From the NCBI RefSeq assembly GCF_025950085.1, contig NZ_JAPDDS010000008.1:1-64000 (forward strand): a stretch of 64,000 nt of DNA, read 5' to 3'. This document shows positions 1-64,000 of this stretch, piece after piece. The stretch is from Luteolibacter flavescens (lineage in GTDB: Bacteria; Verrucomicrobiota; Verrucomicrobiia; Verrucomicrobiales; Akkermansiaceae). The translations under genes and the position numbers were made by a program. The notes under the pieces were generated by a model. It saw only the letters and a program-made list of their open reading frames with translations. It made no database searches and was not told the origin of the DNA. The first letter of the stretch is position 1. Every line of letters begins with the position of its first letter.

Positions 1-1013
1 AAGCCCTCATCCACCTGTCGATGTCGAGGCGCATGCTGGCGAGAATTACAGCATGAGTTATTTTTCAGACGGCTTCTTAGTTTGGCACCATCCTTGTCTC
101 CCACCTGCCATTGCTTTATCGATAGAAACTGATGGGATCCCGGATCGGACTCTTCCTTATATTGCCTTGCCAAGCCTGCCACCAAGGCCCTTTTAAAGCT
201 GTCTGGGGCGACCCTCAATCGGCCTGAACTATTTAAGTCAGAGATAACTTGCCGCGCAGCCGGTTCAGTGGAGAGTTGGTCCACCAAAGGCTTTGCCGCA
301 ACCCAGTCTCGCTTGGCTACGTGAAACCTTAGCTCAAGAATCCGCAAGGTTTCCTGATCAGGAGCGACTTTACGAAGGCCGGCGAATGCCTTCTCCAACG
401 CGGGACGATTCTCATCCGCGATCGCGTTGTGAAAATCGGGCAGTATCTTGTAGAATTCCGTTTCCTTCCTCTTTGCCTCTTTTGCGTTTGCGACCGCGGT
501 CACTGCGGACTTGCCCCCTGCCAACAATCCTTCGACCACTTCAGTAGTGAGGAATCTTGGATTAATGTTCAGGATCACCTTGCCGTCTCTTACGACAGAA
601 GCGAATGGAATACCTGGCGCACCCGCGGGCTTGAGCCATTCCGTCTCGAATTTTGCTCCCTTGCCTGCAAACGCGACCGCGTACGACATCCCATCTCCTT
701 GATCCGCTACGAAATCGCTCACCATCGCCTTCCCGTCTTCCCAGACATTCACTCCAATGATGGTCAATCCCTTCTCACCATACTTGTCGTGCAACTCGTC
801 CAGGTGAGAAATCATGCCGATGCATGGCCCACACCAAGTGGCCCAGCATTCAAGGATGTATACTTGGCCAGGCTTCCATTCTGTCGGAGCTGATCCTTTG
901 ATCCATTGGAGCCGCGTCAATGATTCCGGACGGACGAGATCGCCTTCCTTCTGAGCACTAGCAGTAGCCGAAAGGGCAAGCGCGACAATAGTAGTAACAA
1001 TTGGGTGATTCAT
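1..1013 (-). CDS. TlpA-like thioredoxin-domain protein (partial, C-terminus beyond window)
   Basis: The reading frame starts at an ATG at 1013 and stays open to the left edge, so the C-terminus is missing. An N-terminal signal peptide ending near SATASAQ points to export. About 55 residues in comes the active-site motif WATWCGPCIGM, the redox CxxC of TlpA/ResA-type thioredoxins, followed by a fold segment with GVNVWED and a cis-proline region (GAPGIPFA). The rest is a helical, charged extension of unknown function. Such proteins reduce disulfides on the outer side of the membrane, often for cytochrome maturation or with a partner protein. The family call is firm; the specific role is unknown. 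The gene stands alone, tail to the left, about 250 bases from the sigma-factor gene end. Confidence 0.85.
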   Translation of the reverse strand, partial: MNHPIVTTIVALALSATASAQKEGDLVRPESLTRLQWIKGSAPTEWKPGQVYILECWATWCGPCIGMISHLDELHDKYGEKGLTIIGVNVWEDGKAMVSDFVADQGDGMSYAVAFAGKGAKFETEWLKPAGAPGIPFASVVRDGKVILNINPRFLTTEVVEGLLAGGKSAVTAVANAKEAKRKETEFYKILPDFHNAIADENRPALEKAFAGLRKVAPDQETLRILELRFHVAKRDWVAAKPLVDQLSTEPAARQVISDLNSSGRLRVAPDSFKRALVAGLARQYKEESDPGSHQFLSIKQWQVGDKDGAKLRSRLKNNSCCNSRQHAPRHRQVDEG

Positions 1014-1267
1014 CGGAAAGCAGGCCGGATGCCCATGTGAGATTTAAAGTATAAATGAAATGGGAATTTAATATTCATTTCACCATGTTCATCAAAGCCG
1101 TTTTTGACCAACAATTTGACATTCCGAGGAGTAATACATACTCACCATATAGGACACACTCTCGAAGCAACTTGCAGTTGATCAACGCCTCGATCTTGGT
1201 CGAGGAGCGACCTTCAGTCGACTTCTCCCCGCGTTTGCAGCCCTTCTTTCAGGCCGGCGGCGTGATA
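1014..1267. other. Intergenic region with AT-rich inverted repeat
   Basis: This gap separates the start of the thioredoxin gene from the end of the sigma-factor gene. It is AT-rich around 1040-1090 and holds a 7-base inverted repeat, TGAAATG at 1056-1062 and CATTTCA at 1076-1082. It may contain the thioredoxin promoter. No protein-coding gene is convincing here. Confidence 0.35.
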
Positions 1268-3223
1268 TCAACAACCAGGCTCGGGTTCGACATCCGGAAA
1301 AGTTAGCTCTTTGTGTTGATTCTTGAATTCCTCGAAATGAGCCCTATGTCCATACTTCCATCCCCGCACGATATGGCCCAGATGTTCATCCTTCCCCGGG
1401 TAGTCCGCCAGGTAGAGCTGCACGTACAAATCCGGTGAAGAGTCGATTTCAAAAGCCCCACCCCTCAGGGCAAGGCTCATCCAATTGAATACCCGGCCTT
1501 TGATGTCCGTTGGATGTTGCCGGGCGAAGTTCCCGACTTTATCAGGAGACGTCCAGATTTCCCCAAGAATGCCTATCGCAGCACGATCGCGATCATCTCC
1601 AAGTGGAAGGCCGGAATAATAGGAGAGTGCCGCGGCCTCATCATCCCTGGTCCATCGGGTGAACACCTCTTTCATGCTGGAGTATTCATTGCTTTGAATA
1701 CCTTCTCCAACCAGCCAGTCCGCAGCCGCCCTCGGATCGGTTTTCAAGAGATTCTCGGCCACCAGATTGACCGCTCCTTTTCGCAGGCGATCGTCTGACA
1801 GGGACCTCACCCAAACCCGCGTCTCGTCGGTTCCTTTGACGGTCACGTAATTGAGCATGTCGTAAAGAGCGCGCTGGCGAGCCGTCCCCGAAGGAACCTC
1901 CTCAAGCAACTGCGTCGCCTTCACGAGATCGGTGCTGGCAACACCGTTGATGACTCCTCTCAACGCGCCGCTCTCACGAGTCTCGTCCTCCAGGTTTCCT
2001 CTCGATTTCAGCCATGCGATCGCGGCATCCGGGTCCTGGCTGGCCCATCCACTCGCGACGGTGCTCACGAGATACCCCGGCTTGCCTCCTTTGAGTGCTG
2101 CCATCGCCGCTTCCGGGTCACGCCTGGCCCATCCCGACATCAGGATCTCCATAAGGGGCGCAGCAGCCCCCTGCGACCATTTCTCCAGGCCCCCTTGGCT
2201 CGCCAGAAAGGCGTAGGTCTCAGGCAACAAGGAAGCATCAAGATCCTCCACGTATCGTTTGAATTGCGCATTCCGTTCCCCTGCGTCCTGATTGGCCATA
2301 ATCAGCATCAGCCGCTCCAGGCGTGCCTGCTTGGTGTTTGGGATCCGTGTGGCTCGACCAGCATTTTTCCAATCGGCAGGTCGCTTATTGCCGGAGATCA
2401 ATTCTGATTTCGAAGGCAGCACACTGGCATCTGTGCTCGCAAGCCCGGGAGCCGTACTCCGACCGGCAAGGAACATTCCAGTACCTACTAGAAGGGTGCA
2501 CGTTATACCTACTGCGTGGGTCTTTGTCATGATGATGGCGGTGGTAAAGAAGCCTGAGATGGCCCCTGATGCTGCTGACGCGGCGAGGCACTTGGACGAA
2601 ATTGCAATCACGACCGCTGGCGAAGCGGCCTGGGCAGAAGGCGCACCCAGATAGATGGCCATCGCAGTTGATGGCAGGGTGACCGGACACCGGGCCTCCA
2701 GGTGCTCGCGCAACCGTGCAAGGGCCCTTTCAAGGCGCTTGCGGGCAGCGGATGCAGTCAGACCAAGACGCCTGCCTACCTCCTCAGAGCTGCAGCGCTC
2801 CATGTAACGGAGAGCCAGCAACTGCCTGTCATCATCGGAGAGACGAAGTATTTCCTGGTCGACAACGGGGGCTATGGCATTCCAGACCGACCCCTCACTG
2901 TCGAAGCGATGCTCACGTCCTGCTGCGGCCTCGAGCTTGTGGCGGCGGGTTTCGGATCGCATCAGATCGATGGAACGCCTCACGGTCTGGCGGTGTAGCC
3001 ACGCCGACAGGACGACATTGCGGGGCAGGGTCCTGGCTTTTCGTATCAGCATCAGAAATACCTCCTGCGCTACATCATCGGCCCAGGCAGAGTTGGTCCC
3101 CAGGATTCTCCGGGCTGTGCCTTGGACTGCCGGAAGATGCAGTTCGACGATCCGTTCGAACGCCTTGGGATCGTTTTGGACGAGATAGGATGACAGGCAG
3201 GGATCTGGAGCGATGGCTGGCAA
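1268..3223 (-). CDS. ECF-type RNA polymerase sigma factor with membrane anchor and long C-terminal repeat region
   Basis: Residues about 17-95 form sigma region 2 (AWADDVAQEVFLMLI) and about 122-180 form region 4, whose helix-turn-helix reads SSEEVGRRLGLTASAARKR. After an Ala-rich linker, a hydrophobic segment near 230-255 (HAVGITCTLLVGTGMFLAG) looks like a single membrane helix. The remaining 400 residues contain repeated units built around W-x-x-x-D-P-x-A-A, e.g. GWARRDPEAAMAAL and GWASQDPDAAIAWL. ECF sigma factors with C-terminal extensions are known in Verrucomicrobiota and Planctomycetes; the extension probably senses or sequesters (inference). The only available start is a TTG at 3223 without a clear ribosome-binding site. 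The stop is a TGA at 1268-1270. No separate anti-sigma gene lies beside it. Confidence 0.85.
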   Translation of the reverse strand: MPAIAPDPCLSSYLVQNDPKAFERIVELHLPAVQGTARRILGTNSAWADDVAQEVFLMLIRKARTLPRNVVLSAWLHRQTVRRSIDLMRSETRRHKLEAAAGREHRFDSEGSVWNAIAPVVDQEILRLSDDDRQLLALRYMERCSSEEVGRRLGLTASAARKRLERALARLREHLEARCPVTLPSTAMAIYLGAPSAQAASPAVVIAISSKCLAASAASGAISGFFTTAIIMTKTHAVGITCTLLVGTGMFLAGRSTAPGLASTDASVLPSKSELISGNKRPADWKNAGRATRIPNTKQARLERLMLIMANQDAGERNAQFKRYVEDLDASLLPETYAFLASQGGLEKWSQGAAAPLMEILMSGWARRDPEAAMAALKGGKPGYLVSTVASGWASQDPDAAIAWLKSRGNLEDETRESGALRGVINGVASTDLVKATQLLEEVPSGTARQRALYDMLNYVTVKGTDETRVWVRSLSDDRLRKGAVNLVAENLLKTDPRAAADWLVGEGIQSNEYSSMKEVFTRWTRDDEAAALSYYSGLPLGDDRDRAAIGILGEIWTSPDKVGNFARQHPTDIKGRVFNWMSLALRGGAFEIDSSPDLYVQLYLADYPGKDEHLGHIVRGWKYGHRAHFEEFKNQHKELTFPDVEPEPGC

Positions 3224-3338
3224 TGTAAAGTGGCAGATTTATGCTATAACGTCTGCCGCCGCCATCTGTGACCAAAAATTCGGAGATCATCCGTTTTTGC
3301 AGAATTGAGAGGGGCCATAGGCGCCAAATCTGCGACCT

Positions 3339-3632
3339 CTACGAATGCTGAGGCAGGTCCCCGCCGGCACCTGCGGCGGCGGAGCTGGCGAGAAAGCTTC
3401 GTCTGTCGTGATGGTGATGATACTGTCCTTTCTCGCGCAGGCGACGGCGCGCCTCATTCAGCCGCGCATGGCGCTGGTATTGCGCAGACGAGAGTCTGGC
3501 AGCTTGCTTGAAAAGACGAAGCAAGAGGAACTTGCTCAGCCCGGCCTGCGCGGCGAGTTGGGGAGCTTCCTTGCCCTCGTCGGCACCGCGCTCCTGCCAG
3601 CCGCGATGGCGGGCAAGCCAGCAGGCACGACT
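3339..3632 (-). pseudogene. AraC-family regulator remnant (C-terminal DNA-binding domain only)
   Basis: On the minus strand an open frame from a stop at 3633-3635 reads through an AraC/XylS-type helix-turn-helix: [18 protein letters not shown] is followed by [18 protein letters not shown]. This matches the second half of the family's DNA-binding domain. No ATG or GTG precedes it in frame and the ligand-binding domain is absent, so this is a truncated relic of about 98 codons. It lies head to head with the intact cupin gene, and the longer plus-strand frame over it is only a shadow. The family match is visible by eye; loss of function is an inference from the missing start and domain. Confidence 0.6.
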
Positions 3633-3659
3633 TCACCAGACACCACACGACCGACGATC

Positions 3660-4064
3660 ATGAATGACATCCGCATCCAAAGGGCTGGTTCGCAACCCTC
3701 GGGCAAGGGACCCGCAGGCTGGTTCACCGGTGCCGTGAGGATAGACCCGCTTTTCCAGCCAGAGGGAGCGGCGCGAGCCGCGGCGGCCAGCGTCACCTTC
3801 GAGCCCGGCACCCGCACGGCTTGGCACACCCACCCGCTGGGGCAGACGCTGATCGTGACAGCGGGCAAGGGCCGGGTGCAGCGAGAGGGCGGCCCGATCG
3901 AGGAGATCTTCCCCGGCGATGTCGTGTGGTTCCCGCCCGGGCTCAGGCACTGGCACGGTGCCACCCCGACGACCGGGATGACCCACATCGCGATCCAGGA
4001 ACAACTCGATGGAAAAGTGGTCGAGTGGCTGGAGCAGGTATCCGACGAAGAATACGGAGCGTGA
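3660..4064 (+). CDS. Small cupin-domain protein
   Basis: This encodes a single-domain cupin of about 134 residues starting at the ATG at 3660 ([10 protein letters not shown]). Cupin motif 1 is visible as [14 protein letters not shown] and motif 2 as [17 protein letters not shown], giving His ligands for one metal ion in a small beta-barrel. This subgroup resembles the carboxymuconolactone-decarboxylase-associated or quercetinase-like stand-alone cupins, but the substrate cannot be read from sequence. The frame stays open upstream to 3345, yet that part overlaps the AraC remnant and has no family match, so the inner start is preferred. The gene faces away from that remnant, a common regulator-target layout. 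Confidence 0.8.
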
Positions 4065-4081
4065 CAGGACAGGGCGGATCG

Positions 4082-5053
4082 TCACTTCGCCTCGCGGATC
4101 GCCGCAGCTTCCTTGTCCACCCACTTCTCCTCCGCTTCGAAGCCATTCTGGCCGTAGAATGTTGAAAGCGTGTCGTAGCGCTCCGCGGGGTCGAAGCGCA
4201 CGGCGTGATACATCTTCCGCAGGCACATCGGGCACAGGTGCATGGGTGCGGCATCCGCCTCGGCGAGGTGGTTTGCGCCGTTCATATTACATTCATAGTA
4301 GATGCAGTGCCGGATGCCGAACATGTGGCCCATCTCGTGGGTCAGCACCTTCGCCGCGCGGCCCAGCACCAGCTTCCCCGTGCCTTCGCCGGATGCCTCG
4401 TCGTCCCACGAAGGATGGTATCGCGCGAAGCTGAACACCCCGACGCGGTCCTTGAAAGAAGCTTGGCCGAAGACGAAATTCCAAGCCTCGTCCGGATACA
4501 GGTCCGTCATCGTCACGGCGATCATCGCATACGCGTCAGCAGGCAGCTTCTTCGGCAGCCAGCGCAGGATGTCCGTGCTCAGCCACTGCTTCTTCCCGGT
4601 GAGGACATTTTCCCGCACCTTTGCCGGCACCTCCGCATCCTCCACCACCGGAAGCATTTCCACCACCATGGGGTGATAGTAGGCAGCGGTGTATTCCTTC
4701 AGCTTTTCCAGATCCGGTGCGATGCCCTTTTCGAATTTCCCGACAGGCAGCACGTAGAGCTTTCTCCTAACAGATCCCGGAAGGTTAGGCCGCGAGCTGA
4801 TGTATTGCTCGAAGGTCTGCCCCGGCTCCTCGTGCGAGCCGAGCCAGTCGAGACCGCTCGGCTCCTTCTTCGGCTCGCTCTGTCCCACATCGCTGAAGGC
4901 CCTGCGGAGATCCGGCTTCAATCCCGATATCGGTCCCGTGGCAGCCTGCCTCTGCTCCTTGGTGAAGGCCCTGAATTGCGCCATCGCCACCCCGGCCACC
5001 AGCAGGGGCAGAGCCCATACCACCACCCTCATGTGCGGGAATGTCCATCGCAT
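4082..5053 (-). CDS. Archaemetzincin-like zinc metalloprotease, exported
   Basis: The M54 (archaemetzincin) signature is clear: HEMGHMFGIRHC begins at about residue 239, followed by YYECNMNG and, 15 or so residues later, CPMC. In the family HExxHxxGxxH binds catalytic zinc and the four cysteines bind a structural zinc. The N-terminus carries a hydrophobic stretch (VVVWALPLLVAGVAMAQ) typical of a signal peptide, so the enzyme probably acts outside the cytoplasm. The start at 5053 is preferred because GGAAAGTGAG lies just before it; a second ATG at 5032 is possible. At 323 residues it is longer than archaeal members, the extra part being N-terminal. Physiological substrates are unknown for the family. 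Confidence 0.85.
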   Translation of the reverse strand: MRWTFPHMRVVVWALPLLVAGVAMAQFRAFTKEQRQAATGPISGLKPDLRRAFSDVGQSEPKKEPSGLDWLGSHEEPGQTFEQYISSRPNLPGSVRRKLYVLPVGKFEKGIAPDLEKLKEYTAAYYHPMVVEMLPVVEDAEVPAKVRENVLTGKKQWLSTDILRWLPKKLPADAYAMIAVTMTDLYPDEAWNFVFGQASFKDRVGVFSFARYHPSWDDEASGEGTGKLVLGRAAKVLTHEMGHMFGIRHCIYYECNMNGANHLAEADAAPMHLCPMCLRKMYHAVRFDPAERYDTLSTFYGQNGFEAEEKWVDKEAAAIREAK

Positions 5054-5181
5054 CTCACTTTCCTAACATGGAATACCATGGTTCCCGCGAGGCAAATCGG
5101 ACGCAGAACGGCGCAGTGGCGTCACGCTCCACCGTAGTCCGATCGCTCCGCTTACGGCGAGCGCGAGCCCAAGGGAGGTCG

Positions 5182-5886
5182 TCACCTCTCAGGAAGACCC
5201 AGCGCATCCTTCACTCCCTCCCACAGATCATCCGGCCCGTAGAAGGAGATTTCGAGACCTGGACTCGCAGCGTCAACAAGCGCAGCGCGTTCTTTCCCGA
5301 TCAGCAAGATATGGAAGACCGACTCTCCGATCCAACCCTCACACCTGAAGTTGAGGAAGCCGGAAGGAGTCCAAGCATCCCCGGACCATCGCCGCATATT
5401 CTCGACGTAAAGCCCTGACCCTCCTCCGCTCCGATAGAGTTCGAATCTGATGGCCCCCTGACACTCCAGCAGCGGCCTCAGTCCCGCAAAGAAACTCTCC
5501 GCAGCAGTCATGCCCTCAAGGCGTCGCCACTGGATTTCCGGGACAGGAGGAAGATCGATCAAGGCAACGGCCCAGCGAACCTTATGAAGGTTTGAGAAGA
5601 TCACACGCTTCTCACCAAGGGTCTCAAATTTCGTGTCTTCGAAATCCAGCAGATGATCGTAGATCCAGCGCCTCACCCTGTCCTCGACGCGCTGCCACTT
5701 CAGCGCCGATTTCATCGTGGCCAGCCGATCCTCCTTTTCATCCCTTCCGCGGACTTTTCTCTTATGGATCTCCTCTTGGAAAAGATCCTGAGCCTTTTTC
5801 AGCCGCTCTGCGTATTCTTCCTTTCGCTTGCTATTCATCATGCACTTGTCATGGCAGCCGATCCCGTCTCCCGGATGATCCTTCAT
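5182..5886 (-). CDS. Hypothetical protein
   Basis: The frame encodes 234 residues that I do not recognise. The first 60 or so are highly charged and probably helical (KRKEEYAERLKKAQDLFQ), while the rest mixes beta-like and amphipathic stretches rich in Trp and Phe, as in a soluble globular domain. There is no signal peptide or membrane segment. ATGs at 5841 and 5838 are alternative starts, because the first 15 residues (with two Cys) are unlike the rest. It follows the protease gene's start by about 130 bases in the same direction; a shared role is not indicated. Confidence 0.6.
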   Translation of the reverse strand: MKDHPGDGIGCHDKCMMNSKRKEEYAERLKKAQDLFQEEIHKRKVRGRDEKEDRLATMKSALKWQRVEDRVRRWIYDHLLDFEDTKFETLGEKRVIFSNLHKVRWAVALIDLPPVPEIQWRRLEGMTAAESFFAGLRPLLECQGAIRFELYRSGGGSGLYVENMRRWSGDAWTPSGFLNFRCEGWIGESVFHILLIGKERAALVDAASPGLEISFYGPDDLWEGVKDALGLPER

Positions 5887-6058
5887 CCAGCACCAGCAAC
5901 GATCGCCCGACGATCCCCATCGCGCTCCTTCTGAGTAGATGAGTGACTTCTCTGCCTTAACTTAATCGATCTCCGGAGTCAATGTGGGTGCCCGTCTTGA
6001 ATCACCAATCATCAGAACCGCCCTCGTTCACCATCAAATTCCCAGCATCTTCACCCCA

Positions 6059-6745
6059 ATGATCCGCGCCCTGCTCCTCGATGCCGCCGGCACCCTCATC
6101 GAGCCCGCCGAATCCGTCGCCGATGTTTACACCCGCATCGCCACCGCCCACGGCATCGCCGCGCAGGCGGATCGCGTCCGGCAAGCATTCGGCCCCGCCT
6201 TCGCCGCCATGCCGGATCCCGACTACCCCGCCCATTCCGATGGCGATGCCGCCGAGCGAATCTGGTGGCGCTCGCTTGTCACCATCGTCCTCAGGCGATC
6301 CCTACCCGACACTGCCACGGGTGACCTCGCCGAGGATACACTCGAGTCCTGTTTCCACGCCCTTTTTCACCACTACGCCCAGCCCGATGCTTGGCTCGTC
6401 TTCCCGGAAGTCCGCGAAGTCCTCCACGCTGCCCGCGAAGCCGGTCTGCGCCTCACCGTGGTGTCGAACTTCGACCTCCGCCTGCACGCCATCCTCGCCG
6501 GTCACGATCTTCACTTCGACGCTGTCATCACCTCCGCCGATGCCCGCGCTCGCAAGCCACGACCGGAAATCTTCCACCTCGCCCTGCGCCTCCTCGACCT
6601 CCCACCCGAAGCCGTCCACCACGCCGGCGATTCTCCCCACGCCGATCTCAAAGGCGCCGCCGCCCTCGGCATCCCCGCCACTCTCATCCACCGCCCCGGC
6701 AACGACCTCCGTGCCCTGCTCCCCATCACTTCCTCCCTGACCTAA
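6059..6745 (+). CDS. HAD-superfamily hydrolase (HDHD3-like)
   Basis: This haloacid-dehalogenase-type phosphatase has about 228 residues. Motif I is LLLDAAGTLIEP, with the nucleophilic Asp but Ala where many phosphatases have a second Asp; the HDHD3-like subgroup often reads DAVGTL here. Motif II is TVVSNFD, motif III falls in ARARKPRPEIF and motif IV in HHAGDSPHADLKGA. An alpha-helical cap sits between motifs I and II. The ATG at 6059 is chosen because motif I starts four residues later; an upstream in-frame start would add 25 unconserved residues. The substrate is unknown. It lies just before the tRNA-Lys gene on the same strand. Confidence 0.85.
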   Translation: MIRALLLDAAGTLIEPAESVADVYTRIATAHGIAAQADRVRQAFGPAFAAMPDPDYPAHSDGDAAERIWWRSLVTIVLRRSLPDTATGDLAEDTLESCFHALFHHYAQPDAWLVFPEVREVLHAAREAGLRLTVVSNFDLRLHAILAGHDLHFDAVITSADARARKPRPEIFHLALRLLDLPPEAVHHAGDSPHADLKGAAALGIPATLIHRPGNDLRALLPITSSLT

Positions 6746-6912
6746 CGACCGCAGGGCAAATGGCAATGGTCTTCGTAGGGCCTTTCTTCCTGGCCTCCCC
6801 GCATCACAGAGGAAAATCATCTTGCCAAACCCCTGCCACCCCTCTACCCATCTGCGCCCCGGCAGCCGACACCGCTCGGCCACCGGAAAAACACTCCGCA
6901 GCGGAACCAAAC

Positions 6913-6985
6913 GCGAGGATAGCTCAGTCGGTAGAGCAGTTGGCTTTTAACCAATTGGTCCTGGGTTCGAGTCCCAGTCCTCGTA
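6913..6985 (+). tRNA. tRNA-Lys (TTT anticodon)
   Basis: A complete 73-base cloverleaf can be folded by hand. The acceptor arm GCGAGGA (6913-6919) pairs with TCCTCGT (6978-6984), ending in a G-T pair. The D arm is GCTC...GAGC, the anticodon loop CTTTTAA gives anticodon TTT, and the T arm is CTGGG TTCGAGT CCCAG. The discriminator is A and CCA is not encoded. The 3' end is duplicated 52 kb downstream, which marks this gene as the integration site of the island. Confidence 0.96.
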
Positions 6986-7001
6986 TCTTCTTTGATTTTC
7001 A
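6959..7001 (+). repeat. attL: left copy of the island attachment direct repeat
   Basis: Bases 6959-6988 cover the T arm, acceptor 3' strand and discriminator of tRNA-Lys plus three bases beyond. They match 59030-59059 without mismatch over 30 bases. The next 13 bases (6989-7001) match 59060-59072 at 10 positions. A tRNA 3' end repeated next to a tyrosine recombinase gene is the classic sign of site-specific integration. Here the copy belongs to the intact tRNA gene. Confidence 0.85.
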
Positions 7002-7039
7002 ATTGGTTGTGGCAATGGAAGGCGGATTTCGAGCCCCCG

Positions 7040-7071
7040 TGCTAACCAGGTGCTAGCATTCAGTTGCGTCC
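7040..7071 (+). repeat. Left copy of a 32-base repeat, possible recombinase arm site
   Basis: This 32-base stretch matches 58907-58938, just upstream of the integrase start, at 27 of 32 positions and in the same orientation. Each copy holds two TGCTA(A/G)C boxes ten bases apart. Lying close inside both island ends, they may be recombinase or excisionase arm-binding sites. Alternatively, the left copy is a leftover of another integrase gene's upstream region. Confidence 0.5.
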
Positions 7072-7103
7072 AGTCGTGTTGGCCATGAGATCGGAGCCCT
7101 TCG

Positions 7104-7176
7104 TTGGACAAAACTGTCCAACCACCCGAGACCGGAAGTCGCAGCCTCTGTGAAGTCCCCTGGACAGATCTGTCCA
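7104..7176. promoter_or_regulatory. Two TGGACA-N4-TGTCCA palindromes near the left island end
   Basis: TTGGACA AAAC TGTCCAA lies at 7104-7121 and the perfect 16-base palindrome TGGACAGATCTGTCCA at 7161-7176, their centres 56 bases apart. Two matching dyads suggest a dimeric DNA-binding protein, perhaps one encoded by the island. They sit between attL and the 3' end of the XRE gene. The protein that binds them is unknown. Confidence 0.5.
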
Positions 7177-7196
7177 AGGTGCGATTCACGTGCTCA

Positions 7197-7454
7197 TCAT
7201 CGGTTCCGCTTCCCGGCCAATCTGCAAGCCGCCCGAGCCGCCAGTTCTTGAAAGGGCAGGCCGAGCGCCGCGGAGAGATCGTAGAAGACCAAAATTCCTG
7301 GCCTCCTCAGATCACGTTCCATACGGCTGATGATGGCTCGATCCACACCACTTTTCGTGGCTAAGCTGTCCTGAGACACCCCTTGCTTCGTTCTCTCCTC
7401 CCGGAGTTCTTCAACCAAGGCCAAAAGAAAGGCCTCCGCGTCCTTGCTCGGCAT
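7197..7454 (-). CDS. XRE-family helix-turn-helix regulator
   Basis: This small regulator of 85 residues starts at the ATG at 7454. The Cro/C1-type helix-turn-helix spans most of the protein: QGVSQDSLATKSGVDRAIIS forms the turn and recognition helix, followed by MERDLRRPGILVFYDLSAAL. A TTG at 7511 would add 19 residues but would place the start inside a perfect palindrome (7505-7518). That dyad sits upstream of this gene and the divergent lipoprotein gene at 7547, so it is a likely autoregulatory operator (inference). Position next to attL suggests a role in island maintenance or in controlling the neighbouring lipoprotein gene. Confidence 0.8.
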   Translation of the reverse strand: MPSKDAEAFLLALVEELREERTKQGVSQDSLATKSGVDRAIISRMERDLRRPGILVFYDLSAALGLPFQELAARAACRLAGKRNR

Positions 7455-7484
7455 TTGGAGACGCTGCCAAAATCCGAGTAGTTC

Positions 7485-7518
7485 TGACACATGCCTACTG
7501 ACAGGTGTCAATTGACAC
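7485..7518. promoter_or_regulatory. Palindromic operator cluster between XRE and lipoprotein genes
   Basis: A perfect 14-base palindrome, GTGTCAATTGACAC, lies at 7505-7518. Another half-site, TGACAC, at 7485-7490 forms a second inverted repeat with GTGTCA at 7505-7510. Three half-sites of one motif between two divergent genes are what one expects of an XRE repressor operator. Confidence 0.6.
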
Positions 7519-7546
7519 GAATGGATGCTTCAGTTAGGTCTCGGTC

Positions 7547-8005
7547 GTGCTAAAGCTTTTACTTTCAAGCCTAATCGCCATCTCCTGCCTCTCGTCGTGT
7601 GCAAACTACTCGGTGCCTACCCCAAGCGGTCGCCCGGAAGTCACCGTTCGCCCTCCGATGAGCAAGGCGAAGTCCATCGCCATCCAGACCATGGCGGAAC
7701 ACGGCTACAACCTGATCGATCAGTCATCGAACATGCTGACTTTCGAGCGGCAGATGCCTCCGGGAGACGCTGCTCTGTACCTGATGGCTGTGGGGAACAG
7801 CTACCATTCCACTCCCTCCGTCACGTTGCGGCTGAGCTTCGTGCAGCTGGGAGGAGAAGTGAAAATCTACGGCACCGTAGGAGCTTCAACCCAAGGACCC
7901 TTTGGCCAAATCCGGAGTAACGACCTCACTCGAGGAAAATCCGGTCAACAGCTTCAGGAAGGGCTGGAGCTGATCAAGGCACGTACGAATGGCGACAGCC
8001 GTTGA
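7547..8005 (+). CDS. Putative lipoprotein
   Basis: This encodes 152 residues from a GTG at 7547. The N-terminus is a lipoprotein signal: MLKLLLSSLIAI followed by the lipobox CLSSC, so the mature protein should be lipid-anchored. The mature part has a pattern of short beta strands (LTFERQM, VTLRLSFVQL, EVKIYGTVGA) and no catalytic motif I can name. The fold suggests a small envelope protein of unknown function. It is divergent from the XRE regulator across the operator cluster and overlaps the start of the next gene by 17 bases. Confidence 0.7.
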   Translation: MLKLLLSSLIAISCLSSCANYSVPTPSGRPEVTVRPPMSKAKSIAIQTMAEHGYNLIDQSSNMLTFERQMPPGDAALYLMAVGNSYHSTPSVTLRLSFVQLGGEVKIYGTVGASTQGPFGQIRSNDLTRGKSGQQLQEGLELIKARTNGDSR

Positions 8006-8342
8006 AATGAAGCCAATTCTCACATTTGATGAAGTAGAAGCGATTACCCAACGCTTCGCTAGAAGCAATAGGATCGTTCCGTGCCTCTTCGAGCCCTGCG
8101 AACTATCCTCCTTCGATGAACTTTTTGATCGCCTCGCCAGAGCCGTTGGACATGACGAAGAGAATTCAACAGAAGCATTAGCCCGCTATAGCATCTGGGC
8201 ACAGTCCCTCCGTAGCTTGCTAGTCAGCGCAGCAGAAGACGACCCTAGCTGTCACAATCCGCACCTAGTTCTCATCCAAATGGCAAACTTGGTTGGGGCA
8301 ATCTCTGAAATCCTGTCAGTTCGCGTTGGCCACCATGGCTGA
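7989..8342 (+). CDS. Hypothetical protein downstream of lipoprotein
   Basis: This is a mostly helical, acidic protein of 117 residues without signal peptide or membrane helix. It starts at 7989, overlapping the lipoprotein gene by 17 bases; a second ATG at 8007, just past that gene's stop, would shorten it by six residues. The close coupling suggests co-transcription with the lipoprotein. I do not recognise the family. Confidence 0.55.
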   Translation: MATAVEMKPILTFDEVEAITQRFARSNRIVPCLFEPCELSSFDELFDRLARAVGHDEENSTEALARYSIWAQSLRSLLVSAAEDDPSCHNPHLVLIQMANLVGAISEILSVRVGHHG

Positions 8343-8627
8343 AGCTAACCTCAGTCACAGGTTATTTCGGATAACTTAATTATTTTATTCAATCTTTCGA
8401 CAGTTCGAGGCAACTTTTTATGATCACACCTCTCAGCTGATCAAGAACTCCCAAATCGGACGCAAATCATTACCACCAATAATGTTATGCAATATTTAGA
8501 TCAGCCACACCATCCTTTAAATGCATCCAATTGGTTGCCTTTGGCCTTGCAATAAATTCTCGGCCCTTCTCTAAATTACAACGTTTTCTCGACACAACCG
8601 CTCCATACTCGGTTGGCTTTCGGCGTC
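8343..8627. promoter_or_regulatory. AT-rich intergenic region with inverted repeat before the excisionase-like gene
   Basis: This stretch is clearly more AT-rich than its surroundings. Its right end holds CAACCG at 8595-8600 and CGGTTG at 8610-8615, an inverted repeat 13 bases before the start of the small helix-turn-helix gene. It probably holds that gene's promoter and operator. No coding sequence is evident. Confidence 0.4.
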
Positions 8628-8873
8628 ATGAGCATCGATGAAGCTAGTCAGACACGCACGGACGCCCCGCCCCGGCCAGTATATATCCGAGTAACCGAGG
8701 CGTGCCGCGAATATTCTCTTTCGAGGTCGAAACTCTATCAGATGATCAATGCTGGGAAATTTCGGTCCGTTTCTCTTCGGGAGCCTGGGCAAGTTCGGGC
8801 TACCAGGCTAATCAACCGAGCATCTCTGGAGGCCTATATCGATTCGTTAGCAGAAGGCTCGGTGAACTTTTGA
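8628..8873 (+). CDS. Excisionase/AlpA-like small DNA-binding protein
   Basis: This 81-residue protein carries a MerR-like winged helix of the excisionase/AlpA type: RVTEACREYSLSRSKLYQMI gives the helix-turn-helix, NAGKFRSVSL the wing, and ATRLINRASLEAYIDSL the typical end. Such proteins bind attachment-site DNA to favour excision or act as regulators of integrase genes. It lies about 1.6 kb from attL. The ATG at 8628 is preferred over a TTG at 8613. Because the integrase is at the far end, this gene and the integrase become close neighbours in the circular form (inference). Confidence 0.65.
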   Translation: MSIDEASQTRTDAPPRPVYIRVTEACREYSLSRSKLYQMINAGKFRSVSLREPGQVRATRLINRASLEAYIDSLAEGSVNF

Positions 8874-9572
8874 GAGAGCCTTAGAGATTCAACAATTCAC
8901 GTACCCACCTACGAAGCTCGTGAAGTGAAAGAGAGATTCGCTTAAGTCCTATTCGGCGAACCCTCTGCTGAGGCGGCAGCTTTACATACCGCATAGCACT
9001 CGTACCGAGCACCGCTCAAACGGACGACGGCGAGGAAGAATGGGCACAAGGGTTCCGCGTCTGGTCCAGCGCGGATAATCAGTCGCAGGCGAAAGCCTGG
9101 GCCACCTCTGAACCCTGATGCGCCGTCCCAGACGCATCAAAGCCGGATTTACCGCGACAGGTCCCCCGGTGATAGTTCAGAGCTCGTAAGAGTGAGTTGA
9201 AAGCATACGAATGGCTCCATCCAGGGAATGCAATAAGCTCAGTGGTTCCCTGCAAAGGGACCACTGCGCCGGCACCGAATTCACCAAGCCCGGGAATTTC
9301 TTTCGGGAGCGACGGTGATCAAATCGGCGGGAGCGACACGAGAGCCGAACCCGGAGAAACTTTGAAATCGCAGTTAGTTTAAGAGCAGGAGTCTCTGAAA
9401 GGGCATGACAAAGCGGTGAAAAATTCACCCCGAGCGGCCGAAAACCGCCGCCAATTTTGGTGCGTGTTAGCCCTGCGTAAAACGCGGGCGATCAACTATA
9501 GCCGACCGGCGCGAACACGTCGAGGGGCAGCAATAGCACACTAGACGCGTCGCTGCCGCTACAACAACGCTA
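8874..9572. other. Gap of about 700 bases without recognisable genes
   Basis: I see no convincing gene, RNA or repeat here. Open frames are short, have no family resemblance and no good start context. The insertion sequence that follows may have landed in non-coding DNA or in a decayed gene. Confidence 0.5.
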
Positions 9573-10384
9573 GAGGCTATCTCAAAAGAGCATTGAGGAG
9601 AATGACGGCACAGGCGAGTTCCACCAGGGCTTGGTAGTTCCGTGCCTTGCGTTCCCACCGGCTGACCAGCCGCCGGTAGTTGTGCAGCCAGCCGAAGAAC
9701 CGCTCGACCTTCCACCGCCGCTTGTAGCGCCGCAAGGGCCGGCGGTCTTGGGATTGCCAGCGGTTGCAGCGGTTCGGGGCGATCATTTCCACCCCTCGCT
9801 GCCGCAGTTCTTCGTCGAGCTTGTCGCTGTCATAAGCGCGGTCGCCAATCAGGCGCTCCGGCAGCACTTCGATGAACATGAAGTCGAACAACAGCTGGAC
9901 CAAGCTTACTTCGGCCCGGCCAGCGCTTTCCGTGCAGACGGCGACAGGAAGACCATGGCGGTCGATCATTGCCATGATCTTGCCCCCCTTGCCCTTGCGG
10001 GTGTTGCCAATTCCATCGCCCCCTTTTTCGCCGAGGCGAAGGTCGCATCGACGAAGCACTCACTGACGTCGAGCTTGCCGCGGTCGCGAAGGTCGTCGGC
10101 CAAGGCACGCAGCAGGCCGCGCATGACCCCTTGCTGTTCCCATTCCTGGAAGCACCGGTGGACACCCGTAGCGGGTGGGCAGATCCGCCCACTGGGCGCC
10201 GGTGCGTACGATCCAGAGAATGCCGTTGAGAATGGTCCTGCGATCAGCTCTCGGACGTCCCGTCGGCCCGGTGTTGTCGCTCGGCAGAAGAGGTTCCAGC
10301 ACCGCCCATTGCGCCTCGGTCAAATCCATGAACGAAGCCTGACACACCCGAAATTCGAGTACCAGTGCCTTTTAAGATAGCCTC
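9573..10384 (-). mobile_element. IS5-family insertion sequence, transposase damaged
   Basis: The ends form an imperfect inverted repeat: GAGGCTATCTCAAAAG at 9573-9588 against GAGGCTATCTTAAAAG read inward from 10384. TA dinucleotides flank both ends (9571-9572 and 10385-10386), fitting a 2-base target duplication of the IS427-like group. The element is 812 bases long and holds one transposase gene in two reading frames. It lies between the island's left-end genes and the glycan operon. Confidence 0.85.
9577..10347 (-). pseudogene. IS5-family transposase, frameshifted
   Basis: Three frame segments together make one DDE transposase. The N-terminus (MDLTEAQWAVLEPLL, GILWIVRTGAQWADLP) reads from 10347, allowing a start at the ATG near 10329. 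Near 10175 the match moves to another frame (PPATGVHRCFQEWEQQG), and near 10030 it returns to the first frame after an A5G5 run, continuing through LIGDRAYDSD and RRYKRRWKVERFFGWL to the end. The A5G5 step is a -1 shift, as IS427-like elements use for programmed frameshifting. The earlier step fits a small deletion, perhaps 10 bases lost between repeats, which would inactivate the enzyme (inference). Residues of the DDE triad lie in the downstream part. Confidence 0.8.
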
Positions 10385-10443
10385 TACGAGCCGCGTGCCT
10401 TCAGGCATCTTGCGATGCTCGATGTCACCGCACCACCACCTAA

Positions 10444-11100
10444 TCAGCTAGGCTTCTGGTTATCCTTCAAGCATCTCCCTTTAAGAAGAAGTCCACCTGC
10501 AAGAAGTATGAATGAGGTGACGGCAAGCACGTAGATTACCCATGGCTTGATGGTGCTCACTGCGCTTCCTGCGCCGACGGGTATCACGCAGAAGAATGCG
10601 TAGATGGGAGCACCGATCCAGAAGTAGATCCGGAATGGGACCTCGGTGAGCGCGAGGAGATAAAGCTTGATCGCATACGGCGGGCCATGGATCGCCGCGA
10701 ACAGAGCGGTGAACCAGACCTGGTGTTTCGGATCGATCGACGGTATCGCATGGCCCGATCGCGCCAGCTTCTTCGTGAGGCGTTCGCGGAACCACCCGTG
10801 AGTGAGCTGGAAAGCAGCGGCGTTGTGAAAGAAGATCGCTCCGGTGGCCAGAGCCATGCCCCAGGCGAAGCCGAAGCGGATGCCTGCGACCACGAGCAGA
10901 GGTGTGATCGGAAAGCCAACCAGCGGCAGGAACAGAAATGCGGCAATAAAAACGGGCAGCGGAAGACTCTCCGCGAATGCCACAATGGCTTCCCGGTCCA
11001 GCTGCTCGCGGTAGATCCACGCCACCATCGCGACGATGACCACGACGATGAAGATGAGTATCTTCATCCGGTGCTGTCGGATCTGATGGACCAATGTCAT
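10444..11100 (-). CDS. VTT-domain (DedA/TVP38-like) membrane protein
   Basis: This integral membrane protein of 218 residues starts with a helix (ILIFIVVVIVAMVAWIY), then a region typical of VTT proteins: LPLPVFIAAFLFLPLVGFPI, followed by GIRFGFAWGMALATGAIFF, and a re-entrant part ending in two further helices. VTT proteins act in lipid flipping, ion homeostasis or envelope function. It is the last gene of a minus-strand operon; its ATG overlaps the stop of the phosphodiesterase-EEP gene by four bases (11097-11100). The context suggests handling of the lipid or glycolipid produced by the operon (inference). Confidence 0.75.
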   Translation of the reverse strand: MTLVHQIRQHRMKILIFIVVVIVAMVAWIYREQLDREAIVAFAESLPLPVFIAAFLFLPLVGFPITPLLVVAGIRFGFAWGMALATGAIFFHNAAAFQLTHGWFRERLTKKLARSGHAIPSIDPKHQVWFTALFAAIHGPPYAIKLYLLALTEVPFRIYFWIGAPIYAFFCVIPVGAGSAVSTIKPWVIYVLAVTSFILLAGGLLLKGRCLKDNQKPS

Positions 11101-13511
11101 TGGAGCGTGAGTTCTGCGAAGAGCGGCAAATGATCGGAGGCCATCCGGGCCACCGGCGACACCGGCTTCCCTATCCCATCCACAGTGAAGTGTTTGCTGA
11201 CGAAAAGGTGGTCGATCCTGAGAAGCGGGAATGCCGAGGAGAATGTGGGGATCGGCACATGACCCGGCAGCACGCGCTGCACATCCTGGAAACGCCGTTG
11301 GAATCCCTGAAGAGCTCGGGAACGGGGGCCCGAATTGAAGTCTCCCGCCACGACCACAGGCTCAGTCGCCGGTAGCGATCCCAACCATTCATCCCCGAGG
11401 AGCACCTCGGCCTGTTGAAGACGCTCCGCCCGGCCAAGTCCGAAGTGGGTGTTGAGAAAGTGAAACGACCTCCCTTCCTCCGTGGCGACCTTGACCCATA
11501 TGGCTCCCCTCGCCTCCTTAAACAATCGGGGATCCGCCTCTGTGAGATAGCCGGACTTCACGGTCGTCAGCGGGTAGCGGGAGAAGATCGCAATCCCGTA
11601 GCGCTCGCGCTCCTCCTCAAACATCGCGTGAAATACATGGGACATCCGCAGATGTTCAGCGATCAACTGGGCCTGATCATGTCCCCGGCTGCGCACCCGA
11701 TGGCAATCCACCTCTTGAACGGCGACGATATCAGGATCGAAGTGATTGATCACTCTGGCGACCCTTTCGGGCCGGATCTTTCGGTCGAGCCCGACGCAGC
11801 TGTGGATGTTGTAAGTCATCACCCGAAGCGACAGCTCCTTCCTACCTCCCCTCTTCTCTGCGGACTTCTCCTCGGGAATCCCATCGCGATTCAAGAAGTG
11901 ACGGACGATCTTGTGCAGATCTTCACCCCGCACGCGAGCCCCCGTGGCCGGAAGCCTGGCATGATGCCATCGCCGAATGCGGTCGGGCACCAGGAGGAAG
12001 CCTCGCGTTTCCTCAGACCCCGGGCCGCAATGCGCGCCATTCTCCATCGGGAAGCTCAGAGGTTGGCCGTTGGGATTCCATCCGGAGATTACGAGGTCGC
12101 CGGCATTCTCATGGAAGCAGAGTGATACCAAATCCTGAGCCACCTCTTCCAAGAACGGGTGTGAGGCCCCCAATACCTCATCAGCTTGGGCAGGCAGAGA
12201 CCAGGTCCCTCTCGCGTTTGTCGCCTGAACAGTACCGTCCTGCTGCGGGCGAAGGACCAAAGGCACCCCTGCCACTCTGATCAATTCTGTCACGTATCCC
12301 TCAAGCTCGGCGACTGTCAGAGGGCGGGGAAAATAGATGTGCCCAAGCGGCCCCATGGCCGTGACGATCACTTGGCTGTCCGGCTGCGGCACTCCACTGG
12401 CAGCGGAAGTGTCCGGCCGGAGGCCTACGAGGTTGCGAAATCGACCCACCGTATTTCCCAAAAGGTCGGAATTCCTTCTCATCCACACGGCAGTTCCCGC
12501 CATCGGACCGGACGAGAAAACTTCAGCCAAGGCAGCATGCAGCTCACGTCCGTGCTTCCTTTCATAGGGGACCGTATGTTCCTGACCATGGTCCGAATAG
12601 ATGATCACCTCGTAATCGCGATATACCGAGTGATCTCCGGCCCGGTAAATGTCGCGGATTGCCCGGTCGATTCCTTTGAGTGTCCAATGCGCAAATTCGG
12701 ACCTGGGGCCGCGGCGATGCGATTGCTCATCATAGCCGAGAAGGTTTCCATGAATGACGGGGACCCCGCGTTCGATATCCAGGAGGATCCTGAACCGAAC
12801 CGCTTCCCTGAGGATGATGCACACCACCACTCGCGCTGGCACGAATAGCAACTCGCTCAGAGCTTTCTCGCGTGCGTAGAGCCCCTTGAAAGCATCGGCG
12901 ATCGCGATGACGAATTCGAGTGCCGCAAGACCCGCCATACGTAGCAGCTTTGGCAGGTAGGCGATGCCTAGAACAAACCACTTCAACGGATTGGCGCGCC
13001 GCATGACCTCCGTCGACGCAAGGTCCTGCGAACAATAGCGGGTGAAAGACGCGCCTGCCCGGTAGATGTTGGAGTAACTCGATCCATCCTGCAGCAACGG
13101 CTCCTCATTCCGGCTGCGAAGCTCGTCTTCGATCACAGCGGCAGACTCCGCCTCATACATCCGCATCACCTTGCCCGACGCACGATGAAGGAACTGGAAT
13201 CCCGGGACCGCGGCCCGGACGCCGTAGAATATTTCTCCCTGCACTGCAGGCGTCGTAGACGGCACGCCGGAGTAAAAGCTCTCCACGGTGAAATGCTCCC
13301 TGCGGATTAGCTTCGATAGAAACGGAAGATTTCCCTTCGAGATCGCGTGCTCGAATTGGGTTCGCGAGAGGCCGTCAATCTGGACAATGATCAGCCCGGG
13401 ATGGTCAGCTTCGCCTTTTGGCAGCTTCACGCCCAGCAAGTGTGAGGCGAGTCGCGTCCGATTCACGACTCTCCGCAGCCAGCGAAGACGGGCTGTGATG
13501 CGACTAATCAA
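11097..13511 (-). CDS. Alkaline-phosphatase-superfamily phosphodiesterase fused to EEP-family phosphatase/nuclease domain
   Basis: The 804-residue protein joins two hydrolases. Residues about 30-530 match type I phosphodiesterases of the alkaline phosphatase superfamily: a metal Asp in LIIVQIDGLSR, the nucleophile segment SGVPSTTPAVQGE, a metal site in GYDEQSH and another in IYSDHGQEH. A hydrophobic stretch near 175-205 may associate with the membrane. Residues about 560-804 form an endonuclease/exonuclease/phosphatase (EEP) domain: MTYNIHSC, AVQEVD, FLNTHFG, VVAGDFNSGP and the final SDHLPLFAEL are its catalytic motifs. EEP members cleave nucleic acids or phospholipid head groups. Both active sites look intact. 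The gene overlaps its neighbours by 8 and 4 bases, so translation is probably coupled. Confidence 0.85.
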   Translation of the reverse strand: MISRITARLRWLRRVVNRTRLASHLLGVKLPKGEADHPGLIIVQIDGLSRTQFEHAISKGNLPFLSKLIRREHFTVESFYSGVPSTTPAVQGEIFYGVRAAVPGFQFLHRASGKVMRMYEAESAAVIEDELRSRNEEPLLQDGSSYSNIYRAGASFTRYCSQDLASTEVMRRANPLKWFVLGIAYLPKLLRMAGLAALEFVIAIADAFKGLYAREKALSELLFVPARVVVCIILREAVRFRILLDIERGVPVIHGNLLGYDEQSHRRGPRSEFAHWTLKGIDRAIRDIYRAGDHSVYRDYEVIIYSDHGQEHTVPYERKHGRELHAALAEVFSSGPMAGTAVWMRRNSDLLGNTVGRFRNLVGLRPDTSAASGVPQPDSQVIVTAMGPLGHIYFPRPLTVAELEGYVTELIRVAGVPLVLRPQQDGTVQATNARGTWSLPAQADEVLGASHPFLEEVAQDLVSLCFHENAGDLVISGWNPNGQPLSFPMENGAHCGPGSEETRGFLLVPDRIRRWHHARLPATGARVRGEDLHKIVRHFLNRDGIPEEKSAEKRGGRKELSLRVMTYNIHSCVGLDRKIRPERVARVINHFDPDIVAVQEVDCHRVRSRGHDQAQLIAEHLRMSHVFHAMFEEERERYGIAIFSRYPLTTVKSGYLTEADPRLFKEARGAIWVKVATEEGRSFHFLNTHFGLGRAERLQQAEVLLGDEWLGSLPATEPVVVAGDFNSGPRSRALQGFQRRFQDVQRVLPGHVPIPTFSSAFPLLRIDHLFVSKHFTVDGIGKPVSPVARMASDHLPLFAELTLQ

Positions 13512-14790
13512 GGCGCGCTTGTGTGGCTGGAGTTTCGACGACTGCCGCCGTCACAGCCGAGACCTTGGCTGCGAGCAGTTCCCACTCGATCTCAATTCCG
13601 GCGACAAGCCGATCCCACGGTGAACTTTCCGGGGCCTCCCTGGGAGGTTGATCGGAAATCAATCGTGTATAGCATTCGATCATCTTGTCCGAGCAAAGGA
13701 CCCTGTCGTACTCCCGGGCAGAAAGGCGGGCTTCGTCCGCCATCTTTTCGCGCAGGGAAGGATCACCAAGGATCTCGACTAGGGCTTGAGAGAACTGCTC
13801 GGCGCTCGCACAGGCAGCCAGCAATGAGCCATTCGTCCCGTCGCGGACTATCTCACGCACCCCCGGACCGTCGAGGGCCACCACAGGAATCCCTGCTGCC
13901 ATCGCCTCTGCTAGAACGATTCCCTGCGTCTCAGTCTGCGATGCGAAAGCAAAGCAATCGATCGCGGCATATGCGTCCCAAAGGTCCGCCCCTGTCAGCT
14001 TGCCCGGCGCGTGGACGCGGTCTTCGAGCCCTGCTTCCTTGAAGCGGTCGAGCATCTTCCCACGGGAGTCGCCATCGCCGACGAGGAGAAAGATGCTACC
14101 GGGACTAGCCTCAAGGGCGGGAATCAATGCTTCGGCAAGAAATCCCAGGTTCTTTTCGGGAGCGAGGCGGCCGACATGGCCGATTACTGTCGAATCCCCT
14201 GAAATCCCTGCCCGCTTACGAAAGCCAGCCCCATCACCCTTTTCGAAGTTTGCCGGCTCGATGCCTGTCGGAATCGCATGGATCGGAGTCGTCACCCCCC
14301 GGTCGGCCAACAGGTCAGCAATGCTTTCGCTCGGGGCGATGACCGCATCACACAGGTTGCAGTAGTCGGTGGCCAATTGAACGGCCATCCGTTTCAGTGC
14401 ATCCGAATCAAGCGGCACGTAGTGGGTGTAGCGTTCATAGAGAGTGTGATGGGTGAAGACTACAGGAACCTTCATTTTCCATCCCTCACGCAGGGCGGAG
14501 TCTCCGAGAAGAAAGGGATGGTGGCTATGGATGAGGTCCGGCTGGAAATCGTCGAGGAAGTCCCGGACGATGCTCGGCATCGGCAGGCGCACGCAGAAGT
14601 CACTGCCATTGAAGTTCTGGATCGCCGGCACACGTAAGACATGGGGTGAAGGCTCTGCTCCGCTGAATTCGGGGGCGATCACCCTCACCTCGTGACCTCG
14701 CGCCCGGCATGCTTCCTCCAGAGTCTGCACCGACCGCGCTACCCCACCCACATGCGGGAGGTAGGTATTCGTGAACATGGCGATTTTCAT
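13504..14790 (-). CDS. GT4 glycosyltransferase, diacylglycerol-glucosyltransferase-like
   Basis: A 428-residue GT-B enzyme. The N-terminal domain opens with MKIAMFTNTYLPHVGGVARS, the acceptor-side loop of GT4 enzymes, and contains IHSHHPFLLGDSAL and THHTLYERYTHYVPL. The C-terminal domain has IGHVGRLAPEKN and the EX7E nucleotide-sugar motif in ETQGIVLAEAMAAG. The arrangement resembles bacterial 1,2-diacylglycerol 3-glucosyltransferases that make membrane glycolipids. Donor and acceptor cannot be proven from sequence. It overlaps the upstream glycosidase gene by four bases and the downstream phosphodiesterase gene by eight, the middle of a tight operon. Confidence 0.82.
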   Translation of the reverse strand: MKIAMFTNTYLPHVGGVARSVQTLEEACRARGHEVRVIAPEFSGAEPSPHVLRVPAIQNFNGSDFCVRLPMPSIVRDFLDDFQPDLIHSHHPFLLGDSALREGWKMKVPVVFTHHTLYERYTHYVPLDSDALKRMAVQLATDYCNLCDAVIAPSESIADLLADRGVTTPIHAIPTGIEPANFEKGDGAGFRKRAGISGDSTVIGHVGRLAPEKNLGFLAEALIPALEASPGSIFLLVGDGDSRGKMLDRFKEAGLEDRVHAPGKLTGADLWDAYAAIDCFAFASQTETQGIVLAEAMAAGIPVVALDGPGVREIVRDGTNGSLLAACASAEQFSQALVEILGDPSLREKMADEARLSAREYDRVLCSDKMIECYTRLISDQPPREAPESSPWDRLVAGIEIEWELLAAKVSAVTAAVVETPATQARLD

Positions 14791-17015
14791 ACCGGCTCGA
14801 GTGTGAAATTCCGTTCGCTTCCGCTTTCTGTAATCCTCCGGTAGCCGGGAACTGCCACGATCAGACGGGGAGGCTGATCATGCCATGTCGCCTCGATCTC
14901 CAGCCGCCCATCATCGAGGCGAACCGAAACCTGCCCCCACGGAGTCAGTGTCGGCCCAAAGGACATCGGCGAACCCAACCATTCAGGCAGGATCCCGGAT
15001 CCGATCACCAGATGATCTTCTTCCTCCCTCACGAAGCAGCTTCGCATCATCATCAGCCATTCAGCCGCGGCCCACCCATGTTGGCCATCGCCCATGCAGC
15101 CGCCGCCCGTTGACGGGTGAATCGCTTCCGGCCACTGGCCGGTGGGCGAGGCAAGTTCGGCGACGCGACGCACGAGTCCCATGAAACGCGGGTCATCGGC
15201 ACGCAGGAGCGTCTGAGCGAGATCCAAGGTAAGGTAGGCGTTGATACCCGAGTGGATCATCTCCTGAAAGAAGCCCCCGCCGTGGAAGCAGTGATCCATC
15301 AGCCAGTCGAGCGTCGCCATGATGCGGGATTCTCCAGCCGGGTAGAGCTGCAGCGGATAGTCCGCCACCATGGAGCCAATGGCACCGGCATCCATCCTCC
15401 GCCCGGGGGCGGCCGGGATGGCCCCCTTGGACCGGCGTTCCGGAATTGACTCAATGCTCCGGCCGATGTCTGTCGCAAACCCTTTAGCCAGCTTTTCGGC
15501 TTCCTCGGCAATCTCGTGCTGCTCGTGGCGACGCCATTCCCTCGCCATCGCGGTCAAGCCCCCCCATGCCCAGAAATCATCCCAGTAGTAGTAATCGTTA
15601 GGCCCGAGATGTTCGGCACTGAAACCTGCGGGAAGCAGACCCCGTGTGCCTGCGGGATCATCCTTTGTCAGTCGCTTCTTCGCGAGCCAGCGGACAGCTT
15701 TTCTCAGCGCTTTATCAAGCTCCGGGTCCGGCAATCGGTGGCGAAGCGCACATTGCCGTGCGGCGATCCACAGGACCTGGCCATTCGAGTCCCACTCTCC
15801 TTCCTGTGAAAGGAAATAGCCTGCCGCGGTCTGCCGCGGAGCAAACTTTCCGATGATCCTGTCCGCGGCCTCCGGCAGCCCGAGCGTGAGAAGCGGGTGG
15901 AGCATTAAGCAGGCATCCCGGAACCAGAACCGGCGGTAAGTGTAGGGACCTGGTACCAGTTCGTCCGCAGACAGTAGCACGACGGTCCTCATCGCCGCGT
16001 CATAGAGGAACTTCATGCGGCTATCGGCCACTTCCAGCCGAGCGGTGCCTTTCAATGCTTCCGTCCATGAGCGCCTACGTATTGCGCCGCGTCCCAGATC
16101 CCGCTCAAGCGAGACCGAAACCGACAGTTCCCGCGGCTTCCCGGCCTCGATGCGGAACAGCGCTGCGGCTGTCGCCATACCGGTGCTGCAACTGACCTGC
16201 TTCTGGTCCTTGTCACCCGGCAGGTTCAGGTAAACGTCACCTTCCGCATAATGGGCCATGCGCAGGGATACGGGAGCTTCACCGAAATCCACGGTGGCCT
16301 CGTCGTTGACCCGGAAGGCTTTCCCCGACGCCTCCATCTCAATCTTGTGAACGAACTGAATGCCTTCCGGATTGTAGGGACGTATCGCGACCACCAGCCA
16401 TCCGTCTTCCTGGGCCGATGCACGGATACTCGTACTAGCCTTGGGAGCTTCATCGGGACGACCGACCATCTGCGTCACGAGCTCCAGTTCCATCTCATTT
16501 GATCGGGAGACCGTCCGGATCTTCAGGTCATCGGAGAAATCGAGCTGTTGGGTGACTGCGGACTCGTCGAGCTTGCTTGGCAGAAGTCGCTTGCGGGACT
16601 CGGTGACGATCCAGAAGTCCAGTGACCAGCCATCATGCAACGGTGTCACCAGGCCCCTTGGATCGACGATGGGATAGGCCGCGACGTCAGGCATTCCCAC
16701 CGCGGTCCAATTCCTGTGAGTAAGATTGATGTGGCTAAAGGAGAATGCCCGGGGGACGAAAGAAGGCGATGCAGGATTGAATTGCTGCTCCACCCAATGA
16801 GGCCATACCCAGTCGAGATTGTGCTGAATCGCCTTGGCATTCACCAGTCCACGGGCATGAAAGACGATGCCCGCGCGAAGCAGCTCAAATGGCTCTGCCA
16901 CTTCCGATGGCTGTGCAAACCCACGGATGCGAGCCATCACCGTCGCAGGATCCAGAACGCCGTAGCGACGGGCGGCATGCTTCACGAGAAACTTCCAAGG
17001 TAGCAGATTCAGCAT
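14787..17015 (-). CDS. Six-hairpin (alpha/alpha-toroid) glycosidase-like protein
   Basis: This 742-residue protein has an N-terminal beta-rich part (to about 310) and a C-terminal alpha/alpha toroid. Typical active-site-like stretches are TYRRFWFRDACLMLHPLL, GEWDSNGQVLWIAA, YYYWDDFWAWGG and GQWPEAIHPSTGGG, as in amylo-alpha-1,6-glucosidase or GH15-type enzymes. No signal peptide is seen, so a cytoplasmic substrate is likely. It is the first gene of the four-gene operon, with the stop overlapping the glycosyltransferase start. It may hydrolyse or trim the glycan handled by the neighbouring transferases; exact specificity is unknown. Confidence 0.72.
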   Translation of the reverse strand: MLNLLPWKFLVKHAARRYGVLDPATVMARIRGFAQPSEVAEPFELLRAGIVFHARGLVNAKAIQHNLDWVWPHWVEQQFNPASPSFVPRAFSFSHINLTHRNWTAVGMPDVAAYPIVDPRGLVTPLHDGWSLDFWIVTESRKRLLPSKLDESAVTQQLDFSDDLKIRTVSRSNEMELELVTQMVGRPDEAPKASTSIRASAQEDGWLVVAIRPYNPEGIQFVHKIEMEASGKAFRVNDEATVDFGEAPVSLRMAHYAEGDVYLNLPGDKDQKQVSCSTGMATAAALFRIEAGKPRELSVSVSLERDLGRGAIRRRSWTEALKGTARLEVADSRMKFLYDAAMRTVVLLSADELVPGPYTYRRFWFRDACLMLHPLLTLGLPEAADRIIGKFAPRQTAAGYFLSQEGEWDSNGQVLWIAARQCALRHRLPDPELDKALRKAVRWLAKKRLTKDDPAGTRGLLPAGFSAEHLGPNDYYYWDDFWAWGGLTAMAREWRRHEQHEIAEEAEKLAKGFATDIGRSIESIPERRSKGAIPAAPGRRMDAGAIGSMVADYPLQLYPAGESRIMATLDWLMDHCFHGGGFFQEMIHSGINAYLTLDLAQTLLRADDPRFMGLVRRVAELASPTGQWPEAIHPSTGGGCMGDGQHGWAAAEWLMMMRSCFVREEEDHLVIGSGILPEWLGSPMSFGPTLTPWGQVSVRLDDGRLEIEATWHDQPPRLIVAVPGYRRITESGSERNFTLEPV

Positions 17016-17302
17016 CGAGCTTCCCGTTTCGCAGATGATGTTCCATCCATAATTCGGTCGAGAAAGAGCCGTCGCCGATTCAATCGTGACGAGAATCTCC
17101 TCACGCTCTCCCGATATTGCAAACAGGGGAAAGCCATTGGGCCAGGTTACTCACGTGCAAAAAGCGATGCCTGGGATCTATTTTGCATCACTTCCTGCCC
17201 TCTCCAAATCGGTCATCCCCTTCCCTACAGCATATCACGCGACGGCACGCCACGGGCTGGGGCGGGTGCATGGAATCAGGCACGTCGACCGGGCGGGAGA
17301 AA
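17016..17302. promoter_or_regulatory. Divergent promoter region between two glycan operons
   Basis: About 290 bases separate the glycosidase start (17015, leftward) from the glycosyltransferase start (17303, rightward). The frame of the rightward gene stays open here, but the segment has no family match and is best taken as the shared regulatory region. I cannot assign promoter boxes with confidence. Confidence 0.4.
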
Positions 17303-19573
17303 ATGCACTTCGGATCTAACGACTCGAACACACGGAAGATTCGCAAGCTGGTTGTCCTGGGAAACTACGTCCCCAAGCGATGCGGTATCGCGACATTCAC
17401 CGAAGATCTTTACCAAGCCGTTACGAGCGCGGACCCCTTGTTGGACTGCTCGGTGATCGCAATGGGCGACCGATCAGACTATCCTCCCGAAGTCGCACTC
17501 ACCATCGACCCATCGGACACGTCAGCCTACCAGCGTGCAGCCGATTACGTGCGGGAAGTTGGAGCAGATGCCCTCTGCGTTCAGCATGAGTTCGGAATCT
17601 ACGGGGGGGCGGCCGGGAGCTACCTCATGCCTCTGTTGCGTCACGTGAAGGTCCCCGTGATTACTACCCTGCACAGCATCCTGCGGACGCCGGACATCGC
17701 CCAAAGGAAGGTGATGGACGAACTTGTCCAGAGAAGCTCGCGGTTGGTGGTAATGGCGGAGAAGGGAGCTGAAATCTTGAGCGACGTTTACGGCGTGGAT
17801 CGGGCCATGATCGACGTCATCCCTCATGGTGTCCCCGACTTCCAATGGTCGGAAAGCGATCCATCCAAAAAAGAACTGGGATATACAGGTAAGAAGGTGC
17901 TTCTGACCTTCGGACTTCTTGGACCCGGTAAGGGAATCGAATTTGCCATTCGGTCCATGCCGGCCATCGCCAAACGCCATCCGGAAGCGCTCTACGTCGT
18001 CCTCGGGGCCACGCACCCGAATCTCGTTGCCCACGAAGGTGAGAGGTATAGGGAGAGCCTCCAGCAGCTCGCGGATGATCTGGGAGTAACCTCTCACGTC
18101 CATTTCGAAAACCGCTTCGTCGATATGCTGACATTGAAGCGCTACATCGCAGCCGCGGATATCTATCTGACCCCCTATCCCAATCAGGCGCAGATCACGT
18201 CGGGAACATTGGCGTATGCATTCGGTGCCGGCAAAGCGGTCATATCAACGCCGTACTGGCATGCTCAGGAACTGCTCTCCCGAGGCGGGGGGCTGCTGGT
18301 CGAGCCACGCGATGCCGGGGCCATCAGCACGGCGGTCAACCGTCTTCTGGATGACCCGGTCGAAATGGACCTCCTTCGAAGGACCGCTTTCAAGCAAGGG
18401 CGCGAGATGACTTGGACCCGAGTCGGGGAACTCTATTTGGACAGCTTTGGGAACGCAGCCGCCGGAACACCCCTCGACCATCCGGCACCCTCGATCCGGA
18501 GACTCGAAGATCTGCCGCCGCTCAAACTGGATCACCTGGAGCGCCTGACCGATCGGACCGGCCTTTTCCAGCATGCGACCTTCGATATCCCCAATTACCA
18601 CGAGGGCTACTGCACTGATGACAATGCCCGGGCCTTCATCCTCACCGTCCAACTCGAGTCAGCAGCAGCGCAGCCTGCGCTCAGATTGATGGCCAGCACC
18701 TACCTGGCGTTTCTCGCTTCAGCATTCAACCAGGGGAATGGTCGGTTCCGTAACTTCATGAGCCACTCAAGACAGTGGCTGGAAGAAGCAGGCAGCGAGG
18801 ACAGCCATGGCAGGGCGCTGTGGGCTGTTGGAAGAGGGGCGGCCGGATCGCGCCGTGATGGGTGGCGCCTTCTGTGCATCGACCTTTTTCAGCGCGGTCT
18901 GCCCGTGGTAGAGCATTTTTCCTCTCCCCGGGCGTGGGCGTTCGCGCTGCTGGGAATGCAGGAGTACCTGAGTGCCTATCCAAGCGATCTCGGTGTCCAC
19001 CGGCTGAGAGGCATCATGGTCGAGCGCCTGCTGAAATGTTGGCAGGAGTGCGCCGGAGACGAGTGGAACTGGTTCGAGGATGTTCTCACCTATGATAACG
19101 CTCGCATTCCCCAAGCACTGATACTTGCCGGCAGCGAACTGCCTGAAAGTGGTGCCTTGGAGGCCGGTCTTGCCTCCCTTGAGTGGTTAATGAAGGTGCA
19201 GACTGCCGATTTTGGCCACTTTCGTCCAATTGGTAACAATGGCTTCTACAGCCGCGATGGAGACCGGGCGGACTTCGACCAACAACCGCTGGAAGCCCAG
19301 GCCACGGTGGCTGCATGCCTATCCGCATGGCAGGTGACCGGCGAGTCTTCCTGGCTGGATGCTGCCAAGCGGGCCTTCGAATGGTTCCTGGGGCGCAATG
19401 ACGTGGGCCTCCCGCTCCATGACGCAGACACCGGGGGCTGCTGTGATGGCCTGCAACCTGATAGGGTCAATGCAAACCAAGGCGCGGAGTCATCATTGGC
19501 ATTCTCCCTTTCCCTCGCCGAACTGCGCGATGCCATGGCGGCGAAAACCGAGACCGTGAAACAGATCGCATGA
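17303..19573 (+). CDS. GT4 glycosyltransferase fused to alpha/alpha-toroid domain
   Basis: The start at 17303 follows GGGAG and gives 756 residues. Residues about 15-385 form a GT-B glycosyltransferase: LGNYVPKRCGIATFTEDLYQ at the start, HEFGIYGGAAGSYLMPLL, DVIPHGVPD, LLTFGLLGPGKGIEFAI and ITSGTLAYAFGAGKAVISTP. After a linker, residues about 410-745 form a helical toroid domain (YHEGYCTDDNARAF, WNWFEDVLTYDNARIPQAL, DFDQQPLEAQATVAAC) resembling glycosidase or epimerase toroids. Such fusions commonly neighbour GH130 genes, as here: the stop overlaps the GH130 start by four bases. The product is probably a mannose- or glucose-based glycan (inference). Confidence 0.78.
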   Translation: MHFGSNDSNTRKIRKLVVLGNYVPKRCGIATFTEDLYQAVTSADPLLDCSVIAMGDRSDYPPEVALTIDPSDTSAYQRAADYVREVGADALCVQHEFGIYGGAAGSYLMPLLRHVKVPVITTLHSILRTPDIAQRKVMDELVQRSSRLVVMAEKGAEILSDVYGVDRAMIDVIPHGVPDFQWSESDPSKKELGYTGKKVLLTFGLLGPGKGIEFAIRSMPAIAKRHPEALYVVLGATHPNLVAHEGERYRESLQQLADDLGVTSHVHFENRFVDMLTLKRYIAAADIYLTPYPNQAQITSGTLAYAFGAGKAVISTPYWHAQELLSRGGGLLVEPRDAGAISTAVNRLLDDPVEMDLLRRTAFKQGREMTWTRVGELYLDSFGNAAAGTPLDHPAPSIRRLEDLPPLKLDHLERLTDRTGLFQHATFDIPNYHEGYCTDDNARAFILTVQLESAAAQPALRLMASTYLAFLASAFNQGNGRFRNFMSHSRQWLEEAGSEDSHGRALWAVGRGAAGSRRDGWRLLCIDLFQRGLPVVEHFSSPRAWAFALLGMQEYLSAYPSDLGVHRLRGIMVERLLKCWQECAGDEWNWFEDVLTYDNARIPQALILAGSELPESGALEAGLASLEWLMKVQTADFGHFRPIGNNGFYSRDGDRADFDQQPLEAQATVAACLSAWQVTGESSWLDAAKRAFEWFLGRNDVGLPLHDADTGGCCDGLQPDRVNANQGAESSLAFSLSLAELRDAMAAKTETVKQIA

Positions 19574-21033
19574 AAAAGATCCCACTCCGCCGGCACGATC
19601 TCAACCTGTCCCCGGAAAGCTCACGGGTCATCATCCGCCCTTTCATCCCGGGAGATGCAAAGCGGATCACGACGGTAATCGGGCGCACCTTGGCCCTATC
19701 CGAGGACGAGGTTGCGCAGCAGTTGGCTGACGTGAAGGCCGAGTTTCAGGAGCGGCATTTCGACATTGATTCACTGCTTCTCCAGCACTATGCCAAGATC
19801 GAGTCTCACGTCTTCACCCACCGAGCCCTGTCCCATCAGCGCAAGCTACTCATCGGAGCTCTTTTCTCGGGAGAATACGCCCTTGAATCGGCGGCGCTTT
19901 TCAATCCTTCCATCGTGCCACATCCCGTGCAGGACGGTGTGGCAGAAGGTGCCCTCCGGTTTGTGATGAGCCTTCGCGCGACGGGAGAGGGTCACATTTC
20001 TTCCATCGAGTTCCGCAGCGGCCAGATCCACGCCGACGGAGGAATACACCTTGATCCTGTCACCCGCTTCGTGACGGTCCCCGAGGTCTTGCCGAACCCC
20101 TCCTACGAAAAGGAAAGCTTCCGGAGCAAGTTGCAGGAAATGGGCTTCGAGAACGAGTGGACGCCCGAACTGCTGGAATCGCTAGGGGATCACTTCTCCC
20201 GCAGCGAATTGAAGAACACCATCCGCCACCTCCGACACCAGAACAAGAATCCGTCACGAGACCTGTCACGCACGCTGGAATGCGTGATGTGGCTGGCTGA
20301 CTCGAACTACGAGCTTCGGTTTTCCGACAAGCTCGCGATGAGCGAGCGCATCCTCTTCCCGGTCTCGTCCAATGAAAGCAATGGCATCGAGGATGCGCGC
20401 TTTGTCCAATTCGTCGAAGATGACGGATCAGTGATCTATCGTGCGACCTACACCGCGTACAATGGCAGGGCGATCTTGCCCCAGATGATCGAGACCAAGG
20501 ACTTCCTGGACTTCCGGGTGCTGACCTTGAACGGGAATGCCGTTCAGAACAAGGGGATGGCGCTGTTCCCCCGGCGCATCCACGGGAGCTACGTGATGCT
20601 CTCCAGACAGGATGACGAGAACCTCCTGATCATGTTCGCGAACGATCCCCACCACTGGAACGACCCGGAAATCCTCATGAAACCCGCGGAGATGTGGGAG
20701 TCCGTCAAGATCGGCAACTGCGGGTCACCGATGGAAACGGAGGAAGGTTGGCTCGTCCTCACGCACGGCGTGGGGCCGATGAGAAAATACTGCATCGGAG
20801 CCGCACTCCTCGACTTGGATGATCCCACCCGAGTCATCGGCAGACTGAAGCGTCCGCTACTGTCGCCAGAAGGAAACGAGCGGGAGGGCTACGTCCCCAA
20901 TGTCGTCTATAGCTGTGGAGGATTGATTCACAACAATACCCTCGTACTTCCCTACGCCATGAGCGACAAGGCTTCCGCTATAGTATCCGTTCCTCTCGAC
21001 CAACTTTTGAAAGAGTTGAAGGCTGGAGCCTAA
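19570..21033 (+). CDS. GH130-family glycosidase/phosphorylase
   Basis: This 487-residue protein has the GH130 five-bladed beta-propeller signature: ESAALFNPSIVPHP early on, then SNESNGIEDARFVQF, YRATYTAYNG, IGNCGSPMETEEGWLVLTHG and GYVPNVVYSCGG. The family includes beta-1,2-, beta-1,4-mannoside phosphorylases and hydrolases; the catalytic Asp is in the GIEDARF region. Whether it hydrolyses or phosphorolyses cannot be told by eye. It overlaps the fusion glycosyltransferase gene by four bases, implying one transcript and a make-and-trim pair for the same manno-oligosaccharide or glycan (inference). Confidence 0.85.
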   Translation: MKKIPLRRHDLNLSPESSRVIIRPFIPGDAKRITTVIGRTLALSEDEVAQQLADVKAEFQERHFDIDSLLLQHYAKIESHVFTHRALSHQRKLLIGALFSGEYALESAALFNPSIVPHPVQDGVAEGALRFVMSLRATGEGHISSIEFRSGQIHADGGIHLDPVTRFVTVPEVLPNPSYEKESFRSKLQEMGFENEWTPELLESLGDHFSRSELKNTIRHLRHQNKNPSRDLSRTLECVMWLADSNYELRFSDKLAMSERILFPVSSNESNGIEDARFVQFVEDDGSVIYRATYTAYNGRAILPQMIETKDFLDFRVLTLNGNAVQNKGMALFPRRIHGSYVMLSRQDDENLLIMFANDPHHWNDPEILMKPAEMWESVKIGNCGSPMETEEGWLVLTHGVGPMRKYCIGAALLDLDDPTRVIGRLKRPLLSPEGNEREGYVPNVVYSCGGLIHNNTLVLPYAMSDKASAIVSVPLDQLLKELKAGA

Positions 21034-21122
21034 CGGGAGGAATCGCGGGTTCCTCCTTCGTGCGGGAAAATATACTGCCTTCACTTGTGAAGCCGCAGGC
21101 TTTGCATAAAGTCGCCGGTTAG

Positions 21123-22640
21123 ATGGGAGCACGAAATCGCGTGGTAATTGTCGGGGCGGGACCGGGTGGGCTTACCGCCGGGATGATTCTCGCCCGACGC
21201 GGATTCGACGTCACCATCTGTGAAAAGCAGGAGCGCGTCGGCGGGAGGAATGCAGAACTGGCATTCGACGGATACTCCTTCGATACCGGTCCGACTTTCC
21301 TGCATCAGAAGTTCACGCTCGACGAGGCCTTTGAAGAGGCTGGCCGACGGTCGGACGACTATCTCGATTTCAGGCTGCTGGACCCGATGACCCGCCTGTC
21401 GTGGGGTGAAACCTCGATGGAGACCACTCCAGACCCGCAACGGATGGCGGAGAACATCGAGCGCGCCTTCCCAGGAAATGCGGATGGCTTCCGTCGGTTC
21501 ATGCAGGACCACGCCAAGAAGATGCGGACGATCTATCCGTGCCTCCAGCGTCCCTACCATGAGTTGCGTGCCTACCTCAACACCACACTACTGAAGGCCC
21601 TTCCTTACGTGGCCACCACGAATTCCGTTGTCGACGTGCTTGACCGCTACTTCACGGATGACCGGTTGAAGCTGGCCTTCACCTTCCAGGCGAAGTATCT
21701 CGGGATGTCGCCTTGGCGGTGTCCCGCGCTCTTCAGCATTCTCTCCTACACCGAATACAAGTTCGGCATCTATCACGTGCAGGGCGGCCTGTGCCGTATC
21801 TCCGACGCGATGGCGCGGGTCTTCGGAGAGCATGGCGGGAAGCTGAGGCTGGGATGTCCTGTGAAGGGACTGCGATTCAGTGGCAAGCGGGTCACCGGAG
21901 TGGAGCTGGCCGATGGCGAGTTGCTTGAATGCGATGAGGCAATCCTCAATGCCGACTATGCCCATGCCGTCACCACGCTGATGGGCAAGCGGGCGGAGGC
22001 GCCCGCCAAGCTCGAGAGGAAGAAATTCTCCTGCTCCACCTTCATGCTCTACCTCGGGCTGGACAAGGTCTACGACGACCAGGCGCACCACCACATTATC
22101 TTCGCAGACGACTACCACCGCAATGTCGAGCAGATCCAAGGTGAGCAAGAGATCTCACGGGACATGTCGATCTACGTGCGGAACTCCTGTGTCTGCGACC
22201 CGCTCGTCGCGCCAAAGGGTAAATCCGGTATCTACATCCTGGTCCCGACCATTAATACCCGCCACGGCCTCGACTGGGAGAAGCTCGCGCCGGAGTATCG
22301 CGAGCAGGTGCTGGAACGTGTCGAGCAGCGCACCCAACTAAAGGACCTGCGGCAGCACATCGTGGCCGAGCGCATGCTGACACCGGCGTCTTGGCGCGAC
22401 GGCTTGGATGTCTTCATGGGAGCCACCTTCAATCTCGCCCACACCCTGGACCAAATGCTCTACCTCCGTCCGCACAACCGCATGCGGGGATACGAGAATC
22501 TCTACCTCGTCGGCGGCGGCACTCATCCAGGAAGCGGCCTGCCCACCATCTATGAAAGCGGTCGCATTTCATCGAACATGATCTGTGACAAGCGAGGCGT
22601 GGCCTACGAAAGATCCGATCTCGCGGGGGCGTTGCTGTAG
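21123..22640 (+). CDS. Carotenoid desaturase/oxidase, CrtI/CrtN-like (first copy)
   Basis: This FAD-dependent amine-oxidase-fold enzyme has 505 residues. The dinucleotide fold VVIVGAGPGGLTAG opens the protein, followed by EKQERVGGRN and GYSFDTGPTF. The C-terminal motif LVGGGTHPGSGLPTIYESG is the hallmark of phytoene and dehydrosqualene desaturases. In C30 pathways such enzymes insert double bonds in dehydrosqualene or oxidise a terminal methyl group. Its 3' end overlaps that of the convergent acyltransferase gene by 37 bases (22604-22640). The second copy at 24128-25627 is diverged, so the two probably catalyse different steps. Confidence 0.86.
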   Translation: MGARNRVVIVGAGPGGLTAGMILARRGFDVTICEKQERVGGRNAELAFDGYSFDTGPTFLHQKFTLDEAFEEAGRRSDDYLDFRLLDPMTRLSWGETSMETTPDPQRMAENIERAFPGNADGFRRFMQDHAKKMRTIYPCLQRPYHELRAYLNTTLLKALPYVATTNSVVDVLDRYFTDDRLKLAFTFQAKYLGMSPWRCPALFSILSYTEYKFGIYHVQGGLCRISDAMARVFGEHGGKLRLGCPVKGLRFSGKRVTGVELADGELLECDEAILNADYAHAVTTLMGKRAEAPAKLERKKFSCSTFMLYLGLDKVYDDQAHHHIIFADDYHRNVEQIQGEQEISRDMSIYVRNSCVCDPLVAPKGKSGIYILVPTINTRHGLDWEKLAPEYREQVLERVEQRTQLKDLRQHIVAERMLTPASWRDGLDVFMGATFNLAHTLDQMLYLRPHNRMRGYENLYLVGGGTHPGSGLPTIYESGRISSNMICDKRGVAYERSDLAGALL

Positions 22641-23110
22641 CGGTGTCGGTACTTTGCCAGCAGGCGCTCGAAGCGGATGCGGTTGTAGCGCTGGATCGCT
22701 ATGCAGGGCAAGTTGAGCAGCAGTAGGGCTGAGACCATGACGGCGTCGGCCCATAAAGGATTCCACAGAAAGAAGACCGGTCCCGTTGCCAAGGCGGCCC
22801 AGTGGCAAGCTTCCCCGCGCCGGGTCTCCACGACGAAGCGGCGCAGATGGGAAGGATCGCCACCCTTCAAGGAAGCCTTGGAAAATCCCCCACGAAACCA
22901 ACTCGCGCCGTCGGGCATCAGGTGTTTCCAGCGCTTCACCGCTAATAACTTTGCAAGCGTGCTCTCCCGAAGATCCGACGATGCCGCCGGAGGTCGCTCA
23001 AAAATTGTGGCAGGCATGCGGGTGAATGCCCATGCCAGTCCCATCTGCATCGCCGGAAGGCCGACGGCATTCAGGGCAATCGTCCACCCCAGCGGTAACT
23101 CAAGGAGCAT
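22604..23110 (-). CDS. CrtO-like carotenoid acyltransferase
   Basis: About 168 residues from the ATG at 23110. It resembles glycosyl-4,4'-diaponeurosporenoate acyltransferase, the last enzyme of staphyloxanthin synthesis: the conserved segments are VKRWKHLMPDGASWFRGGFS, ETRRGEACHWAAL and PVFFLWNPLWAD. Hydrophobic helices at both ends make it an integral membrane protein. The enzyme esterifies the sugar of a carotenoid glycoside with a fatty acid. Its start overlaps the end of the glycosyltransferase gene by 11 bases and its 3' end runs into the convergent desaturase gene. Confidence 0.82.
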   Translation of the reverse strand: MLLELPLGWTIALNAVGLPAMQMGLAWAFTRMPATIFERPPAASSDLRESTLAKLLAVKRWKHLMPDGASWFRGGFSKASLKGGDPSHLRRFVVETRRGEACHWAALATGPVFFLWNPLWADAVMVSALLLLNLPCIAIQRYNRIRFERLLAKYRHRYSNAPARSDLS

Positions 23111-24143
23111 GGAGACTCCTCCCCTTCCACGTGGCCTTCTTTCCGGCCGGACCAAGAGATCGGATGAAGACGGTCAGATAGAAGACGAGCAAGACCGGGT
23201 AGAGCAGTCCCGCGACCATCGGAAAATTTCCAACGCGCCTCAACATCGCGACCATCAGTAGGGCGAAGGCACCATAGACACACCACCCCCATGGAGTAAC
23301 GAACGGCGCGACCATCCCGAAAATTAGGCCGCTGATCCAAACCGAAATCAGCGCCACGGTGGAGCCAGCCGTAGAAGCAACTCCTGCTGCGAAGCCCTTT
23401 GTCCATCCCTCGATCATCTCACGCGGGCCCCCAGCATACATCCGGAAGTTCAGCACACCCTTTCCCGGCATCGCGGAGGTCGCTCCACCAGTCGCCCGGA
23501 TGCGCGGGCAAAAATTCACATTCTCAAGGATGTTTCCCTTAACGGCCTCGTAGCCGCCGGCCTTCTGATAGCTTTCGCGATCAATCAGCAGGCACTGGCC
23601 GAAAAGCCCGTGCGGCACGGTGCTCGCCACCATGACGATGTTGAAGATGGCTGATCCCCATTCATACGGCCTTTCCACCACGTGGAACGGACATACCGCC
23701 AAGGCACCTCCCGCATAGCGCCTCAGAACCGCCTCAAGCCCTCCAGGCTCGAAGCGACAATCGGCATCTAGGAACATCAAAAGTCTCCCGCGAGCCTCGT
23801 CAGCCCCGCGGGCACACGCCCAAGTCTTCCCGCGCCAGCCCTCGGGAAGCGGTCCGGGGCCGATCACCCGGGCACCGGCTGCGCTGGCGATTTCAGGGGT
23901 ACCATCGCTGGAGTCGTCATCGACCACGATCACCTCAATGGGCTGTTGGGACTGAATGGCGATCGACTCCAGGAGCAGCGGCAGGTTCCTCGCCTCATTT
24001 CGCGCCGGGATCACGATGGACACCTCGCGTGCCATCCCCCGCGTTCCCGCACCCGACGCAGGGACCTGTAGGCGACGGAGCAAGCCGAGCGACATCAGCC
24101 ATGCCACGCCCCCTAGGGAGCAGATGATCAATTCCGGTCCCAT
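23100..24143 (-). CDS. CrtQ-like family 2 glycosyltransferase
   Basis: This GT2 enzyme has 347 residues, from an ATG at 24143 inside the last codons of the upstream desaturase gene. After an N-terminal membrane helix (LIICSLGGVAWLMSLGLL) comes the GT-A fold: VSIVIPARNEARNLPLLL, VIVVDDDSSDGTPEI, MFLDADCRF. Two or three helices at the C-terminus anchor it. The layout matches 4,4'-diaponeurosporenoate glucosyltransferase of staphyloxanthin synthesis. An open upstream extension to 24512 lies wholly inside the neighbouring gene and lacks family features. It is coupled to the acyltransferase gene downstream. Confidence 0.84.
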   Translation of the reverse strand: MGPELIICSLGGVAWLMSLGLLRRLQVPASGAGTRGMAREVSIVIPARNEARNLPLLLESIAIQSQQPIEVIVVDDDSSDGTPEIASAAGARVIGPGPLPEGWRGKTWACARGADEARGRLLMFLDADCRFEPGGLEAVLRRYAGGALAVCPFHVVERPYEWGSAIFNIVMVASTVPHGLFGQCLLIDRESYQKAGGYEAVKGNILENVNFCPRIRATGGATSAMPGKGVLNFRMYAGGPREMIEGWTKGFAAGVASTAGSTVALISVWISGLIFGMVAPFVTPWGWCVYGAFALLMVAMLRRVGNFPMVAGLLYPVLLVFYLTVFIRSLGPAGKKATWKGRSLHAP

Positions 24144-25627
24144 TCCACGATCTTGTCGGAAACATTCTGCCCGCACTGGACCACCATCGGCATCCCCCCT
24201 CCCGGATTCACCGATCCGCCGACGAAGAAGAGGTTCGGGTACCGCGTGCTCTGCTTCGGTGCCTTGAACGAGAAATTCTTGAACCGGTCCGAGACCACCC
24301 CGTAGATCGATCCTTTGTTCGAGTTGTATTGCTCCCGGATGTCGTGTGGCGTCCAGAGGTGCTCGACGACGACGCGCCTCCGCAGGTCGTGCAGCCCCAT
24401 GCGCTCCAGCTTGTCGAGGACGCGCTCCTTGAATGCCGCGTAGTCGTCCGGGCCGAGCGGATTCGCGTCGTCGATGTAGGGGATATGTGGGAGGATCTTC
24501 AGGGTGTCGCATCCGGGCGGTGCGACAGATGGATCGCTTCGGGATGCCGCCACAAGGTAGATCGTGGGATCATCAGGCAGACGGCGTTTCTTGAAGACAC
24601 TCCGGAAGTGCTGCTTCTGATCCGCAGAGAAGAAGAAATTGTGATGAGCGAGCTGCGGGTAGGTCGTGTCGAGCCCGAGTTCCAGGACCAACCCTGAGCA
24701 AGATGGCTCGTATCGCTCCAACGATTTCATGAATGCATCATCCTCTCCCAGAAGCTGCTGATACGCGGGAATGACTTCCATGTTCGACACCACAATGTCT
24801 GCGGGATGGAGGACGCCGTCCCCCGTGACGACGCCCGTGACCCGGTCGCCATCCCGGCGGATCTCCCGCACCGGGCTGTCGACCGCGACCTCGATGCCGA
24901 GTTCTCCCATCAGCTTTCCCAGCCCGGTGGCGATGCCATAGAGGCCTCCGGGGACGTACCACAGATCGTGCCGGAACTGGATCGCCGGGAGGCAGTTCAT
25001 GAAAGCGGGAGCCCGGTAAGCGGAAGAGCCCACATACTTGATGAAGTAGTCGAAGATCGCCCGCATCTTCGCCGTCTTGAGGTGCCGCTTCACTCCACCA
25101 TGCATCGTCCGGAAGAAGTCGAACTTGGTGAACTGCAGGAAGCCGTAATGCCGGGAGAAGTCTTTCGCGGTGTCGAGGCCCTCCTGGAAGTACCCTTCGT
25201 CCACCAGATCGAAGAGCCTGCCTGAATACTCCAGGAAGCGTTTCACCGCCGCAGGGTCTTCTCCCGCTTTCGTCGCTTCCACACCCATCACCTCCGGATC
25301 GGGATGCAGGTCGATCGAGATTCCATCCTCGAAGAAATTCCGCCAGTGCGGCCGGACCGGCTGGATGGAGATATAATCCTCCATCCTTTTGCCCGAACGC
25401 TCAAACAAGCGCTCGAAGATGTAGGGCAGCGTGAGGATGGAAGGCCCCAGATCGAAGGTGTAGCCATCACGACGAAGCACGTTCAGCTTTCCACCGATCT
25501 GGCCGTTCTTTTCGAAAATGCTGACGCGATAGCCCTGCTGAGACAGCGAGATAGCCGCGGAGATGCCGCCCAATCCTGCTCCAATGACGATCACGTGTTT
25601 CTTTTCTGGGGGCTTTCCGATCACCAC
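24128..25627 (-). CDS. Carotenoid desaturase/oxygenase, CrtN/CrtP-like (second copy)
   Basis: A 499-residue FAD enzyme: HVIVIGAGLGGISAAISL forms the nucleotide fold, EKNGQIGGKLNVL and YTFDLGPSILTLP follow, and FFVGGSVNPGGGMPMVVQCG is the C-terminal signature. This end resembles diapolycopene/diaponeurosporene oxygenases (CrtP/CrtNb) about as well as desaturases (CrtN). In a C30 pathway such an enzyme makes the terminal aldehyde that the neighbouring aldehyde dehydrogenase could oxidise. The start is a GTG at 25627. It is first in a three-gene operon with the glycosyltransferase and acyltransferase genes. Confidence 0.85.
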   Translation of the reverse strand: MVIGKPPEKKHVIVIGAGLGGISAAISLSQQGYRVSIFEKNGQIGGKLNVLRRDGYTFDLGPSILTLPYIFERLFERSGKRMEDYISIQPVRPHWRNFFEDGISIDLHPDPEVMGVEATKAGEDPAAVKRFLEYSGRLFDLVDEGYFQEGLDTAKDFSRHYGFLQFTKFDFFRTMHGGVKRHLKTAKMRAIFDYFIKYVGSSAYRAPAFMNCLPAIQFRHDLWYVPGGLYGIATGLGKLMGELGIEVAVDSPVREIRRDGDRVTGVVTGDGVLHPADIVVSNMEVIPAYQQLLGEDDAFMKSLERYEPSCSGLVLELGLDTTYPQLAHHNFFFSADQKQHFRSVFKKRRLPDDPTIYLVAASRSDPSVAPPGCDTLKILPHIPYIDDANPLGPDDYAAFKERVLDKLERMGLHDLRRRVVVEHLWTPHDIREQYNSNKGSIYGVVSDRFKNFSFKAPKQSTRYPNLFFVGGSVNPGGGMPMVVQCGQNVSDKIVEWDRN

Positions 25628-25697
25628 GTGCGACTATCGCGCGACTTCCCTTTTTTGCTAGAGAATCTCCTGCTCGCGCCGATGATGGCTGACCTTC

Positions 25698-27080
25698 ATG
25701 TCCACAGTCGTCACACCCGGGGAGCAACGCACCTGGCTGGCAGCCCACGGGGCGAGAACGCTTGAACAAAGGCGTCACTCCCTGCGGGCACTCCTGTCGG
25801 CGCTCGACCTACACGATGAAGCCTTGATGGACGCACTGGAGGACGACCTCGGCAAGGCTCCGATCGAAGCCTACACGTCCGAGATTCACCTCGTCCGCCA
25901 GGAGTTGACTCATGCCTTGAAGAGCCTGAAGAGCTGGATGAAGCCACAGCGCTGCAAGGTGCCCATGATGGCTTGGCCCGGAAGCGCCCGGGTTGAGCGT
26001 GAGGCCTGCGGCTCGGTGCTTATCATCGGGCCTTGGAACTACCCAGCGCAGCTCCTGCTGACTCCGCTCGTCGGCGCACTGGCCGCAGGTTGCACTGCAG
26101 TGCTGAAGCCGTCGGAACACGCTCCGGCCACGGCAGCGGTCATCGAGCGGCTGATCGGCGAGGTCTTCGATCCGGAAGAGGTGTGCGTGATGAAGGGGGG
26201 CTCGGACCTGGCGATGTCTCTCGCGAAGATGCCCTTTGACCACATCTTCTTCACGGGAGGCACGGAGACGGGACGGCAGATCCTGGCAGCAGCGGCCCCG
26301 GGACTGGTGCCGGTGACCCTAGAACTCGGGGGCAAATGCCCTGTGCTTGTTTTCCCCGCTGACGGCGAACTTGACCGTATGTCGGCATCCATCGACGTCA
26401 TCGCCCGCCGCATCGCCTGGGGAAAATATCTGAATGCCGGGCAGACGTGCGTCGCTCCGGATCACGTTTGGGTGGACCACCGCCTCAGGGAGCCGCTCGT
26501 CGCTGCACTGGCCCGCGCCTTCGTCGAGTTTGGCACCGGCGATCTCGCCAAGATCGTGAACCGACATCAATTCGACCGGTTGACCGGCTATCTCGCCATG
26601 GGACGCGTAGCCCACGGAGGCGGCCATGACGTCGATGCGCTACGGCTAGAACCCGCGATACTCACCGACCTCCCGGACGATGCTCCGGCGATGACGGAGG
26701 AAATTTTCGGCCCGATACTTCCCGTCATCGGATGCGCCAGTCTCGACGAGGCATTGGCCCGCGTTCGCAAATCCCCTCCTCCGCTTGCCATCTACGCCTT
26801 CACCCGCGACCGCAGGCTGCAGGACCGCATCGTCGCCGCTACATGCTCGGGCGGTGTTTGCTTCAATGATACGATTCTCCAGATCACGGGACCGGATCTC
26901 CCCTTCGGTGGCGTGGGCGCAAGCGGGACGGGACGCTACCGGGGTCGCGCGACCTTCGATACGTTCACCCGCGAGCGCAGCATCATGTCGCGCTCCCTCT
27001 GGCCGGAGATCAGCTTCCGCTATCCGCCGCCACGCGTCTCCGTCCAATCGCTGAAGAAGTGGCTGAAAAAATTGGGATGA
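25698..27080 (+). CDS. Aldehyde dehydrogenase, probably carotenoid-aldehyde specific
   Basis: A 460-residue ALDH of the class-3-like branch. Characteristic stretches are IIGPWNYPAQLLLTPLVGAL, TGGTETGRQI, the Glu-containing VTLELGGKCPVLV, the catalytic Cys in NAGQTCVAPDHV and EEIFGPILPVI. The C-terminus carries a basic amphipathic tail that may bind the membrane. It is divergent from the CrtP-like gene with only 70 bases between, so regulation is probably shared. A role in oxidising a C30 carotenoid aldehyde to the acid, as in staphyloxanthin synthesis, is inferred from context. Confidence 0.85.
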   Translation: MSTVVTPGEQRTWLAAHGARTLEQRRHSLRALLSALDLHDEALMDALEDDLGKAPIEAYTSEIHLVRQELTHALKSLKSWMKPQRCKVPMMAWPGSARVEREACGSVLIIGPWNYPAQLLLTPLVGALAAGCTAVLKPSEHAPATAAVIERLIGEVFDPEEVCVMKGGSDLAMSLAKMPFDHIFFTGGTETGRQILAAAAPGLVPVTLELGGKCPVLVFPADGELDRMSASIDVIARRIAWGKYLNAGQTCVAPDHVWVDHRLREPLVAALARAFVEFGTGDLAKIVNRHQFDRLTGYLAMGRVAHGGGHDVDALRLEPAILTDLPDDAPAMTEEIFGPILPVIGCASLDEALARVRKSPPPLAIYAFTRDRRLQDRIVAATCSGGVCFNDTILQITGPDLPFGGVGASGTGRYRGRATFDTFTRERSIMSRSLWPEISFRYPPPRVSVQSLKKWLKKLG

Positions 27081-27222
27081 GCGCCTCCCAACTTCCGTCA
27101 TTGCCATTTGCAAAAAACACCGCGCAACCATGCAAATATTCATGAATGAGCGGCCTTTGAATCCCGGGATGGCATCTCTCCTGATCTGACGGATTGGCAT
27201 GCAGTGAGCGAAGCATGCCGCT

Positions 27223-28128
27223 ATGGCCACCCGCTCAATCTGGAAAGGCGCGATCGCATTCGGCTTGGTCAATATCCCCGTCGGCTTGGCGAGCGCCGAG
27301 CAGGAGTCCGAGATCAAGCTCAACCTGGTCGATAAGACGAACCACGCGAGGATCCGCTACGAAAAGGTGAACGCGGAGACTGGCAAACCAGTCGCGTGGG
27401 AAAACCTCGTGAGGGGTTACGAGCATGACGAGGGGGAGTTCATCCTTCTTGATGAGAAGGAATTGGAGGCGGTGCAGCCAAAACTCACCAAGACGATCGA
27501 GATTGAGCGCTTTGTGGACCTGGCTGACATCGAACCGATGCTCTTTGAAAAGCCATATTACCTTGAGCCCGAGAAGCGGGGAAAGAAGGCCTATGCGCTC
27601 CTAAGGGAAACCCTTCGCGAGACTGGCAAAGCTGGCATTGCCCGCGTCGTGATCCGCAGCCGAGGATATCTCGCGGCGATGTTCGTGCGGGGGGAAGTCA
27701 TCGTCCTCGAAGTGCTGCGCTACCCGGAAGAATTGAAGGCCGTGTCCAAGCTGGATCTGCCGGGGAGCAAGGACGCCGACTTCAAGCCAGGCAAAAAGGA
27801 ACTGGATCTGGCCAAGAATCTCGTTTCCAGCATGACGGAGGAGTGGGACCCCTCCGAGCATCATGACGAATACCAGCAAGCGCTGCTCGACTACATCGAG
27901 AAGAAGGCTGCCAGCGGCAAAACCGCAGCGGTCAAAGGCGGCGACCGGGACAAGGACGAGGGGAAGGTCGCCGCCACCAAGGTGATCGATTTGGCTGCCT
28001 ATCTTGAGCAGAGCCTCAAGGGCAAATCGACGAAGACCGCCAAGAAAAAGCCCGATGCCAAGAAGGCTCCCGCGAAGAAAGCTGCTGCCAAAAAAGCGGC
28101 GAAGAAGGCCCGGAAGAAGTCGGCATAA
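27223..28128 (+). CDS. ku: Ku protein for non-homologous end joining
   Basis: The 301-residue product is a bacterial Ku homolog. It opens with SIWKGAIAFGLVNIPVGLAS, the typical start of the Ku beta-barrel, and continues with KRGKKAYALLRETLRETGK and IVLEVLRYPEEL. Residues about 265-301 are a Lys/Ala-rich tail (KKAPAKKAAAKKAAKK) that helps DNA binding in some Ku proteins. Bacterial Ku forms a homodimer ring on DNA ends and recruits LigD, encoded 430 bases downstream. Only a small membrane-protein gene lies between them. Confidence 0.93.
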   Translation: MATRSIWKGAIAFGLVNIPVGLASAEQESEIKLNLVDKTNHARIRYEKVNAETGKPVAWENLVRGYEHDEGEFILLDEKELEAVQPKLTKTIEIERFVDLADIEPMLFEKPYYLEPEKRGKKAYALLRETLRETGKAGIARVVIRSRGYLAAMFVRGEVIVLEVLRYPEELKAVSKLDLPGSKDADFKPGKKELDLAKNLVSSMTEEWDPSEHHDEYQQALLDYIEKKAASGKTAAVKGGDRDKDEGKVAATKVIDLAAYLEQSLKGKSTKTAKKKPDAKKAPAKKAAAKKAAKKARKKSA

Positions 28129-28175
28129 GGAAGGATTTCCCGGATTGAGAGTCTTTATCCACGCACACCAAGATC

Positions 28176-28511
28176 ATGAACCACTCCACCCAAACGGAAA
28201 AATCGGGATGGAAGAAACGCTGGGAGGAATTCAAGCAATCCCGCCCGGGTCATCGCTTTCAAGATCGCCATCGACAGAACCGCGAGCGGCATTTCGGACG
28301 TTCCCCATTCGTGAACGCCCTGCAACCCGCCGCCGGTATTCTTCTGATTGTCGCCGGTGTCGTCTTCTGTGTGATTCCGGGCCCAGGTCTCCCTCTCCTG
28401 CTCATCGGCCTCGCGATGATCGCCGATGTCTCCCTTTGGGTGGCGGTAAGGCTCGACAGATTCGAACTCTGGCTGCGCTCGGTTCTTCCCCGGAGGAAGC
28501 CTTCGCACTAG
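28176..28511 (+). CDS. PGPGW-type small membrane protein
   Basis: This 111-residue protein has a charged N-terminus (about 45 residues) and two close membrane helices, LLIVAGVVFCVIPGPGLPLL and IGLAMIADVSLWVAV. The central Pro-Gly-Pro-Gly turn is the mark of the PGPGW/TIGR02611-like family of small membrane proteins of unknown function. It is embedded between the Ku and LigD genes on the same strand, 47 bases after Ku and 50 before LigD, so it is likely co-transcribed with the repair genes. Confidence 0.75.
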   Translation: MNHSTQTEKSGWKKRWEEFKQSRPGHRFQDRHRQNRERHFGRSPFVNALQPAAGILLIVAGVVFCVIPGPGLPLLLIGLAMIADVSLWVAVRLDRFELWLRSVLPRRKPSH

Positions 28512-28561
28512 AATCGACTCGTCCGGCGAAACGTCGGTTCATCATGGAATGATGTCTGCGA

Positions 28562-30907
28562 ATGCCACGCATGGCTGCAAGCGGAAGATCGAGGAAGTCG
28601 GCGGCGCTGGGCAAGTATCGCAAGAAGCGCAGCTTCGCTGAAACCCCTGAGCCAGCTGGAAAGCGGGGCAGCAAATCGGGCCGCTCCTACGTCATCCAGG
28701 AACATCACGCCCGTAGCCACCACTTCGACTTCAGGCTGGAGATGAATGGTGTGCTGGTCAGTTGGGCGGTGCCGAGAGGCATGCCGGCAAGTCGCGAGGA
28801 AAAGCGCCTTGCGGTCCACGTTGAAGATCATCCTCTGGAATATGGATCCTTCGAGGGAGAAATCCCGGAAGGAAATTATGGAGCCGGGACCGTGACCATC
28901 TGGGATAGCGGGGAATGGCTGCCAAAGGAGCGCGCGTGGAAGAAGAGCTTCTCCGGGGGGAAGCTGAAATTCTTTCTGCGCGGAGGCCGACTACAAGGCG
29001 AGTATCTCCTCGTGAAGTCCGGCGAAGAGCCAAACTGGCTTCTGCGAAAGCTTTCAGACGAAGCTCCCGCCAAGCCTGTCGAGCAACTTGACCGCGAGAA
29101 GCCCGCGTTCATCCCCTTCCAACTCGCCCGCGTGGTTTCCACCGTGCCCGAGGGAGACGATTGGATTCATGAAATCAAGCTCGATGGCTACCGCATCCAG
29201 GCGGTGAAGACAGGAAAGACGGTGAAGCTGTACACGCGTAACGGCCATGACTGGACTGACAGGTTCGGCACCTTGGCCACCCGCATCGGGAAGCTTTCAA
29301 CGAAGGACTTCATCCTCGACGGCGAGGCGGTGGTCCATGACAAGAAGGGTCGGACGAGCTTCGGATTGCTTCAGGAAGCACTCGGAGTTCGAGGGAAGAA
29401 AAGGTCCGGTGCGGAGATCAGCTTCGTCTGTTTCGACATCCTGCATCATAACGGGGTAAATCTTCGTCCGCTGCCTCTTTCCGAACGCCTGAAGTGGCTG
29501 GACCGTCTGTCGCTTGAAGACAAAGGGCCGCTCCGCCGGTCGAAGACATGGCCAGCCGAAAACGGTCCTGAACTGTTCCGGGAGGCGTGTCGTCTCGGCT
29601 TGGAGGGCGTCATCTCCAAGAAGCTCACCCAGCCCTACGCTCCCGATCGCCGCGAGTGGAGCAAGAGCAAGTGCAGGCCCCGCCAGGAGTTCATCGTCTG
29701 CGGATACCTTCCCCCGAAGAGTTCGCTCCCGGCCTTCAGCTCGCTTGTTCTGGGGACGCTTGAAAATAATCGGCTCGTTCCACGCGGGAAGGTCGGCACC
29801 GGCTTCAAGGAGGATGAACGGCGAAGCCTGCTGAAGAAATTGAATCCGTTGAAAACTTCGCGTGCGGCATTCGACATCGAGGACCGGAAGGTCGTCTGGG
29901 TCAGCCCGGAGCTGGTGGTCGAAGTGGAATACGCGGAGATCACCCGCGATGGATCGATCCGACAGGGCTGCTTCATCGCATTGCGCGAGGACAAGGGCCC
30001 ACGTGAAGTCCATCTCGACGGAATCCGTTCTGCGTCAGCTCATAACGAGAGCTCGAAGGTTTGCGGCATTGTCATCAGCAATCCTGATCGAGTGGTTTTC
30101 CCCTCCGACGGCATCACGAAGATCGAGGTGGCCTCATACTTCGAGCGAGTCGGCGAACTCATGATGCCATTTCTAATCAGAAAGCCTCTGGCTGTCCTCC
30201 GCGCTCCAGAGGGTCTCGCGGGTCAGCAGTTCTTTCAAAAGAGCTTTCCCACTCACCTGCCCCGCCACGTTTATCAACGGACGCTCGACGACGGGACGGA
30301 GATTTTCACCATTCGGAACGTCAAGGGACTGGTGTCGCTCGCCCAATTCGGGGTGATCGAGATTCATCCATGGGGCGCTCCTCTACCACAGGGAGACAAA
30401 CCTGACTCCCTGATCTGGGACCTCGATCCGGACGCCAGCGTTCCTTGGGTAGAGGTCAAGGGTGCCGCCATTCTACTCCGCGACTTCCTTGCCGAGCGGG
30501 GGCTTGACACGATTGTCAAAACCTCCGGCGGCAAAGGGCTGCACGTCATCCTGCCGGTGAAAAAGCAGCATGGTTGGGATGTCCTCAAACCCTTTACCAA
30601 AGAGGTTGCCCGGCAGATTGCATCGCTCAGTCCGCAGCAATTCACCATCACGGCATCGAAGGCAAAGCGCTCCGGGAAGATCTACATCGACTGGCTGCGG
30701 AACGGCCGCGGTGCCACTTGTATCGCCCCATGGTGCGTGCGAGCCCGGCCGGGAGCGCCGGTATCCATGCCCATCTCGTGGTCAGATCTCCGGAGTCTCC
30801 AACCCGCGGGCTTTAGTTTCCAAGAGCCACCACAGATGCCCTCTGATTGGACGAACATCGTAGCGCAGAAGATCAGTAAAGCGGTCATTAAGGACTTGGG
30901 GTTGTGA
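28562..30907 (+). CDS. ligD: ATP-dependent DNA ligase D (PE-ligase-polymerase)
   Basis: This 781-residue protein carries all three LigD activities. Residues about 40-160 are the 3'-phosphoesterase domain (HHARSHHFDFRLEMNGVLVS, SFEGEIPEGNYGAG). Residues about 185-490 are the ATP-dependent ligase, with the nucleotidyl-lysine in KLDGYR at about residue 206, DGEAVVHD and GVISKKL. Residues about 495-775 are the primase-like polymerase (SDGITKIEVASYFERVGELM, LIWDLDPD, TSGGKGLHVILP). The order PE-Lig-Pol is as in Pseudomonas LigD, not the mycobacterial order. With Ku it repairs double-strand breaks without a sister copy, valuable in dry or stationary cells. Confidence 0.93.
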   Translation: MPRMAASGRSRKSAALGKYRKKRSFAETPEPAGKRGSKSGRSYVIQEHHARSHHFDFRLEMNGVLVSWAVPRGMPASREEKRLAVHVEDHPLEYGSFEGEIPEGNYGAGTVTIWDSGEWLPKERAWKKSFSGGKLKFFLRGGRLQGEYLLVKSGEEPNWLLRKLSDEAPAKPVEQLDREKPAFIPFQLARVVSTVPEGDDWIHEIKLDGYRIQAVKTGKTVKLYTRNGHDWTDRFGTLATRIGKLSTKDFILDGEAVVHDKKGRTSFGLLQEALGVRGKKRSGAEISFVCFDILHHNGVNLRPLPLSERLKWLDRLSLEDKGPLRRSKTWPAENGPELFREACRLGLEGVISKKLTQPYAPDRREWSKSKCRPRQEFIVCGYLPPKSSLPAFSSLVLGTLENNRLVPRGKVGTGFKEDERRSLLKKLNPLKTSRAAFDIEDRKVVWVSPELVVEVEYAEITRDGSIRQGCFIALREDKGPREVHLDGIRSASAHNESSKVCGIVISNPDRVVFPSDGITKIEVASYFERVGELMMPFLIRKPLAVLRAPEGLAGQQFFQKSFPTHLPRHVYQRTLDDGTEIFTIRNVKGLVSLAQFGVIEIHPWGAPLPQGDKPDSLIWDLDPDASVPWVEVKGAAILLRDFLAERGLDTIVKTSGGKGLHVILPVKKQHGWDVLKPFTKEVARQIASLSPQQFTITASKAKRSGKIYIDWLRNGRGATCIAPWCVRARPGAPVSMPISWSDLRSLQPAGFSFQEPPQMPSDWTNIVAQKISKAVIKDLGL

Positions 30908-31174
30908 TGACCCTCTTGAGCCAGCGACATTGTGTCTGGCTTTCACCGGGCGTGGGGATCAATGCTTCAATTCCGAGTTGCGAGCCATGATGGATCCTCA
31001 ACCAAAACAGATTTGCCCTGCGCGTCGCCCAAACCGCGTGAATTGCATTCACCCCACGCACTTTGCACATGCAATCCAAAGGGGATCTTAATTAGAGTCA
31101 GAGCGAGCCTCAGCAATTCCATATAATTCGCAGCTTCGCTCCCAGGGTACCGAAGTTGCTTGGACATCGACGCC

Positions 31175-31861
31175 ATGAGACAACCTCGAAACCTAGCAGC
31201 ACTCAAGTCCGTCGCCTTTGCAACTCTCACCCTGGGTGGCTTCACCCTGCCCGCGGCCGCCGGACTGCTCCCAAGCAATCCAATTTTCCTCACCGCAGAC
31301 GTCGACCTTTCTGGCACGCTCACGATCGGGGAATATACCACCACGCTCAAGGCTGGCATCGGCGTGAATGCCGCGGCCCGCAAGTTCAAGTCCGCGGACC
31401 GGAATCTGAACGGCTCCATTGACCTCCGCGAATTTCTTATCTCCATCAAGGCCATCCCCACCCCGAGCAAGGCCGAAACCCAGTTCGAGATCGCGGATGC
31501 CAACACCAATGGTTCCCTGACCGTCGATGAGTTCGCCGCCAACTACAATGCGCGCCTTTCAGTGGTGAAGCTCCGTCAGCATTATCTCCGGGCCGATGCG
31601 AATGCCGACGGCTCCGTCACCCTGCCGGAGTATCTCTCGTTTCGCAGCGGAGATTACGACAAGACCAAGATTACGATCTTCACCCTGGCCGACGTGAATG
31701 CCGACAACGAACTCGATCCGGAGGAATTCGGCTACTACTATGCCCGCGGCACCGCTGAAACGAAGATCATCATCCAGTTTCAAAAGCGTGATGCCAACGA
31801 TGACGGTGTGCTGACACGCGACGAGTGGAATCCCGGCGTGCGACGCAACGCCACGTTATAG
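31175..31861 (+). CDS. Exported EF-hand protein
   Basis: This is a 228-residue protein from the ATG at 31175, with a signal peptide (LTLGGFTLPAAAG). Six Asp-rich loops follow at regular spacing: DVDLSGTLTIGEY, DRNLNGSIDLREF, DANTNGSLTVDEF, DANADGSVTLPEY, DVNADNELDPEEF and DANDDGVLTRDEW. These are EF-hand calcium-binding loops, the first and fifth slightly degenerate. Such calmodulin-like exported proteins occur in Verrucomicrobiota and Planctomycetes; calcium buffering or signalling in the periplasm is plausible. A TTG at 31160 would add five residues. Confidence 0.85.
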   Translation: MRQPRNLAALKSVAFATLTLGGFTLPAAAGLLPSNPIFLTADVDLSGTLTIGEYTTTLKAGIGVNAAARKFKSADRNLNGSIDLREFLISIKAIPTPSKAETQFEIADANTNGSLTVDEFAANYNARLSVVKLRQHYLRADANADGSVTLPEYLSFRSGDYDKTKITIFTLADVNADNELDPEEFGYYYARGTAETKIIIQFQKRDANDDGVLTRDEWNPGVRRNATL

Positions 31862-31886
31862 TTATTGGAATCTTCCTGAACGGGAC

Positions 31887-31916
31887 AGGCGCACCGCCAC
31901 GGTGCTCCTGTTTTTC
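31887..31916 (+). terminator. Probable rho-independent terminator after EF-hand gene
   Basis: A hairpin with stem GCACC/GGTGC (31891-31895 and 31901-31905), extended by AGG/CCT across one mismatch, is followed by TGTTTTTC. It lies 26 bases past the stop codon of the EF-hand gene. Confidence 0.6.
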
Positions 31917-31991
31917 TTTCCACACCCAGTCCGAACCTGGGCTTCCAATCATCACAAATGGCGACTTCATGGATCGGCCACAGGACGGTCC

Positions 31992-32043
31992 TCGACCGTC
32001 TCCACCATCCGAGTAGGGGCGGATCTTGAGATCTACCGGATTA
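31992..32043 (+). pseudogene. Fragment duplicating the 5' end of the mutarotase gene
   Basis: These 52 bases match 39755-39806, the first codons of the sugar-phosphate mutarotase gene, with four mismatches. The encoded peptide STVSTIRVGADLEIYRI compares with STVSTIRVGADFEIYRI in the intact gene. After 32043 similarity stops abruptly. It is therefore a broken copy left by duplication or recombination. Confidence 0.75.
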
Positions 32044-32155
32044 AACGGTTAGATTTTCAAAAGTCGTTACGTATTAGGATATACCGAAGCATGCCTTCGG
32101 AAATCTCTCTCCCCGCATCAAAAACTTTCCCAAACTGGTGACGCTTCAAGTGGTG

Positions 32156-32239
32156 TCATGAGCACACGACGGGCATCTGGGAGGATTGCCCGCGTGCCCG
32201 ACACGAGCGCCCGCGGGTTTGTCCCCGCGGGCGCTTCAT
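32156..32239 (+). ncRNA. Structured non-coding element, copy A
   Basis: This shares GTCATGAGCAC and the segment ending in CGACACGAG with copy C (46456-46541), and GGGAGGAT with copy B (60381-60453). A small hairpin (CGTG CCCGA CACG) is followed by a 12-base-pair GC stem (AGCGCCCGCGGG with CCCGCGGGCGCT) and TTCATT. No poly-T run follows, so it is not a standard terminator. Function unknown. Confidence 0.4.
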
Positions 32240-32843
32240 TCCACCCTTACCATCCGTCTGCCTTTCGCAATATATGCGGCATCTGCGGCACGAATTGTCT
32301 GGGTGAATGGCTGTCACGGGAGGACGATGAAGGATGGCCTCACATCTAATGAAGAACGGCGAGGTGTGCTGCGACCTCATTCCATCAGTCACCCACCCAC
32401 TCCCGATGGCCAGATCGCAGAGTTGGCATTTCTGCACGCTCGTGGCCGCTCAGAAGGTAGAAGCGCGGGTGACTGACCGCTTCACGCTTCGCTGTCCGGA
32501 GCTGGCCGGCCCTCCACAGTTTCAGTTCTCGCAGTGCCGTCTGGGCGTTGAAGGGTGGGAGGTGGAGGGAAAGATTCTCTTCTGACCAATCCTTCGGTGG
32601 CGCGCATCAATATGTCGGAGTATTCAACCATGGTAAGTCGTGGACGGCGGGCTTTCGAAGTAGGTTGGCCCGTCGCGTCCCCGGCCAGCATACGGTGATA
32701 CGGAGTCCGGCGGGTCCACAGGCCTGCCGGGGTCCGACAAGCTCCCCTCCGGGTGGAGGGGGGCAACCACCATTCAGACACATCCGACTTCGGACTCTTT
32801 GGATTGCATTGCGCACCGAGGATGGGGTAGCGAATCGCCAACG

Positions 32844-32924
32844 ATGTTCGATTCGCCCTATTTCATCCCCGTTCTTATGATGGTAGTGGCCTTGACCACC
32901 GTCCTGCTGATGATTCGCCGGTAG
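32844..32924 (+). CDS. Possible 26-residue single-helix membrane protein
   Basis: An ATG at 32844 opens a 26-codon frame: five or six polar residues, then a fully hydrophobic stretch (FIPVLMMVVALTTVLLMI) and two Arg before the stop. This is how small single-pass membrane proteins look, with positive residues holding the C-terminus inside. No strong ribosome-binding site is seen. Chance is possible for so short a frame. Confidence 0.3.
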   Translation: MFDSPYFIPVLMMVVALTTVLLMIRR

Positions 32925-33006
32925 GATCTGTCGGAGCCATCTCAAGGCGGGCAAACCGACCGAGAAGCACACGCTGATCAATGAGAGGAGCGACTGGACG
33001 CAAAAA

Positions 33007-33318
33007 CTAATCTACCGATTTCACCCGAAGATGCATGCTCGGCGGCCTCGAGCTATTCTTCACCTCAACTTCATTGACGACATTGACGTCCAACGGGGTG
33101 CGCAGCGGCAAATTGACCCTTAACGGTTCATTCAGATGAACCACGGGAATTCGCTTCCTCATCGCCGCGTATTCCTCCGTTCTCCCCGGTGAGACCGACT
33201 GGAGATCGCCTGTCGTCAGCGGCTGAAGGCGATGGAGCTGAAAGAGCATCGCAGCAAGCAGTAGGCAGATCAGCGTACAGATGAACTGGAGGTATCGCAT
33301 GATCCACGCTGCCATCAT
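33007..33318 (-). CDS. Small membrane-anchored hypothetical protein
   Basis: About 103 residues from the ATG at 33318 (GGGG precedes it). One N-terminal membrane helix (YLQFICTLICLLLAAMLFQL) is followed by a basic, Val- and Pro-rich tail likely to lie outside the cytoplasm. I do not recognise a family. A longer open frame to 33510 adds 64 residues with no helix or motif and is less likely. Confidence 0.5.
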   Translation of the reverse strand: MMAAWIMRYLQFICTLICLLLAAMLFQLHRLQPLTTGDLQSVSPGRTEEYAAMRKRIPVVHLNEPLRVNLPLRTPLDVNVVNEVEVKNSSRPPSMHLRVKSVD

Positions 33319-33772
33319 CCCCCGACCTCGTCGAGATTTCTGGAAGCTAGGTAAAAGGAAGTTCCCGGAAGGATCTCGTCGGCCTTGGCGATGACCAATC
33401 ATCCCCGCCCCGCAAATTCGTTGGTCTTTCCCTGTTGGCTGAATCCAAGGGCTTGAGGGATCGCTGAAGAAGAGAGCGATGTGTTCGATTGTTCTGGCGG
33501 CCTCTTCCATCCACTAGCAGACGAGCACGGGACAGTGTAGCGCCCGGAGCAGCTGGAGGCTTGAACACCTTTCCTGTTGCGCGTGTCTCCGGTAACATCC
33601 TGTGCATCTTGTAACCTGTCGCGGACGTTTGCAGCGGCACTGGTGTCCCCCACTGCTGGAGGCCGTGCTAGTAATCGGCTTGAAGCTGGTGATTTCTGGG
33701 GCTTTGCAGCCTCAAGCCTCGTGGCAGGAATTTTGCGATGGGTTCCGCGGAACAATCCACCATCACGAGAAC
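33319..33772. other. Intergenic region of about 450 bases
   Basis: This separates two divergent genes and must hold their promoters. Open frames on both strands here are N-terminal extensions without family features. I see no repeat or RNA. Confidence 0.4.
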
Positions 33773-34291
33773 ATGAAATCGAATCAACTGTCAGAATCGT
33801 CCCACACCGAACTGCATTCCCTCTTTGTCGACGAGTTGCGCGACATCCTCTGGGCCGAGAAGCACCTACTCAAGGCGCTACCCAAAATGTCGAAGGCGGC
33901 GAAGGACCCGAAGCTCAGCGCGGCATTTGACAAGCACCTCAACGAAACCAAGGGGCACGTGGAGCGCCTTGGGGAGATCTTTAGCATCCTCGGTCTTGCC
34001 AGTCGCGCAAAGAAGTGTTTCGCGATGGAAGGTCTGTTGAAGGAAGGCGACGAGCTCGCGGAGGAATATCAGGACTCCGCCGCCCTCGACGCGGCCCTCA
34101 TTGCAGCGGCCCAAAAGGTCGAGCACTATGAGATGGCCACCTACGGCACCCTGCGCGCATTCGCAAAACGGCTCGGCTACAAGGAAATCGAGGAAATCAT
34201 CACGGCGACCTACAACGAAGAGAGTGCCGCCGATGAAGCACTGACCGCAATCGCCCTCGATACCGCCAACGAAGAAGCGGCCACCGAATAA
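33773..34291 (+). CDS. DUF892 (YciE/YciF-like) ferritin-like protein
   Basis: A 172-residue four-helix protein starting at the ATG at 33773. The family pattern is visible: LHSLFVDELRDILWAEKHLL, then FDKHLNETKGHVERLGEIF, KVEHYEMATYGTLRAFA and YNEESAADEALTAIA. Acidic and His residues (E, H, E) on these helices form a ferritin-like di-metal site. DUF892 proteins are induced by osmotic and general stress in enterobacteria and often lie with Ku/LigD or catalase genes on stress islands. A hairpin terminator follows. Confidence 0.88.
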   Translation: MKSNQLSESSHTELHSLFVDELRDILWAEKHLLKALPKMSKAAKDPKLSAAFDKHLNETKGHVERLGEIFSILGLASRAKKCFAMEGLLKEGDELAEEYQDSAALDAALIAAAQKVEHYEMATYGTLRAFAKRLGYKEIEEIITATYNEESAADEALTAIALDTANEEAATE

Positions 34292-34352
34292 CGGGCCTCA
34301 GCCTCCATCGGCGATGCCCTGCCCGTTGCAGGACGAAAATTACGTCGGAATC

Positions 34353-34390
34353 ATCCGCCCTGCCAGCTCATCTGGGAGGGCGGATTTCTT
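34353..34390 (+). terminator. Rho-independent terminator after DUF892 gene
   Basis: ATCCGCCCT (34353-34361) pairs with AGGGCGGAT (34377-34385), nine base pairs, followed by TTCTTGTT. It lies 61 bases past the stop codon. Confidence 0.75.
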
Positions 34391-34496
34391 GTTGCGGGTC
34401 TCGCCCGAGGCAGTGGCTTGTGGGGCCATTGCGAATCCGTAGGATGCAATCCCTTCCTGCCGGATCAAACCTCCGCGGAGGTGCCCAAACGATAAA

Positions 34497-34525
34497 AGCG
34501 GCAGGGGCCGTTGCACCCTGCCGCT
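34497..34525 (-). terminator. Rho-independent terminator for the DUF6799 gene
   Basis: AGCGGCAGGG and CCCTGCCGCT form a perfect ten-base-pair stem with a nine-base loop. Read on the minus strand it follows the stop at 34552 and ends in TTTTAT. Confidence 0.8.
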
Positions 34526-34551
34526 GAGTCTCGACCGTTCTGGTCGGAAGG

Positions 34552-35220
34552 TTACTTCTTGGCCGGAAGATAGGTTCCGTCCTCCTGGATCACGTCCAGA
34601 TCGCCGAGTTTGCCCTTGGTCCCGTCGGAGAACAGGATGGTGCCGTCGGCCTGGACCTTGTTTCCATTCGGGAAAGACTTTTCCTCTTCGAGGACCGTGC
34701 CCCCACAGTCTTCGGCGATCAGGGGCTTCTCGCCCCATCCCACCACGGAGCCTTCCAGCACGGGACGACCGTCGGAAAACACCGCGTCGCCGTCATCGAT
34801 CTCCCACTTCTTGCCTTCCTTGGAGATCACGTTGCCGTCGGCCATGATCTTGGTTCCGTCCGTGAGAGTGGTCTCGGTTGAGACTTCCGATTTCTCGCCA
34901 GCCTTGACGAGCCACACCTTGCCATCCTTCCGGACCACGCCGTCCGCGATGAAATAAACGGAGAACTTACCGTCCCAGTCGAGGAACTCGCCGTTCTTGA
35001 GACTCCATTGTGTTCCGTTTGGAGAAACGACGGAGCCATCCTTCCCGACCTTGGTCCCATCCTTCAAGGTGGCTTCTTCCGTCAGGTCGGTCTTGTTGCC
35101 GTCCTTCACGGTCACGACCTTTCCGTCCTTCATCGCAATGCCGTCCTTTGCGGCGGCGAAGCCGATCGTTGCAGCGAGGATTGCGATGAGGACACGCGGG
35201 GAATTCAAATGTGTTTTCAT
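34552..35220 (-). CDS. Exported repeat protein, DUF6799-like
   Basis: A 222-residue protein with a signal peptide (MKTHLNSPRVLIAILAATIG) followed by a repeated short beta motif: KDGKVVTVKDG, LKDGTKVGKDGSVV, RKDGKVWLVKAGE, LTDGTKIMADGNV, PNGNKVQADGTILFSDG. The units resemble DUF6799 repeats, which stack as small beta structures. Function is unknown; an envelope role is suggested by the signal. The start is the ATG at 35220; the open frame beyond it is unlikely. It has its own terminator. Confidence 0.75.
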   Translation of the reverse strand: MKTHLNSPRVLIAILAATIGFAAAKDGIAMKDGKVVTVKDGNKTDLTEEATLKDGTKVGKDGSVVSPNGTQWSLKNGEFLDWDGKFSVYFIADGVVRKDGKVWLVKAGEKSEVSTETTLTDGTKIMADGNVISKEGKKWEIDDGDAVFSDGRPVLEGSVVGWGEKPLIAEDCGGTVLEEEKSFPNGNKVQADGTILFSDGTKGKLGDLDVIQEDGTYLPAKK

Positions 35221-35647
35221 GGTCTGATGTTGGTGTTTCTGGGGCTCCAGGAACCCGGCCGCGGCTATTGCAGAAAACAGGCCCTTCCGGTCACCCTGGC
35301 TCTGATGCGCTGCCTGCAAGGGCTACACGTCCGGGAGGCTAGAGGCCGCAAGGTTCACCCAAGCGCACGATGCACGTCCGGTAATCTCAAAATGCAGGGA
35401 TGGTGCCCGGCGAGGCATGAAGTAAGGCGTCGCCTCCCAGCTGGTTGGAGACGCGGAGGACAAAACGACGGGCGATTGTGTCCTGAGAATCTATCCCGCG
35501 TGGACGACGAGAGCCCTTCTCCCGTGCAAACCGCAAGCCGGGCGTGCAATTGTTATTCATGCCGATGGGCGGCAGCCGATCTATGGGTGAAGAACCAAGG
35601 ACTTACCCGTCATCAAGGCGTGGCATGGTGCATGCAAACGACCGCCC
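35221..35647. other. Intergenic region of about 430 bases
   Basis: No gene is visible between the DUF6799 gene and the DUF1328-like gene. A plus-strand frame that runs through is a non-coding extension of the DUF883 gene's frame. Promoters for the flanking divergent genes are expected here. Confidence 0.4.
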
Positions 35648-35863
35648 ATGACCCGCTGGCCCCTTATCTTCCTCTATCTCGCGCTTTGTTGCGCAGGTTT
35701 CGGGTTCAGCGGGATCCCTTCGGTCATCGCCCCTCCAGCACGTCTGGCCTTTTTCGTTCTTCTCATCCTCTCCTTCTCCGCCTTCGTAATGACGAAGCGC
35801 TTGCGTCCCACTCACAAGGGTCCGGAGCGATCTTTACGCACACTCCCGCAGCGCCCGAACTGA
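35648..35863 (+). CDS. DUF1328-like small membrane protein
   Basis: This 71-residue protein opens with MTRWPLIFLYLALCCAGFGF and a second helix, ARLAFFVLLILSFSAFVM, a layout like DUF1328 (UPF0391, YtjA), which has two close helices with a Gly-rich turn. The tail is basic. DUF1328 genes are frequent in stress-gene neighbourhoods; the function is unknown. It lies 59 bases before the DUF883 gene on the same strand. Confidence 0.65.
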   Translation: MTRWPLIFLYLALCCAGFGFSGIPSVIAPPARLAFFVLLILSFSAFVMTKRLRPTHKGPERSLRTLPQRPN

Positions 35864-35922
35864 CCGCTGCCACTCCACGCAAGGCCTCCTTCCACCTCTC
35901 CACAAACAAACCAAAACACATC

Positions 35923-36336
35923 ATGGCTGACAAAAACGACCCGTTTGATCCCGCATTGGAACCCGCCGCCGGACCGGGGCCTTCCCCAACAACCGCTTCC
36001 GACGCTGCCAGGGAGTTTGTCGGCTACACGGCGGAGAAAGCGAAAGAGCTGAAGGACAACGCGGTCGAATCGGTGCAGCATCTCCGCGATGCGGCGGCGG
36101 AGGCCACCTCCGATCTCAGGCAAGCTGCAAGGAAAGGTGCAGACGACTTGAAAGCTGCTGCCGGCAACCTCGCTGAAGAGGCACGAAGCATCGCGGCGAG
36201 GGAATGGGAGGAAAGCCGCGAGAAGGCCAAGCACCTGTTCATCACCACCGAAGATTACATCCGGGCCAATCCCACCCGGGCCGTGCTAGGGGCCGTGGGC
36301 ATTGGTTTCCTCCTTGGGCTGCTTTCCCGTCGCTGA
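35923..36336 (+). CDS. DUF883 (ElaB/YqjD-like) ribosome- or membrane-associated protein
   Basis: A 137-residue protein, mostly a long amphipathic Ala-rich helix (TAEKAKELKDNAVESVQHLR, DLRQAARKGADDLKAAAGNL) ending in a C-terminal membrane helix, AVLGAVGIGFLLGLLSRR. This end is the signature of ElaB/YgaM/YqjD (DUF883). Those proteins anchor to the inner membrane and bind ribosomes in stationary phase in E. coli. It heads a three-gene run with the holin-X-like and unknown genes. The true start is the ATG at 35923. Confidence 0.85.
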   Translation: MADKNDPFDPALEPAAGPGPSPTTASDAAREFVGYTAEKAKELKDNAVESVQHLRDAAAEATSDLRQAARKGADDLKAAAGNLAEEARSIAAREWEESREKAKHLFITTEDYIRANPTRAVLGAVGIGFLLGLLSRR

Positions 36337-36355
36337 TCCAGCCTTGGCACCATCC

Positions 36356-36748
36356 ATGGAAACTCCGGAACGACCCGGTCCGCCAGAAGGCAAGGGTCTG
36401 AACGCATCCGTCGGCGATTTTGTCTCCTTGCGGCTTCGTCTCGTTTTGATGGAGGCGGGAGATGCGGCAAAGACGCTTGCAACGAAAGCAGCGGCAGCTG
36501 CCGCGATTGCCGTCATGGCCATTATCGCGTGGATGTTATTCGTTGCCGGGGTGGTGGGCTGGCTAGCGGTCGCAACCACCGCCCCGTGGTATCTCCTTTC
36601 CATGCTGGCCGGCGGGGTGCATGTCATCATCGCGGGCGGGCTGGCGCTATATATCAGGAGGGCAGCTGCCCCGGCTTTCCCTCTCACCAGAAACGAACTC
36701 ACCAAGGACAAGGAATGGCTATCCCGCCTCAAGAAGCCGCGTCACTGA
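36356..36748 (+). CDS. Holin-X-like (DUF1469-type) membrane protein
   Basis: A 130-residue protein with two central membrane helices, AIAVMAIIAWMLFVAGVVGW and the following LSMLAGGVHVIIAGGLALYI, flanked by charged amphipathic ends. This resembles the putative superfamily III holin-X/DUF1469 proteins that accompany DUF883 genes in many stress and cell-envelope clusters. The start is the ATG at 36356, 20 bases after the DUF883 stop. Its end overlaps the next gene by 34 bases. Confidence 0.7.
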   Translation: METPERPGPPEGKGLNASVGDFVSLRLRLVLMEAGDAAKTLATKAAAAAAIAVMAIIAWMLFVAGVVGWLAVATTAPWYLLSMLAGGVHVIIAGGLALYIRRAAAPAFPLTRNELTKDKEWLSRLKKPRH

Positions 36749-37266
36749 TCAGAAGGATCGGAGAATCCCGGCAAGCGGTCGAATTCGGTGTGGAGAACCT
36801 GCGTTGCCGGATCGACTTCAAGACCCGTTTGAAAGTGGCCTACGCCCGCCATCCTTGGAGATGGACGGGTACTGCGACGCTCGTCGGCTTTGTGCTTCAG
36901 CGCGTCTTCTTGCGGAAACGTCCCCCTGCACGAGCTGCCTTGAACGGAACTACCGGCGTGTTGGGCCTCCTTGCAGGGGGTGTCCTAGCAGCCGCGAAGC
37001 CGCACATCGCTTCGTGGATCTGGTCGCGGGCGAAAGGCCGTTTCCCCCGTCTGCAGGACATGTTCGCTGGCGAAAGCCTTCAAAGCGGATTGGCGAAGGA
37101 AGGCAGACGGATACATTTTTCCCACGGGCCAAATCACGAAAGTGACAAAATCGGAGGGTGCCAAGCCAGCAATCCTCCTTCGAAATTTCGGCAATATGTC
37201 ACCACTGCCGAGGGCAACGATTATGCCGCCGGTGTCGACGGCGAGCTAAGCGAGAGTCAACTCTGA
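36715..37266 (+). CDS. Hypothetical membrane-associated protein, third gene of the DUF883 operon
   Basis: 183 residues from the ATG at 36715, preceded by AAGGA and overlapping the holin-X-like gene by 34 bases. A basic helical N-terminus leads to two hydrophobic stretches (WTGTATLVGFVLQRVFL and TGVLGLLAGGVLAAAK), then a polar, low-complexity tail from about residue 140. The position matches the third small gene often found after DUF883 and holin-X genes (DUF3618-like context), but I cannot name the family. Confidence 0.6.
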   Translation: MAIPPQEAASLIRRIGESRQAVEFGVENLRCRIDFKTRLKVAYARHPWRWTGTATLVGFVLQRVFLRKRPPARAALNGTTGVLGLLAGGVLAAAKPHIASWIWSRAKGRFPRLQDMFAGESLQSGLAKEGRRIHFSHGPNHESDKIGGCQASNPPSKFRQYVTTAEGNDYAAGVDGELSESQL

Positions 37267-37381
37267 GTATCCTCATTGAGCCGGTGACAGACCAACGAAC
37301 CGACTGACGGGCTCAAGCGCGAGCTCTGCAGAAAGCGCAACGTCCTTTGCGTTGCGGAGCTTTCCGACGAAAGGTCTCCAG

Positions 37382-37738
37382 GTGAATCTTTTACAAGCTG
37401 AGAAGTTGGCGGCACGTGGCTTGTGGAACGAAGCCAAGGCCGCAATCTATTCCTTACCTCGACCCAAGCGCAAAGGTCGGCAGGCCCTTCGGATTCTGGT
37501 ACGGATATTCCGTGAGACCCGTGAATGGACTCGAGGCAGCGAACTGGCCGCGAAGCTTGCGACTGGCAGCCCGCTCGATCGTCAGGCCGCCGCATCCTTC
37601 TACCATGGCGAGGCAGCGGCTCTGGTGGAGATCGGACAGTTTGATGAGGCACGCTCAGCAGTGGCTGCCTCCTGTTCGGCTTGGCCTGAAGCCAGGAGAG
37701 TTGTCCTGGACGACAAGCGTTTCGATTGCTTGCGGTGA
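37382..37738 (+). CDS. Possible TPR-like small protein
   Basis: A helical frame of about 118 residues from a GTG at 37382; a TTG at 37352 is possible. Repeated helix pairs (LLQAEKLAARGLWNEAKAAI and AAALVEIGQFDEARSAVAAS) resemble tetratricopeptide units. No ribosome-binding site is obvious and the frame has no ATG start, so this may be a weak or decaying gene. Confidence 0.4.
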   Translation: MNLLQAEKLAARGLWNEAKAAIYSLPRPKRKGRQALRILVRIFRETREWTRGSELAAKLATGSPLDRQAAASFYHGEAAALVEIGQFDEARSAVAASCSAWPEARRVVLDDKRFDCLR

Positions 37739-37916
37739 TGCCTGTCCTGCGGAAATCTGAATTCGCTCTTCCTTCTGGTTCGATCGTCGGCAGAGAAGAT
37801 AGAATTGATCCCGAGGTATATGAGGGGAGCGGAACCAAGGATACCTCGTAATTTGGCTCAGAGGAGCCGAAGCCTGTTTTCCCAATGGCGTTCGCTCGCA
37901 GAGCATCGTGCAAGCC

Positions 37917-38441
37917 TCAGGCCGACATCCAATCAATGATCAGCTTCAGAAGCGCGAGCGACCCGATGATGATGAGGACTACTCCAACGATCACCGCGGC
38001 AATGAGAAGGATCGCGAAGCTTCCAGCATGCCGGATGGCCTTCTCGCGCTCCGCAGGCGACATCTGTGCGGACATGGCCTTCTGGAGCAGGTCGTGATTC
38101 CGGCGGTTCGACTTGAACCAGACCGAAAAGAGGTCGCCGACCACGGGGACGGAGCCGACCGCCGCATTCGCGAGAATGTTGAGGGCCATCGCAATCAGCA
38201 CCTTTCGGGAGACGCCCCGGCGGCCAGCCTCGTTAATAATCGCCAGACCAAACAATGAGGCAACGGTGTCTCCAAGTCCCGGAAACAGCCCGAGGATTGG
38301 GTCCAGACCGATCCGGATATTGGTGCCAGGAATCCGAATGAAGTCGTCCATCAAGGATGCAACGAATCCCGAGGTCCAGCGCTCGCCTTCGCCTGCCTTG
38401 CCTGCGCCCTTGTCGAACTGGCCCGGAGTGACGTTTCTCAT
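37917..38441 (-). CDS. DUF4112 membrane protein
   Basis: A 174-residue protein with the DUF4112 core: DDFIRIPGTNIRIGLDPILG is followed by PGLGDTVASLFGLAIINEAG, a second membrane-embedded part ILANAAVGSVPVVGDLFSVW and then FKSNRRNHDLL. A C-terminal membrane helix (ILLIAAVIVGVVLIIIGSLA) ends the protein. The family is widespread and of unknown function; Gly- and Pro-rich repeats suggest a membrane-inserted fold. It is alone on the minus strand between two plus-strand regions. Confidence 0.85.
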   Translation of the reverse strand: MRNVTPGQFDKGAGKAGEGERWTSGFVASLMDDFIRIPGTNIRIGLDPILGLFPGLGDTVASLFGLAIINEAGRRGVSRKVLIAMALNILANAAVGSVPVVGDLFSVWFKSNRRNHDLLQKAMSAQMSPAEREKAIRHAGSFAILLIAAVIVGVVLIIIGSLALLKLIIDWMSA

Positions 38442-38579
38442 CTTACTGCTATGCTATCCTCAGGTGAAGCGGCAGCAATCCGCTCTTTCGCATCGGCAAG
38501 GGTGAAGGGAAGGTAGGGCAACAGACAAATTCTTTCAGTAGAGAGCACCTCTCTGCATCGGAGAATCGGCCGTTAACTG

Positions 38580-39128
38580 TTAGGCCGCCTGAGACTTCGA
38601 CAACCCAAGCGCACGACAGATTGCGCTGCAAAACGCCGGGAGATCATCCGGGTCCCGCGAACTGATCATTCGTCCATCTTCAACCACTTCCGAATTCTCC
38701 CACTCTGCTCCCGCATTGATCAGGTCGGCGGAGATCGCGTGATAAGACGTCATCTTGCGTCCGTCGACGAGTTCTGCGTCGATGAGGATCTGGGCACCGT
38801 GACAGATGGCGAAGACGGGCTTTTCTTTTTCAAAGAAGTGCTTCACGAAGTGCTGTGCAGCGGTCGATGTGCGAAGAGCGTCGGAATTGATTACCCCGCC
38901 AGGTAGCAACAATGCATCGAATTCATTTGGGTCGGCGTCCCCCAGTGAAGCATCTGCCTTGATGGTTTGTCCCCACTCCTTGTCCTTCCAACCCCGGATA
39001 GCTTCCCCCTCGGGAGTGACAACTACCACCGACGCGCCCGCTTCTTGGAGAGCAGCCGAAGGATCGAGGAGTTCGGATTGCTCGAAGCCGTCCGTCGCAA
39101 GCACCGCCACTTTCTTGGATGTTTTCAT
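38580..39128 (-). CDS. DJ-1/PfpI-family protein
   Basis: A 182-residue protein of the PfpI/DJ-1 superfamily from the ATG at 39128. The nucleophile elbow is FAICHGAQ with Cys at about 109 and a following His; the conserved Glu lies in DGFEQSEL. FDALLLPGGVINSDALR is another family stretch. Members of this branch (YhbO/PfpI) act as stress-protective enzymes against reactive carbonyls and as proposed deglycases, and are induced by oxidative and acid stress. It is a single gene. Confidence 0.88.
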   Translation of the reverse strand: MKTSKKVAVLATDGFEQSELLDPSAALQEAGASVVVVTPEGEAIRGWKDKEWGQTIKADASLGDADPNEFDALLLPGGVINSDALRTSTAAQHFVKHFFEKEKPVFAICHGAQILIDAELVDGRKMTSYHAISADLINAGAEWENSEVVEDGRMISSRDPDDLPAFCSAICRALGLSKSQAA

Positions 39129-39438
39129 CGCCCGGCATCTTGCGGGATGTGTGCCAATCACGTAAGACGCTGAGCTGTGGATAGTCAGCAGCGGTTGGTT
39201 CGGCAGAGTGCACGGGATGCGTGCGATTTGACCGGGACAACCCCATAGGAGTCCTTTAAATGATCGGGTGGTCCTTCGGGAAAGCGGCTTGAACCCGACT
39301 CGGGAGTTAGCGGCTAAATCGACCATACAATCGGGGAGCACCGATTGGGCCATAGCCCACGGCTCTCCCCGGGGAAGGATTTCTTACTCGTTGTGTCAGC
39401 AAGGTGGCCTAGCGCTTGAAGCACCCTTGATGTGGTAG
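39129..39438. other. Intergenic region of about 310 bases
   Basis: I see no gene or repeat between the PfpI gene start and the next plus-strand frame. It should carry the PfpI promoter. Confidence 0.35.
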
Positions 39439-39687
39439 GTGACCCTTGAAGAACTACGCGGCTATAACGGCATTTGTGTTGAACTCCACGTTGGACGGGA
39501 GGTGTGGCTTTCCACTTTGGCAGTCGGTGAGGACGCAAAGCTCAAGGATTTCCGTCCGACAAACGAAGACCCCTTCGAAACGGCACCTTCTGCTCCGCTC
39601 TCCGTGGACGAGCGCCTCCTCGCAGCCCTTCACCTGGAAGGAAAGGAGAGGCTGGTCGCGGAGGCAAGTTGGCTAATCACTTCCTGA
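39439..39687 (+). CDS. Small hypothetical protein upstream of mutarotase gene
   Basis: This 82-residue frame opens with a GTG and reads VTLEELRGYNGICVELHVGR. It contains a balanced mix of residues and one likely helix near the C-terminus (DERLLAALHLEG). It ends 23 bases before the mutarotase start, so it could be the first gene of that unit. No family is recognised and no strong ribosome-binding site precedes it. Confidence 0.4.
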   Translation: MTLEELRGYNGICVELHVGREVWLSTLAVGEDAKLKDFRPTNEDPFETAPSAPLSVDERLLAALHLEGKERLVAEASWLITS

Positions 39688-39710
39688 GACGACACGACAC
39701 CGCCGGGGGA

Positions 39711-40610
39711 ATGACCGCTGCTACACAGGCCGCCATGGATGATATCCCGCAATCGTCGACCGTCTCCACCATCCGGGTAGGAGCGGACTTTGAGATCTAC
39801 CGGATTGATCATCCCCGCTGCCAGGCCCTGATAGCGCGACAGGGAGCCCAGGTCTTGGAATGGACCACCTCTACGGGGGATCCCATTCTCTATCGCAGCA
39901 GTCTCGCAGCCCTCGAGAGAGGAAGACCTGTACGGGCTGGTGTTCCCATTTGTTGGCCATGGTTTGCCAATCATCCCACCGATTCCTCCCTGCCGCTTCA
40001 CGGATTTGTGAGGACCCTCGACTGGAGTCTCGATTCCGTCCGCGAAAGCGAGCCGGGAGTCGCCATGACATTCATCTTCGAAAGCACCCCGGAGACAATG
40101 GAGCTGTGGCCCCACCGCTTTCGGCTCGAAGCGCGGATCGAGTTAGGAGCCGAGCTGACGGTCGGGCTTCGTGCGATCAACACCGGGACCCGGCCGTTCA
40201 TGATGGGCGGAGCGCTGCATACCTATCTTGCGGTCGGAGATCTGGCCGACGTTCACATCGAGGGTTTGGAGGGATTCGACCACCTCGACAAAACAACCGG
40301 TATGTGCGTAGCGGCATCCTACGACGCCCTTCGCTTTTTCGGCGAAGAGATCGACCGCATCTATGACACACCCGGGCCGGTGAGTGTGATCGACCGTTCC
40401 CGTGGGCAGAAGACTCTTGTAGAGAATCGTGGGAACACCGCGACGGTGATCTGGAACCCGGGCCGGCTCAACGCGGATCAGATCGATGACATCGGCACCG
40501 GAGAGGCCGATCATTTCATTGCCGTCGAGCCGGCAATCCCCGGCGGACACGAGGTCGAGGTCTCGCCCGGTTCGTATCATGTGCTGCTGACTAGGATATC
40601 ACTGGCGTGA
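39711..40610 (+). CDS. D-hexose-6-phosphate mutarotase (aldose 1-epimerase-like)
   Basis: A 299-residue beta-sandwich enzyme. Family stretches are ARQGAQVLEW, GRPVRAGVPICWPWF, LPLHGFVRTLDW, GGALHTYLAVGDL and FIAVEPA. The His in HGF and HTY and a Glu near the end match the catalytic set of YeaD-type mutarotases, which interconvert anomers of glucose-6-phosphate. The ATG at 39711 follows GGGGA; an inner ATG at 39735 is possible. A broken copy of its first codons sits at 31992. It may feed the island's glycan enzymes (inference). Confidence 0.86.
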   Translation: MTAATQAAMDDIPQSSTVSTIRVGADFEIYRIDHPRCQALIARQGAQVLEWTTSTGDPILYRSSLAALERGRPVRAGVPICWPWFANHPTDSSLPLHGFVRTLDWSLDSVRESEPGVAMTFIFESTPETMELWPHRFRLEARIELGAELTVGLRAINTGTRPFMMGGALHTYLAVGDLADVHIEGLEGFDHLDKTTGMCVAASYDALRFFGEEIDRIYDTPGPVSVIDRSRGQKTLVENRGNTATVIWNPGRLNADQIDDIGTGEADHFIAVEPAIPGGHEVEVSPGSYHVLLTRISLA

Positions 40611-40670
40611 GGATGCGTTGCTTCGCCGTTCGACCGACGACATTGGCATATTCATAGCAAGAGACAGAGA

Positions 40671-41606
40671 ATGGCTACGAGCCGCGAGAACGCGTCTGAT
40701 GATTCCGGGAGGACCGTGTCCATGGTCGCCACATGGCTCCGCGCCTTGCGACTCCCCTTCTACCCGATGTCATGGCTGGGCTACACGCTCGGAGCCTCTC
40801 TGGTCATTCCACTCCGGGAACTCTGGTCGATGCCCGCATACTGGTGGGGATATACCGTCGTGTTTTTGGTGGAGGCCCTCACGGTGTTCGTCAACGACCT
40901 CTATGACTTTGAAAGCGACCGGCGCAACCGGAGCCACGGCAATTTCAGCGGCGGCTCCCGGGTCCTGGTCGAGCACCGCCTGACTCCGGCCGACTTGAAA
41001 AGAGCTTGCCGGATCGTGCTTGCGGGAGTGGTCGTGGCGGGTGTGTGGGTCCAGCTTCATTCGCCGGCACCGGTAGCCGTCAATCTGGCACTCATCGCCA
41101 CAGCCCTCATCCTTGGTGTCGGCTACACCGCACCACCCCTGAAGCTCAGCCACCGGGGCTGTGGCGAAATCACCGTCGCGCTGGTGCACAGTTTCCTCGT
41201 CATCCAATGCGGGGCAGCGGTTGTCGGAGGCGAGGTCGGTCATCCCGGCATCGTTGAAACCGCGTTACCCCTTTTCCTCGCGATCATCCCTTCGATCAGC
41301 ATTTCGGGGCTTCCCGATGTCGATGCGGACCGGGCGGCAGGAAAGCGAACCCTCGCGGTCAAACTAGGCCCGCGCCCAGTGATCATTCTGGCAGTCGCTT
41401 CATCAATCGCGGCCGCGATGCTCGTCACGATCCGCGTAGACGGTTGGCCGACATGGGCGTTGTGGGGTGTCTGCGTGCATGCGCTGCTGGTAGCGGGATC
41501 AGCATTCTCCATTTGGAGACGACCTGCCGGAGAGAAGGTCGATGGCGTTATCGCCATGGCGCTTGCCTGCGTCCTGTGGTTCACGCTTGTGCCGCTCGCT
41601 TCCTGA
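40671..41606 (+). CDS. UbiA-family prenyltransferase
   Basis: This 311-residue membrane protein carries both Asp-rich motifs of the UbiA family: VNDLYDFESDRRNR near residue 80 and DVDADRAAGKRT near 220, which bind the magnesium-prenyl diphosphate. About eight hydrophobic helices separate them. Members prenylate aromatic acids (ubiquinone, menaquinone, heme O, chlorophyll) or other acceptors such as phosphoglycerol. The acceptor cannot be inferred here; no quinone genes are nearby. It follows the mutarotase gene by 60 bases. Confidence 0.85.
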   Translation: MATSRENASDDSGRTVSMVATWLRALRLPFYPMSWLGYTLGASLVIPLRELWSMPAYWWGYTVVFLVEALTVFVNDLYDFESDRRNRSHGNFSGGSRVLVEHRLTPADLKRACRIVLAGVVVAGVWVQLHSPAPVAVNLALIATALILGVGYTAPPLKLSHRGCGEITVALVHSFLVIQCGAAVVGGEVGHPGIVETALPLFLAIIPSISISGLPDVDADRAAGKRTLAVKLGPRPVIILAVASSIAAAMLVTIRVDGWPTWALWGVCVHALLVAGSAFSIWRRPAGEKVDGVIAMALACVLWFTLVPLAS

Positions 41607-41793
41607 GAATGATCAAGCGCGGAAGCAGGGTGACCTCATCTCTCCTTCCAACGCACGATGCACCCCGTCCGTGCATTTCAACTCCCGAAGTAAGGGCATG
41701 TTAGGAGCCGAATGCCCCTACATCGGACATGCCAGGATGGATGCGGCCCGGGCACGCGCCCTGCGATACTCATCGCACTTCAAACTCAATACC

Positions 41794-42294
41794 ATGAAAT
41801 CCCAAGACAAAGAAATCAGAGACGCCCGCAACGAAGATCCCATCACAGGTGAGCCCGGCAGCCATCCGGTGGCAGTAGGAGTCGGCACGGCGGCAGGTGC
41901 TGCCGCCGGCGGCGCGGTGGGGGCGATTGCGGGACCCGTCGGTGCCGCCGTGGGAGCGGTGGTCGGAGGCATCGCCGGAGCGGTGAGCGGGAAGGCGGGA
42001 GGTGAGGCGGTGAATCCGACCGTCGAGGAAGCCTACTGGCGCGAGAACCATCCCCGCCAATCGTATGCAGCTGCCGATTCATCCTACGACGACTACGATC
42101 CTGCCTACCGGATGGGCTGGGAGGGCCCGACCCGCTACGGGACGAACTTCGAGGCCGCCAACAGCGCGATGAGAAGCGACTGGGAGGAGCGGAAGGGATC
42201 GTCGAAGTTGGACTGGCAGGACGCGGAACCCGCCGTGAGGGCGGGCTGGGAACGCGTGGACAAGAAGCGCGGGGAAGATCGCGGCGTTCTCTGA
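41794..42294 (+). CDS. Glycine-zipper stress-type protein
   Basis: A 166-residue protein. Residues about 28-70 form a long Gly/Ala-rich segment (GVGTAAGAAAGGAVGAIAGP, AVGAVVGGIAGAVSGKAGG), a glycine zipper that packs in membranes or aggregates. The rest is hydrophilic with repeated aromatic-acidic units around YRMGWEGPTRYG, SDWEER, LDWQD and AGWERV. Proteins of this shape are common next to DUF883 and KGG-type genes in stress clusters. The start is the ATG at 41794; a hairpin terminator follows the stop. Confidence 0.72.
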   Translation: MKSQDKEIRDARNEDPITGEPGSHPVAVGVGTAAGAAAGGAVGAIAGPVGAAVGAVVGGIAGAVSGKAGGEAVNPTVEEAYWRENHPRQSYAAADSSYDDYDPAYRMGWEGPTRYGTNFEAANSAMRSDWEERKGSSKLDWQDAEPAVRAGWERVDKKRGEDRGVL

Positions 42295-42314
42295 ATACCG
42301 CATCATTTGGTTGG

Positions 42315-42350
42315 GCCGGGTCGGCGGGAATCGCCGGCCCGGCTGAATTT
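42315..42350 (+). terminator. Hairpin terminator after glycine-zipper gene
   Basis: GCCGGG (42315-42320) pairs with CCCGGC (42338-42343), with an inner GGCG/CGCC pair, followed by TGAATTTT. It lies 20 bases past the stop. Confidence 0.65.
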
Positions 42351-42374
42351 TGAATCCTGATCTCCCCCACGGTG

Positions 42375-42911
42375 ATGGAGGACCTTTTCTTCAAGGACTG
42401 GCAGGGCCTGCGGAACACGCTTGTTTGCGCCACCGCAGGCTACCTTTCCCTTTTTGCCTTCATCCGCATCTCGGGAAAGCGGACCTTGGCAAAGCTCAAT
42501 GCCTTTGACTTCGTGGTAGCTGTCACGTTGGGCTCGACGCTTTCCTCGATGATACTGGCGAAGGTGCCGATAGCAGAAGGGCTGCTGGCCGTCGCGGTCA
42601 TCATCGCCCTGCAGTTCGTGCTGGCCAAGGCGGCACTCGAATCACCCCGGCTTGAAAAGGTGATCAACTCCAGACCCAGCCTGCTTTTTTATGAGGGCAG
42701 CTTCATGGAGGACGCCATGCAGCGGGAGGTGATCACCAAGGAAGAGATCCTTGCGGCGGTGCGGTCATTTCGCGTCTCGGATCTCGCGGAGGTCCAGGCA
42801 GTGGTCATGGAGTTGAACGGAGACCTCACGGTGGTCCGCCGTGGCGGCTCCCCAGGGTCGAGTTCCCTCGTTGATATCTTGGATCAGGCCGATCGCCGGT
42901 CCATCTCATGA
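42375..42911 (+). CDS. DUF421 (YetF-like) membrane protein
   Basis: A 178-residue protein starting at the ATG at 42375. Three N-terminal membrane helices (CATAGYLSLFAFIRISGKRT, VVAVTLGSTLSSMIL, GLLAVAVIIALQFVLAKAAL) precede a cytoplasmic domain with RPSLLFYEGSFMEDAMQREV and EILAAVRSFRVSDLAEVQAV. This is the DUF421/YetF-YdfS pattern. Bacillus members affect spore and stress physiology. It starts 80 bases after the glycine-zipper gene and ends 51 before the YihY gene, likely the same transcript region. Confidence 0.87.
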   Translation: MEDLFFKDWQGLRNTLVCATAGYLSLFAFIRISGKRTLAKLNAFDFVVAVTLGSTLSSMILAKVPIAEGLLAVAVIIALQFVLAKAALESPRLEKVINSRPSLLFYEGSFMEDAMQREVITKEEILAAVRSFRVSDLAEVQAVVMELNGDLTVVRRGGSPGSSSLVDILDQADRRSIS

Positions 42912-42962
42912 CTTCGCTCCATTGAATCACCCGCGCCTCCCTTCGGCACCTCTTCGATTCCA

Positions 42963-43832
42963 ATGTCATTTTATTTCAAAACGCTCAAACAGACCGTCAC
43001 CGAGTTCGTCGAGGATGACGCCTTGCGGCTCAGCGCCGCCCTCGCCTACTACTCCGTATTCTCCCTTGCCCCGTTGCTCATTATTGCCATTGCGATGGCG
43101 GGCATCTTCTTCGGCGAGGAGGCGGTTCGCGGGCAACTGGATGACCAGCTCAAGAGCAGTCTAGGTGCAAGCGGGGCGTTCGCCGTCCAGGACATGGTGG
43201 CCAATGCTCGCAAACCGGAAACCAACCTGTGGGTCTCGCTTGCCGGGGTGGTGATGTTGCTGGTCGGCGCGGGAGGTCTCTTCGGACAGCTGCAAACGGC
43301 CCTCAATACTGTTTGGGGGGTGAAGCCCCAACCCGGCCGTGGAATCCGCGGGATTCTCAGGGACCGGTTCCTCTCCTTCACCATGGTGCTGGGCACTGGC
43401 TTCCTCCTGCTGACCTCCATGATTCTCAGCGCGGTCCTCCAGGCGGTGAGCACGTGGGCCGGGGAAGTTGCAAGCCTTCCGCCGCAGGTCTGGGCCATCA
43501 TCAGCGGGGTTGCCTCGTTCGCGTTGATCGTCATCCTCTTCGCCGCAATTTTCAAGGTCCTGCCCGACGCCAAAGTGCGTTGGCGCAACGTCTGGACGGG
43601 AGCCGTCTTCACGGCGGCCCTCTTCGTCGCCGGCAAGGTCGCGATCGGCTGGTATCTCGGGCGCGAGGCCACGGCCTCCAGTTACGGCACGGCAGGCTCC
43701 CTGGCGCTGGTGCTCCTGTGGATCTACTACTCATCCATCATCCTGCTCTTCGGGGCGGAATTCACCCAGGTATGGTCGAATGTGCGGGGAGACGACATCC
43801 AGCCTTCCGAGGGCGCGGTGGCTGAAGATTGA
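42963..43832 (+). CDS. YihY/BrkB-family membrane protein
   Basis: A 289-residue integral membrane protein. It opens with a short amphipathic part, then DDALRLSAALAYYSVFSLAP and LLIIAIAMAGIFFGEEAVRG; further helices include LWVSLAGVVMLLVGAGGLFG, ISGVASFALIVILFAAIF and GTAGSLALVLLWIYYSSIIL. The pattern matches YihY (formerly called RNase BN). Its transport substrate is unknown; family members are frequent in stress islands with Ku/LigD genes. Confidence 0.9.
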   Translation: MSFYFKTLKQTVTEFVEDDALRLSAALAYYSVFSLAPLLIIAIAMAGIFFGEEAVRGQLDDQLKSSLGASGAFAVQDMVANARKPETNLWVSLAGVVMLLVGAGGLFGQLQTALNTVWGVKPQPGRGIRGILRDRFLSFTMVLGTGFLLLTSMILSAVLQAVSTWAGEVASLPPQVWAIISGVASFALIVILFAAIFKVLPDAKVRWRNVWTGAVFTAALFVAGKVAIGWYLGREATASSYGTAGSLALVLLWIYYSSIILLFGAEFTQVWSNVRGDDIQPSEGAVAED

Positions 43833-43864
43833 GGGCCGTTGACGAAGCACTACCTTTTCAAGCG

Positions 43865-44230
43865 CTACCCCGCCGGAATGATTTTCAATGACAAGCCGGC
43901 AGCAGCGCACATGCTCGCCAACTCGTCGAGATCCGCCTTCTTGTCCAGCGGCTCACCCCCAATCTTCATGTCCGAGGGGGCCCAAACGATCGTCGAACCT
44001 TTCGGAATATTCGTAAGCCCTTTTTCCAGAGAGAGAAGATCCCGATAGGCGCGTCCGTTCAGGATGAGAATCCACTCTCTCTTTTCTGCCTCTCCCGTTT
44101 CGTCGAAGCATGCAATCGTGAGGTGGAAGCCATCCCCGGCAGAGCATGCAAATTCCTGTGGAGCAGGAACGTCGGGAGAAGCCACGAGAGGAGCTGCCAT
44201 CAAGCAGCAGAGGAGACAGAGTGCTTTCAT
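43865..44230 (-). CDS. Small exported hypothetical protein
   Basis: A 121-residue protein from the ATG at 44230, with a clear signal peptide (MKALCLLCCLMAAPLVAS). The mature part has two Cys that could form a disulfide and a likely alpha/beta fold (WILILNGRAYRDLLSLEKGL, IPKGSTIVWAPSDMKIGG). I do not recognise the family. It is convergent with the YihY gene, 32 bases apart. A longer upstream frame lacks features. Confidence 0.65.
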   Translation of the reverse strand: MKALCLLCCLMAAPLVASPDVPAPQEFACSAGDGFHLTIACFDETGEAEKREWILILNGRAYRDLLSLEKGLTNIPKGSTIVWAPSDMKIGGEPLDKKADLDELASMCAAAGLSLKIIPAG

Positions 44231-44464
44231 TAATCCGAAGAACCCCGAAGCGGAGGAAACTTGGAAATTTTTTTCACGGTCACGCCAACTACGGGACCGA
44301 CGACACTCCGCATTTTTCGTAGGGACGAATCGGAAATTCTGCGGTGGCGCTGAACCTGACTTGGGATAACTTGTCATGCTGTATCCTTGGTCAAGGTGGC
44401 GGGCGCTCAGGGGTGCCCGCCGCCGACCGAGGATTGGCAATAATTGTATGGTTTGTCAGCCGTG

Positions 44465-44503
44465 AGTGGCGCGCCTTTTTCCGGGGGGACGGGGCGCGCC
44501 ACT
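44465..44503. terminator. Strong GC hairpin between two minus-strand genes
   Basis: AGTGGCGCGCC (44465-44475) pairs perfectly with GGCGCGCCACT (44493-44503), 11 base pairs. No T-run of standard length follows on either strand, so it is a possible terminator for the minus-strand gene at 44547 or another structured signal. Confidence 0.5.
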
Positions 44504-44546
44504 TGTTTGCTGGTCAGCCCTGACTGCTGATCTCTGGAACTCCCGA

Positions 44547-44828
44547 TCAGATGCGTCTCCCGCTCTCAAGCCAGCCCCGCACGATTAGCGCGCACTCTAC
44601 GAATTCCCCCCGTGAGGCCCGGTCGAAAGTCTCGTACCTGGCGAGCGGTTCCGTATCTGATGCGGGATTGGTCATCATGAGTTGTGCCTTTCCATCCTTC
44701 CAAACAGGGAGCACGATGATCCCTTCTGAGAGGAGCTGCAGGAGCCGGGTCTTCATCAGTCCAACACAGAGAGACCACATCATGGCGGGATCAAACGACA
44801 ACGTGAAGAAACTGGCTGTACTCTCCAT
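44547..44828 (-). CDS. Small hypothetical protein
   Basis: 93 residues from the ATG at 44828; a GTG at 44846 would add six. Its middle reads LLSEGIIVLPVWKDGKAQLM, like a compact alpha/beta domain, and no signal or membrane helix is evident. I do not know the family. It stands alone upstream of the hairpin at 44465. Confidence 0.5.
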   Translation of the reverse strand: MESTASFFTLSFDPAMMWSLCVGLMKTRLLQLLSEGIIVLPVWKDGKAQLMMTNPASDTEPLARYETFDRASRGEFVECALIVRGWLESGRRI

Positions 44829-45208
44829 GCTGCGCTGGTCTGTCACCAGCTGTAGGGACCAGGCAGGTCGAACTTCCGCTGTGCGGCAACCTGCTTCCCT
44901 CCGACACTCGTGCTGATGCGCTTCCCAGCGACGGGCATCGCGGAGCGTCTGGTCGCCAACTACTCGCCCGGGGGAAACCCTTGCCGGTCTTCATCCGCTC
45001 TGGCTACTGGCGGCAGGAGGGGTGCAAATTGGTCAAGGAAACCAAGCGATCGTTTACGAGGCCTCGCTCCGCCCGGTGCCGGGAAGCGACGAGAGGATCT
45101 CGGCACGCTCTCATGACTTCCACTGACAATTTTGCCGGTTGCACGGAGATCCCCTCAGAGAGAGCCAGCCCGGAAGCCGGGCATGCGGTCTGCGATAGGC
45201 GCGATACC
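44829..45208. other. Intergenic region of about 380 bases
   Basis: The plus-strand frame is open through most of this stretch, but it has no family features and appears to be only an extension of the next gene's frame. The flanking divergent genes should have promoters here. Nothing else stands out. Confidence 0.4.
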
Positions 45209-45781
45209 ATGAATGAAAAGCACGCCGATAACCTGAAGCAGTACGTGAACGACATGATCGGTCTTGAAGCCGACATCTCCAAGGCAGTTCGCGGCCAGTT
45301 GGAGGATGAGAGGGTCAGCCGCCATCGCAGCCTCGCGGGGTTGCTGGAGCAAATCGCCGGACAGAGCGAATCGCGGCTGGAGAGGCTGAAGGTGATCTCG
45401 AAGGAGGAGGGAGGTGCGCTGGGCGGAGCCATCAAGGAAGGAGTGATGACCGCCACCGGTGTATTGGCCGGTCTGTACGGCAAGATGCGGGAACACCCCG
45501 TCTCCCGCATCGTTCGCGACGACATCGTCGCGCAGAGCACCGCGGCCACGAGCTACGGCATGCTACTGACACTTGGGCTGGTGGCGGCGCACCCTGCGTG
45601 CATCGCACTTGCCGAGGAGGGGCTGCGCGCGTGCGCTCCAACCGTCACCCTTCTAACACGGGAGCTTCCTGAGATAGTAGCCGCTGAATTGGCCCAGGAT
45701 GGTCCATCCGCACATCCTGCTGCGGCACAAACCGCACTCGCAGCAATCCGTGAGGCTTGGTCTGAAGCTCCTTCCACGTGA
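45209..45781 (+). CDS. Helical ferritin-like hypothetical protein
   Basis: A 190-residue, almost wholly helical protein starting at the ATG at 45209. The first 100 residues look like paired amphipathic helices (YVNDMIGLEADISKAVRGQL, SLAGLLEQIAGQSESRLERL), then a Gly/Ala-rich part (GALGGAIKEGVMTATGVLAG) and further helices with YGMLLTLGLVAAH. The overall shape resembles ferritin-like bundles such as DUF892/DUF2383 neighbours; metal ligands are not obvious. A related role in stress protection is inferred only from context. Confidence 0.6.
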   Translation: MNEKHADNLKQYVNDMIGLEADISKAVRGQLEDERVSRHRSLAGLLEQIAGQSESRLERLKVISKEEGGALGGAIKEGVMTATGVLAGLYGKMREHPVSRIVRDDIVAQSTAATSYGMLLTLGLVAAHPACIALAEEGLRACAPTVTLLTRELPEIVAAELAQDGPSAHPAAAQTALAAIREAWSEAPST

Positions 45782-46145
45782 CGAAGCGATTTGCATCAAA
45801 CCAGTGCGAAGAGCATAGCGCAAATGCAGCAAGGGTTCCTGGACTCAACCGACCGCAGCTCAAAGAGTCCGCCAAGGTGGCATCCTGAGAATTGGTTGCG
45901 ACTTGGCGACGCTCCACGTCTGGGAGGCCGATGATCCGAGGGCCCGGGCAAAGGTTAAGAACGGCAGATAGATGGACGAATGCCCGTTTAAGCGGGGCTT
46001 CTGCATTCCAACCTCCCCCTTACAATCGAGCTCACAAAAAATGCCTGATCCCGGATGCGAACGGTGAATAACCTGTGAACGTCCAATCAAGAGTCGGCAG
46101 CGAGCTTTTCTCCTGTGCCTCTGCTGACGATGGACAATGCCGGCG

Positions 46146-46250
46146 TGGAAGGCTCAAGACTCAAAAAAGTCTGCCTTCCACCCCTCCCCATCGCCCTCTC
46201 TGTTCGCAGAGAGGGCGAACCTTTCATCGGTGCCCCCTCCGTCGCCGGGA
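46146..46250. repeat. Cluster of three inverted repeats (REP-like)
   Basis: TGGAAGGC...GCCTTCCA (46146-46180) with an inner AGACT/AGTCT pair is followed by a perfect ten-base stem TCGCCCTCTC/GAGAGGGCGA (46191-46218), then GGTGCCC/GGGCACC around 46229-46250. Back-to-back stems of this kind resemble repetitive extragenic elements. No second copy is visible in the window. Confidence 0.45.
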
Positions 46251-46455
46251 GAGGGCACCTCCGATTTGGCACACACACACATGCCGGTGACTCGGGGGGA
46301 AGGCCACTGAACATGGAGCCATAGTCGATGCAAGGCCCATGAACATCAGTTAGATTTTAAATCACCTTAAGATGATAGGTTTTCCCGAAGGGTTCATTCG
46401 GAAATCTCTCATCCAAGCCTCAGCAACCTTCTCATTCCGGTCACGCTGCCCACGC

Positions 46456-46541
46456 GTCATGAGCACGCGATGAGTGATTAGGAAGGATCGTCCTCGTGGC
46501 GACACGAGTCCCCCACGGTGGTAACCACGGGGGCTTCGTAT
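46456..46541 (+). ncRNA. Structured non-coding element, copy C
   Basis: Shares GTCATGAGCAC and CGACACGAG with copy A. It begins its structured part with a perfect hairpin CTCGTG GCGA CACGAG, then a GC stem from CCCCC and GGGGG with internal GTGG/CCAC pairs, ending CTTCGTA. It lies about 180 bases upstream of the WYL-like gene and could be its leader. Confidence 0.4.
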
Positions 46542-46722
46542 CTGAAACCGGCCAGTCTGCTTTTGAGCTTGATCACCCGGGCCCCAACAATTTTTCGTCG
46601 GTGCCGACAGCCAGCATCTGGCGCGCACTGTATCCGGCTTCACAACCTACGCCGGCACAGCAGCGGGCCGGGGCATTACCACCCGAAAAGGTGGAATTCC
46701 TCGCGATCACTTGCTTCCTGCC

Positions 46723-47040
46723 ATGCAATACCCGGTCTCTCTGAGCGATATTCGAAACGTCATCAAAAAAAGAAAACGAGTCAGGTTCCGCTACGAGCGT
46801 GGAGAACTGACCGCGGATTTCTACATTCTGGGCCAGGTCTGGAAGACCGGTGCTTACGTGGTCTACGCCTGGTGTGCAGAACTGGATGAGGGGTGGAAGC
46901 TTCTCCGATACGCCATGATCAAAGACATGGAGCCTGTCGGCGAAGCGGGAGGGCTCCGGCCCGACTTCAATCCCTACCACAAGGACATCCAGACAATCGA
47001 CACCATTGCTGACGGGAGACCCCCGAGGCGAAATGTGTGA
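46723..47040 (+). CDS. Stand-alone WYL-like domain protein
   Basis: A 105-residue protein starting at the ATG at 46723. It opens with a helix, then reads like a WYL/SH3-type beta barrel: IKKRKRVRFRYERGELTADF, WKTGAYVVYAWCAELDEGWK and LLRYAMIKDMEPV, where WYL domains normally recognise ligands in transcription factors. No DNA-binding part is attached. Small orphan domains of this kind may modulate partners. The family call is moderate, from the R-F-x-Y opening and the L-R-Y-A-M-I-K-D segment. Confidence 0.6.
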   Translation: MQYPVSLSDIRNVIKKRKRVRFRYERGELTADFYILGQVWKTGAYVVYAWCAELDEGWKLLRYAMIKDMEPVGEAGGLRPDFNPYHKDIQTIDTIADGRPPRRNV

Positions 47041-47106
47041 ATTAAGGCGAGATGCCGCGCATCAAGCGGCACTCGCTCATCTGGAGCGACTTGATAGCAC
47101 AGGATC

Positions 47107-47274
47107 ATGTCTTGTTCTTCCCGACCGGATCCCAAGGCCATAGCGAGACTTCTCCACGAACTCGAAGTCGGATCAGGCGACCTTCATAGCCGCATCGAAG
47201 CATTGGAACGCCACTTTGCCCTGATTCTACAGGGCCCTTCTCCTACCCAAGAAGAAGATTCTTCCGATCCATGA
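47107..47274 (+). CDS. Possible 55-residue helical protein
   Basis: A short frame from the ATG at 47107 gives a 55-residue product with an amphipathic helical centre (AIARLLHELEVGSGDLHSRI, EALERHFALI) and an acidic end. The regular heptad-like hydrophobic spacing is more protein-like than chance. There is no recognised family and only modest start context. Confidence 0.3.
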   Translation: MSCSSRPDPKAIARLLHELEVGSGDLHSRIEALERHFALILQGPSPTQEEDSSDP

Positions 47275-47482
47275 ATCGAACCCGCTTGCCGCCCTTCTTC
47301 CCCTCCGCCGACGACGATCATGCCAGGCTTCCCATCGGTCCAAGGGATGCCTCCCGCCTAACGCCTGCGGGCGCTTCGCTTCTAACGGTTCACGAATCCG
47401 TTGGCGCTAGCCATTACTCAAAGTAGCGTGAAGAGCTGCCGCCGTATGGCGATACGGTGGTAACACAGACAGACAGCATACT

Positions 47483-47528
47483 GGGGGCGCTCCTTCTGAG
47501 AGGTTTGAAGGCGCGCCCCCTTTTCTTT
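47483..47528 (+). terminator. GC hairpin with T-run
   Basis: GGGGGCGC (47483-47490) pairs with GCGCCCCC (47513-47520), followed by TTTTCTTT. This has the form of a rho-independent terminator. It lies 38 bases before the next gene, so it may be a leader attenuator or terminate an upstream transcript. Confidence 0.6.
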
Positions 47529-47565
47529 GGTAGCGCTGGCCAGTGCGGCATGCGAAACCTCCAGA

Positions 47566-47820
47566 ATGACTGTCGAAGAATTCGTCCAGCACCACAACCT
47601 ACAAGCCATTCCAGCCGATCAGCCATTCCCCGAAATGCTTGATCCCCACAAAGAGCAGGATGACCATGAATACCGCTTCTTCGTGAATGAGGCCCGGACC
47701 ATCGGCCTCGGAGTTAACGATACCAACGAGGAGGTGCGCGTGGTATATGCCGAGCTGGGAATGGCCGATACCGGATGGATTCCACGAGTCGAAGCCTCTG
47801 CAGTGATTGGTCTGGATTGA
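47566..47820 (+). CDS. Small hypothetical protein
   Basis: 84 residues from the ATG at 47566. A helical start (MTVEEFVQHHNLQ) is followed by acidic and beta-like stretches (HEYRFFVNEARTIGLGVNDT, VRVVYAELG), suggesting a small alpha/beta fold. Unknown family. The hairpin at 47483-47528 directly precedes it. Confidence 0.5.
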   Translation: MTVEEFVQHHNLQAIPADQPFPEMLDPHKEQDDHEYRFFVNEARTIGLGVNDTNEEVRVVYAELGMADTGWIPRVEASAVIGLD

Positions 47821-48332
47821 TCGACCGGGGGGATTTCATGGAACTGAACGAGGAGCCATTGCGCCGCCAGGTGAAAGCGAGGGCGGGACGGCGGGTATCC
47901 GGCGGTCCAAGCCGCAGCAAAGCATGCTGGCATGGAGCATGCGAAGACTGAACAATGAGCCAGAGGTTTCTTCTGAAGTCAGCCGGTTTTGCGGCCGTTG
48001 AGTCAGTTCTGAGGGAGGATCAAGCGGGCATCGTTTTAAAGGGAAAGCCGCCTGAGCCTGAGAATTTGGGACACCATTTATCACCTCGGTCGCAAATCAC
48101 GGAGGCTTTAAAGCCCACGCGGATCAGTGCGGCAACTGGCCACCGGACAAAGGAAATCTGACCGACCTGATGGCCTTCAAGCACCACTCCCAATTTCCTC
48201 CTGCATTCACGCTTCTGATCAACTTCCTGCATGAAAAGGCGGCTGGCCGTGCGATCAGAATCAGAAAGGTCCTCATTCGCCGAACATCGATTGCACGCTG
48301 TTTAAGTTTCTAAATCATCCCGAAGAACTCCC
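47821..48332. other. Gap of about 510 bases
   Basis: Only a 68-codon frame from 47955 is open with an ATG; it has low protein-like character and no family match, so I do not call a gene. I see no repeats or RNA. Confidence 0.4.
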
Positions 48333-48857
48333 ATGGACGAAAAACTGAACCGCTATCTCAACGAACATCTCGGAGGCTCAGCCGGTGCCGTCGGACTCAT
48401 CCGCTCGCTTACATCCTCAGCACGAGATGCCGAAGAAGCCGCATTTTTCAACGACCTCGAACATAAGGTTGAGAAGGATCGCGCCATCCTCAAGGATTTG
48501 ATCTCGCGATTGGGGGAGAGCAGCAGTTCCCTGCTGGAGGTTGCCGGTAGCATTACTGGTGCCGCAAGTCGTCTGAAGCTGAATTGGGACGGAATGGAAC
48601 CGGGCTGTTTGGGGAGGTTCGAGGGGATGGAAGTCCTTGCGCTCGGCATACAAGGGAAACGTTTGCTATGGGTGATGATGGCGGAACTAGCACCCTTCAT
48701 CAGCGAATGGGGTGGAGTCGATTTCGCGGGGCTGGAGCTGGAGGCAATTGCACAGCGCGATGCTGTAGAGAAACGAAGAGTGGAAGCTGGAGTCGATGCT
48801 CTACTGGAAGTAGCAAGGCGCCAACGCGGCGTCTTCGATGATCAGGCCATCGTGTAG
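48333..48857 (+). CDS. Helical hypothetical protein, stress-cluster type
   Basis: A 174-residue protein with long helices: LNRYLNEHLGGSAGAVGLIR, EEAAFFNDLEHKVEKDRAIL, KDLISRLGESSSSLLEVAGS and a central segment with FEGMEVLALGIQGKRLLWVM. The pattern of four helices with Glu and His resembles uncharacterised proteins that accompany DUF892 and DUF2383 in stress loci. No catalytic motif can be assigned. The final 15 residues are basic. Confidence 0.6.
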   Translation: MDEKLNRYLNEHLGGSAGAVGLIRSLTSSARDAEEAAFFNDLEHKVEKDRAILKDLISRLGESSSSLLEVAGSITGAASRLKLNWDGMEPGCLGRFEGMEVLALGIQGKRLLWVMMAELAPFISEWGGVDFAGLELEAIAQRDAVEKRRVEAGVDALLEVARRQRGVFDDQAIV

Positions 48858-48952
48858 CGGGACGATTGCCAACATTACCTCCTCATAAACCGGATCGTTC
48901 AAATCTCTCGAGGAAGGCAACTTCTGCCGGTTTCGAGATAGGCCTACAGCAA

Positions 48953-48979
48953 GAGGGCCGGGGTTTGAACCCGGCCCTC
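48953..48979. terminator. Perfect bidirectional hairpin terminator
   Basis: GAGGGCCGGG (48953-48962) pairs with CCCGGCCCTC (48970-48979) with a seven-base loop. It lies 14 bases beyond the stop of the minus-strand DUF2383 gene and downstream of the convergent plus-strand gene, serving either or both. Confidence 0.7.
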
Positions 48980-48993
48980 ACGCGAGCGTGCTT

Positions 48994-49431
48994 TCAGCGG
49001 TTCTGAAGCCGCTTCAACGCGTCGATGTGAACTTGAAGTGCGGGGAAGAGCCTTGAACGAATGGGATGCTTGATCTCCTCCATCACATTGTCGTCCTTGA
49101 GTGCATCCTCGTATTCCGAAATCCCGTGTTCTTCACCGGCGATAAGTGCCGAGAGTGCCGGAGATTCCCCCAGCAACTTTGCACCTCCCTCTACAGCCTT
49201 TGCGAATGTACCCCATGCTCCCGAGCCGTCGGCAGGCGTGCCGCCCATTTCAAGGACATGCTGTCGCAGCGTTCCAACAGCCTCGATATGATCCGTCTTG
49301 ATGCTCTGCAAGGCGGTAAACTCTGGCTCGGTGCCGAACTTTTCGATGGCTTGATTGTAGGTCTCCACGGCAGAGAGTTCGCCACGCAGGAGGCTGTTGC
49401 AGACACTGATGCAATCTTGGGATGAGTTCAT
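48994..49431 (-). CDS. DUF2383/PA2169-like four-helix protein
   Basis: A 145-residue four-helix bundle starting at the ATG at 49431. CNSLLRGELSAVETYNQAIE, SIKTDHIEAVGTLRQHVLEM and IAGEEHGISEYEDALKDD carry the Glu and His positions of a ferritin-like di-iron site as in PA2169/DUF2383 proteins. Family members are small stress proteins whose function is not settled. A strong hairpin terminator follows the stop. Confidence 0.85.
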   Translation of the reverse strand: MNSSQDCISVCNSLLRGELSAVETYNQAIEKFGTEPEFTALQSIKTDHIEAVGTLRQHVLEMGGTPADGSGAWGTFAKAVEGGAKLLGESPALSALIAGEEHGISEYEDALKDDNVMEEIKHPIRSRLFPALQVHIDALKRLQNR

Positions 49432-49621
49432 GATATAGCGTTATGGATTTCGCCTGGAAAATCCGGGCGATTCGCTAGAGCAGATGAAGACCCTTTGCTG
49501 GATCCCGTCGTAGCGTCGCCATCTGCTTGTCCAAAATGCTTAGTGCATGGCCGACTCACGCATCGTGCAAGATCCGGGCTGTACTGCTCCTTTTCAATAA
49601 ACCGCAGCTGCTAGACCGGAA

Positions 49622-49825
49622 TCAGGATTCACGGATCCACACATCCTTGTCCAGTCCTCGGTGCTCCCGGAGATTCCGGGTAAATGTCCAGAATTGATGG
49701 TCACCTACAGGATGAACGTAGGTGCGGATTCCCCCTTCACCCCAATCCGGAACCTCATCCGTGAGAAGCCAATCTCCCACGTCGCAGTCGTCCGCTCTCA
49801 AACGTCTGATACCAGATTCAAGCAT
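49622..49825 (-). CDS. Possible small hypothetical protein
   Basis: 67 residues from the ATG at 49825; a TTG at 49846 would add seven. The product is acidic with several Trp and Gly (DVGDWLLTDEVPDWGEGGIR) and looks globular. No family recognised. The ribosome-binding site is weak. Confidence 0.4.
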   Translation of the reverse strand: MLESGIRRLRADDCDVGDWLLTDEVPDWGEGGIRTYVHPVGDHQFWTFTRNLREHRGLDKDVWIRES

Positions 49826-50263
49826 TGGTTCGATTCTGTTGGACAACTGCGAGCCGGGTCAACTGTTTGCCATTTCCACAAACTTCTGAGCCGAGTTTGA
49901 TTCGCATCTTCGGTCCTCAGCGCTCCCACGCAGATGCTGTGCAACGTGAGGCCTCCAGCGTCAGAAGAACCCGTTGCGAACTCCAGAGGCCATTTTATTA
50001 GTCCGGTATGTACCCCCATCGGTATGTCATCGAGCGGCGCGCCGGAAACTGAGTGTTCCGGCTTGAGGACGGTCGCTTCCTATATGCTTTACCGGACAGG
50101 GATCGCGTCATCATCCATGCGTCGTCGTTTCTAGAGAAGGACGGCGGGATTCTCACGATTCAGTCGCCTGACGGGAGCTGGGGAGAAGAACGCCGGTCTC
50201 CTGCTTCATCAGAAGTGAAGCTAGCAGGCTAACAGCTCACATCCGCCAGATTGGCAGGCCACT
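49826..50263. other. Gap of about 440 bases with an interrupted ORF
   Basis: Apart from the interrupted frame at 50008-50232, nothing is recognisable. The plus-strand frame from 49934 to 50134 is unlikely to be coding. Confidence 0.4.
50008..50232 (+). pseudogene. Possible small gene broken by an in-frame stop
   Basis: One frame reads MYPHRYVIERRAGN, then a TGA at 50050-50052, then VFRLEDGRFLYALPDRDRVI and LTIQSPDGSW to a stop at 50230. The two parts are in the same frame and have similar, protein-like composition, as if a sense codon had become TGA. A GTG right after the stop could restart the second part as a 59-residue protein. The family is unknown. Confidence 0.35.
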
Positions 50264-50485
50264 TCAGGAAGAGTTTCGTCCGCCTTTGCGGGACGATTCA
50301 TGGTTTTCCTTCTTTCCACATCCTGACCCAGACTTCTTTCCTCCGCCTGATTCTTTATTCACGGTGGCCCAGGCACGAGCCTCTGCCTCCTTGTGCGACA
50401 CCCCGCGTTCCTCGTAGCCCTCCGCGATGTGTGCGGCTTTCCGCTTCTGCTTGTCCGTGTAGCTTGATTTGTCTCCTCGTGGCAT
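50264..50485 (-). CDS. Small basic conserved protein (plasmid-stabilisation-annotated family)
   Basis: A 73-residue, highly charged protein: MPRGDKSSYTDKQKRKAAHI, then EGYEERGVSHKEAEARAWAT, VNKESGGGKKSG. This sequence type is familiar from many bacteria, where it carries the name plasmid stabilisation protein without clear experimental backing, and it often lies near Ku/LigD and DUF892 genes. A helical middle and a Lys/Gly/Ser tail suggest nucleic-acid contact or disorder. Single gene on the minus strand. Confidence 0.8.
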   Translation of the reverse strand: MPRGDKSSYTDKQKRKAAHIAEGYEERGVSHKEAEARAWATVNKESGGGKKSGSGCGKKENHESSRKGGRNSS

Positions 50486-50684
50486 GATCAGATGGGTTGT
50501 CTCATCAGACCTCCAGCATTGGGCGTTCCCGGCGGCTTGCCCGGTTAGTTACACGCCGGCTGAATACGATCAGCAGCAGAGCCGGCGTGAACTGCGCGTA
50601 GGGGCCATGCGGCAGTGATGAAGCGATGCCTTTTTTCAGTCCTTGAGCCCTGCTTTAGCATCCCCGGATATCACCCGGGAATCA

Positions 50685-51140
50685 CTACGGCATCCAAATG
50701 AATCGGAGCTTCTTCCGGACGCCCCTGCTGTAGTGCGGATCCTTTGGTGGTATCCTGATTTCGCTCACCTGATCATCGGGCACGAGACGCTCCAATGTGC
50801 GCCTAGATGCCGTGTTATCAGGGTCGCAAGTGAGTATCACCTTGGGCAGTATGGCCCGTGCGAACGGAGCCAGCGCGTGACACGCTGAGAGCGCGTATCC
50901 ATTCCCACGGGCTCTTCGGCGGATCCAATATCCAACGTGGCCGACGACCCGCCGCACATGGCGGCTATCCCCTATCCTCAGGTTGATGTGACCCACATCC
51001 CGAGCGCCGGCAAAAATGCGAAAATGATGATAGGGCGATTGGCCCGACATGGAGGGAATTACGAAGCCAGCGTGGCGAAGCATGACTCCATCCCCTTCGG
51101 GATCGGTAAGCGGTGAGTAAGGGACGACGACGGAGACCAT
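50685..51140 (-). CDS. GNAT-family N-acetyltransferase
   Basis: A 151-residue acetyltransferase. The fold appears as HINLRIGDSRHVRRVVGHVG, then YWIRRRARGNGYALSACHAL (the acetyl-CoA-binding loop R-x-x-G-x-G/A in RRRARGNGYA), and VILTCDPDNTASRRTLERL. GNAT enzymes transfer an acetyl group to an amine of a small molecule or protein; the acceptor is not predictable. The start is the ATG at 51140. Confidence 0.8.
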   Translation of the reverse strand: MVSVVVPYSPLTDPEGDGVMLRHAGFVIPSMSGQSPYHHFRIFAGARDVGHINLRIGDSRHVRRVVGHVGYWIRRRARGNGYALSACHALAPFARAILPKVILTCDPDNTASRRTLERLVPDDQVSEIRIPPKDPHYSRGVRKKLRFIWMP

Positions 51141-51353
51141 GGGAAAATAACCAAGTCATAAGCAGCCCATGGGCCTTCCACATGCATGAGAACTAGTGTG
51201 ATGGTAGAGCTGTCGCGACCAACAATGGACCGACTTCCCCGAGCAAACTGCATGGCCTGCGTGCCTCCTGCATTGTCTACGCCTTGGGAACCTGTCCTAA
51301 CCGTCTCACTTCAGCGATAAGCGCATCGGTATCGCGTCTGCTCTCACTATGGG

Positions 51354-51935
51354 ATGTCGGAAATCCTCTCGCGCGACTGCAGTCTTCCGAAAATATCTAG
51401 CGATGTGATCTCCGACTCACTCGAGAGTGGACGAATCAAGGGCCTCTCAGTGCATGAAGTCCGGTTGACGGTAAATGGCACGAGCATCGAAGTGAATGTG
51501 GAGGCTTGGACCACCCTGCTCGATCTGCTCCGTGAAAGGCTCACCCTGCACGGGACAAAGAAGGGTTGCGACCATGGCCAGTGCGGAGCCTGCACGGTGT
51601 TGCTGGATGGCGTGCGCGTGAACTCTTGTCTGGTCCTCGCCGTCACTTTGGAGGGAAAGCAGGTCGTCACCATTGAAGGCCTTGCCCACGGGGATGTGTT
51701 GCATCCGCTTCAGCAGGCATTCATCGACCACGATGCCTTCCAGTGCGGCTACTGCACTCCAGGCCAGATCTGCTCCGCGGTAGGACTCATCGCCGAAGGA
51801 TGTCCTTCATCCGACGATGGCATCCGTGAGGCGATGAGTGGCAATCTCTGCCGCTGTGGAGCCTACCCGAACATCCTCACCGCCATCAAGGAAGTGGTAA
51901 ACACCGTTGAAACCAAATCCCCCGCCCTTCCATGA
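51354..51935 (+). CDS. Aldehyde oxidoreductase, 2Fe-2S subunit (PaoA-like)
   Basis: 193 residues with two [2Fe-2S] sites of the xanthine-oxidase family. The plant-ferredoxin-type cluster ligands lie in GCDHGQCGACTV and the following Cys in VNSCLVLA; the second cluster ligands are in CGYCTPGQ and NLCRCGAY. The first 40 residues are an extra segment without a twin-Arg signal, unlike exported E. coli PaoA, so this enzyme is probably cytoplasmic. Its stop overlaps the FAD-subunit start by four bases (51932-51935). Confidence 0.9.
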   Translation: MSEILSRDCSLPKISSDVISDSLESGRIKGLSVHEVRLTVNGTSIEVNVEAWTTLLDLLRERLTLHGTKKGCDHGQCGACTVLLDGVRVNSCLVLAVTLEGKQVVTIEGLAHGDVLHPLQQAFIDHDAFQCGYCTPGQICSAVGLIAEGCPSSDDGIREAMSGNLCRCGAYPNILTAIKEVVNTVETKSPALP

Positions 51936-52924
51936 AGCCCTTCAGCTACCATTGCGCGACCGACGCCGGGGACGCTCTCTCCCATCTCAGCGGAAGTTCG
52001 GCAGCAGCCTTCCTTGCCGGTGGAACCAATCTCGTGGACCTCATGAAGGAGGACGTGATGAGTCCGGCCGAGGTGGTGGATATCTCCCGGCTGCCGCTTG
52101 GTGGCATCACGGTGACAGATGAGGGCGGGCTGCGGCTCGGGGCTTTGGAGACTAACGCCGCCACCGCGCGTCACCCCGAGGTCGTCAGTCGCTATCCCTT
52201 GCTCGCGAAGGCCATCCTTGCGGGGGCATCCCCGCAACTCCGCAATCGCGCCACGAACGGGGGCAATCTGCTTCAGCGAACGCGCTGCCCCTACTTCTAC
52301 GATGTCCAGCTCCCGTGCAACAAGCGGCTGCCCGGCTCCGGCTGCCCGGCACGCGAGGGATACAATCGCAACCACGCGATTCTTGGCACCAGCGAGCACT
52401 GCATCGCAACTCATCCCTCGGACATGTGCGTGGCTCTCTCAGCACTGGACGCAGTGGTGGTGCTGGAGGGAGCAGGCTCGTCCCGCTCCATCCCCATCAC
52501 CGGATTTCACCGGCTGCCGGAAGACGAGCCGCACCGCGATACCGACATCCGCGCGGATGAACTCATCACTGCCATCGAGCTTCCTTCGAAGGGATTTCCC
52601 GAAAACTATCAATACCTGAAAATCCGCGACAGGAGTTCGTATGCGTTTGCCCTGGTGTCGGTCGCGGCAGCGATCGAGATCGAGGATGGCATGATTGCCG
52701 ATGCGAGGATCGCTCTTGGAGGGGTCGCACACAAACCGTGGAGGAAAGAGGAAGCGGAAGCGCTCCTTGTGGGCGGGCCGCCGTCGGCACTGGCCTTCGA
52801 CAAGGCTGCCACTGCACTGCTCGGCGGGGCTGAAGCCCGAACTTTCAATGCCTTCAAAATCCCGCTCGCCCGCGCCGCCATTACCCGCGCCCTGGCCGAT
52901 GCATGCCACCTGATGACGAAATGA
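51932..52924 (+). CDS. Aldehyde oxidoreductase, FAD subunit (PaoB-like)
   Basis: A 330-residue FAD-binding subunit. The FAD loop is AFLAGGTNLVDLMKEDVM and ILAGASPQLRNRATNGGNLL is the second typical stretch. A Cys-rich insertion, RTRCPYFYDVQLPCNKRLPG followed by SGCPAR, matches the extra [4Fe-4S] cluster loop of PaoB-like subunits. Electrons pass from molybdenum through the iron-sulphur centres to FAD. It overlaps both neighbours by four bases, so the three subunits are translated in step. Confidence 0.9.
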   Translation: MKPFSYHCATDAGDALSHLSGSSAAAFLAGGTNLVDLMKEDVMSPAEVVDISRLPLGGITVTDEGGLRLGALETNAATARHPEVVSRYPLLAKAILAGASPQLRNRATNGGNLLQRTRCPYFYDVQLPCNKRLPGSGCPAREGYNRNHAILGTSEHCIATHPSDMCVALSALDAVVVLEGAGSSRSIPITGFHRLPEDEPHRDTDIRADELITAIELPSKGFPENYQYLKIRDRSSYAFALVSVAAAIEIEDGMIADARIALGGVAHKPWRKEEAEALLVGGPPSALAFDKAATALLGGAEARTFNAFKIPLARAAITRALADACHLMTK

Positions 52925-55152
52925 GTTCCACATCCTCATACTCCCATACCGGTCGCCCGGCGAACCGTGTCGACGGAGCAGCGAAGGTCACAGGGACCGC
53001 CCGGTATGCTGCGGAATTCACTGGTGCCGATCTCCTGCACGGTCACGTGGTGTGCAGCGGAATACCTCGTGGCAAGATCCTGTCCGTCTGCACTTCGGAG
53101 GCGGAGAGCATCCCGGGCGTCGTCAAAGTCTTCACCCATGAGAATACACCGCACCTTGCGTGGCTGGACCGCAGCTATCGCGATCAGGTGGCACCGGACG
53201 GCTCGCCTCTGCGACCCCTCCATGACTGGGAAATTTACTTCCAAGGACAGCCGGTCGCCCTCGTGGTGGCTTCGACTCCCGAGGTAGCTGCCTACGCCGC
53301 CTCGCTGGTGCGTGTGACATGCGAGGCAGACACCTGCTCCACCGATCTGGCCGAAGAGCGGGCCAATGCCTATAAGGCACCCGCCAGCCGAAGCGGTATC
53401 GAATTGCCACCCGACCCGCGTGGCGATCCGGATGAAGTCCACGCAGCAGCAGGACTCTCGCTTGAGGAAAACTACGGCACGCCGGCCCAACATCATAATC
53501 CGATGGAACTATTTGCGAGCACTGCGGTGTGGGAGAAGGACGTGCTGGTGGTATACGATAAGACCCAGGGGGTACTGAACACCCAAGCTTACCTCACCAA
53601 AGTCTTCTCGCTCTCCAAGAAGGCGCTCCAGGTGAGGTCGCCATTCGTCGGCGGTGCTTTTGGCTCGGCGCTCCGACCACAATTCCAGTGCTTCATGGCG
53701 GTGCTGGCGGCTTTGGAGCTACAGAGAAACGTAAAGATCAGCTTGACCCGCCGCCAGATGTTCGGCCTCAGCGGACGCTCGCGAACGATTCAGAATGTGA
53801 AACTCGGCGCAACCCTCTACGGCGAGCTGAAGTCCGTGATTCACGAGTGCTTCTCCGAGACTTCGCGCTTCGAGGACTACATTGAGAACGTCGTGAACTG
53901 GTCCGGCGTGCTCTATCGCTGCGAGAACGTTCGTCAGAAGTATGAACTCGCGAAGCTGGACATCAACACCCCGTGCGACATGCGCGCGCCGGGCGCGACG
54001 CAGGGGGTCTTCGCTTTCGAGTGCGCGATCGACGAACTCGCAGCAGCGCTCAAGATCGACCCGCTCGAGTTCCGCATCCGTCACCACATCGACAGGGACC
54101 AGACGAAGGACCTCCCCTACTCCAGCAAGCAACTGCTGGAATGCTATCGCCAGGGTGCTGCCGCCTTTGGCTGGGAAAGGCGGGACGCCGTGGTCGGCAG
54201 CGGGCGGGAGGGCAGAACGCTGAAGGGCTCGGGAGTAGCCACGGGCGTGTGGGAGGCGATGCAGATGCCCGCCTCGGCTAAGGCGGTGCTGGGAGCCGAC
54301 GGCAAGCTTGTGGTCAGCAGCGCCACCTCGGACATCGGCACCGGAACCTATACCATCATGTCCCAGATAGCCGCGGAAGCGCTCGGACTGGACATCACGG
54401 ATGTGAAATTCCAACTCGGAGACACCGCCCTGCCCTCCTCCCCGCTACAGGGAGGCTCATGGACGGCTGCCAGTGTAGGCACGGCCGTGGACGCGGCGTG
54501 CCGGAAGATCCGCAAGAAGCTGCTGAAAATGGCCGAGAGCCATCCCGCCTTCGACGGGACGAGGGAGGATGACCTGACGCTCGATGAAGGCTGCGTCATC
54601 GTCGCGGGCGACCCGGCTCACCGCATCTCATTCACCGACCTGCTGGAAGCCTCCTCCGTATCGAAGATCCAAAGGAAAAGCACCGCTCTTCCGAAGATAC
54701 TAAAGCAGCGAAAATATGCCCGCCAGGCACATTCCGCTGTCTTTGCCGAGGTGGAAGTGGACGAGGACACCCGCATGGTTCGCGTGACCCGCGTGGTCAG
54801 CGCAATCGCCGCAGGGAGGATCATCAATCCGAAGACCGCACGCAGCCAGATCCTGGGCGGGATCGTATGGGGAATCGGTATGGCGCTGCAGGAGGAGACC
54901 GTCCACGACCACCGGCTCGGCAGGATCATCAACCCCGGCCTCGCCGACTATCACTTTCCCGTCCACGCGGACATCGGCGACATCGAGGTGATCTTCGTTC
55001 CCGAAGATGATAACGTGGTGAATCCGCTCGGCGTGAAAGGTCTCGGAGAAATCGGTCTCGTGGGTGTAGCCGCCGCCGTCGCGAATGCGGTCCACCATGC
55101 CACCGGCCGCCGAGTCCGCGACTTGCCCTTCACCCCGGACAAGCTGCTTTGA
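52921..55152 (+). CDS. Aldehyde oxidoreductase, molybdenum subunit (PaoC-like)
   Basis: The 743-residue large subunit of a xanthine-dehydrogenase-family enzyme. Characteristic segments are RVDGAAKVTGTARYAAEF, HHNPMELFASTAVW, SPFVGGAFGSALRPQF, DMRAPGATQGVFAFECAIDE, GSWTAASVGTAVDAAC and, near the C-terminus, VKGLGEIGLVG with the catalytic Glu. It binds a molybdenum cofactor, in this branch often the cytosine dinucleotide form. PaoABC oxidises aromatic aldehydes to acids, a detoxifying role. The usual XdhC-like chaperone (PaoD) is not seen in the window. Confidence 0.9.
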   Translation: MSSTSSYSHTGRPANRVDGAAKVTGTARYAAEFTGADLLHGHVVCSGIPRGKILSVCTSEAESIPGVVKVFTHENTPHLAWLDRSYRDQVAPDGSPLRPLHDWEIYFQGQPVALVVASTPEVAAYAASLVRVTCEADTCSTDLAEERANAYKAPASRSGIELPPDPRGDPDEVHAAAGLSLEENYGTPAQHHNPMELFASTAVWEKDVLVVYDKTQGVLNTQAYLTKVFSLSKKALQVRSPFVGGAFGSALRPQFQCFMAVLAALELQRNVKISLTRRQMFGLSGRSRTIQNVKLGATLYGELKSVIHECFSETSRFEDYIENVVNWSGVLYRCENVRQKYELAKLDINTPCDMRAPGATQGVFAFECAIDELAAALKIDPLEFRIRHHIDRDQTKDLPYSSKQLLECYRQGAAAFGWERRDAVVGSGREGRTLKGSGVATGVWEAMQMPASAKAVLGADGKLVVSSATSDIGTGTYTIMSQIAAEALGLDITDVKFQLGDTALPSSPLQGGSWTAASVGTAVDAACRKIRKKLLKMAESHPAFDGTREDDLTLDEGCVIVAGDPAHRISFTDLLEASSVSKIQRKSTALPKILKQRKYARQAHSAVFAEVEVDEDTRMVRVTRVVSAIAAGRIINPKTARSQILGGIVWGIGMALQEETVHDHRLGRIINPGLADYHFPVHADIGDIEVIFVPEDDNVVNPLGVKGLGEIGLVGVAAAVANAVHHATGRRVRDLPFTPDKLL

Positions 55153-55184
55153 ACCATTCAAACCCAACCATCCATTGCACTGCC

Positions 55185-55472
55185 ATGAGCACGACCGACA
55201 CGGGACTTTCCGACCAACAGAAGCTGGCCACACCCGCCGCGCCCCGCACGAATGACGACCTCACCATCGCCGAGCAACTGCGGCTGTGGAAGCAGCCGTC
55301 CGGTGCAGATGGCGTCTATACTTTCCGCGATGAATCAGGCCGGGTGCTCGACATTGAGCGGGAAGACTTCAGCGCCTTCATCGAAGTGAATGGCCCCCTG
55401 CATCCAGGAGACTATCGCGCCCGCCATGACCGGGACTGGCGGGACGATTTCATTGCTCTCGCACAATCCTGA
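55185..55472 (+). CDS. Small hypothetical protein after paoC-like gene
   Basis: 95 residues from the ATG at 55185, starting 32 bases after the molybdenum-subunit gene. A polar N-terminus leads to a likely alpha/beta part (LTIAEQLRLWKQPSGADGVY, RVLDIEREDFSAFIEVNG). I do not know the family. The position suggests translation with the operon. An upstream in-frame ATG at 55149 is possible. Confidence 0.55.
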   Translation: MSTTDTGLSDQQKLATPAAPRTNDDLTIAEQLRLWKQPSGADGVYTFRDESGRVLDIEREDFSAFIEVNGPLHPGDYRARHDRDWRDDFIALAQS

Positions 55473-55476
55473 TTGC

Positions 55477-56010
55477 ATGGCCATGGATGCTTCCTCCGAT
55501 ATTACCAAATCCGACTTTTCGCTGTGGCAGCGGGCTGCGGCGATGGCAGCTAGTGCTCACGAAGGGCAGAATCCGCCCGGGACCGATATGCCCTACTTCG
55601 CTCATGTAGCAAGGGTCGCCATGCTCGTGTCTTCGGAATTCGGCTGCCATGATCCCGAGGTGCTAGCGGCCGCCTATCTTCACGATGTCTTCGAGAAGAC
55701 GTCGCTCACCCGGGAAGCGGTCGCGCTCACCATGGGGCCGGACGTGACTGCCTGGGTCGAATGGCTCAGCAAGACATCAAAGGATGAAAAGGCCGCCTAC
55801 TGGGAACGCCTCGCGCAGGCACCATGGCAAGCGCGGCTGATCAAGATGGCCGACGCGCTCGATCATCTCGATGGCCCGGTCGAGTATCGGGAGGCACGAC
55901 TGAAAGCTGCAAATCGCGCGCTAGCCCTTGCAACTTCTGGAGAACCGGAGATCGAGCGCGCGCGGACCTTATTGGAAGCAGCTATCGACCACGGACGCAG
56001 GTCCACCTGA
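55477..56010 (+). CDS. HD-domain phosphohydrolase, MESH1/SpoT-like
   Basis: A 177-residue protein with the HD metal-binding pattern: a His in YFAHVARVAML, HD in LAAAYLHDVFEKT, and a later Asp in LIKMADALDHLDG. The order and spacing resemble the hydrolase domain of SpoT and small alarmone hydrolases such as MESH1. It may degrade (p)ppGpp or a related nucleotide; no synthetase domain is present. The ATG at 55477 lies four bases after the preceding stop. A second ATG at 55483 is also possible. Confidence 0.75.
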   Translation: MAMDASSDITKSDFSLWQRAAAMAASAHEGQNPPGTDMPYFAHVARVAMLVSSEFGCHDPEVLAAAYLHDVFEKTSLTREAVALTMGPDVTAWVEWLSKTSKDEKAAYWERLAQAPWQARLIKMADALDHLDGPVEYREARLKAANRALALATSGEPEIERARTLLEAAIDHGRRST

Positions 56011-56065
56011 TCGTAGGGTCGGATGCCCCCGCCCCGTGGACGTGCATATCGCGGCCGCTGTTGTT

Positions 56066-57229
56066 TCACCTTGCCACCTTCGCGGGTGCTCCGGATTCGA
56101 TGGACTTGGCAATCGCCTCCACGATCTTCATGTCGGCGAGTCCCATTGCGGCCGGCGTTACTACCTCGCCATTGTCGAGAACCGCGGTGGAGAAGCCGTC
56201 CATCTCCGCAGTGAAGTGATCGACCTGTGGCACCATTACCTCAGTGGACTCAGTCGGTGACTCTTCGCCGCTCTTTGAAATCGTGCGCAGCCGCAGCCCG
56301 CGATAGCTGAAGGCAGGGTCCATGACGATGGTGCCCTTTTCGCAGTGGACATGGTAACTCCGGCTCTCCGCAGTTCCGAAAGAACAAAGGCAACTGGCCA
56401 CCGCCCCGGAGGCGTAGCGCAAGATGAAGCTCACGCTCTCGGGCACTTCGCGGAATCTCGGATCATCCTCCGGCCGCGAGGCATAGGCCGTCACTTCCAC
56501 CGGCTCCTCATTGAAGACGTAACGGGCGGCATTGATGGAATACACGCCCACGTCGCCCACCGGTCCACCGCCGAGCTTTCCGCTCAGGCGGATATTGGGA
56601 GCCTTCACATCCTGGCAGTTGCTGGAGGTGAATGCGCGGATGCCACCGAAACGCTTTGCCCGACACCATTCCATGACCATCTTGTTCATCGGCTCGTAGT
56701 GCAGACGGTAGGCGACGCCGAGTTTCTTCCCCGCTTCTTCCGCGGCCTTTGCCATGGCCTCGCCCTCCTCCACGCTCACCGCCATCGGCTTCTCGCAGAG
56801 GACGTGCTTGCCGGCTTTCAGCGCACGGATGGTAAATTCCGCGTGCATGCTGTTGGGCAGCACGATGTAGACGATGTCGATGCGCTTGTCGTCGGCGATG
56901 CGGTCGAAGTTTTGGTAGTCGTAGATGGCATCTTCGGAGATTCCGTGGGCTTTCGCAACTTTCAGCGCCTTGTCGCGGTGACCGCTCACGAGTGCAACCG
57001 GCTTCGAGCGCTTGCAACCGGCGAATGCTGGCATGATCTCCTCAAGTGCGAGCTCGCCAAGCCCCACGATGGCCCACCCTGCCTTCTTCCCGGCGGCCCC
57101 TTCCACCTCCAGATTCTCCGGCTGCTTGTCTGGCGGCGCGAGCGGCACAGCATCTTGGGCGGTGACAAGCCCTGCGCCGGAAAGCAGCGCTGCGGAACTC
57201 ATGAACTTGCGGCGTGACGTGTTTTCCAT
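56066..57229 (-). CDS. Tat-exported Gfo/Idh/MocA oxidoreductase
   Basis: 387 residues, opening with a twin-arginine signal (TSRRKFMSSAALLSGAG). The NAD(P)-binding fold reads GWAIVGLGELALEEI, followed by VYIVLPNSMHAEF and the family motif HVLCEKPMAVSVEEGEAM. The C-terminal domain includes GGPVGDVGVYSINAARYVF, where D and H-type residues act on sugars. The closest type is glucose-fructose oxidoreductase-like; the cofactor is probably tightly bound for periplasmic work. Verrucomicrobia hold many such genes. It is convergent with the HD gene, 55 bases apart. Confidence 0.87.
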   Translation of the reverse strand: MENTSRRKFMSSAALLSGAGLVTAQDAVPLAPPDKQPENLEVEGAAGKKAGWAIVGLGELALEEIMPAFAGCKRSKPVALVSGHRDKALKVAKAHGISEDAIYDYQNFDRIADDKRIDIVYIVLPNSMHAEFTIRALKAGKHVLCEKPMAVSVEEGEAMAKAAEEAGKKLGVAYRLHYEPMNKMVMEWCRAKRFGGIRAFTSSNCQDVKAPNIRLSGKLGGGPVGDVGVYSINAARYVFNEEPVEVTAYASRPEDDPRFREVPESVSFILRYASGAVASCLCSFGTAESRSYHVHCEKGTIVMDPAFSYRGLRLRTISKSGEESPTESTEVMVPQVDHFTAEMDGFSTAVLDNGEVVTPAAMGLADMKIVEAIAKSIESGAPAKVAR

Positions 57230-57635
57230 CCCGGAGCCTTCGCATCCGGCATGCCAGAGATTGAAAACTCAAGGGTGGGATCAAGTCCAAGCCTTAGGTA
57301 AGACCGATCCTAATCCGAATCTCACCTTTTATGAACCACAGAATTTGGCCAGGCGACGCCCAAATTCCCCGAAGCAGCTAGAGGTGCGATGTTCTTTCAT
57401 CAGCATCATTGAATGCCTTCCCGGGGCTAATCCATCAGCCGGTTGACAACGAAAGAATTCGAACATTTGGGTAAAAAACACAAAAGATCGACTTCCAAAC
57501 GAACATGCACGCCTTCGAAAGTCGGACTCAACCAGCCTGGACAGATTGTTCAAAAATCGACACAATTCTTTGACAACTTGAACATTACACAAGAACACCA
57601 GCAATCCGTCCAATTCGTTTCTGGAATTTCTGGAG
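57230..57635. other. Gap of about 400 bases before the integrase end
   Basis: AT-richer than its surroundings. It contains TGGACAGATTGTTCA at 57538-57552, an imperfect form of the palindromes near attL (7161-7176). A 66-codon frame from a TTG at 57443 has no family match, so I do not call it. No other feature is clear. Confidence 0.4.
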
Positions 57636-58907
57636 TCACTTAGGGTATTTCGAAATGCTCAATTTCGGGATCTGGTCGATTGCTTTCTTCAAGGACTCCA
57701 ATTCGATGTGGGTGTAGATGTCATTAATTTCTTTCGTCGTGTGGCCGGTCAGGCGCATGCGCAGTTCTTGGGACACGTTCGCATTGGCCAGTAAGCTCGT
57801 GAAGGTGTGACGGAGCGAATGGAAACTGCGTGCATATTGAGTCCGACCAGCTCCGTCACTGGCTTGTTTAATGACGTTTCGGCAGATGCCGGCAAATTCC
57901 ATGAGAGCCCCAAACTGGAGAGAGAGCCCATTCCGGCCCGCCACGCTCGTCTTAGCCAACGATGGAAAGAGGGACGCGGCCGGATCATCTGACAGCGGGT
58001 GTTTCAATAGGAAATCTTCCAGCGATGGGTGCAGCGGTATCGTGAGGATCTTTCTCTTCCGGGATGTCTTCTGTGGCATGTAAGAGAGGCAGTTCTTCAC
58101 CAGATCAATATTGCCCGCTTTCAGCGAAGCAGCATCACCCAGCCGAAGGCCTCCATACACTCCCATGAGGATGACACCTCGCCAATCAGCCGAACATGCC
58201 GAACTGAGGAGTTTGCCGACCTCGTCAGGCGTGAACGGCTCGCGCTGGATGCTATCTTCCTCGGATAGGGTAGCGACGTTGCTCGCAGGATTACGTGGGA
58301 GTAGGCCCTCCTTCACCGCGGAGGTGAGGCACGAACGGATGTCTTTCAAATAGCCATTGGTCGTCTTGGCGCTTCTACCCTCCGCCCGGAGCTTGTCGCG
58401 AAACTTCTGCACGTCCGCGCCAGCAAGGATTTCCAATCGATCGGCAGCCCGGTCGCCGAGGTGCGACTTGAAGCGTGCCACCGCATTCTTGTAGCGGGCC
58501 AGGGTCGCAGGCTTACCGGCGACCTTTTTATTATCGAGCCAGAAGTCCAGCCATTGGGTGATTGTGTAGCCTCGGATGGCCTTGCCGGACTCAATCTCGG
58601 TGAACTTGGCCAGGAACTCGCGAGCTAGGTCCGCAGTAAGCTCGTGGCGCGCAGCCAGGTCGGCGGCCTCTTGCAAGGCAGCGTAGATGAGGGCGCTCTT
58701 CTCTTCGCCGGCCCCGGCTTCTTTTAAGATGCTCTCCCGTAAAGCGACGGCGAAAGCCTCGGCCTCCCGCTTCGTCGTCTTGCCAGTCTGACGATTGATC
58801 TGGCGCTGCCTCCCATCAGCACCCGTGATGCGGAATGAGCAGTAGTAACCAGGGAGGGATGCGCCCGTTTTTCGGTTGGGCCGCCGGAACAAACTCACGC
58901 CAATCAT
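57636..58907 (-). CDS. int: Tyrosine recombinase (island integrase)
   Basis: A 423-residue tyrosine recombinase. The N-terminal arm- and core-binding domains occupy the first 230 residues. The catalytic set is complete: Arg255 in GGLRLGDAASL, H363 and R366 in HSLRHTF, H389 in LTGHTTKEI and the nucleophile Tyr398 in NDIYTH. The gene starts at the ATG at 58907, just outside the 32-base repeat (58907-58938), about 120 bases from attR, and is transcribed inward. It should catalyse recombination at the tRNA-Lys 3' end. The enzyme looks intact, so excision may still be possible. Confidence 0.93.
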   Translation of the reverse strand: MIGVSLFRRPNRKTGASLPGYYCSFRITGADGRQRQINRQTGKTTKREAEAFAVALRESILKEAGAGEEKSALIYAALQEAADLAARHELTADLAREFLAKFTEIESGKAIRGYTITQWLDFWLDNKKVAGKPATLARYKNAVARFKSHLGDRAADRLEILAGADVQKFRDKLRAEGRSAKTTNGYLKDIRSCLTSAVKEGLLPRNPASNVATLSEEDSIQREPFTPDEVGKLLSSACSADWRGVILMGVYGGLRLGDAASLKAGNIDLVKNCLSYMPQKTSRKRKILTIPLHPSLEDFLLKHPLSDDPAASLFPSLAKTSVAGRNGLSLQFGALMEFAGICRNVIKQASDGAGRTQYARSFHSLRHTFTSLLANANVSQELRMRLTGHTTKEINDIYTHIELESLKKAIDQIPKLSISKYPK

Positions 58908-58938
58908 GCTAACAGGGTGCTAACATTCAGCCGCGTCC
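58907..58938 (+). repeat. Right copy of the 32-base repeat, possible recombinase arm site
   Basis: Matches 7040-7071 at 27 of 32 positions, same orientation, with two TGCTAAC boxes. It overlaps the first base of the integrase start codon and thus its leader, so binding here could also autoregulate the integrase. Confidence 0.5.
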
Positions 58939-59029
58939 GAGCAAGTCAATATAGTCCCGAATTGCTCAATTTCAGAGGTTTGCAATCGCCATTGATCACG
59001 ATGAACACCATTGGACGCTCGGTAACGAA

Positions 59030-59072
59030 TCCTGGGTTCGAGTCCCAGTCCTCGTATCTCTTCTGATTTTCA
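59030..59072 (+). repeat. attR: right copy of the island attachment direct repeat
   Basis: Bases 59030-59059 repeat the tRNA-Lys 3' end exactly and 59060-59072 match at 10 of 13 positions. No tRNA 5' half precedes it, so this is a fragment created by integration, not a functional gene. Confidence 0.85.
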
Positions 59073-59230
59073 GGAGACTCCGCCCAAGGCGAGGCCCGTA
59101 GTCGGGTCTCCGTTGTGATGCATTGGCGGCATTCGTCGGCCTCCGGTCTTTCCGTCGGTGATCCGGGCATTTCTGGAGACCGTGGCTGAGGGGTCGCCCC
59201 GGAGAAAGGGCGGGCAGATGATGCCTCCCC

Positions 59231-59762
59231 TTAGTGCGAGACGATCCTGTAGAATGCGCGGGACATGGTCGGGGCGGCGTCGGTGAAGTCGAGCCAGCCG
59301 ACGGCATCGCTGGAGCGGGTGCCGATGGCGGTCCACCCATTCAGATCGGTGGAGCGTTCGATGGTGTAGCTTCGCAGCGGGATGCCCTGGTAGCCCAGCA
59401 TGACCTTGCCATCCGGGGCGATGGTGAGAGCCGGGACATACTGGTCGGGGCAGCAGTGTCACGGTCGCCGTGGAGCTGACTCCGGCGGAATTCCGGGGCG
59501 GGTAGGTGAACCTGTCCGTTCCGGTCACCGCGGCCCCGGGAGTGTAGTGAATTTCCTCTCCCACGAGCGAAAGCGGCACGCCCTGCGAGCTGGTGGTATC
59601 GATGCCATCGAGCACGACTTCCTGGCCCTCCGGGCGGACGTCATTCGCATGGAGTCTAGCCAGGCGGATCGGGAAGGACTGATCGGCCGAACCCGGCGGA
59701 CGTGTGATGATATCATCCTGCGCCTGGAGCAGGCCGCTGGCCGAGACACTGCCGCCATTGAG
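59231..59762 (-). pseudogene. C-terminal remnant of a large Ig/cadherin-like surface protein, frameshifted
   Basis: On the minus strand a frame reads a bacterial Ig-like or cadherin-like unit (ANDVRPEGQEVVLDGIDTTS, GEEIHYTPGAAVTGTDRF, SAGVSSTATVTLL) and then loses sense near 59455. In another frame the protein goes on as VPALTIAPDGKVMLGYQG, SYTIERSTDLNGWTAIG and WLDFTDAAPTMSRAFYRIVS to a TAA at 59231-59233. Such ends are usual for Verrucomicrobia autotransporter-like repeat proteins. The upstream part is lost where the histidine-kinase fragment begins. It is a broken relic next to attR. Confidence 0.7.
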
Positions 59763-60191
59763 CGAAGCGAGGACAAAGTCCGGATTACTATCGATGCCGA
59801 ACACGGCGGCGTGGAGCTGCGGTTGGAAGTGGGTAGCGAACTGCTCATGGAGACCGACCTCGTGCTTGCCCAAATCCTCGTGAGGAACCTGCTCGCAAAC
59901 GCGCTGAAATCCGCCAACTGCATTGTGACCATCCGCACCGTCGCCGAAGGAGATCGGCTGCGCTTCATCGACGGCAATGACGGCCCTGCCCTAGCCCCGG
60001 CCATCGCCGCCCGCCTCTCCAGCGGCCAGGACGAGTCGATCACCGCCACCGGGGGCATGGGGCTAAAGCTCTGCCGCGAGATCTGCGACGCGCTCGGTAC
60101 CCCGCTCCAAGCCCGCAGCCCCGAGGATGGCGGCGCGGAATTCGACTTCACTCTGAAGATCGCACCCTCCACGGCCGGCCAACCATCATGA
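59757..60191 (+). pseudogene. Histidine kinase fragment (HATPase domain only)
   Basis: This frame carries the ATPase half of a sensor kinase: N-box VRNLLANALKSA, a G1-like FIDGNDGPALAP, and a G2 box GGMGLKLCREICDAL, ending in GGAEFDFTLKI. The sensing and phosphoacceptor parts are absent; upstream of about 59757 the frame runs over the surface-protein remnant on the other strand. Its TGA overlaps the ATG of the response-regulator fragment (60188-60191), the normal layout of a two-component pair. The pair is decayed. Confidence 0.7.
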
Positions 60192-60345
60192 TGCACCCTG
60201 AAGAAGAAGTCATGCCGGTGCGCACCATGATCGTGTAGGACCAAGGTCTGGTCCGGTTCTTCATGGAGCGCTCCCGTGAGCTTTTTCCGAACGCTTCCTT
60301 CGGAATTCTCCTGTTCCCGTTTGAGAAATATCCCCGCGGTGGTGA
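60188..60345 (+). pseudogene. Response-regulator N-terminal fragment with in-frame stop
   Basis: From the ATG at 60188 the frame reads MMHPEEEVMPVRTMIV, a TAG at 60236-60238, then DQGLVRFFMERSRELFPNAS in the same frame. This is the start of a receiver domain, with the stop replacing one of the first acidic residues. Similarity fades after about 60345 and no phosphoacceptor or output domain follows. It is the broken partner of the kinase fragment. Confidence 0.6.
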
Positions 60346-60684
60346 CGCTCCTACCAACGTCCACGCACATGCAGGGCTGGGTCTGGGAGGATCGCCCGGT
60401 GTGCCGAAAGGAGCCTCCGCGGTGGCGACCCGCGGAGGCTTCATATCGCGGGGATGCTCCGCTGATGGTGGGGAAAGCGCTGCCAGACCCAATCAATCAA
60501 GGTCAGCCAAAGACTTTGGGGGGCTTGGCAGTGGCGGATGGGAAACCTCTGGCAGTGGCAGTTTCCGTCGGGAAATGACTCGCCCAAAGCACATTTACGT
60601 CACTTTTCCGTAGGATGTTCGCCTTGACCCACGTATCGCGGCACAGCTATTGAGACGCAAAATCAACAGCGCCTGTTCCTTTTT
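60346..60684. other. Intergenic region of about 340 bases
   Basis: It contains structured element copy B (listed separately) and should hold the promoter of the next gene. No coding sequence is convincing. Confidence 0.4.
60381..60453 (+). ncRNA. Structured non-coding element, copy B
   Basis: Shares GGGAGGAT and the two-part layout with copies A and C: a G/C-rich lead segment, then a ten-base-pair stem GCCTCCGCGG/CCGCGGAGGC and TTCAT. Unlike the others it lies outside the island, which suggests a genome-wide element. Confidence 0.4.
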
Positions 60685-61323
60685 ATGAGTTCTGATACCA
60701 AGCGCCCCTCCTGGTGGGGTCCCCGTTCCGGTTTTCTCATTGCCATCGGCTTCGGTGCTGTGGCTGCCGGTCCATTTCTCCTCAATGGCGCGAAGGCCTT
60801 AGCCCAGGATGGCAAGGTGGACGTGAAGGCGGTGATGAACGAGACCCGCAACGAGAAGGAAAAGAAGGACCGCGAGCACGGCCGCGAGTCGCGCGAGATG
60901 AAGTCCGCCGCCCTTCTGGCGGATGGCACGCTCTACGCCGGCGGCAAAGGTGGCCTCGCGGTCCGCAGTAAGGATGGCGAGTGGTCCATCGTTAAGGACT
61001 TCCCGGTGGACGAGGCGAAGTCGATGGCCGCTGCTGCCGATGGCTCCGTGTGGGTCTCCGGCAAGCGCGGACTCTATCAGCTCAAGGAAGGTGCCTGGAC
61101 CACCGTGAAGGAAGGCGACTTCCATTCGGTCTCCGTGGGAGCCGATGGTACGGTGCTCGTAGTAGGAAAGAAGGGCCTCCTGACCCGCAGCGCCTCGGGC
61201 GACTGGAACGAGGCACCGGCCCTGCTGCCCGAAGGCGTCTCGATGCCTCCTGAAAAGGACAAGGAGGAGAAGAAGGACGAGCACGGGCACGACCATCACG
61301 ACGGCGAGAAGCACGACCACTGA
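60685..61323 (+). CDS. Exported or anchored repeat protein with His-rich tail
   Basis: A 212-residue protein. A hydrophobic N-terminal segment (SGFLIAIGFGAVAAGPFLL) anchors or exports it. A charged linker (about 45-70) leads to beta-propeller-like repeats: LLADGTLYAGGKGGLAVRSK, AADGSVWVSGKRGLYQLKEG and GADGTVLVVGKKGLLTRS. The C-terminus is acidic and His-rich (HGHDHHDGEKHDH), a likely metal-binding tail. It is followed 18 bases later by a PepSY-TM-like gene on the same strand, suggesting joint action in metal or redox handling at the membrane (inference). Confidence 0.7.
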   Translation: MSSDTKRPSWWGPRSGFLIAIGFGAVAAGPFLLNGAKALAQDGKVDVKAVMNETRNEKEKKDREHGRESREMKSAALLADGTLYAGGKGGLAVRSKDGEWSIVKDFPVDEAKSMAAAADGSVWVSGKRGLYQLKEGAWTTVKEGDFHSVSVGADGTVLVVGKKGLLTRSASGDWNEAPALLPEGVSMPPEKDKEEKKDEHGHDHHDGEKHDH

Positions 61324-61341
61324 CCGCCCCCTCTTCCTACC

Positions 61342-62034
61342 GTGGCTGAAAACTGGAAAGCGAAGAACCGCCGCTGGCATGCCAATATCGGCATGGCGCT
61401 GGCGATCACGCTGGGACTCATCGCCCTGTCCTGCCCCTTCATCGCGCACAAGGGCGGCGGGGAACTCGGCGAGATCCTGAAGAACATTCACTACGGGAAA
61501 TTCCTTCCCGCCGACATCCGCTGGATCTGGATCGATGGTCAGGGCCTAGGTCTTGCCTTCCTCGTCTTCTCCGGCTGGCTGATGCACAAAAAGGCGGTCA
61601 AGAAGGCGACGAACGTGGCCGGTGACGATCCTTCTTCGGCGGGTTCTTCCATCACCTTCGTCGGGCTGGGCGGGCGTCCGGTGCTGGATGCCAGCGCGGC
61701 GTGCGCGGAGGCTCATGGCCTGCGCTGCTTCCGCTGCGAGGCGGCGCGCTTTGGCACGCTGAATCTGGAGCAGGAGCGCTGGATCGTTTTCACCGCCGGA
61801 GCGGTCGACGACTGTCGTGCTACGGTGGATATCGTACTTGCCGCGCTGAAGAAGGCGCCGAAGGGGAAGGCCAAGCGTCTGGAATACACCATCGACCCCA
61901 CGCTGGATGCCGCGCAGGCCCGGCAGATCGGCCAGGCAATGGAGCGTGCGGGCGCGCGACCTCTCTCCGCCGCCTCTCCCGTGGCTGCCACCCAGGCCGC
62001 TCCGGTGGCCGTTGCCGAGCCTGCGCTCGCCTGA
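61342..62034 (+). CDS. PepSY-TM-like membrane protein
   Basis: 230 residues from a GTG at 61342. The first 95 residues match PepSY-associated TM proteins: KNRRWHANIGMALAITLGLI, a periplasmic loop with NIHYGKFLPADIRWIWIDGQ, and a second helix GLGLAFLVFSGWLMHKKAVK. The rest is a soluble domain with Cys (CAEAHGLRCFRCEAARFG) and an Ala/Pro-rich end. PepSY-TM proteins are often linked to iron reduction or siderophore systems. Neighbour context with the His-tailed protein fits metal handling. Confidence 0.72.
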   Translation: MAENWKAKNRRWHANIGMALAITLGLIALSCPFIAHKGGGELGEILKNIHYGKFLPADIRWIWIDGQGLGLAFLVFSGWLMHKKAVKKATNVAGDDPSSAGSSITFVGLGGRPVLDASAACAEAHGLRCFRCEAARFGTLNLEQERWIVFTAGAVDDCRATVDIVLAALKKAPKGKAKRLEYTIDPTLDAAQARQIGQAMERAGARPLSAASPVAATQAAPVAVAEPALA

Positions 62035-62067
62035 GCTTCCGGTTAAATTCGCTTCCCGCCTCTTTTC

Positions 62068-63006
62068 ATGAAGTCCCCTCGCCTCTCCCGCGCGGCCGGT
62101 TGGTCACTGGTCGAGTTGCTCGTCGTGGTGACGGTCATGGGCTTCGTCGCCTCCGCCATGGCGGGTGCGATGCACTGGCTGTCGGGCAGGCATCAGGCGC
62201 GGGAGGCCGCGCTGGAGTTCCAGTCCATGGTGCGGGAGGCAAGTGCGCTTGCCCGGCGGGAAATGGCACCGGTGCGCCTCGCCTTCCTCCTGCCCGGCAG
62301 CGGGGATGCGCTGGAAAGAGCGGGTGTCGGAGACGGGGATGATGCCCCGGAGACGGGATGCCGCCTGCTTGTCTTCCGCGTGCCCGGCCGTCACCTACCG
62401 GTGCAGTCGCTGCTCGCGCCCGAGGATGACATCGTGCCCGCGCTTCCCGTCGCCCGCACGCCGCGCTTTTCCTCCACCACGGGCGGATGGACCGCCGCGC
62501 CGAATCGCCGCACCTGGACCCGCTGGCAGAAGGTGGATCTCGGCGGAGACTTCGTGCGCGCCTACACGGAGCAGGGCTTCGAGGCCGTCACGGGGAAATA
62601 TCAATGCAGGCCGGAGACCACCTGGTCCGAGGTGGATGATGGCCGCGGCTCGCAGGCGGACGCGTATTCCATCTACCCGGAGGACTTTGCCCTCAGCCCC
62701 TTCCGAGACCTGCGCGGCATCGTCACCGCGGTGCTGCCCGGGGACGAGAGCGTCACGCTGTCCGGCACTGGCCGCGTCAGCGCTGGGGATGTCTTCGGCG
62801 GCCAAGAGGTGCCGCACTGGTCGGAGCGCAGCGGGGAAAGCCGGGCGGACCGCGTCGAGTTGCCCGCCATTGATTTCATGCCGGACGGCGGCCTGGCCTG
62901 CCGTGAGGACGAGGAGGAATTGGAGTTCCACTTCGGCGACCAGGGGAAGGATTCCCACTGGATCGTGAAGATAAGAACCTCCGACGGGGAGGTATGGCAG
63001 GAATGA
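62068..63006 (+). CDS. Prepilin-type protein of a Verru_Chthon-like cassette (first gene)
   Basis: A 312-residue protein with a type IV prepilin-like N-terminus: a short basic leader, then GWSLVELLVVVTVMGFVAS, a long hydrophobic helix with Glu at position +5. The remainder is a large globular domain (FQSMVREASALARREMAPVR). In Verrucomicrobia, sets of such proteins (Verru_Chthon cassette A-D) lie together and may form a pseudopilus or a surface-secretion machine; this gene matches the D-type position. Its TGA overlaps the next ATG (63003-63006). Confidence 0.75.
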   Translation: MKSPRLSRAAGWSLVELLVVVTVMGFVASAMAGAMHWLSGRHQAREAALEFQSMVREASALARREMAPVRLAFLLPGSGDALERAGVGDGDDAPETGCRLLVFRVPGRHLPVQSLLAPEDDIVPALPVARTPRFSSTTGGWTAAPNRRTWTRWQKVDLGGDFVRAYTEQGFEAVTGKYQCRPETTWSEVDDGRGSQADAYSIYPEDFALSPFRDLRGIVTAVLPGDESVTLSGTGRVSAGDVFGGQEVPHWSERSGESRADRVELPAIDFMPDGGLACREDEEELEFHFGDQGKDSHWIVKIRTSDGEVWQE

Positions 63007-63452
63007 AACATCACCCTCGCACTCGCCGCCGCCGTCTCCGCCATGCGCGCGGCTTCACGCTCATCGATACCTCCATGGCCATCGGGCTCATGGCCGTGAT
63101 GGTGCTGCCCATCCTGGGCCTGCTGACGGTGGGCACCGTGGAGGCGGGCCGGGCGCGCGGATTGCGAGAGACCGCCGGCCTGCGCGATGAGCTGCGGCTG
63201 CGGCTCCAGGATCGCTCGTGGCCGGAGGAGTCGCAGGGTGGCCGCGAGTGGAGGGCGAGCGTGGACTTCGACCGCAAGTGCCGCCTCATCGCGGGCGAGG
63301 ACATGATCCCCTGGGTGAAGGTCGAACTGGAGGGCATGGCTGCCCCGGGATTTCAGAGCGAGCGCTTCGAGGCAGTGAAAATCCGCATCACCGCCGCGCG
63401 CTCAGGCAAGCTCCTGGACGAGGCGGTCGTGCAGCGCGTGAAGGGATCGTGA
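63003..63452 (+). CDS. Prepilin-type protein, Verru_Chthon cassette B-like
   Basis: About 149 residues from the ATG at 63003, overlapping the previous stop; an ATG at 62994 is possible. A basic leader is followed by ARGFTLIDTSMAIGLMAVMV, a prepilin-like helix where Asp stands at the usual Glu position. The rest forms a small domain (LRDELRLRLQDRSWPEESQG). Its stop overlaps the GTG of the next gene. The length and layout match cassette protein B. Confidence 0.75.
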   Translation: MKHHPRTRRRRLRHARGFTLIDTSMAIGLMAVMVLPILGLLTVGTVEAGRARGLRETAGLRDELRLRLQDRSWPEESQGGREWRASVDFDRKCRLIAGEDMIPWVKVELEGMAAPGFQSERFEAVKIRITAARSGKLLDEAVVQRVKGS

Positions 63453-64000
63453 AAAGGCGGCATCATTCATTCTCCGGCTTCACGATCCTCGAGATGGTCG
63501 TGAATCTTTCGCTGCTTTCCGGGCTGCTGATCTGCATCGGCGGGCTCGTCACGCGCACCTCGGACACGGTCAAGGACTCCGCAGGAAAGCTCGCCGCCGC
63601 GGAGAAGTCTGAGTCCATCCGACGCCTGCTGGCTGCGGATCTGGCCGCGCTGCCTGCCACCTCGGAGGGCGCGCTGGAGTGCTCTTCCTCCGCGGATGCC
63701 TGGTCGCTCGACCTGCGCCTGCCATCCCGCGAGGGCGGGTGGAAGGACGTGCGCTACCGCTGGAAGCAGGAGAAGGGAACGCTGGTCCGCTCGCTGCGGG
63801 AGGGCCGCGAGACCACATCGAATGTCGTCGGCACCGGCTTCTCTTCCATCTCGTCACATTGGCTCAAGCGTGCCGCGCAGGATCGCGAGGATGCGCCGCA
63901 GTCATGGAGCCGCGCGGAGGCACCCGCGCTGTTGCACCTGGAGTTGGCCACCTCGCGGTTGCGTGAGGAGGGTCGGCGCGATCGTCTGGAGAAGTCCCGC
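63449..64000 (+). CDS. Prepilin-type protein, Verru_Chthon cassette C-like (partial)
   Basis: A GTG at 63449 overlaps the preceding stop by four bases, and the frame stays open to the right edge, so the C-terminus is missing. The N-terminus has a basic leader and HHSFSGFTILEMVVNLSLLS, another prepilin-type helix with Glu in place. The globular part includes ESIRRLLAADLAALPATSEG. The gene order fits cassette protein C, with protein A expected beyond the window. Confidence 0.75.
   Translation, partial: MKRRHHSFSGFTILEMVVNLSLLSGLLICIGGLVTRTSDTVKDSAGKLAAAEKSESIRRLLAADLAALPATSEGALECSSSADAWSLDLRLPSREGGWKDVRYRWKQEKGTLVRSLREGRETTSNVVGTGFSSISSHWLKRAAQDREDAPQSWSRAEAPALLHLELATSRLREEGRRDRLEKSR

Follow-up and report, generated by a model that had tools for sequence, protein, structure and literature searches.

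Two independent gene modules stand back to back in Luteolibacter flavescens: a GT4-toroid/GH130 pair and a candidate membrane-glycolipid operon with a sigma54-like motif

Do six closely packed genes, arranged as two divergent operons in Luteolibacter flavescens, belong to one pathway? The question was raised by a preliminary description of the window, by which we mean the whole stretch of 64,000 nucleotides analysed here (from a genome of 5.9 Mb in 71 contigs), in which the six genes were read as a single glycan or glycolipid cassette. The leftward operon, on the minus strand, begins with GHx, a predicted cytosolic glycosidase recognised by its predicted fold (14787-17015), followed by a GT4 glycosyltransferase of the lipid-acceptor type (13504-14790; PF13439/PF00534), by PDE-EEP, a double phosphoesterase with an alkaline-phosphatase-type (AP-type) PDE and an endonuclease/exonuclease/phosphatase domain (11097-13511, TTG start; PF01663 and PF03372), and by a VTT/DedA-like membrane protein (10444-11100; PF09335) with hydrophobic segments, whose gene is adjacent in relatives as well. 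The rightward pair, on the plus strand, comprises a GT4-toroid fusion recognised by PF13692 and its fold (open reading frame 17117-19573, with relatives aligning from the ATG at 17303) and a GH130 protein with a long N-terminal part and phosphorylase-type residues (19570-21033; PF04041). The order of the six genes and their overlaps are real: the list of open reading frames gives 4, 8 and 4 bases in the leftward set and 4 in the rightward pair, in agreement with the 4-8 and 4 bases initially reported, and the two operons indeed diverge back to back, with 287 bp between the start codons at 17015 (-) and 17303 (+). The domain names given to GT4, PDE-EEP and GH130 were likewise correct, with the Pfam matches of GT4, PDE (PF01663), EEP (PF03372) and GH130 (PF04041) all above curated cut-offs, and the toroid of the fusion was borne out by both profile and fold. 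The other two names held in part, as the VTT protein of the window matched PF09335 with 27 bits, under the gathering score of 33.9, and the proposed glycosidase showed a glycosidase-like predicted fold without a match in Pfam or NCBIfam.

The proposal of a tightly coupled six-gene pathway did not survive comparison with other genomes. Strong GHx matches were found in 10 of the 18 genus genomes and GH130 matches in 11, the window's genome included, with both halves in 8, the left half only in 2, the right half only in 3 and neither in 5, counts that include incomplete genomes (one left-only genome is 72% complete and one right-only genome 61%). Of 337 genomes sampled from the phylum, 18 gave a full-strength GHx match and 1 a partial one, and 31 gave GH130 at E<=1e-60; three further genomes with both halves carry them 147 kb (G284), about 520 kb (G123) and about 560 kb (G134) apart. 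Among all 11 genomes with both halves, only that of the window has them adjacent. G010, a single contig, has one half near 4.57 Mb and the other near 1.17 Mb; G003, G006, G007, G008, G009 and G015 have them on separate contigs; and across the four single-contig genomes their separation ranges from 147 kb to about 3 Mb. Moreover, no left-half gene was detected by tblastn (E<=1e-6) in the flanks of 80 named GH130 loci, a count that by itself is weaker evidence of independence because many of these contigs are short.

The joint conservation of the six genes, which the preliminary description had offered as its own check, is thus contradicted by halves that are scattered independently, and the rightward pair and the leftward operon are independent of each other. 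The tight coupling stands within each half, where overlaps and conservation uphold it, and fails between the halves; the separate locations in 10 of the 11 genomes rule out the six genes as a single cluster, and the evidence does not support a common product of the two halves. A single six-gene pathway to one stress-protective glycolipid or manno-oligosaccharide is extremely improbable, for although the halves adjoin in the window, with synthesis and breakdown functions mixed, they do so in that genome alone, each half occurs without the other, and the promoter-like motif described below stands before GHx on the GHx strand, with no site listed before the window's GT4-toroid gene. In the best overall explanation, which we consider probable, two unrelated modules would have become back-to-back neighbours through an accident of genome order, one a rightward manno-oligosaccharide pair and the other a leftward membrane-glycolipid cassette that would serve stress survival in the genus operons where the motif is present. 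The lipid-type functions and the stress-protective role formerly suggested for both operons gained support for the left half only, the latter from LigD/Ku neighbours and the shared promoter-like motif, with no gain for the right. A plausible single-pathway reading is corrected in this way: tight overlaps denote coupling within an operon and not between divergent neighbours. In a non-exhaustive search of open-licence PMC literature, by titles and the opening lines of abstracts, we found no description of either module or of the motif in Verrucomicrobiota.

The leftward operon extends beyond the genus. GHx accompanied by a full-length PDE-EEP is present in 10 of the 18 genus genomes, and the operon is also found elsewhere in Verrucomicrobiota. 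The genus operons keep GHx, GT4, PDE-EEP and VTT together, as do G284, G054, G134, G178, G046 and G081; in five of these last six VTT is encoded on the opposite strand and matches weakly (27-31%). In G301, G123 and G126 other genes, some of the kinase type, lie between GHx and GT4-PDE; GHx and GT4 without a full PDE are found in 4 sampled genomes (G051 as GHx-GT4-VTT; G259, G343 and G219 as GHx-GT4), GT4-PDE-VTT without GHx in G248, and PDE-VTT alone in G169. From these partial combinations across relatives it follows that the leftward set is a loosely modular cassette. Its 8-base GT4/PDE overlap is kept in all 10 genus operons (the window and 9 loci) and also in G284, and the PDE start codon is TTG in 9 genus operons and GTG in 1. 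The 4-base GHx/GT4 overlap is kept in 8 of the 10, with gaps of 181 bp (L096) and 29 bp (L097) in its place in the others; since both overlaps are conserved across the genus operons, they are more than chance. The leftward set represents, in this sense, a reusable unit of Verrucomicrobiota that combines an unclassified glycosidase with a double phosphoesterase.

The neighbours of this operon point to stress. LigD, with or without Ku, lies near it in 5 of the 10 genus genomes that carry it: within about 4 kb in G003, G007, G009 and G015, and in the window, where Ku (27223-28128, +) and LigD (28562-30907, +) begin about 10 and 11.5 kb from the operon. In G010 the distance to LigD is about 2.7 Mb, and no LigD match was obtained in the remaining four genus genomes with the operon. 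The remaining neighbours, each in one to three loci, include CheR with a hybrid kinase, SodC, topoisomerase IB and KdpD. The link of the left half to stress is moderately supported by these genomic associations together with the motif described next, evidence that is independent of the adjacency of the two halves.

A sigma54-like motif, TGGAACATCATCTGCGA, is located 13 bp before the GHx start (17029..17045, -), and the same motif in a wider form (TGGAAT) lies directly before the LigD open reading frame (28545..28561, +). With at most one mismatch, TGGAAC-N6-TGCRA precedes GHx in 6 of the 10 genus operons, compared with a mean of 0.016 (maximum 1) in base shuffles, and at this threshold it is absent from the other 4 and from all 13 operons outside the genus. 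The six motif-bearing operons are those of the six genus genomes with full LigD matches, and relatives carry the motif ahead of three LigD copies and two CheR genes. In the GHx tree these six operons fall into two groups, with a support of 0.203 at the deciding node, and their motif may be shared by descent within one clade. That six of ten operons carry a motif which also stands before LigD, CheR and stress genes suggests that the leftward operon is most likely a stress-survival envelope cassette in the motif-bearing genus operons.

The frequency of the motif has to be read with its history. The first form was defined after the GHx and LigD sites had been seen, and genome-wide in the genus it shows no excess (99 matches versus 153 for the reversed control). 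The wider form, TGGMAY-N6-TGCRA, was chosen after seeing the LigD site of the window and a site in G284, and it gives 5 sites in the window (0.28 expected), 2 of them among those that had suggested the motif, and 28 in the window's genome, where the reversed motif has 15. The left-module islands, 220.5 kb in all, contain 17 sites, against a mean of 0.62 and a maximum of 10 for 1500 shuffled motifs; 8 of the 17 had suggested the motif, and of the nine others one (L097:6042) had previously been seen at one mismatch. The right-module loci (169 kb) hold 3 sites, a number that 44 of the 1500 shuffled motifs reach. Relative to the start of the longest open reading frame, site positions range from 13 bp within the frame to 76 bp ahead of it, and about half of the 17 island sites have no such start in range. 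In the window's genome, possible starts 0-130 bp past a site belong to LigD, an oxidoreductase, DUF892 (YciF-type), Hsp20, DUF4142, fasciclin, a response regulator and a glycine-zipper protein, and a DnaK start lies about 96 bp on; one site precedes a DUF1328-like and then a DUF883-like gene, both below the Pfam cut-off, and some precede nothing recognisable. Given that 20 of the 28 genome sites are inside open reading frames of at least 150 aa, some of which may be spurious, and 7 of the 28 are just before one (compared with 5.4% of random positions), part of the sites are chance, and probably many of the genome copies are.

The motif contains the GG of a -24 and the GC of a -12 element 10 bp apart, as sigma54 promoters do. 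The window's genome encodes rpoN (PF04552 at G000:C3:500584-501057, 192.8 bits versus 22.8), and the motif would be used by sigma54, a factor that has been linked to envelope synthesis (PMC3162934). Compared with the sigma54 elements given in PMC4641369 (tGGcacg at -24 and tTGCt at -12), the motif agrees well at GG and GC but badly in the bases that follow. A site for a transcription factor or for another sigma factor, in place of a sigma54 promoter, is a sizeable possibility, if the lesser one: the motif ends in TGCGA or TGCAA, which departs from tTGCt, a gene with sigma70 regions 2 and 4 is present in the window (1268-3223), and some sites are inside open reading frames. Against this stand the presence of rpoN and the spacing of GG and GC, which fits -24/-12; with the two halves of the motif set at spacings of 4, 5, 7 and 8, the window and the genus leftward loci give 0 or 1 match each. 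We propose only tentatively, and with some doubt, that a general stress regulon in this group of Verrucomicrobiota could be driven by a sigma54-type promoter. It would comprise non-homologous end-joining by LigD, the chaperones Hsp20 and perhaps DnaK, proteins of the YciF/DUF883 type, and a glycolipid cassette, so far undescribed, whose glycosidase would represent a new family of GH15 fold and whose phosphoesterase would be the double-headed PDE-EEP. If the motif is a sigma54 promoter, the stress response of a little-studied phylum becomes directly testable.

What would the leftward operon make? By sequence, the GHx family has no match in Pfam or NCBIfam and none in the PDB at E<=1, either as protein or as profile; PF00723 (GH15) does not match GHx of the window and matches 4 of the 19 family members weakly (best E 0.00039). 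The predicted model (pLDDT 82.4) places a beta-sandwich before an (alpha/alpha)6 barrel, the fold of the GH15, GH65 and GH94 enzymes, with 1lf6 as an example of the closest folds (Z 30.6, 3.1 A, 521 residues), but GHx differs from these enzymes in sharing 8-15% identity with the structural matches listed and in giving no reliable match to a family profile. No single GH family was assigned to GHx because many rows of the fold search were tied and divergent. Two of its residues, D479 and E630, do not vary among the 19 members and may correspond to the acid and base of GH15. The NCBIfam family that GT4 matches best is MGlcDAG synthase, at 156.9 bits against a cut-off of 400, followed by GlcN-PG synthase, at 107.7 bits against 480; both scores are far below the cut-offs. 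Its E287/E295 are invariant in 17 of 17 sequences. In PDE-EEP, D46, T87, D261, H265, D307, H308 and H494 of the PDE domain and N568, E600, H689, D724, N726, D793 and H794 of the EEP domain are invariant in 15 of 15, presumably as catalytic-type residues of AP-type and EEP enzymes, and a hydrophobic stretch (186-246) lies in the PDE domain.

The most likely role suggested by these features is the synthesis and trimming of a membrane glycolipid by the leftward operon, with the product, the lipid acceptor, the sugar and the order of reactions all predicted from the protein families. A membrane-associated PDE-EEP would strip phosphate head groups from lipid, GT4 would place a sugar on the freed lipid acceptor, the VTT protein would move the lipid across the bilayer, and GHx would trim or recycle the sugar. 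An unlikely alternative is that the operon acts on a glucan or oligosaccharide, either soluble or linked to polyprenyl, in which case the phosphoesterase would attack the carrier, or phosphates of sugars or nucleotides, and not bulk lipid. Such a role would suit the fold of GHx, nearest to enzymes that act mostly on soluble glycosides, the GT4 profile, which also matches MshA, BshA and GlgM, and the recurrence of GHx and GT4 without PDE in the 4 genomes mentioned above, but it sits poorly with the VTT-like membrane protein, with the hydrophobic stretch in the PDE domain and with the two best NCBIfam matches of GT4, both of which use lipid acceptors.

More improbable again is a phosphate-saving remodelling of lipids of the PlcP-Agt type, with PDE-EEP replacing PlcP. 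Lipid remodelling by plcP-agt is under PHO-box control, and in 10 of 12 upstream regions no PHO box was matched at 4 or fewer mismatches, while the remaining 2 regions each gave a single match, at 4 mismatches; phosphate control of the operon was rejected, there being no convincing PHO box. Several of the neighbours are, furthermore, stress and DNA-repair genes. The resemblance lies in the gene order, as in the plcP-agt systems of Agrobacterium, SAR11 and Methylosinus (PMC8231724, PMC9239053) a phosphoesterase gene is likewise described beside a GT4, a lipid glycosyltransferase there and a putative one here. However, PlcP is a metallophosphoesterase of another kind, whereas here an AP-type PDE is fused to EEP (PF01663 and PF03372), both of other superfamilies, and the leftward operon further differs in its GHx and VTT genes and its stress-gene neighbours.

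The rightward pair is itself a recurrent unit. A GT4-toroid gene, whole or cut, lies near GH130 in 77 of 80 named loci, and in the remaining 3 (L084, L086 and L090) the contig starts inside GH130. The nearest named GH130 locus is that of Haloferula sp. BvORR071 (82%), and the record titles, mostly of metagenome bins, place the pair mainly in Verrucomicrobiota and also in Deltaproteobacteria, KSB1, Acidobacteria, Aminicenantes, Margulisbacteria, Planctomycetes and others. The two genes usually overlap by 4 bases, are convergent in L074-L077 and L088, and are separated by two genes in L073. No neighbour recurs widely, with the largest neighbour clusters in at most 7 of the 80 loci. Only a GT4, present in 5 loci, is linked to the pair, and in three of these a short GH130 accompanies it. 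The carotenoid genes to the right in the window (21123 onward) were considered as part of the cluster and discarded, with no CrtI, CrtO or GT2 match listed among 92 loci. The pair can thus be regarded as a reusable unit, found under record titles from several phyla, and we know of no product for it.

The predicted model of the GT4-toroid protein (pLDDT 82.5, pTM 0.58) combines a GT-B fold at residues 13-390 (Z 35.8 to 6kih), in keeping with its GT4-type Pfam domains (PF13692), with a toroid at residues 405-750 (Z 33.9 and 3.0 A over 324 residues to 7tem, which is also matched by profile at E 6.3e-11). The Foldseek list for this protein was taken up by matches to the GT domain. YPO2471 (7tem, titled putative exported protein) shares the toroid domain, here fused to GT4. 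In the EX7E motif of GT4 enzymes, which was placed by eye, the first position is Gln295 in the window and the second is Leu303 in 22 of 22 rows; this replacement of the second Glu by Leu throughout suggests that the donor chemistry of the GT4-toroid protein may be unusual.

GH130 matched PF04041 with 119.4 bits (gathering score 26) and aligns best with beta-1,2-mannoside phosphorylases. Its catalytic Asp, D275 in the EDxR motif, is invariant in 22 of 22 rows, and of the residues that we take to bind phosphate R346 and H399 are invariant in the 22 rows, whereas position 380 holds Lys in 13 rows, that of the window among them, with Gln in 8 others and Asn in the last. The pair N327-K328, also invariant in 22 of 22, is matched in the alignment by a Lys of 9fj8, 5b0p, 7fip and 9eqq; TM1225, a beta-1,4 enzyme (PMC8950772), has Arg there. 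Three basic residues separate GH130 phosphorylases from hydrolases, and Lys199 of BT3780 accounts for beta-1,2 specificity, according to PMC4599007; we infer that the Lys of N327-K328 is the equivalent of this residue. The action on beta-mannosides initially suggested for GH130 was strengthened, as a predicted substrate class, by these alignments and family residues, and the substrate of the right half would be a beta-mannoside, probably 1,2-linked. The GT4-toroid and GH130 proteins would build and recycle a cytosolic mannose-containing oligosaccharide, a predicted product made in a predicted direction, with GH130 phosphorolysing the beta-, probably 1,2-linked, mannoside to mannose-1-phosphate.

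Among known enzymes, the GH130 phosphorylases Teth514_1788/1789 and Lin0857 align with the window GH130 in the catalytic Asp, the basic residues and the beta-1,2-type Asn-Lys, and differ from it in its long N-terminal part and in the Lys at 380, which is not invariant in the family. At the level of gene clusters, the Thermoanaerobacter Teth514_1786-1789 cluster, as described in PMC4264767, likewise groups a GT4 with GH130 beta-1,2-mannoside phosphorylases, but with two GH130s, a transporter, GH5 and GDP-mannose genes, whereas the rightward pair, with no widely recurrent neighbour, consists of a single long GH130 and a GT4-toroid fusion.

In the GT4-toroid protein (17303-19573), which is paired with the GH130 gene, the first EX7E position (residue 295) is occupied by Gln in the window and by Glu in most of the aligned family relatives. 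Additional short GH130 genes adjoin the GT4-toroid/GH130 pair in four loci (L072, L073, L078 and L081), accompanied in the first three by another GT4. This arrangement is reminiscent of the two-GH130 cluster of Thermoanaerobacter (Teth514_1786-1789; PMC4264767).

Directly beyond the pair, carotenoid-type genes occupy 21123-27080, encoding a CrtI-like desaturase, a CrtO-type acyltransferase, a GT2, a second amino-oxidase-type protein and an aldehyde dehydrogenase, and this region looks like a carotenoid-glycoside cluster. On the opposite side, a DDE transposase ORF (9577-10059) adjoins the leftward operon at its VTT end; in four relatives, this is the side that bears LigD or Ku-LigD. The genus genomes G003, G007 and G009 each carry two or three copies of LigD. 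A remote relative of the predicted glycosidase GHx (30%) lies elsewhere in the window's genome (contig C7, 194691-196592), within a frame of 1052 residues, and in its counterpart in genus genome G010 an F5/8 type C domain is accompanied by a weak hairpin match of rhamnosidase type.

The window contains three more copies of the sigma54-like motif (TGGMAY-N6-TGCRA). The copy at 35621-35637 lies 10 bp upstream of a DUF1328-like gene, after which come DUF883-like and holin-X genes, and that at 57240-57256 lies 10 bp upstream of a GFO_IDH_MocA oxidoreductase gene (56066-57229). The third (47928-47944) precedes a small ORF (47955-48161), which shares the N-terminus MSxRFLLKSAGFxAVxSVL with a small ORF of locus L202 (1034-1249); both begin 9-10 bp downstream of the motif, and their aligned similarity extends over the first 24 residues.
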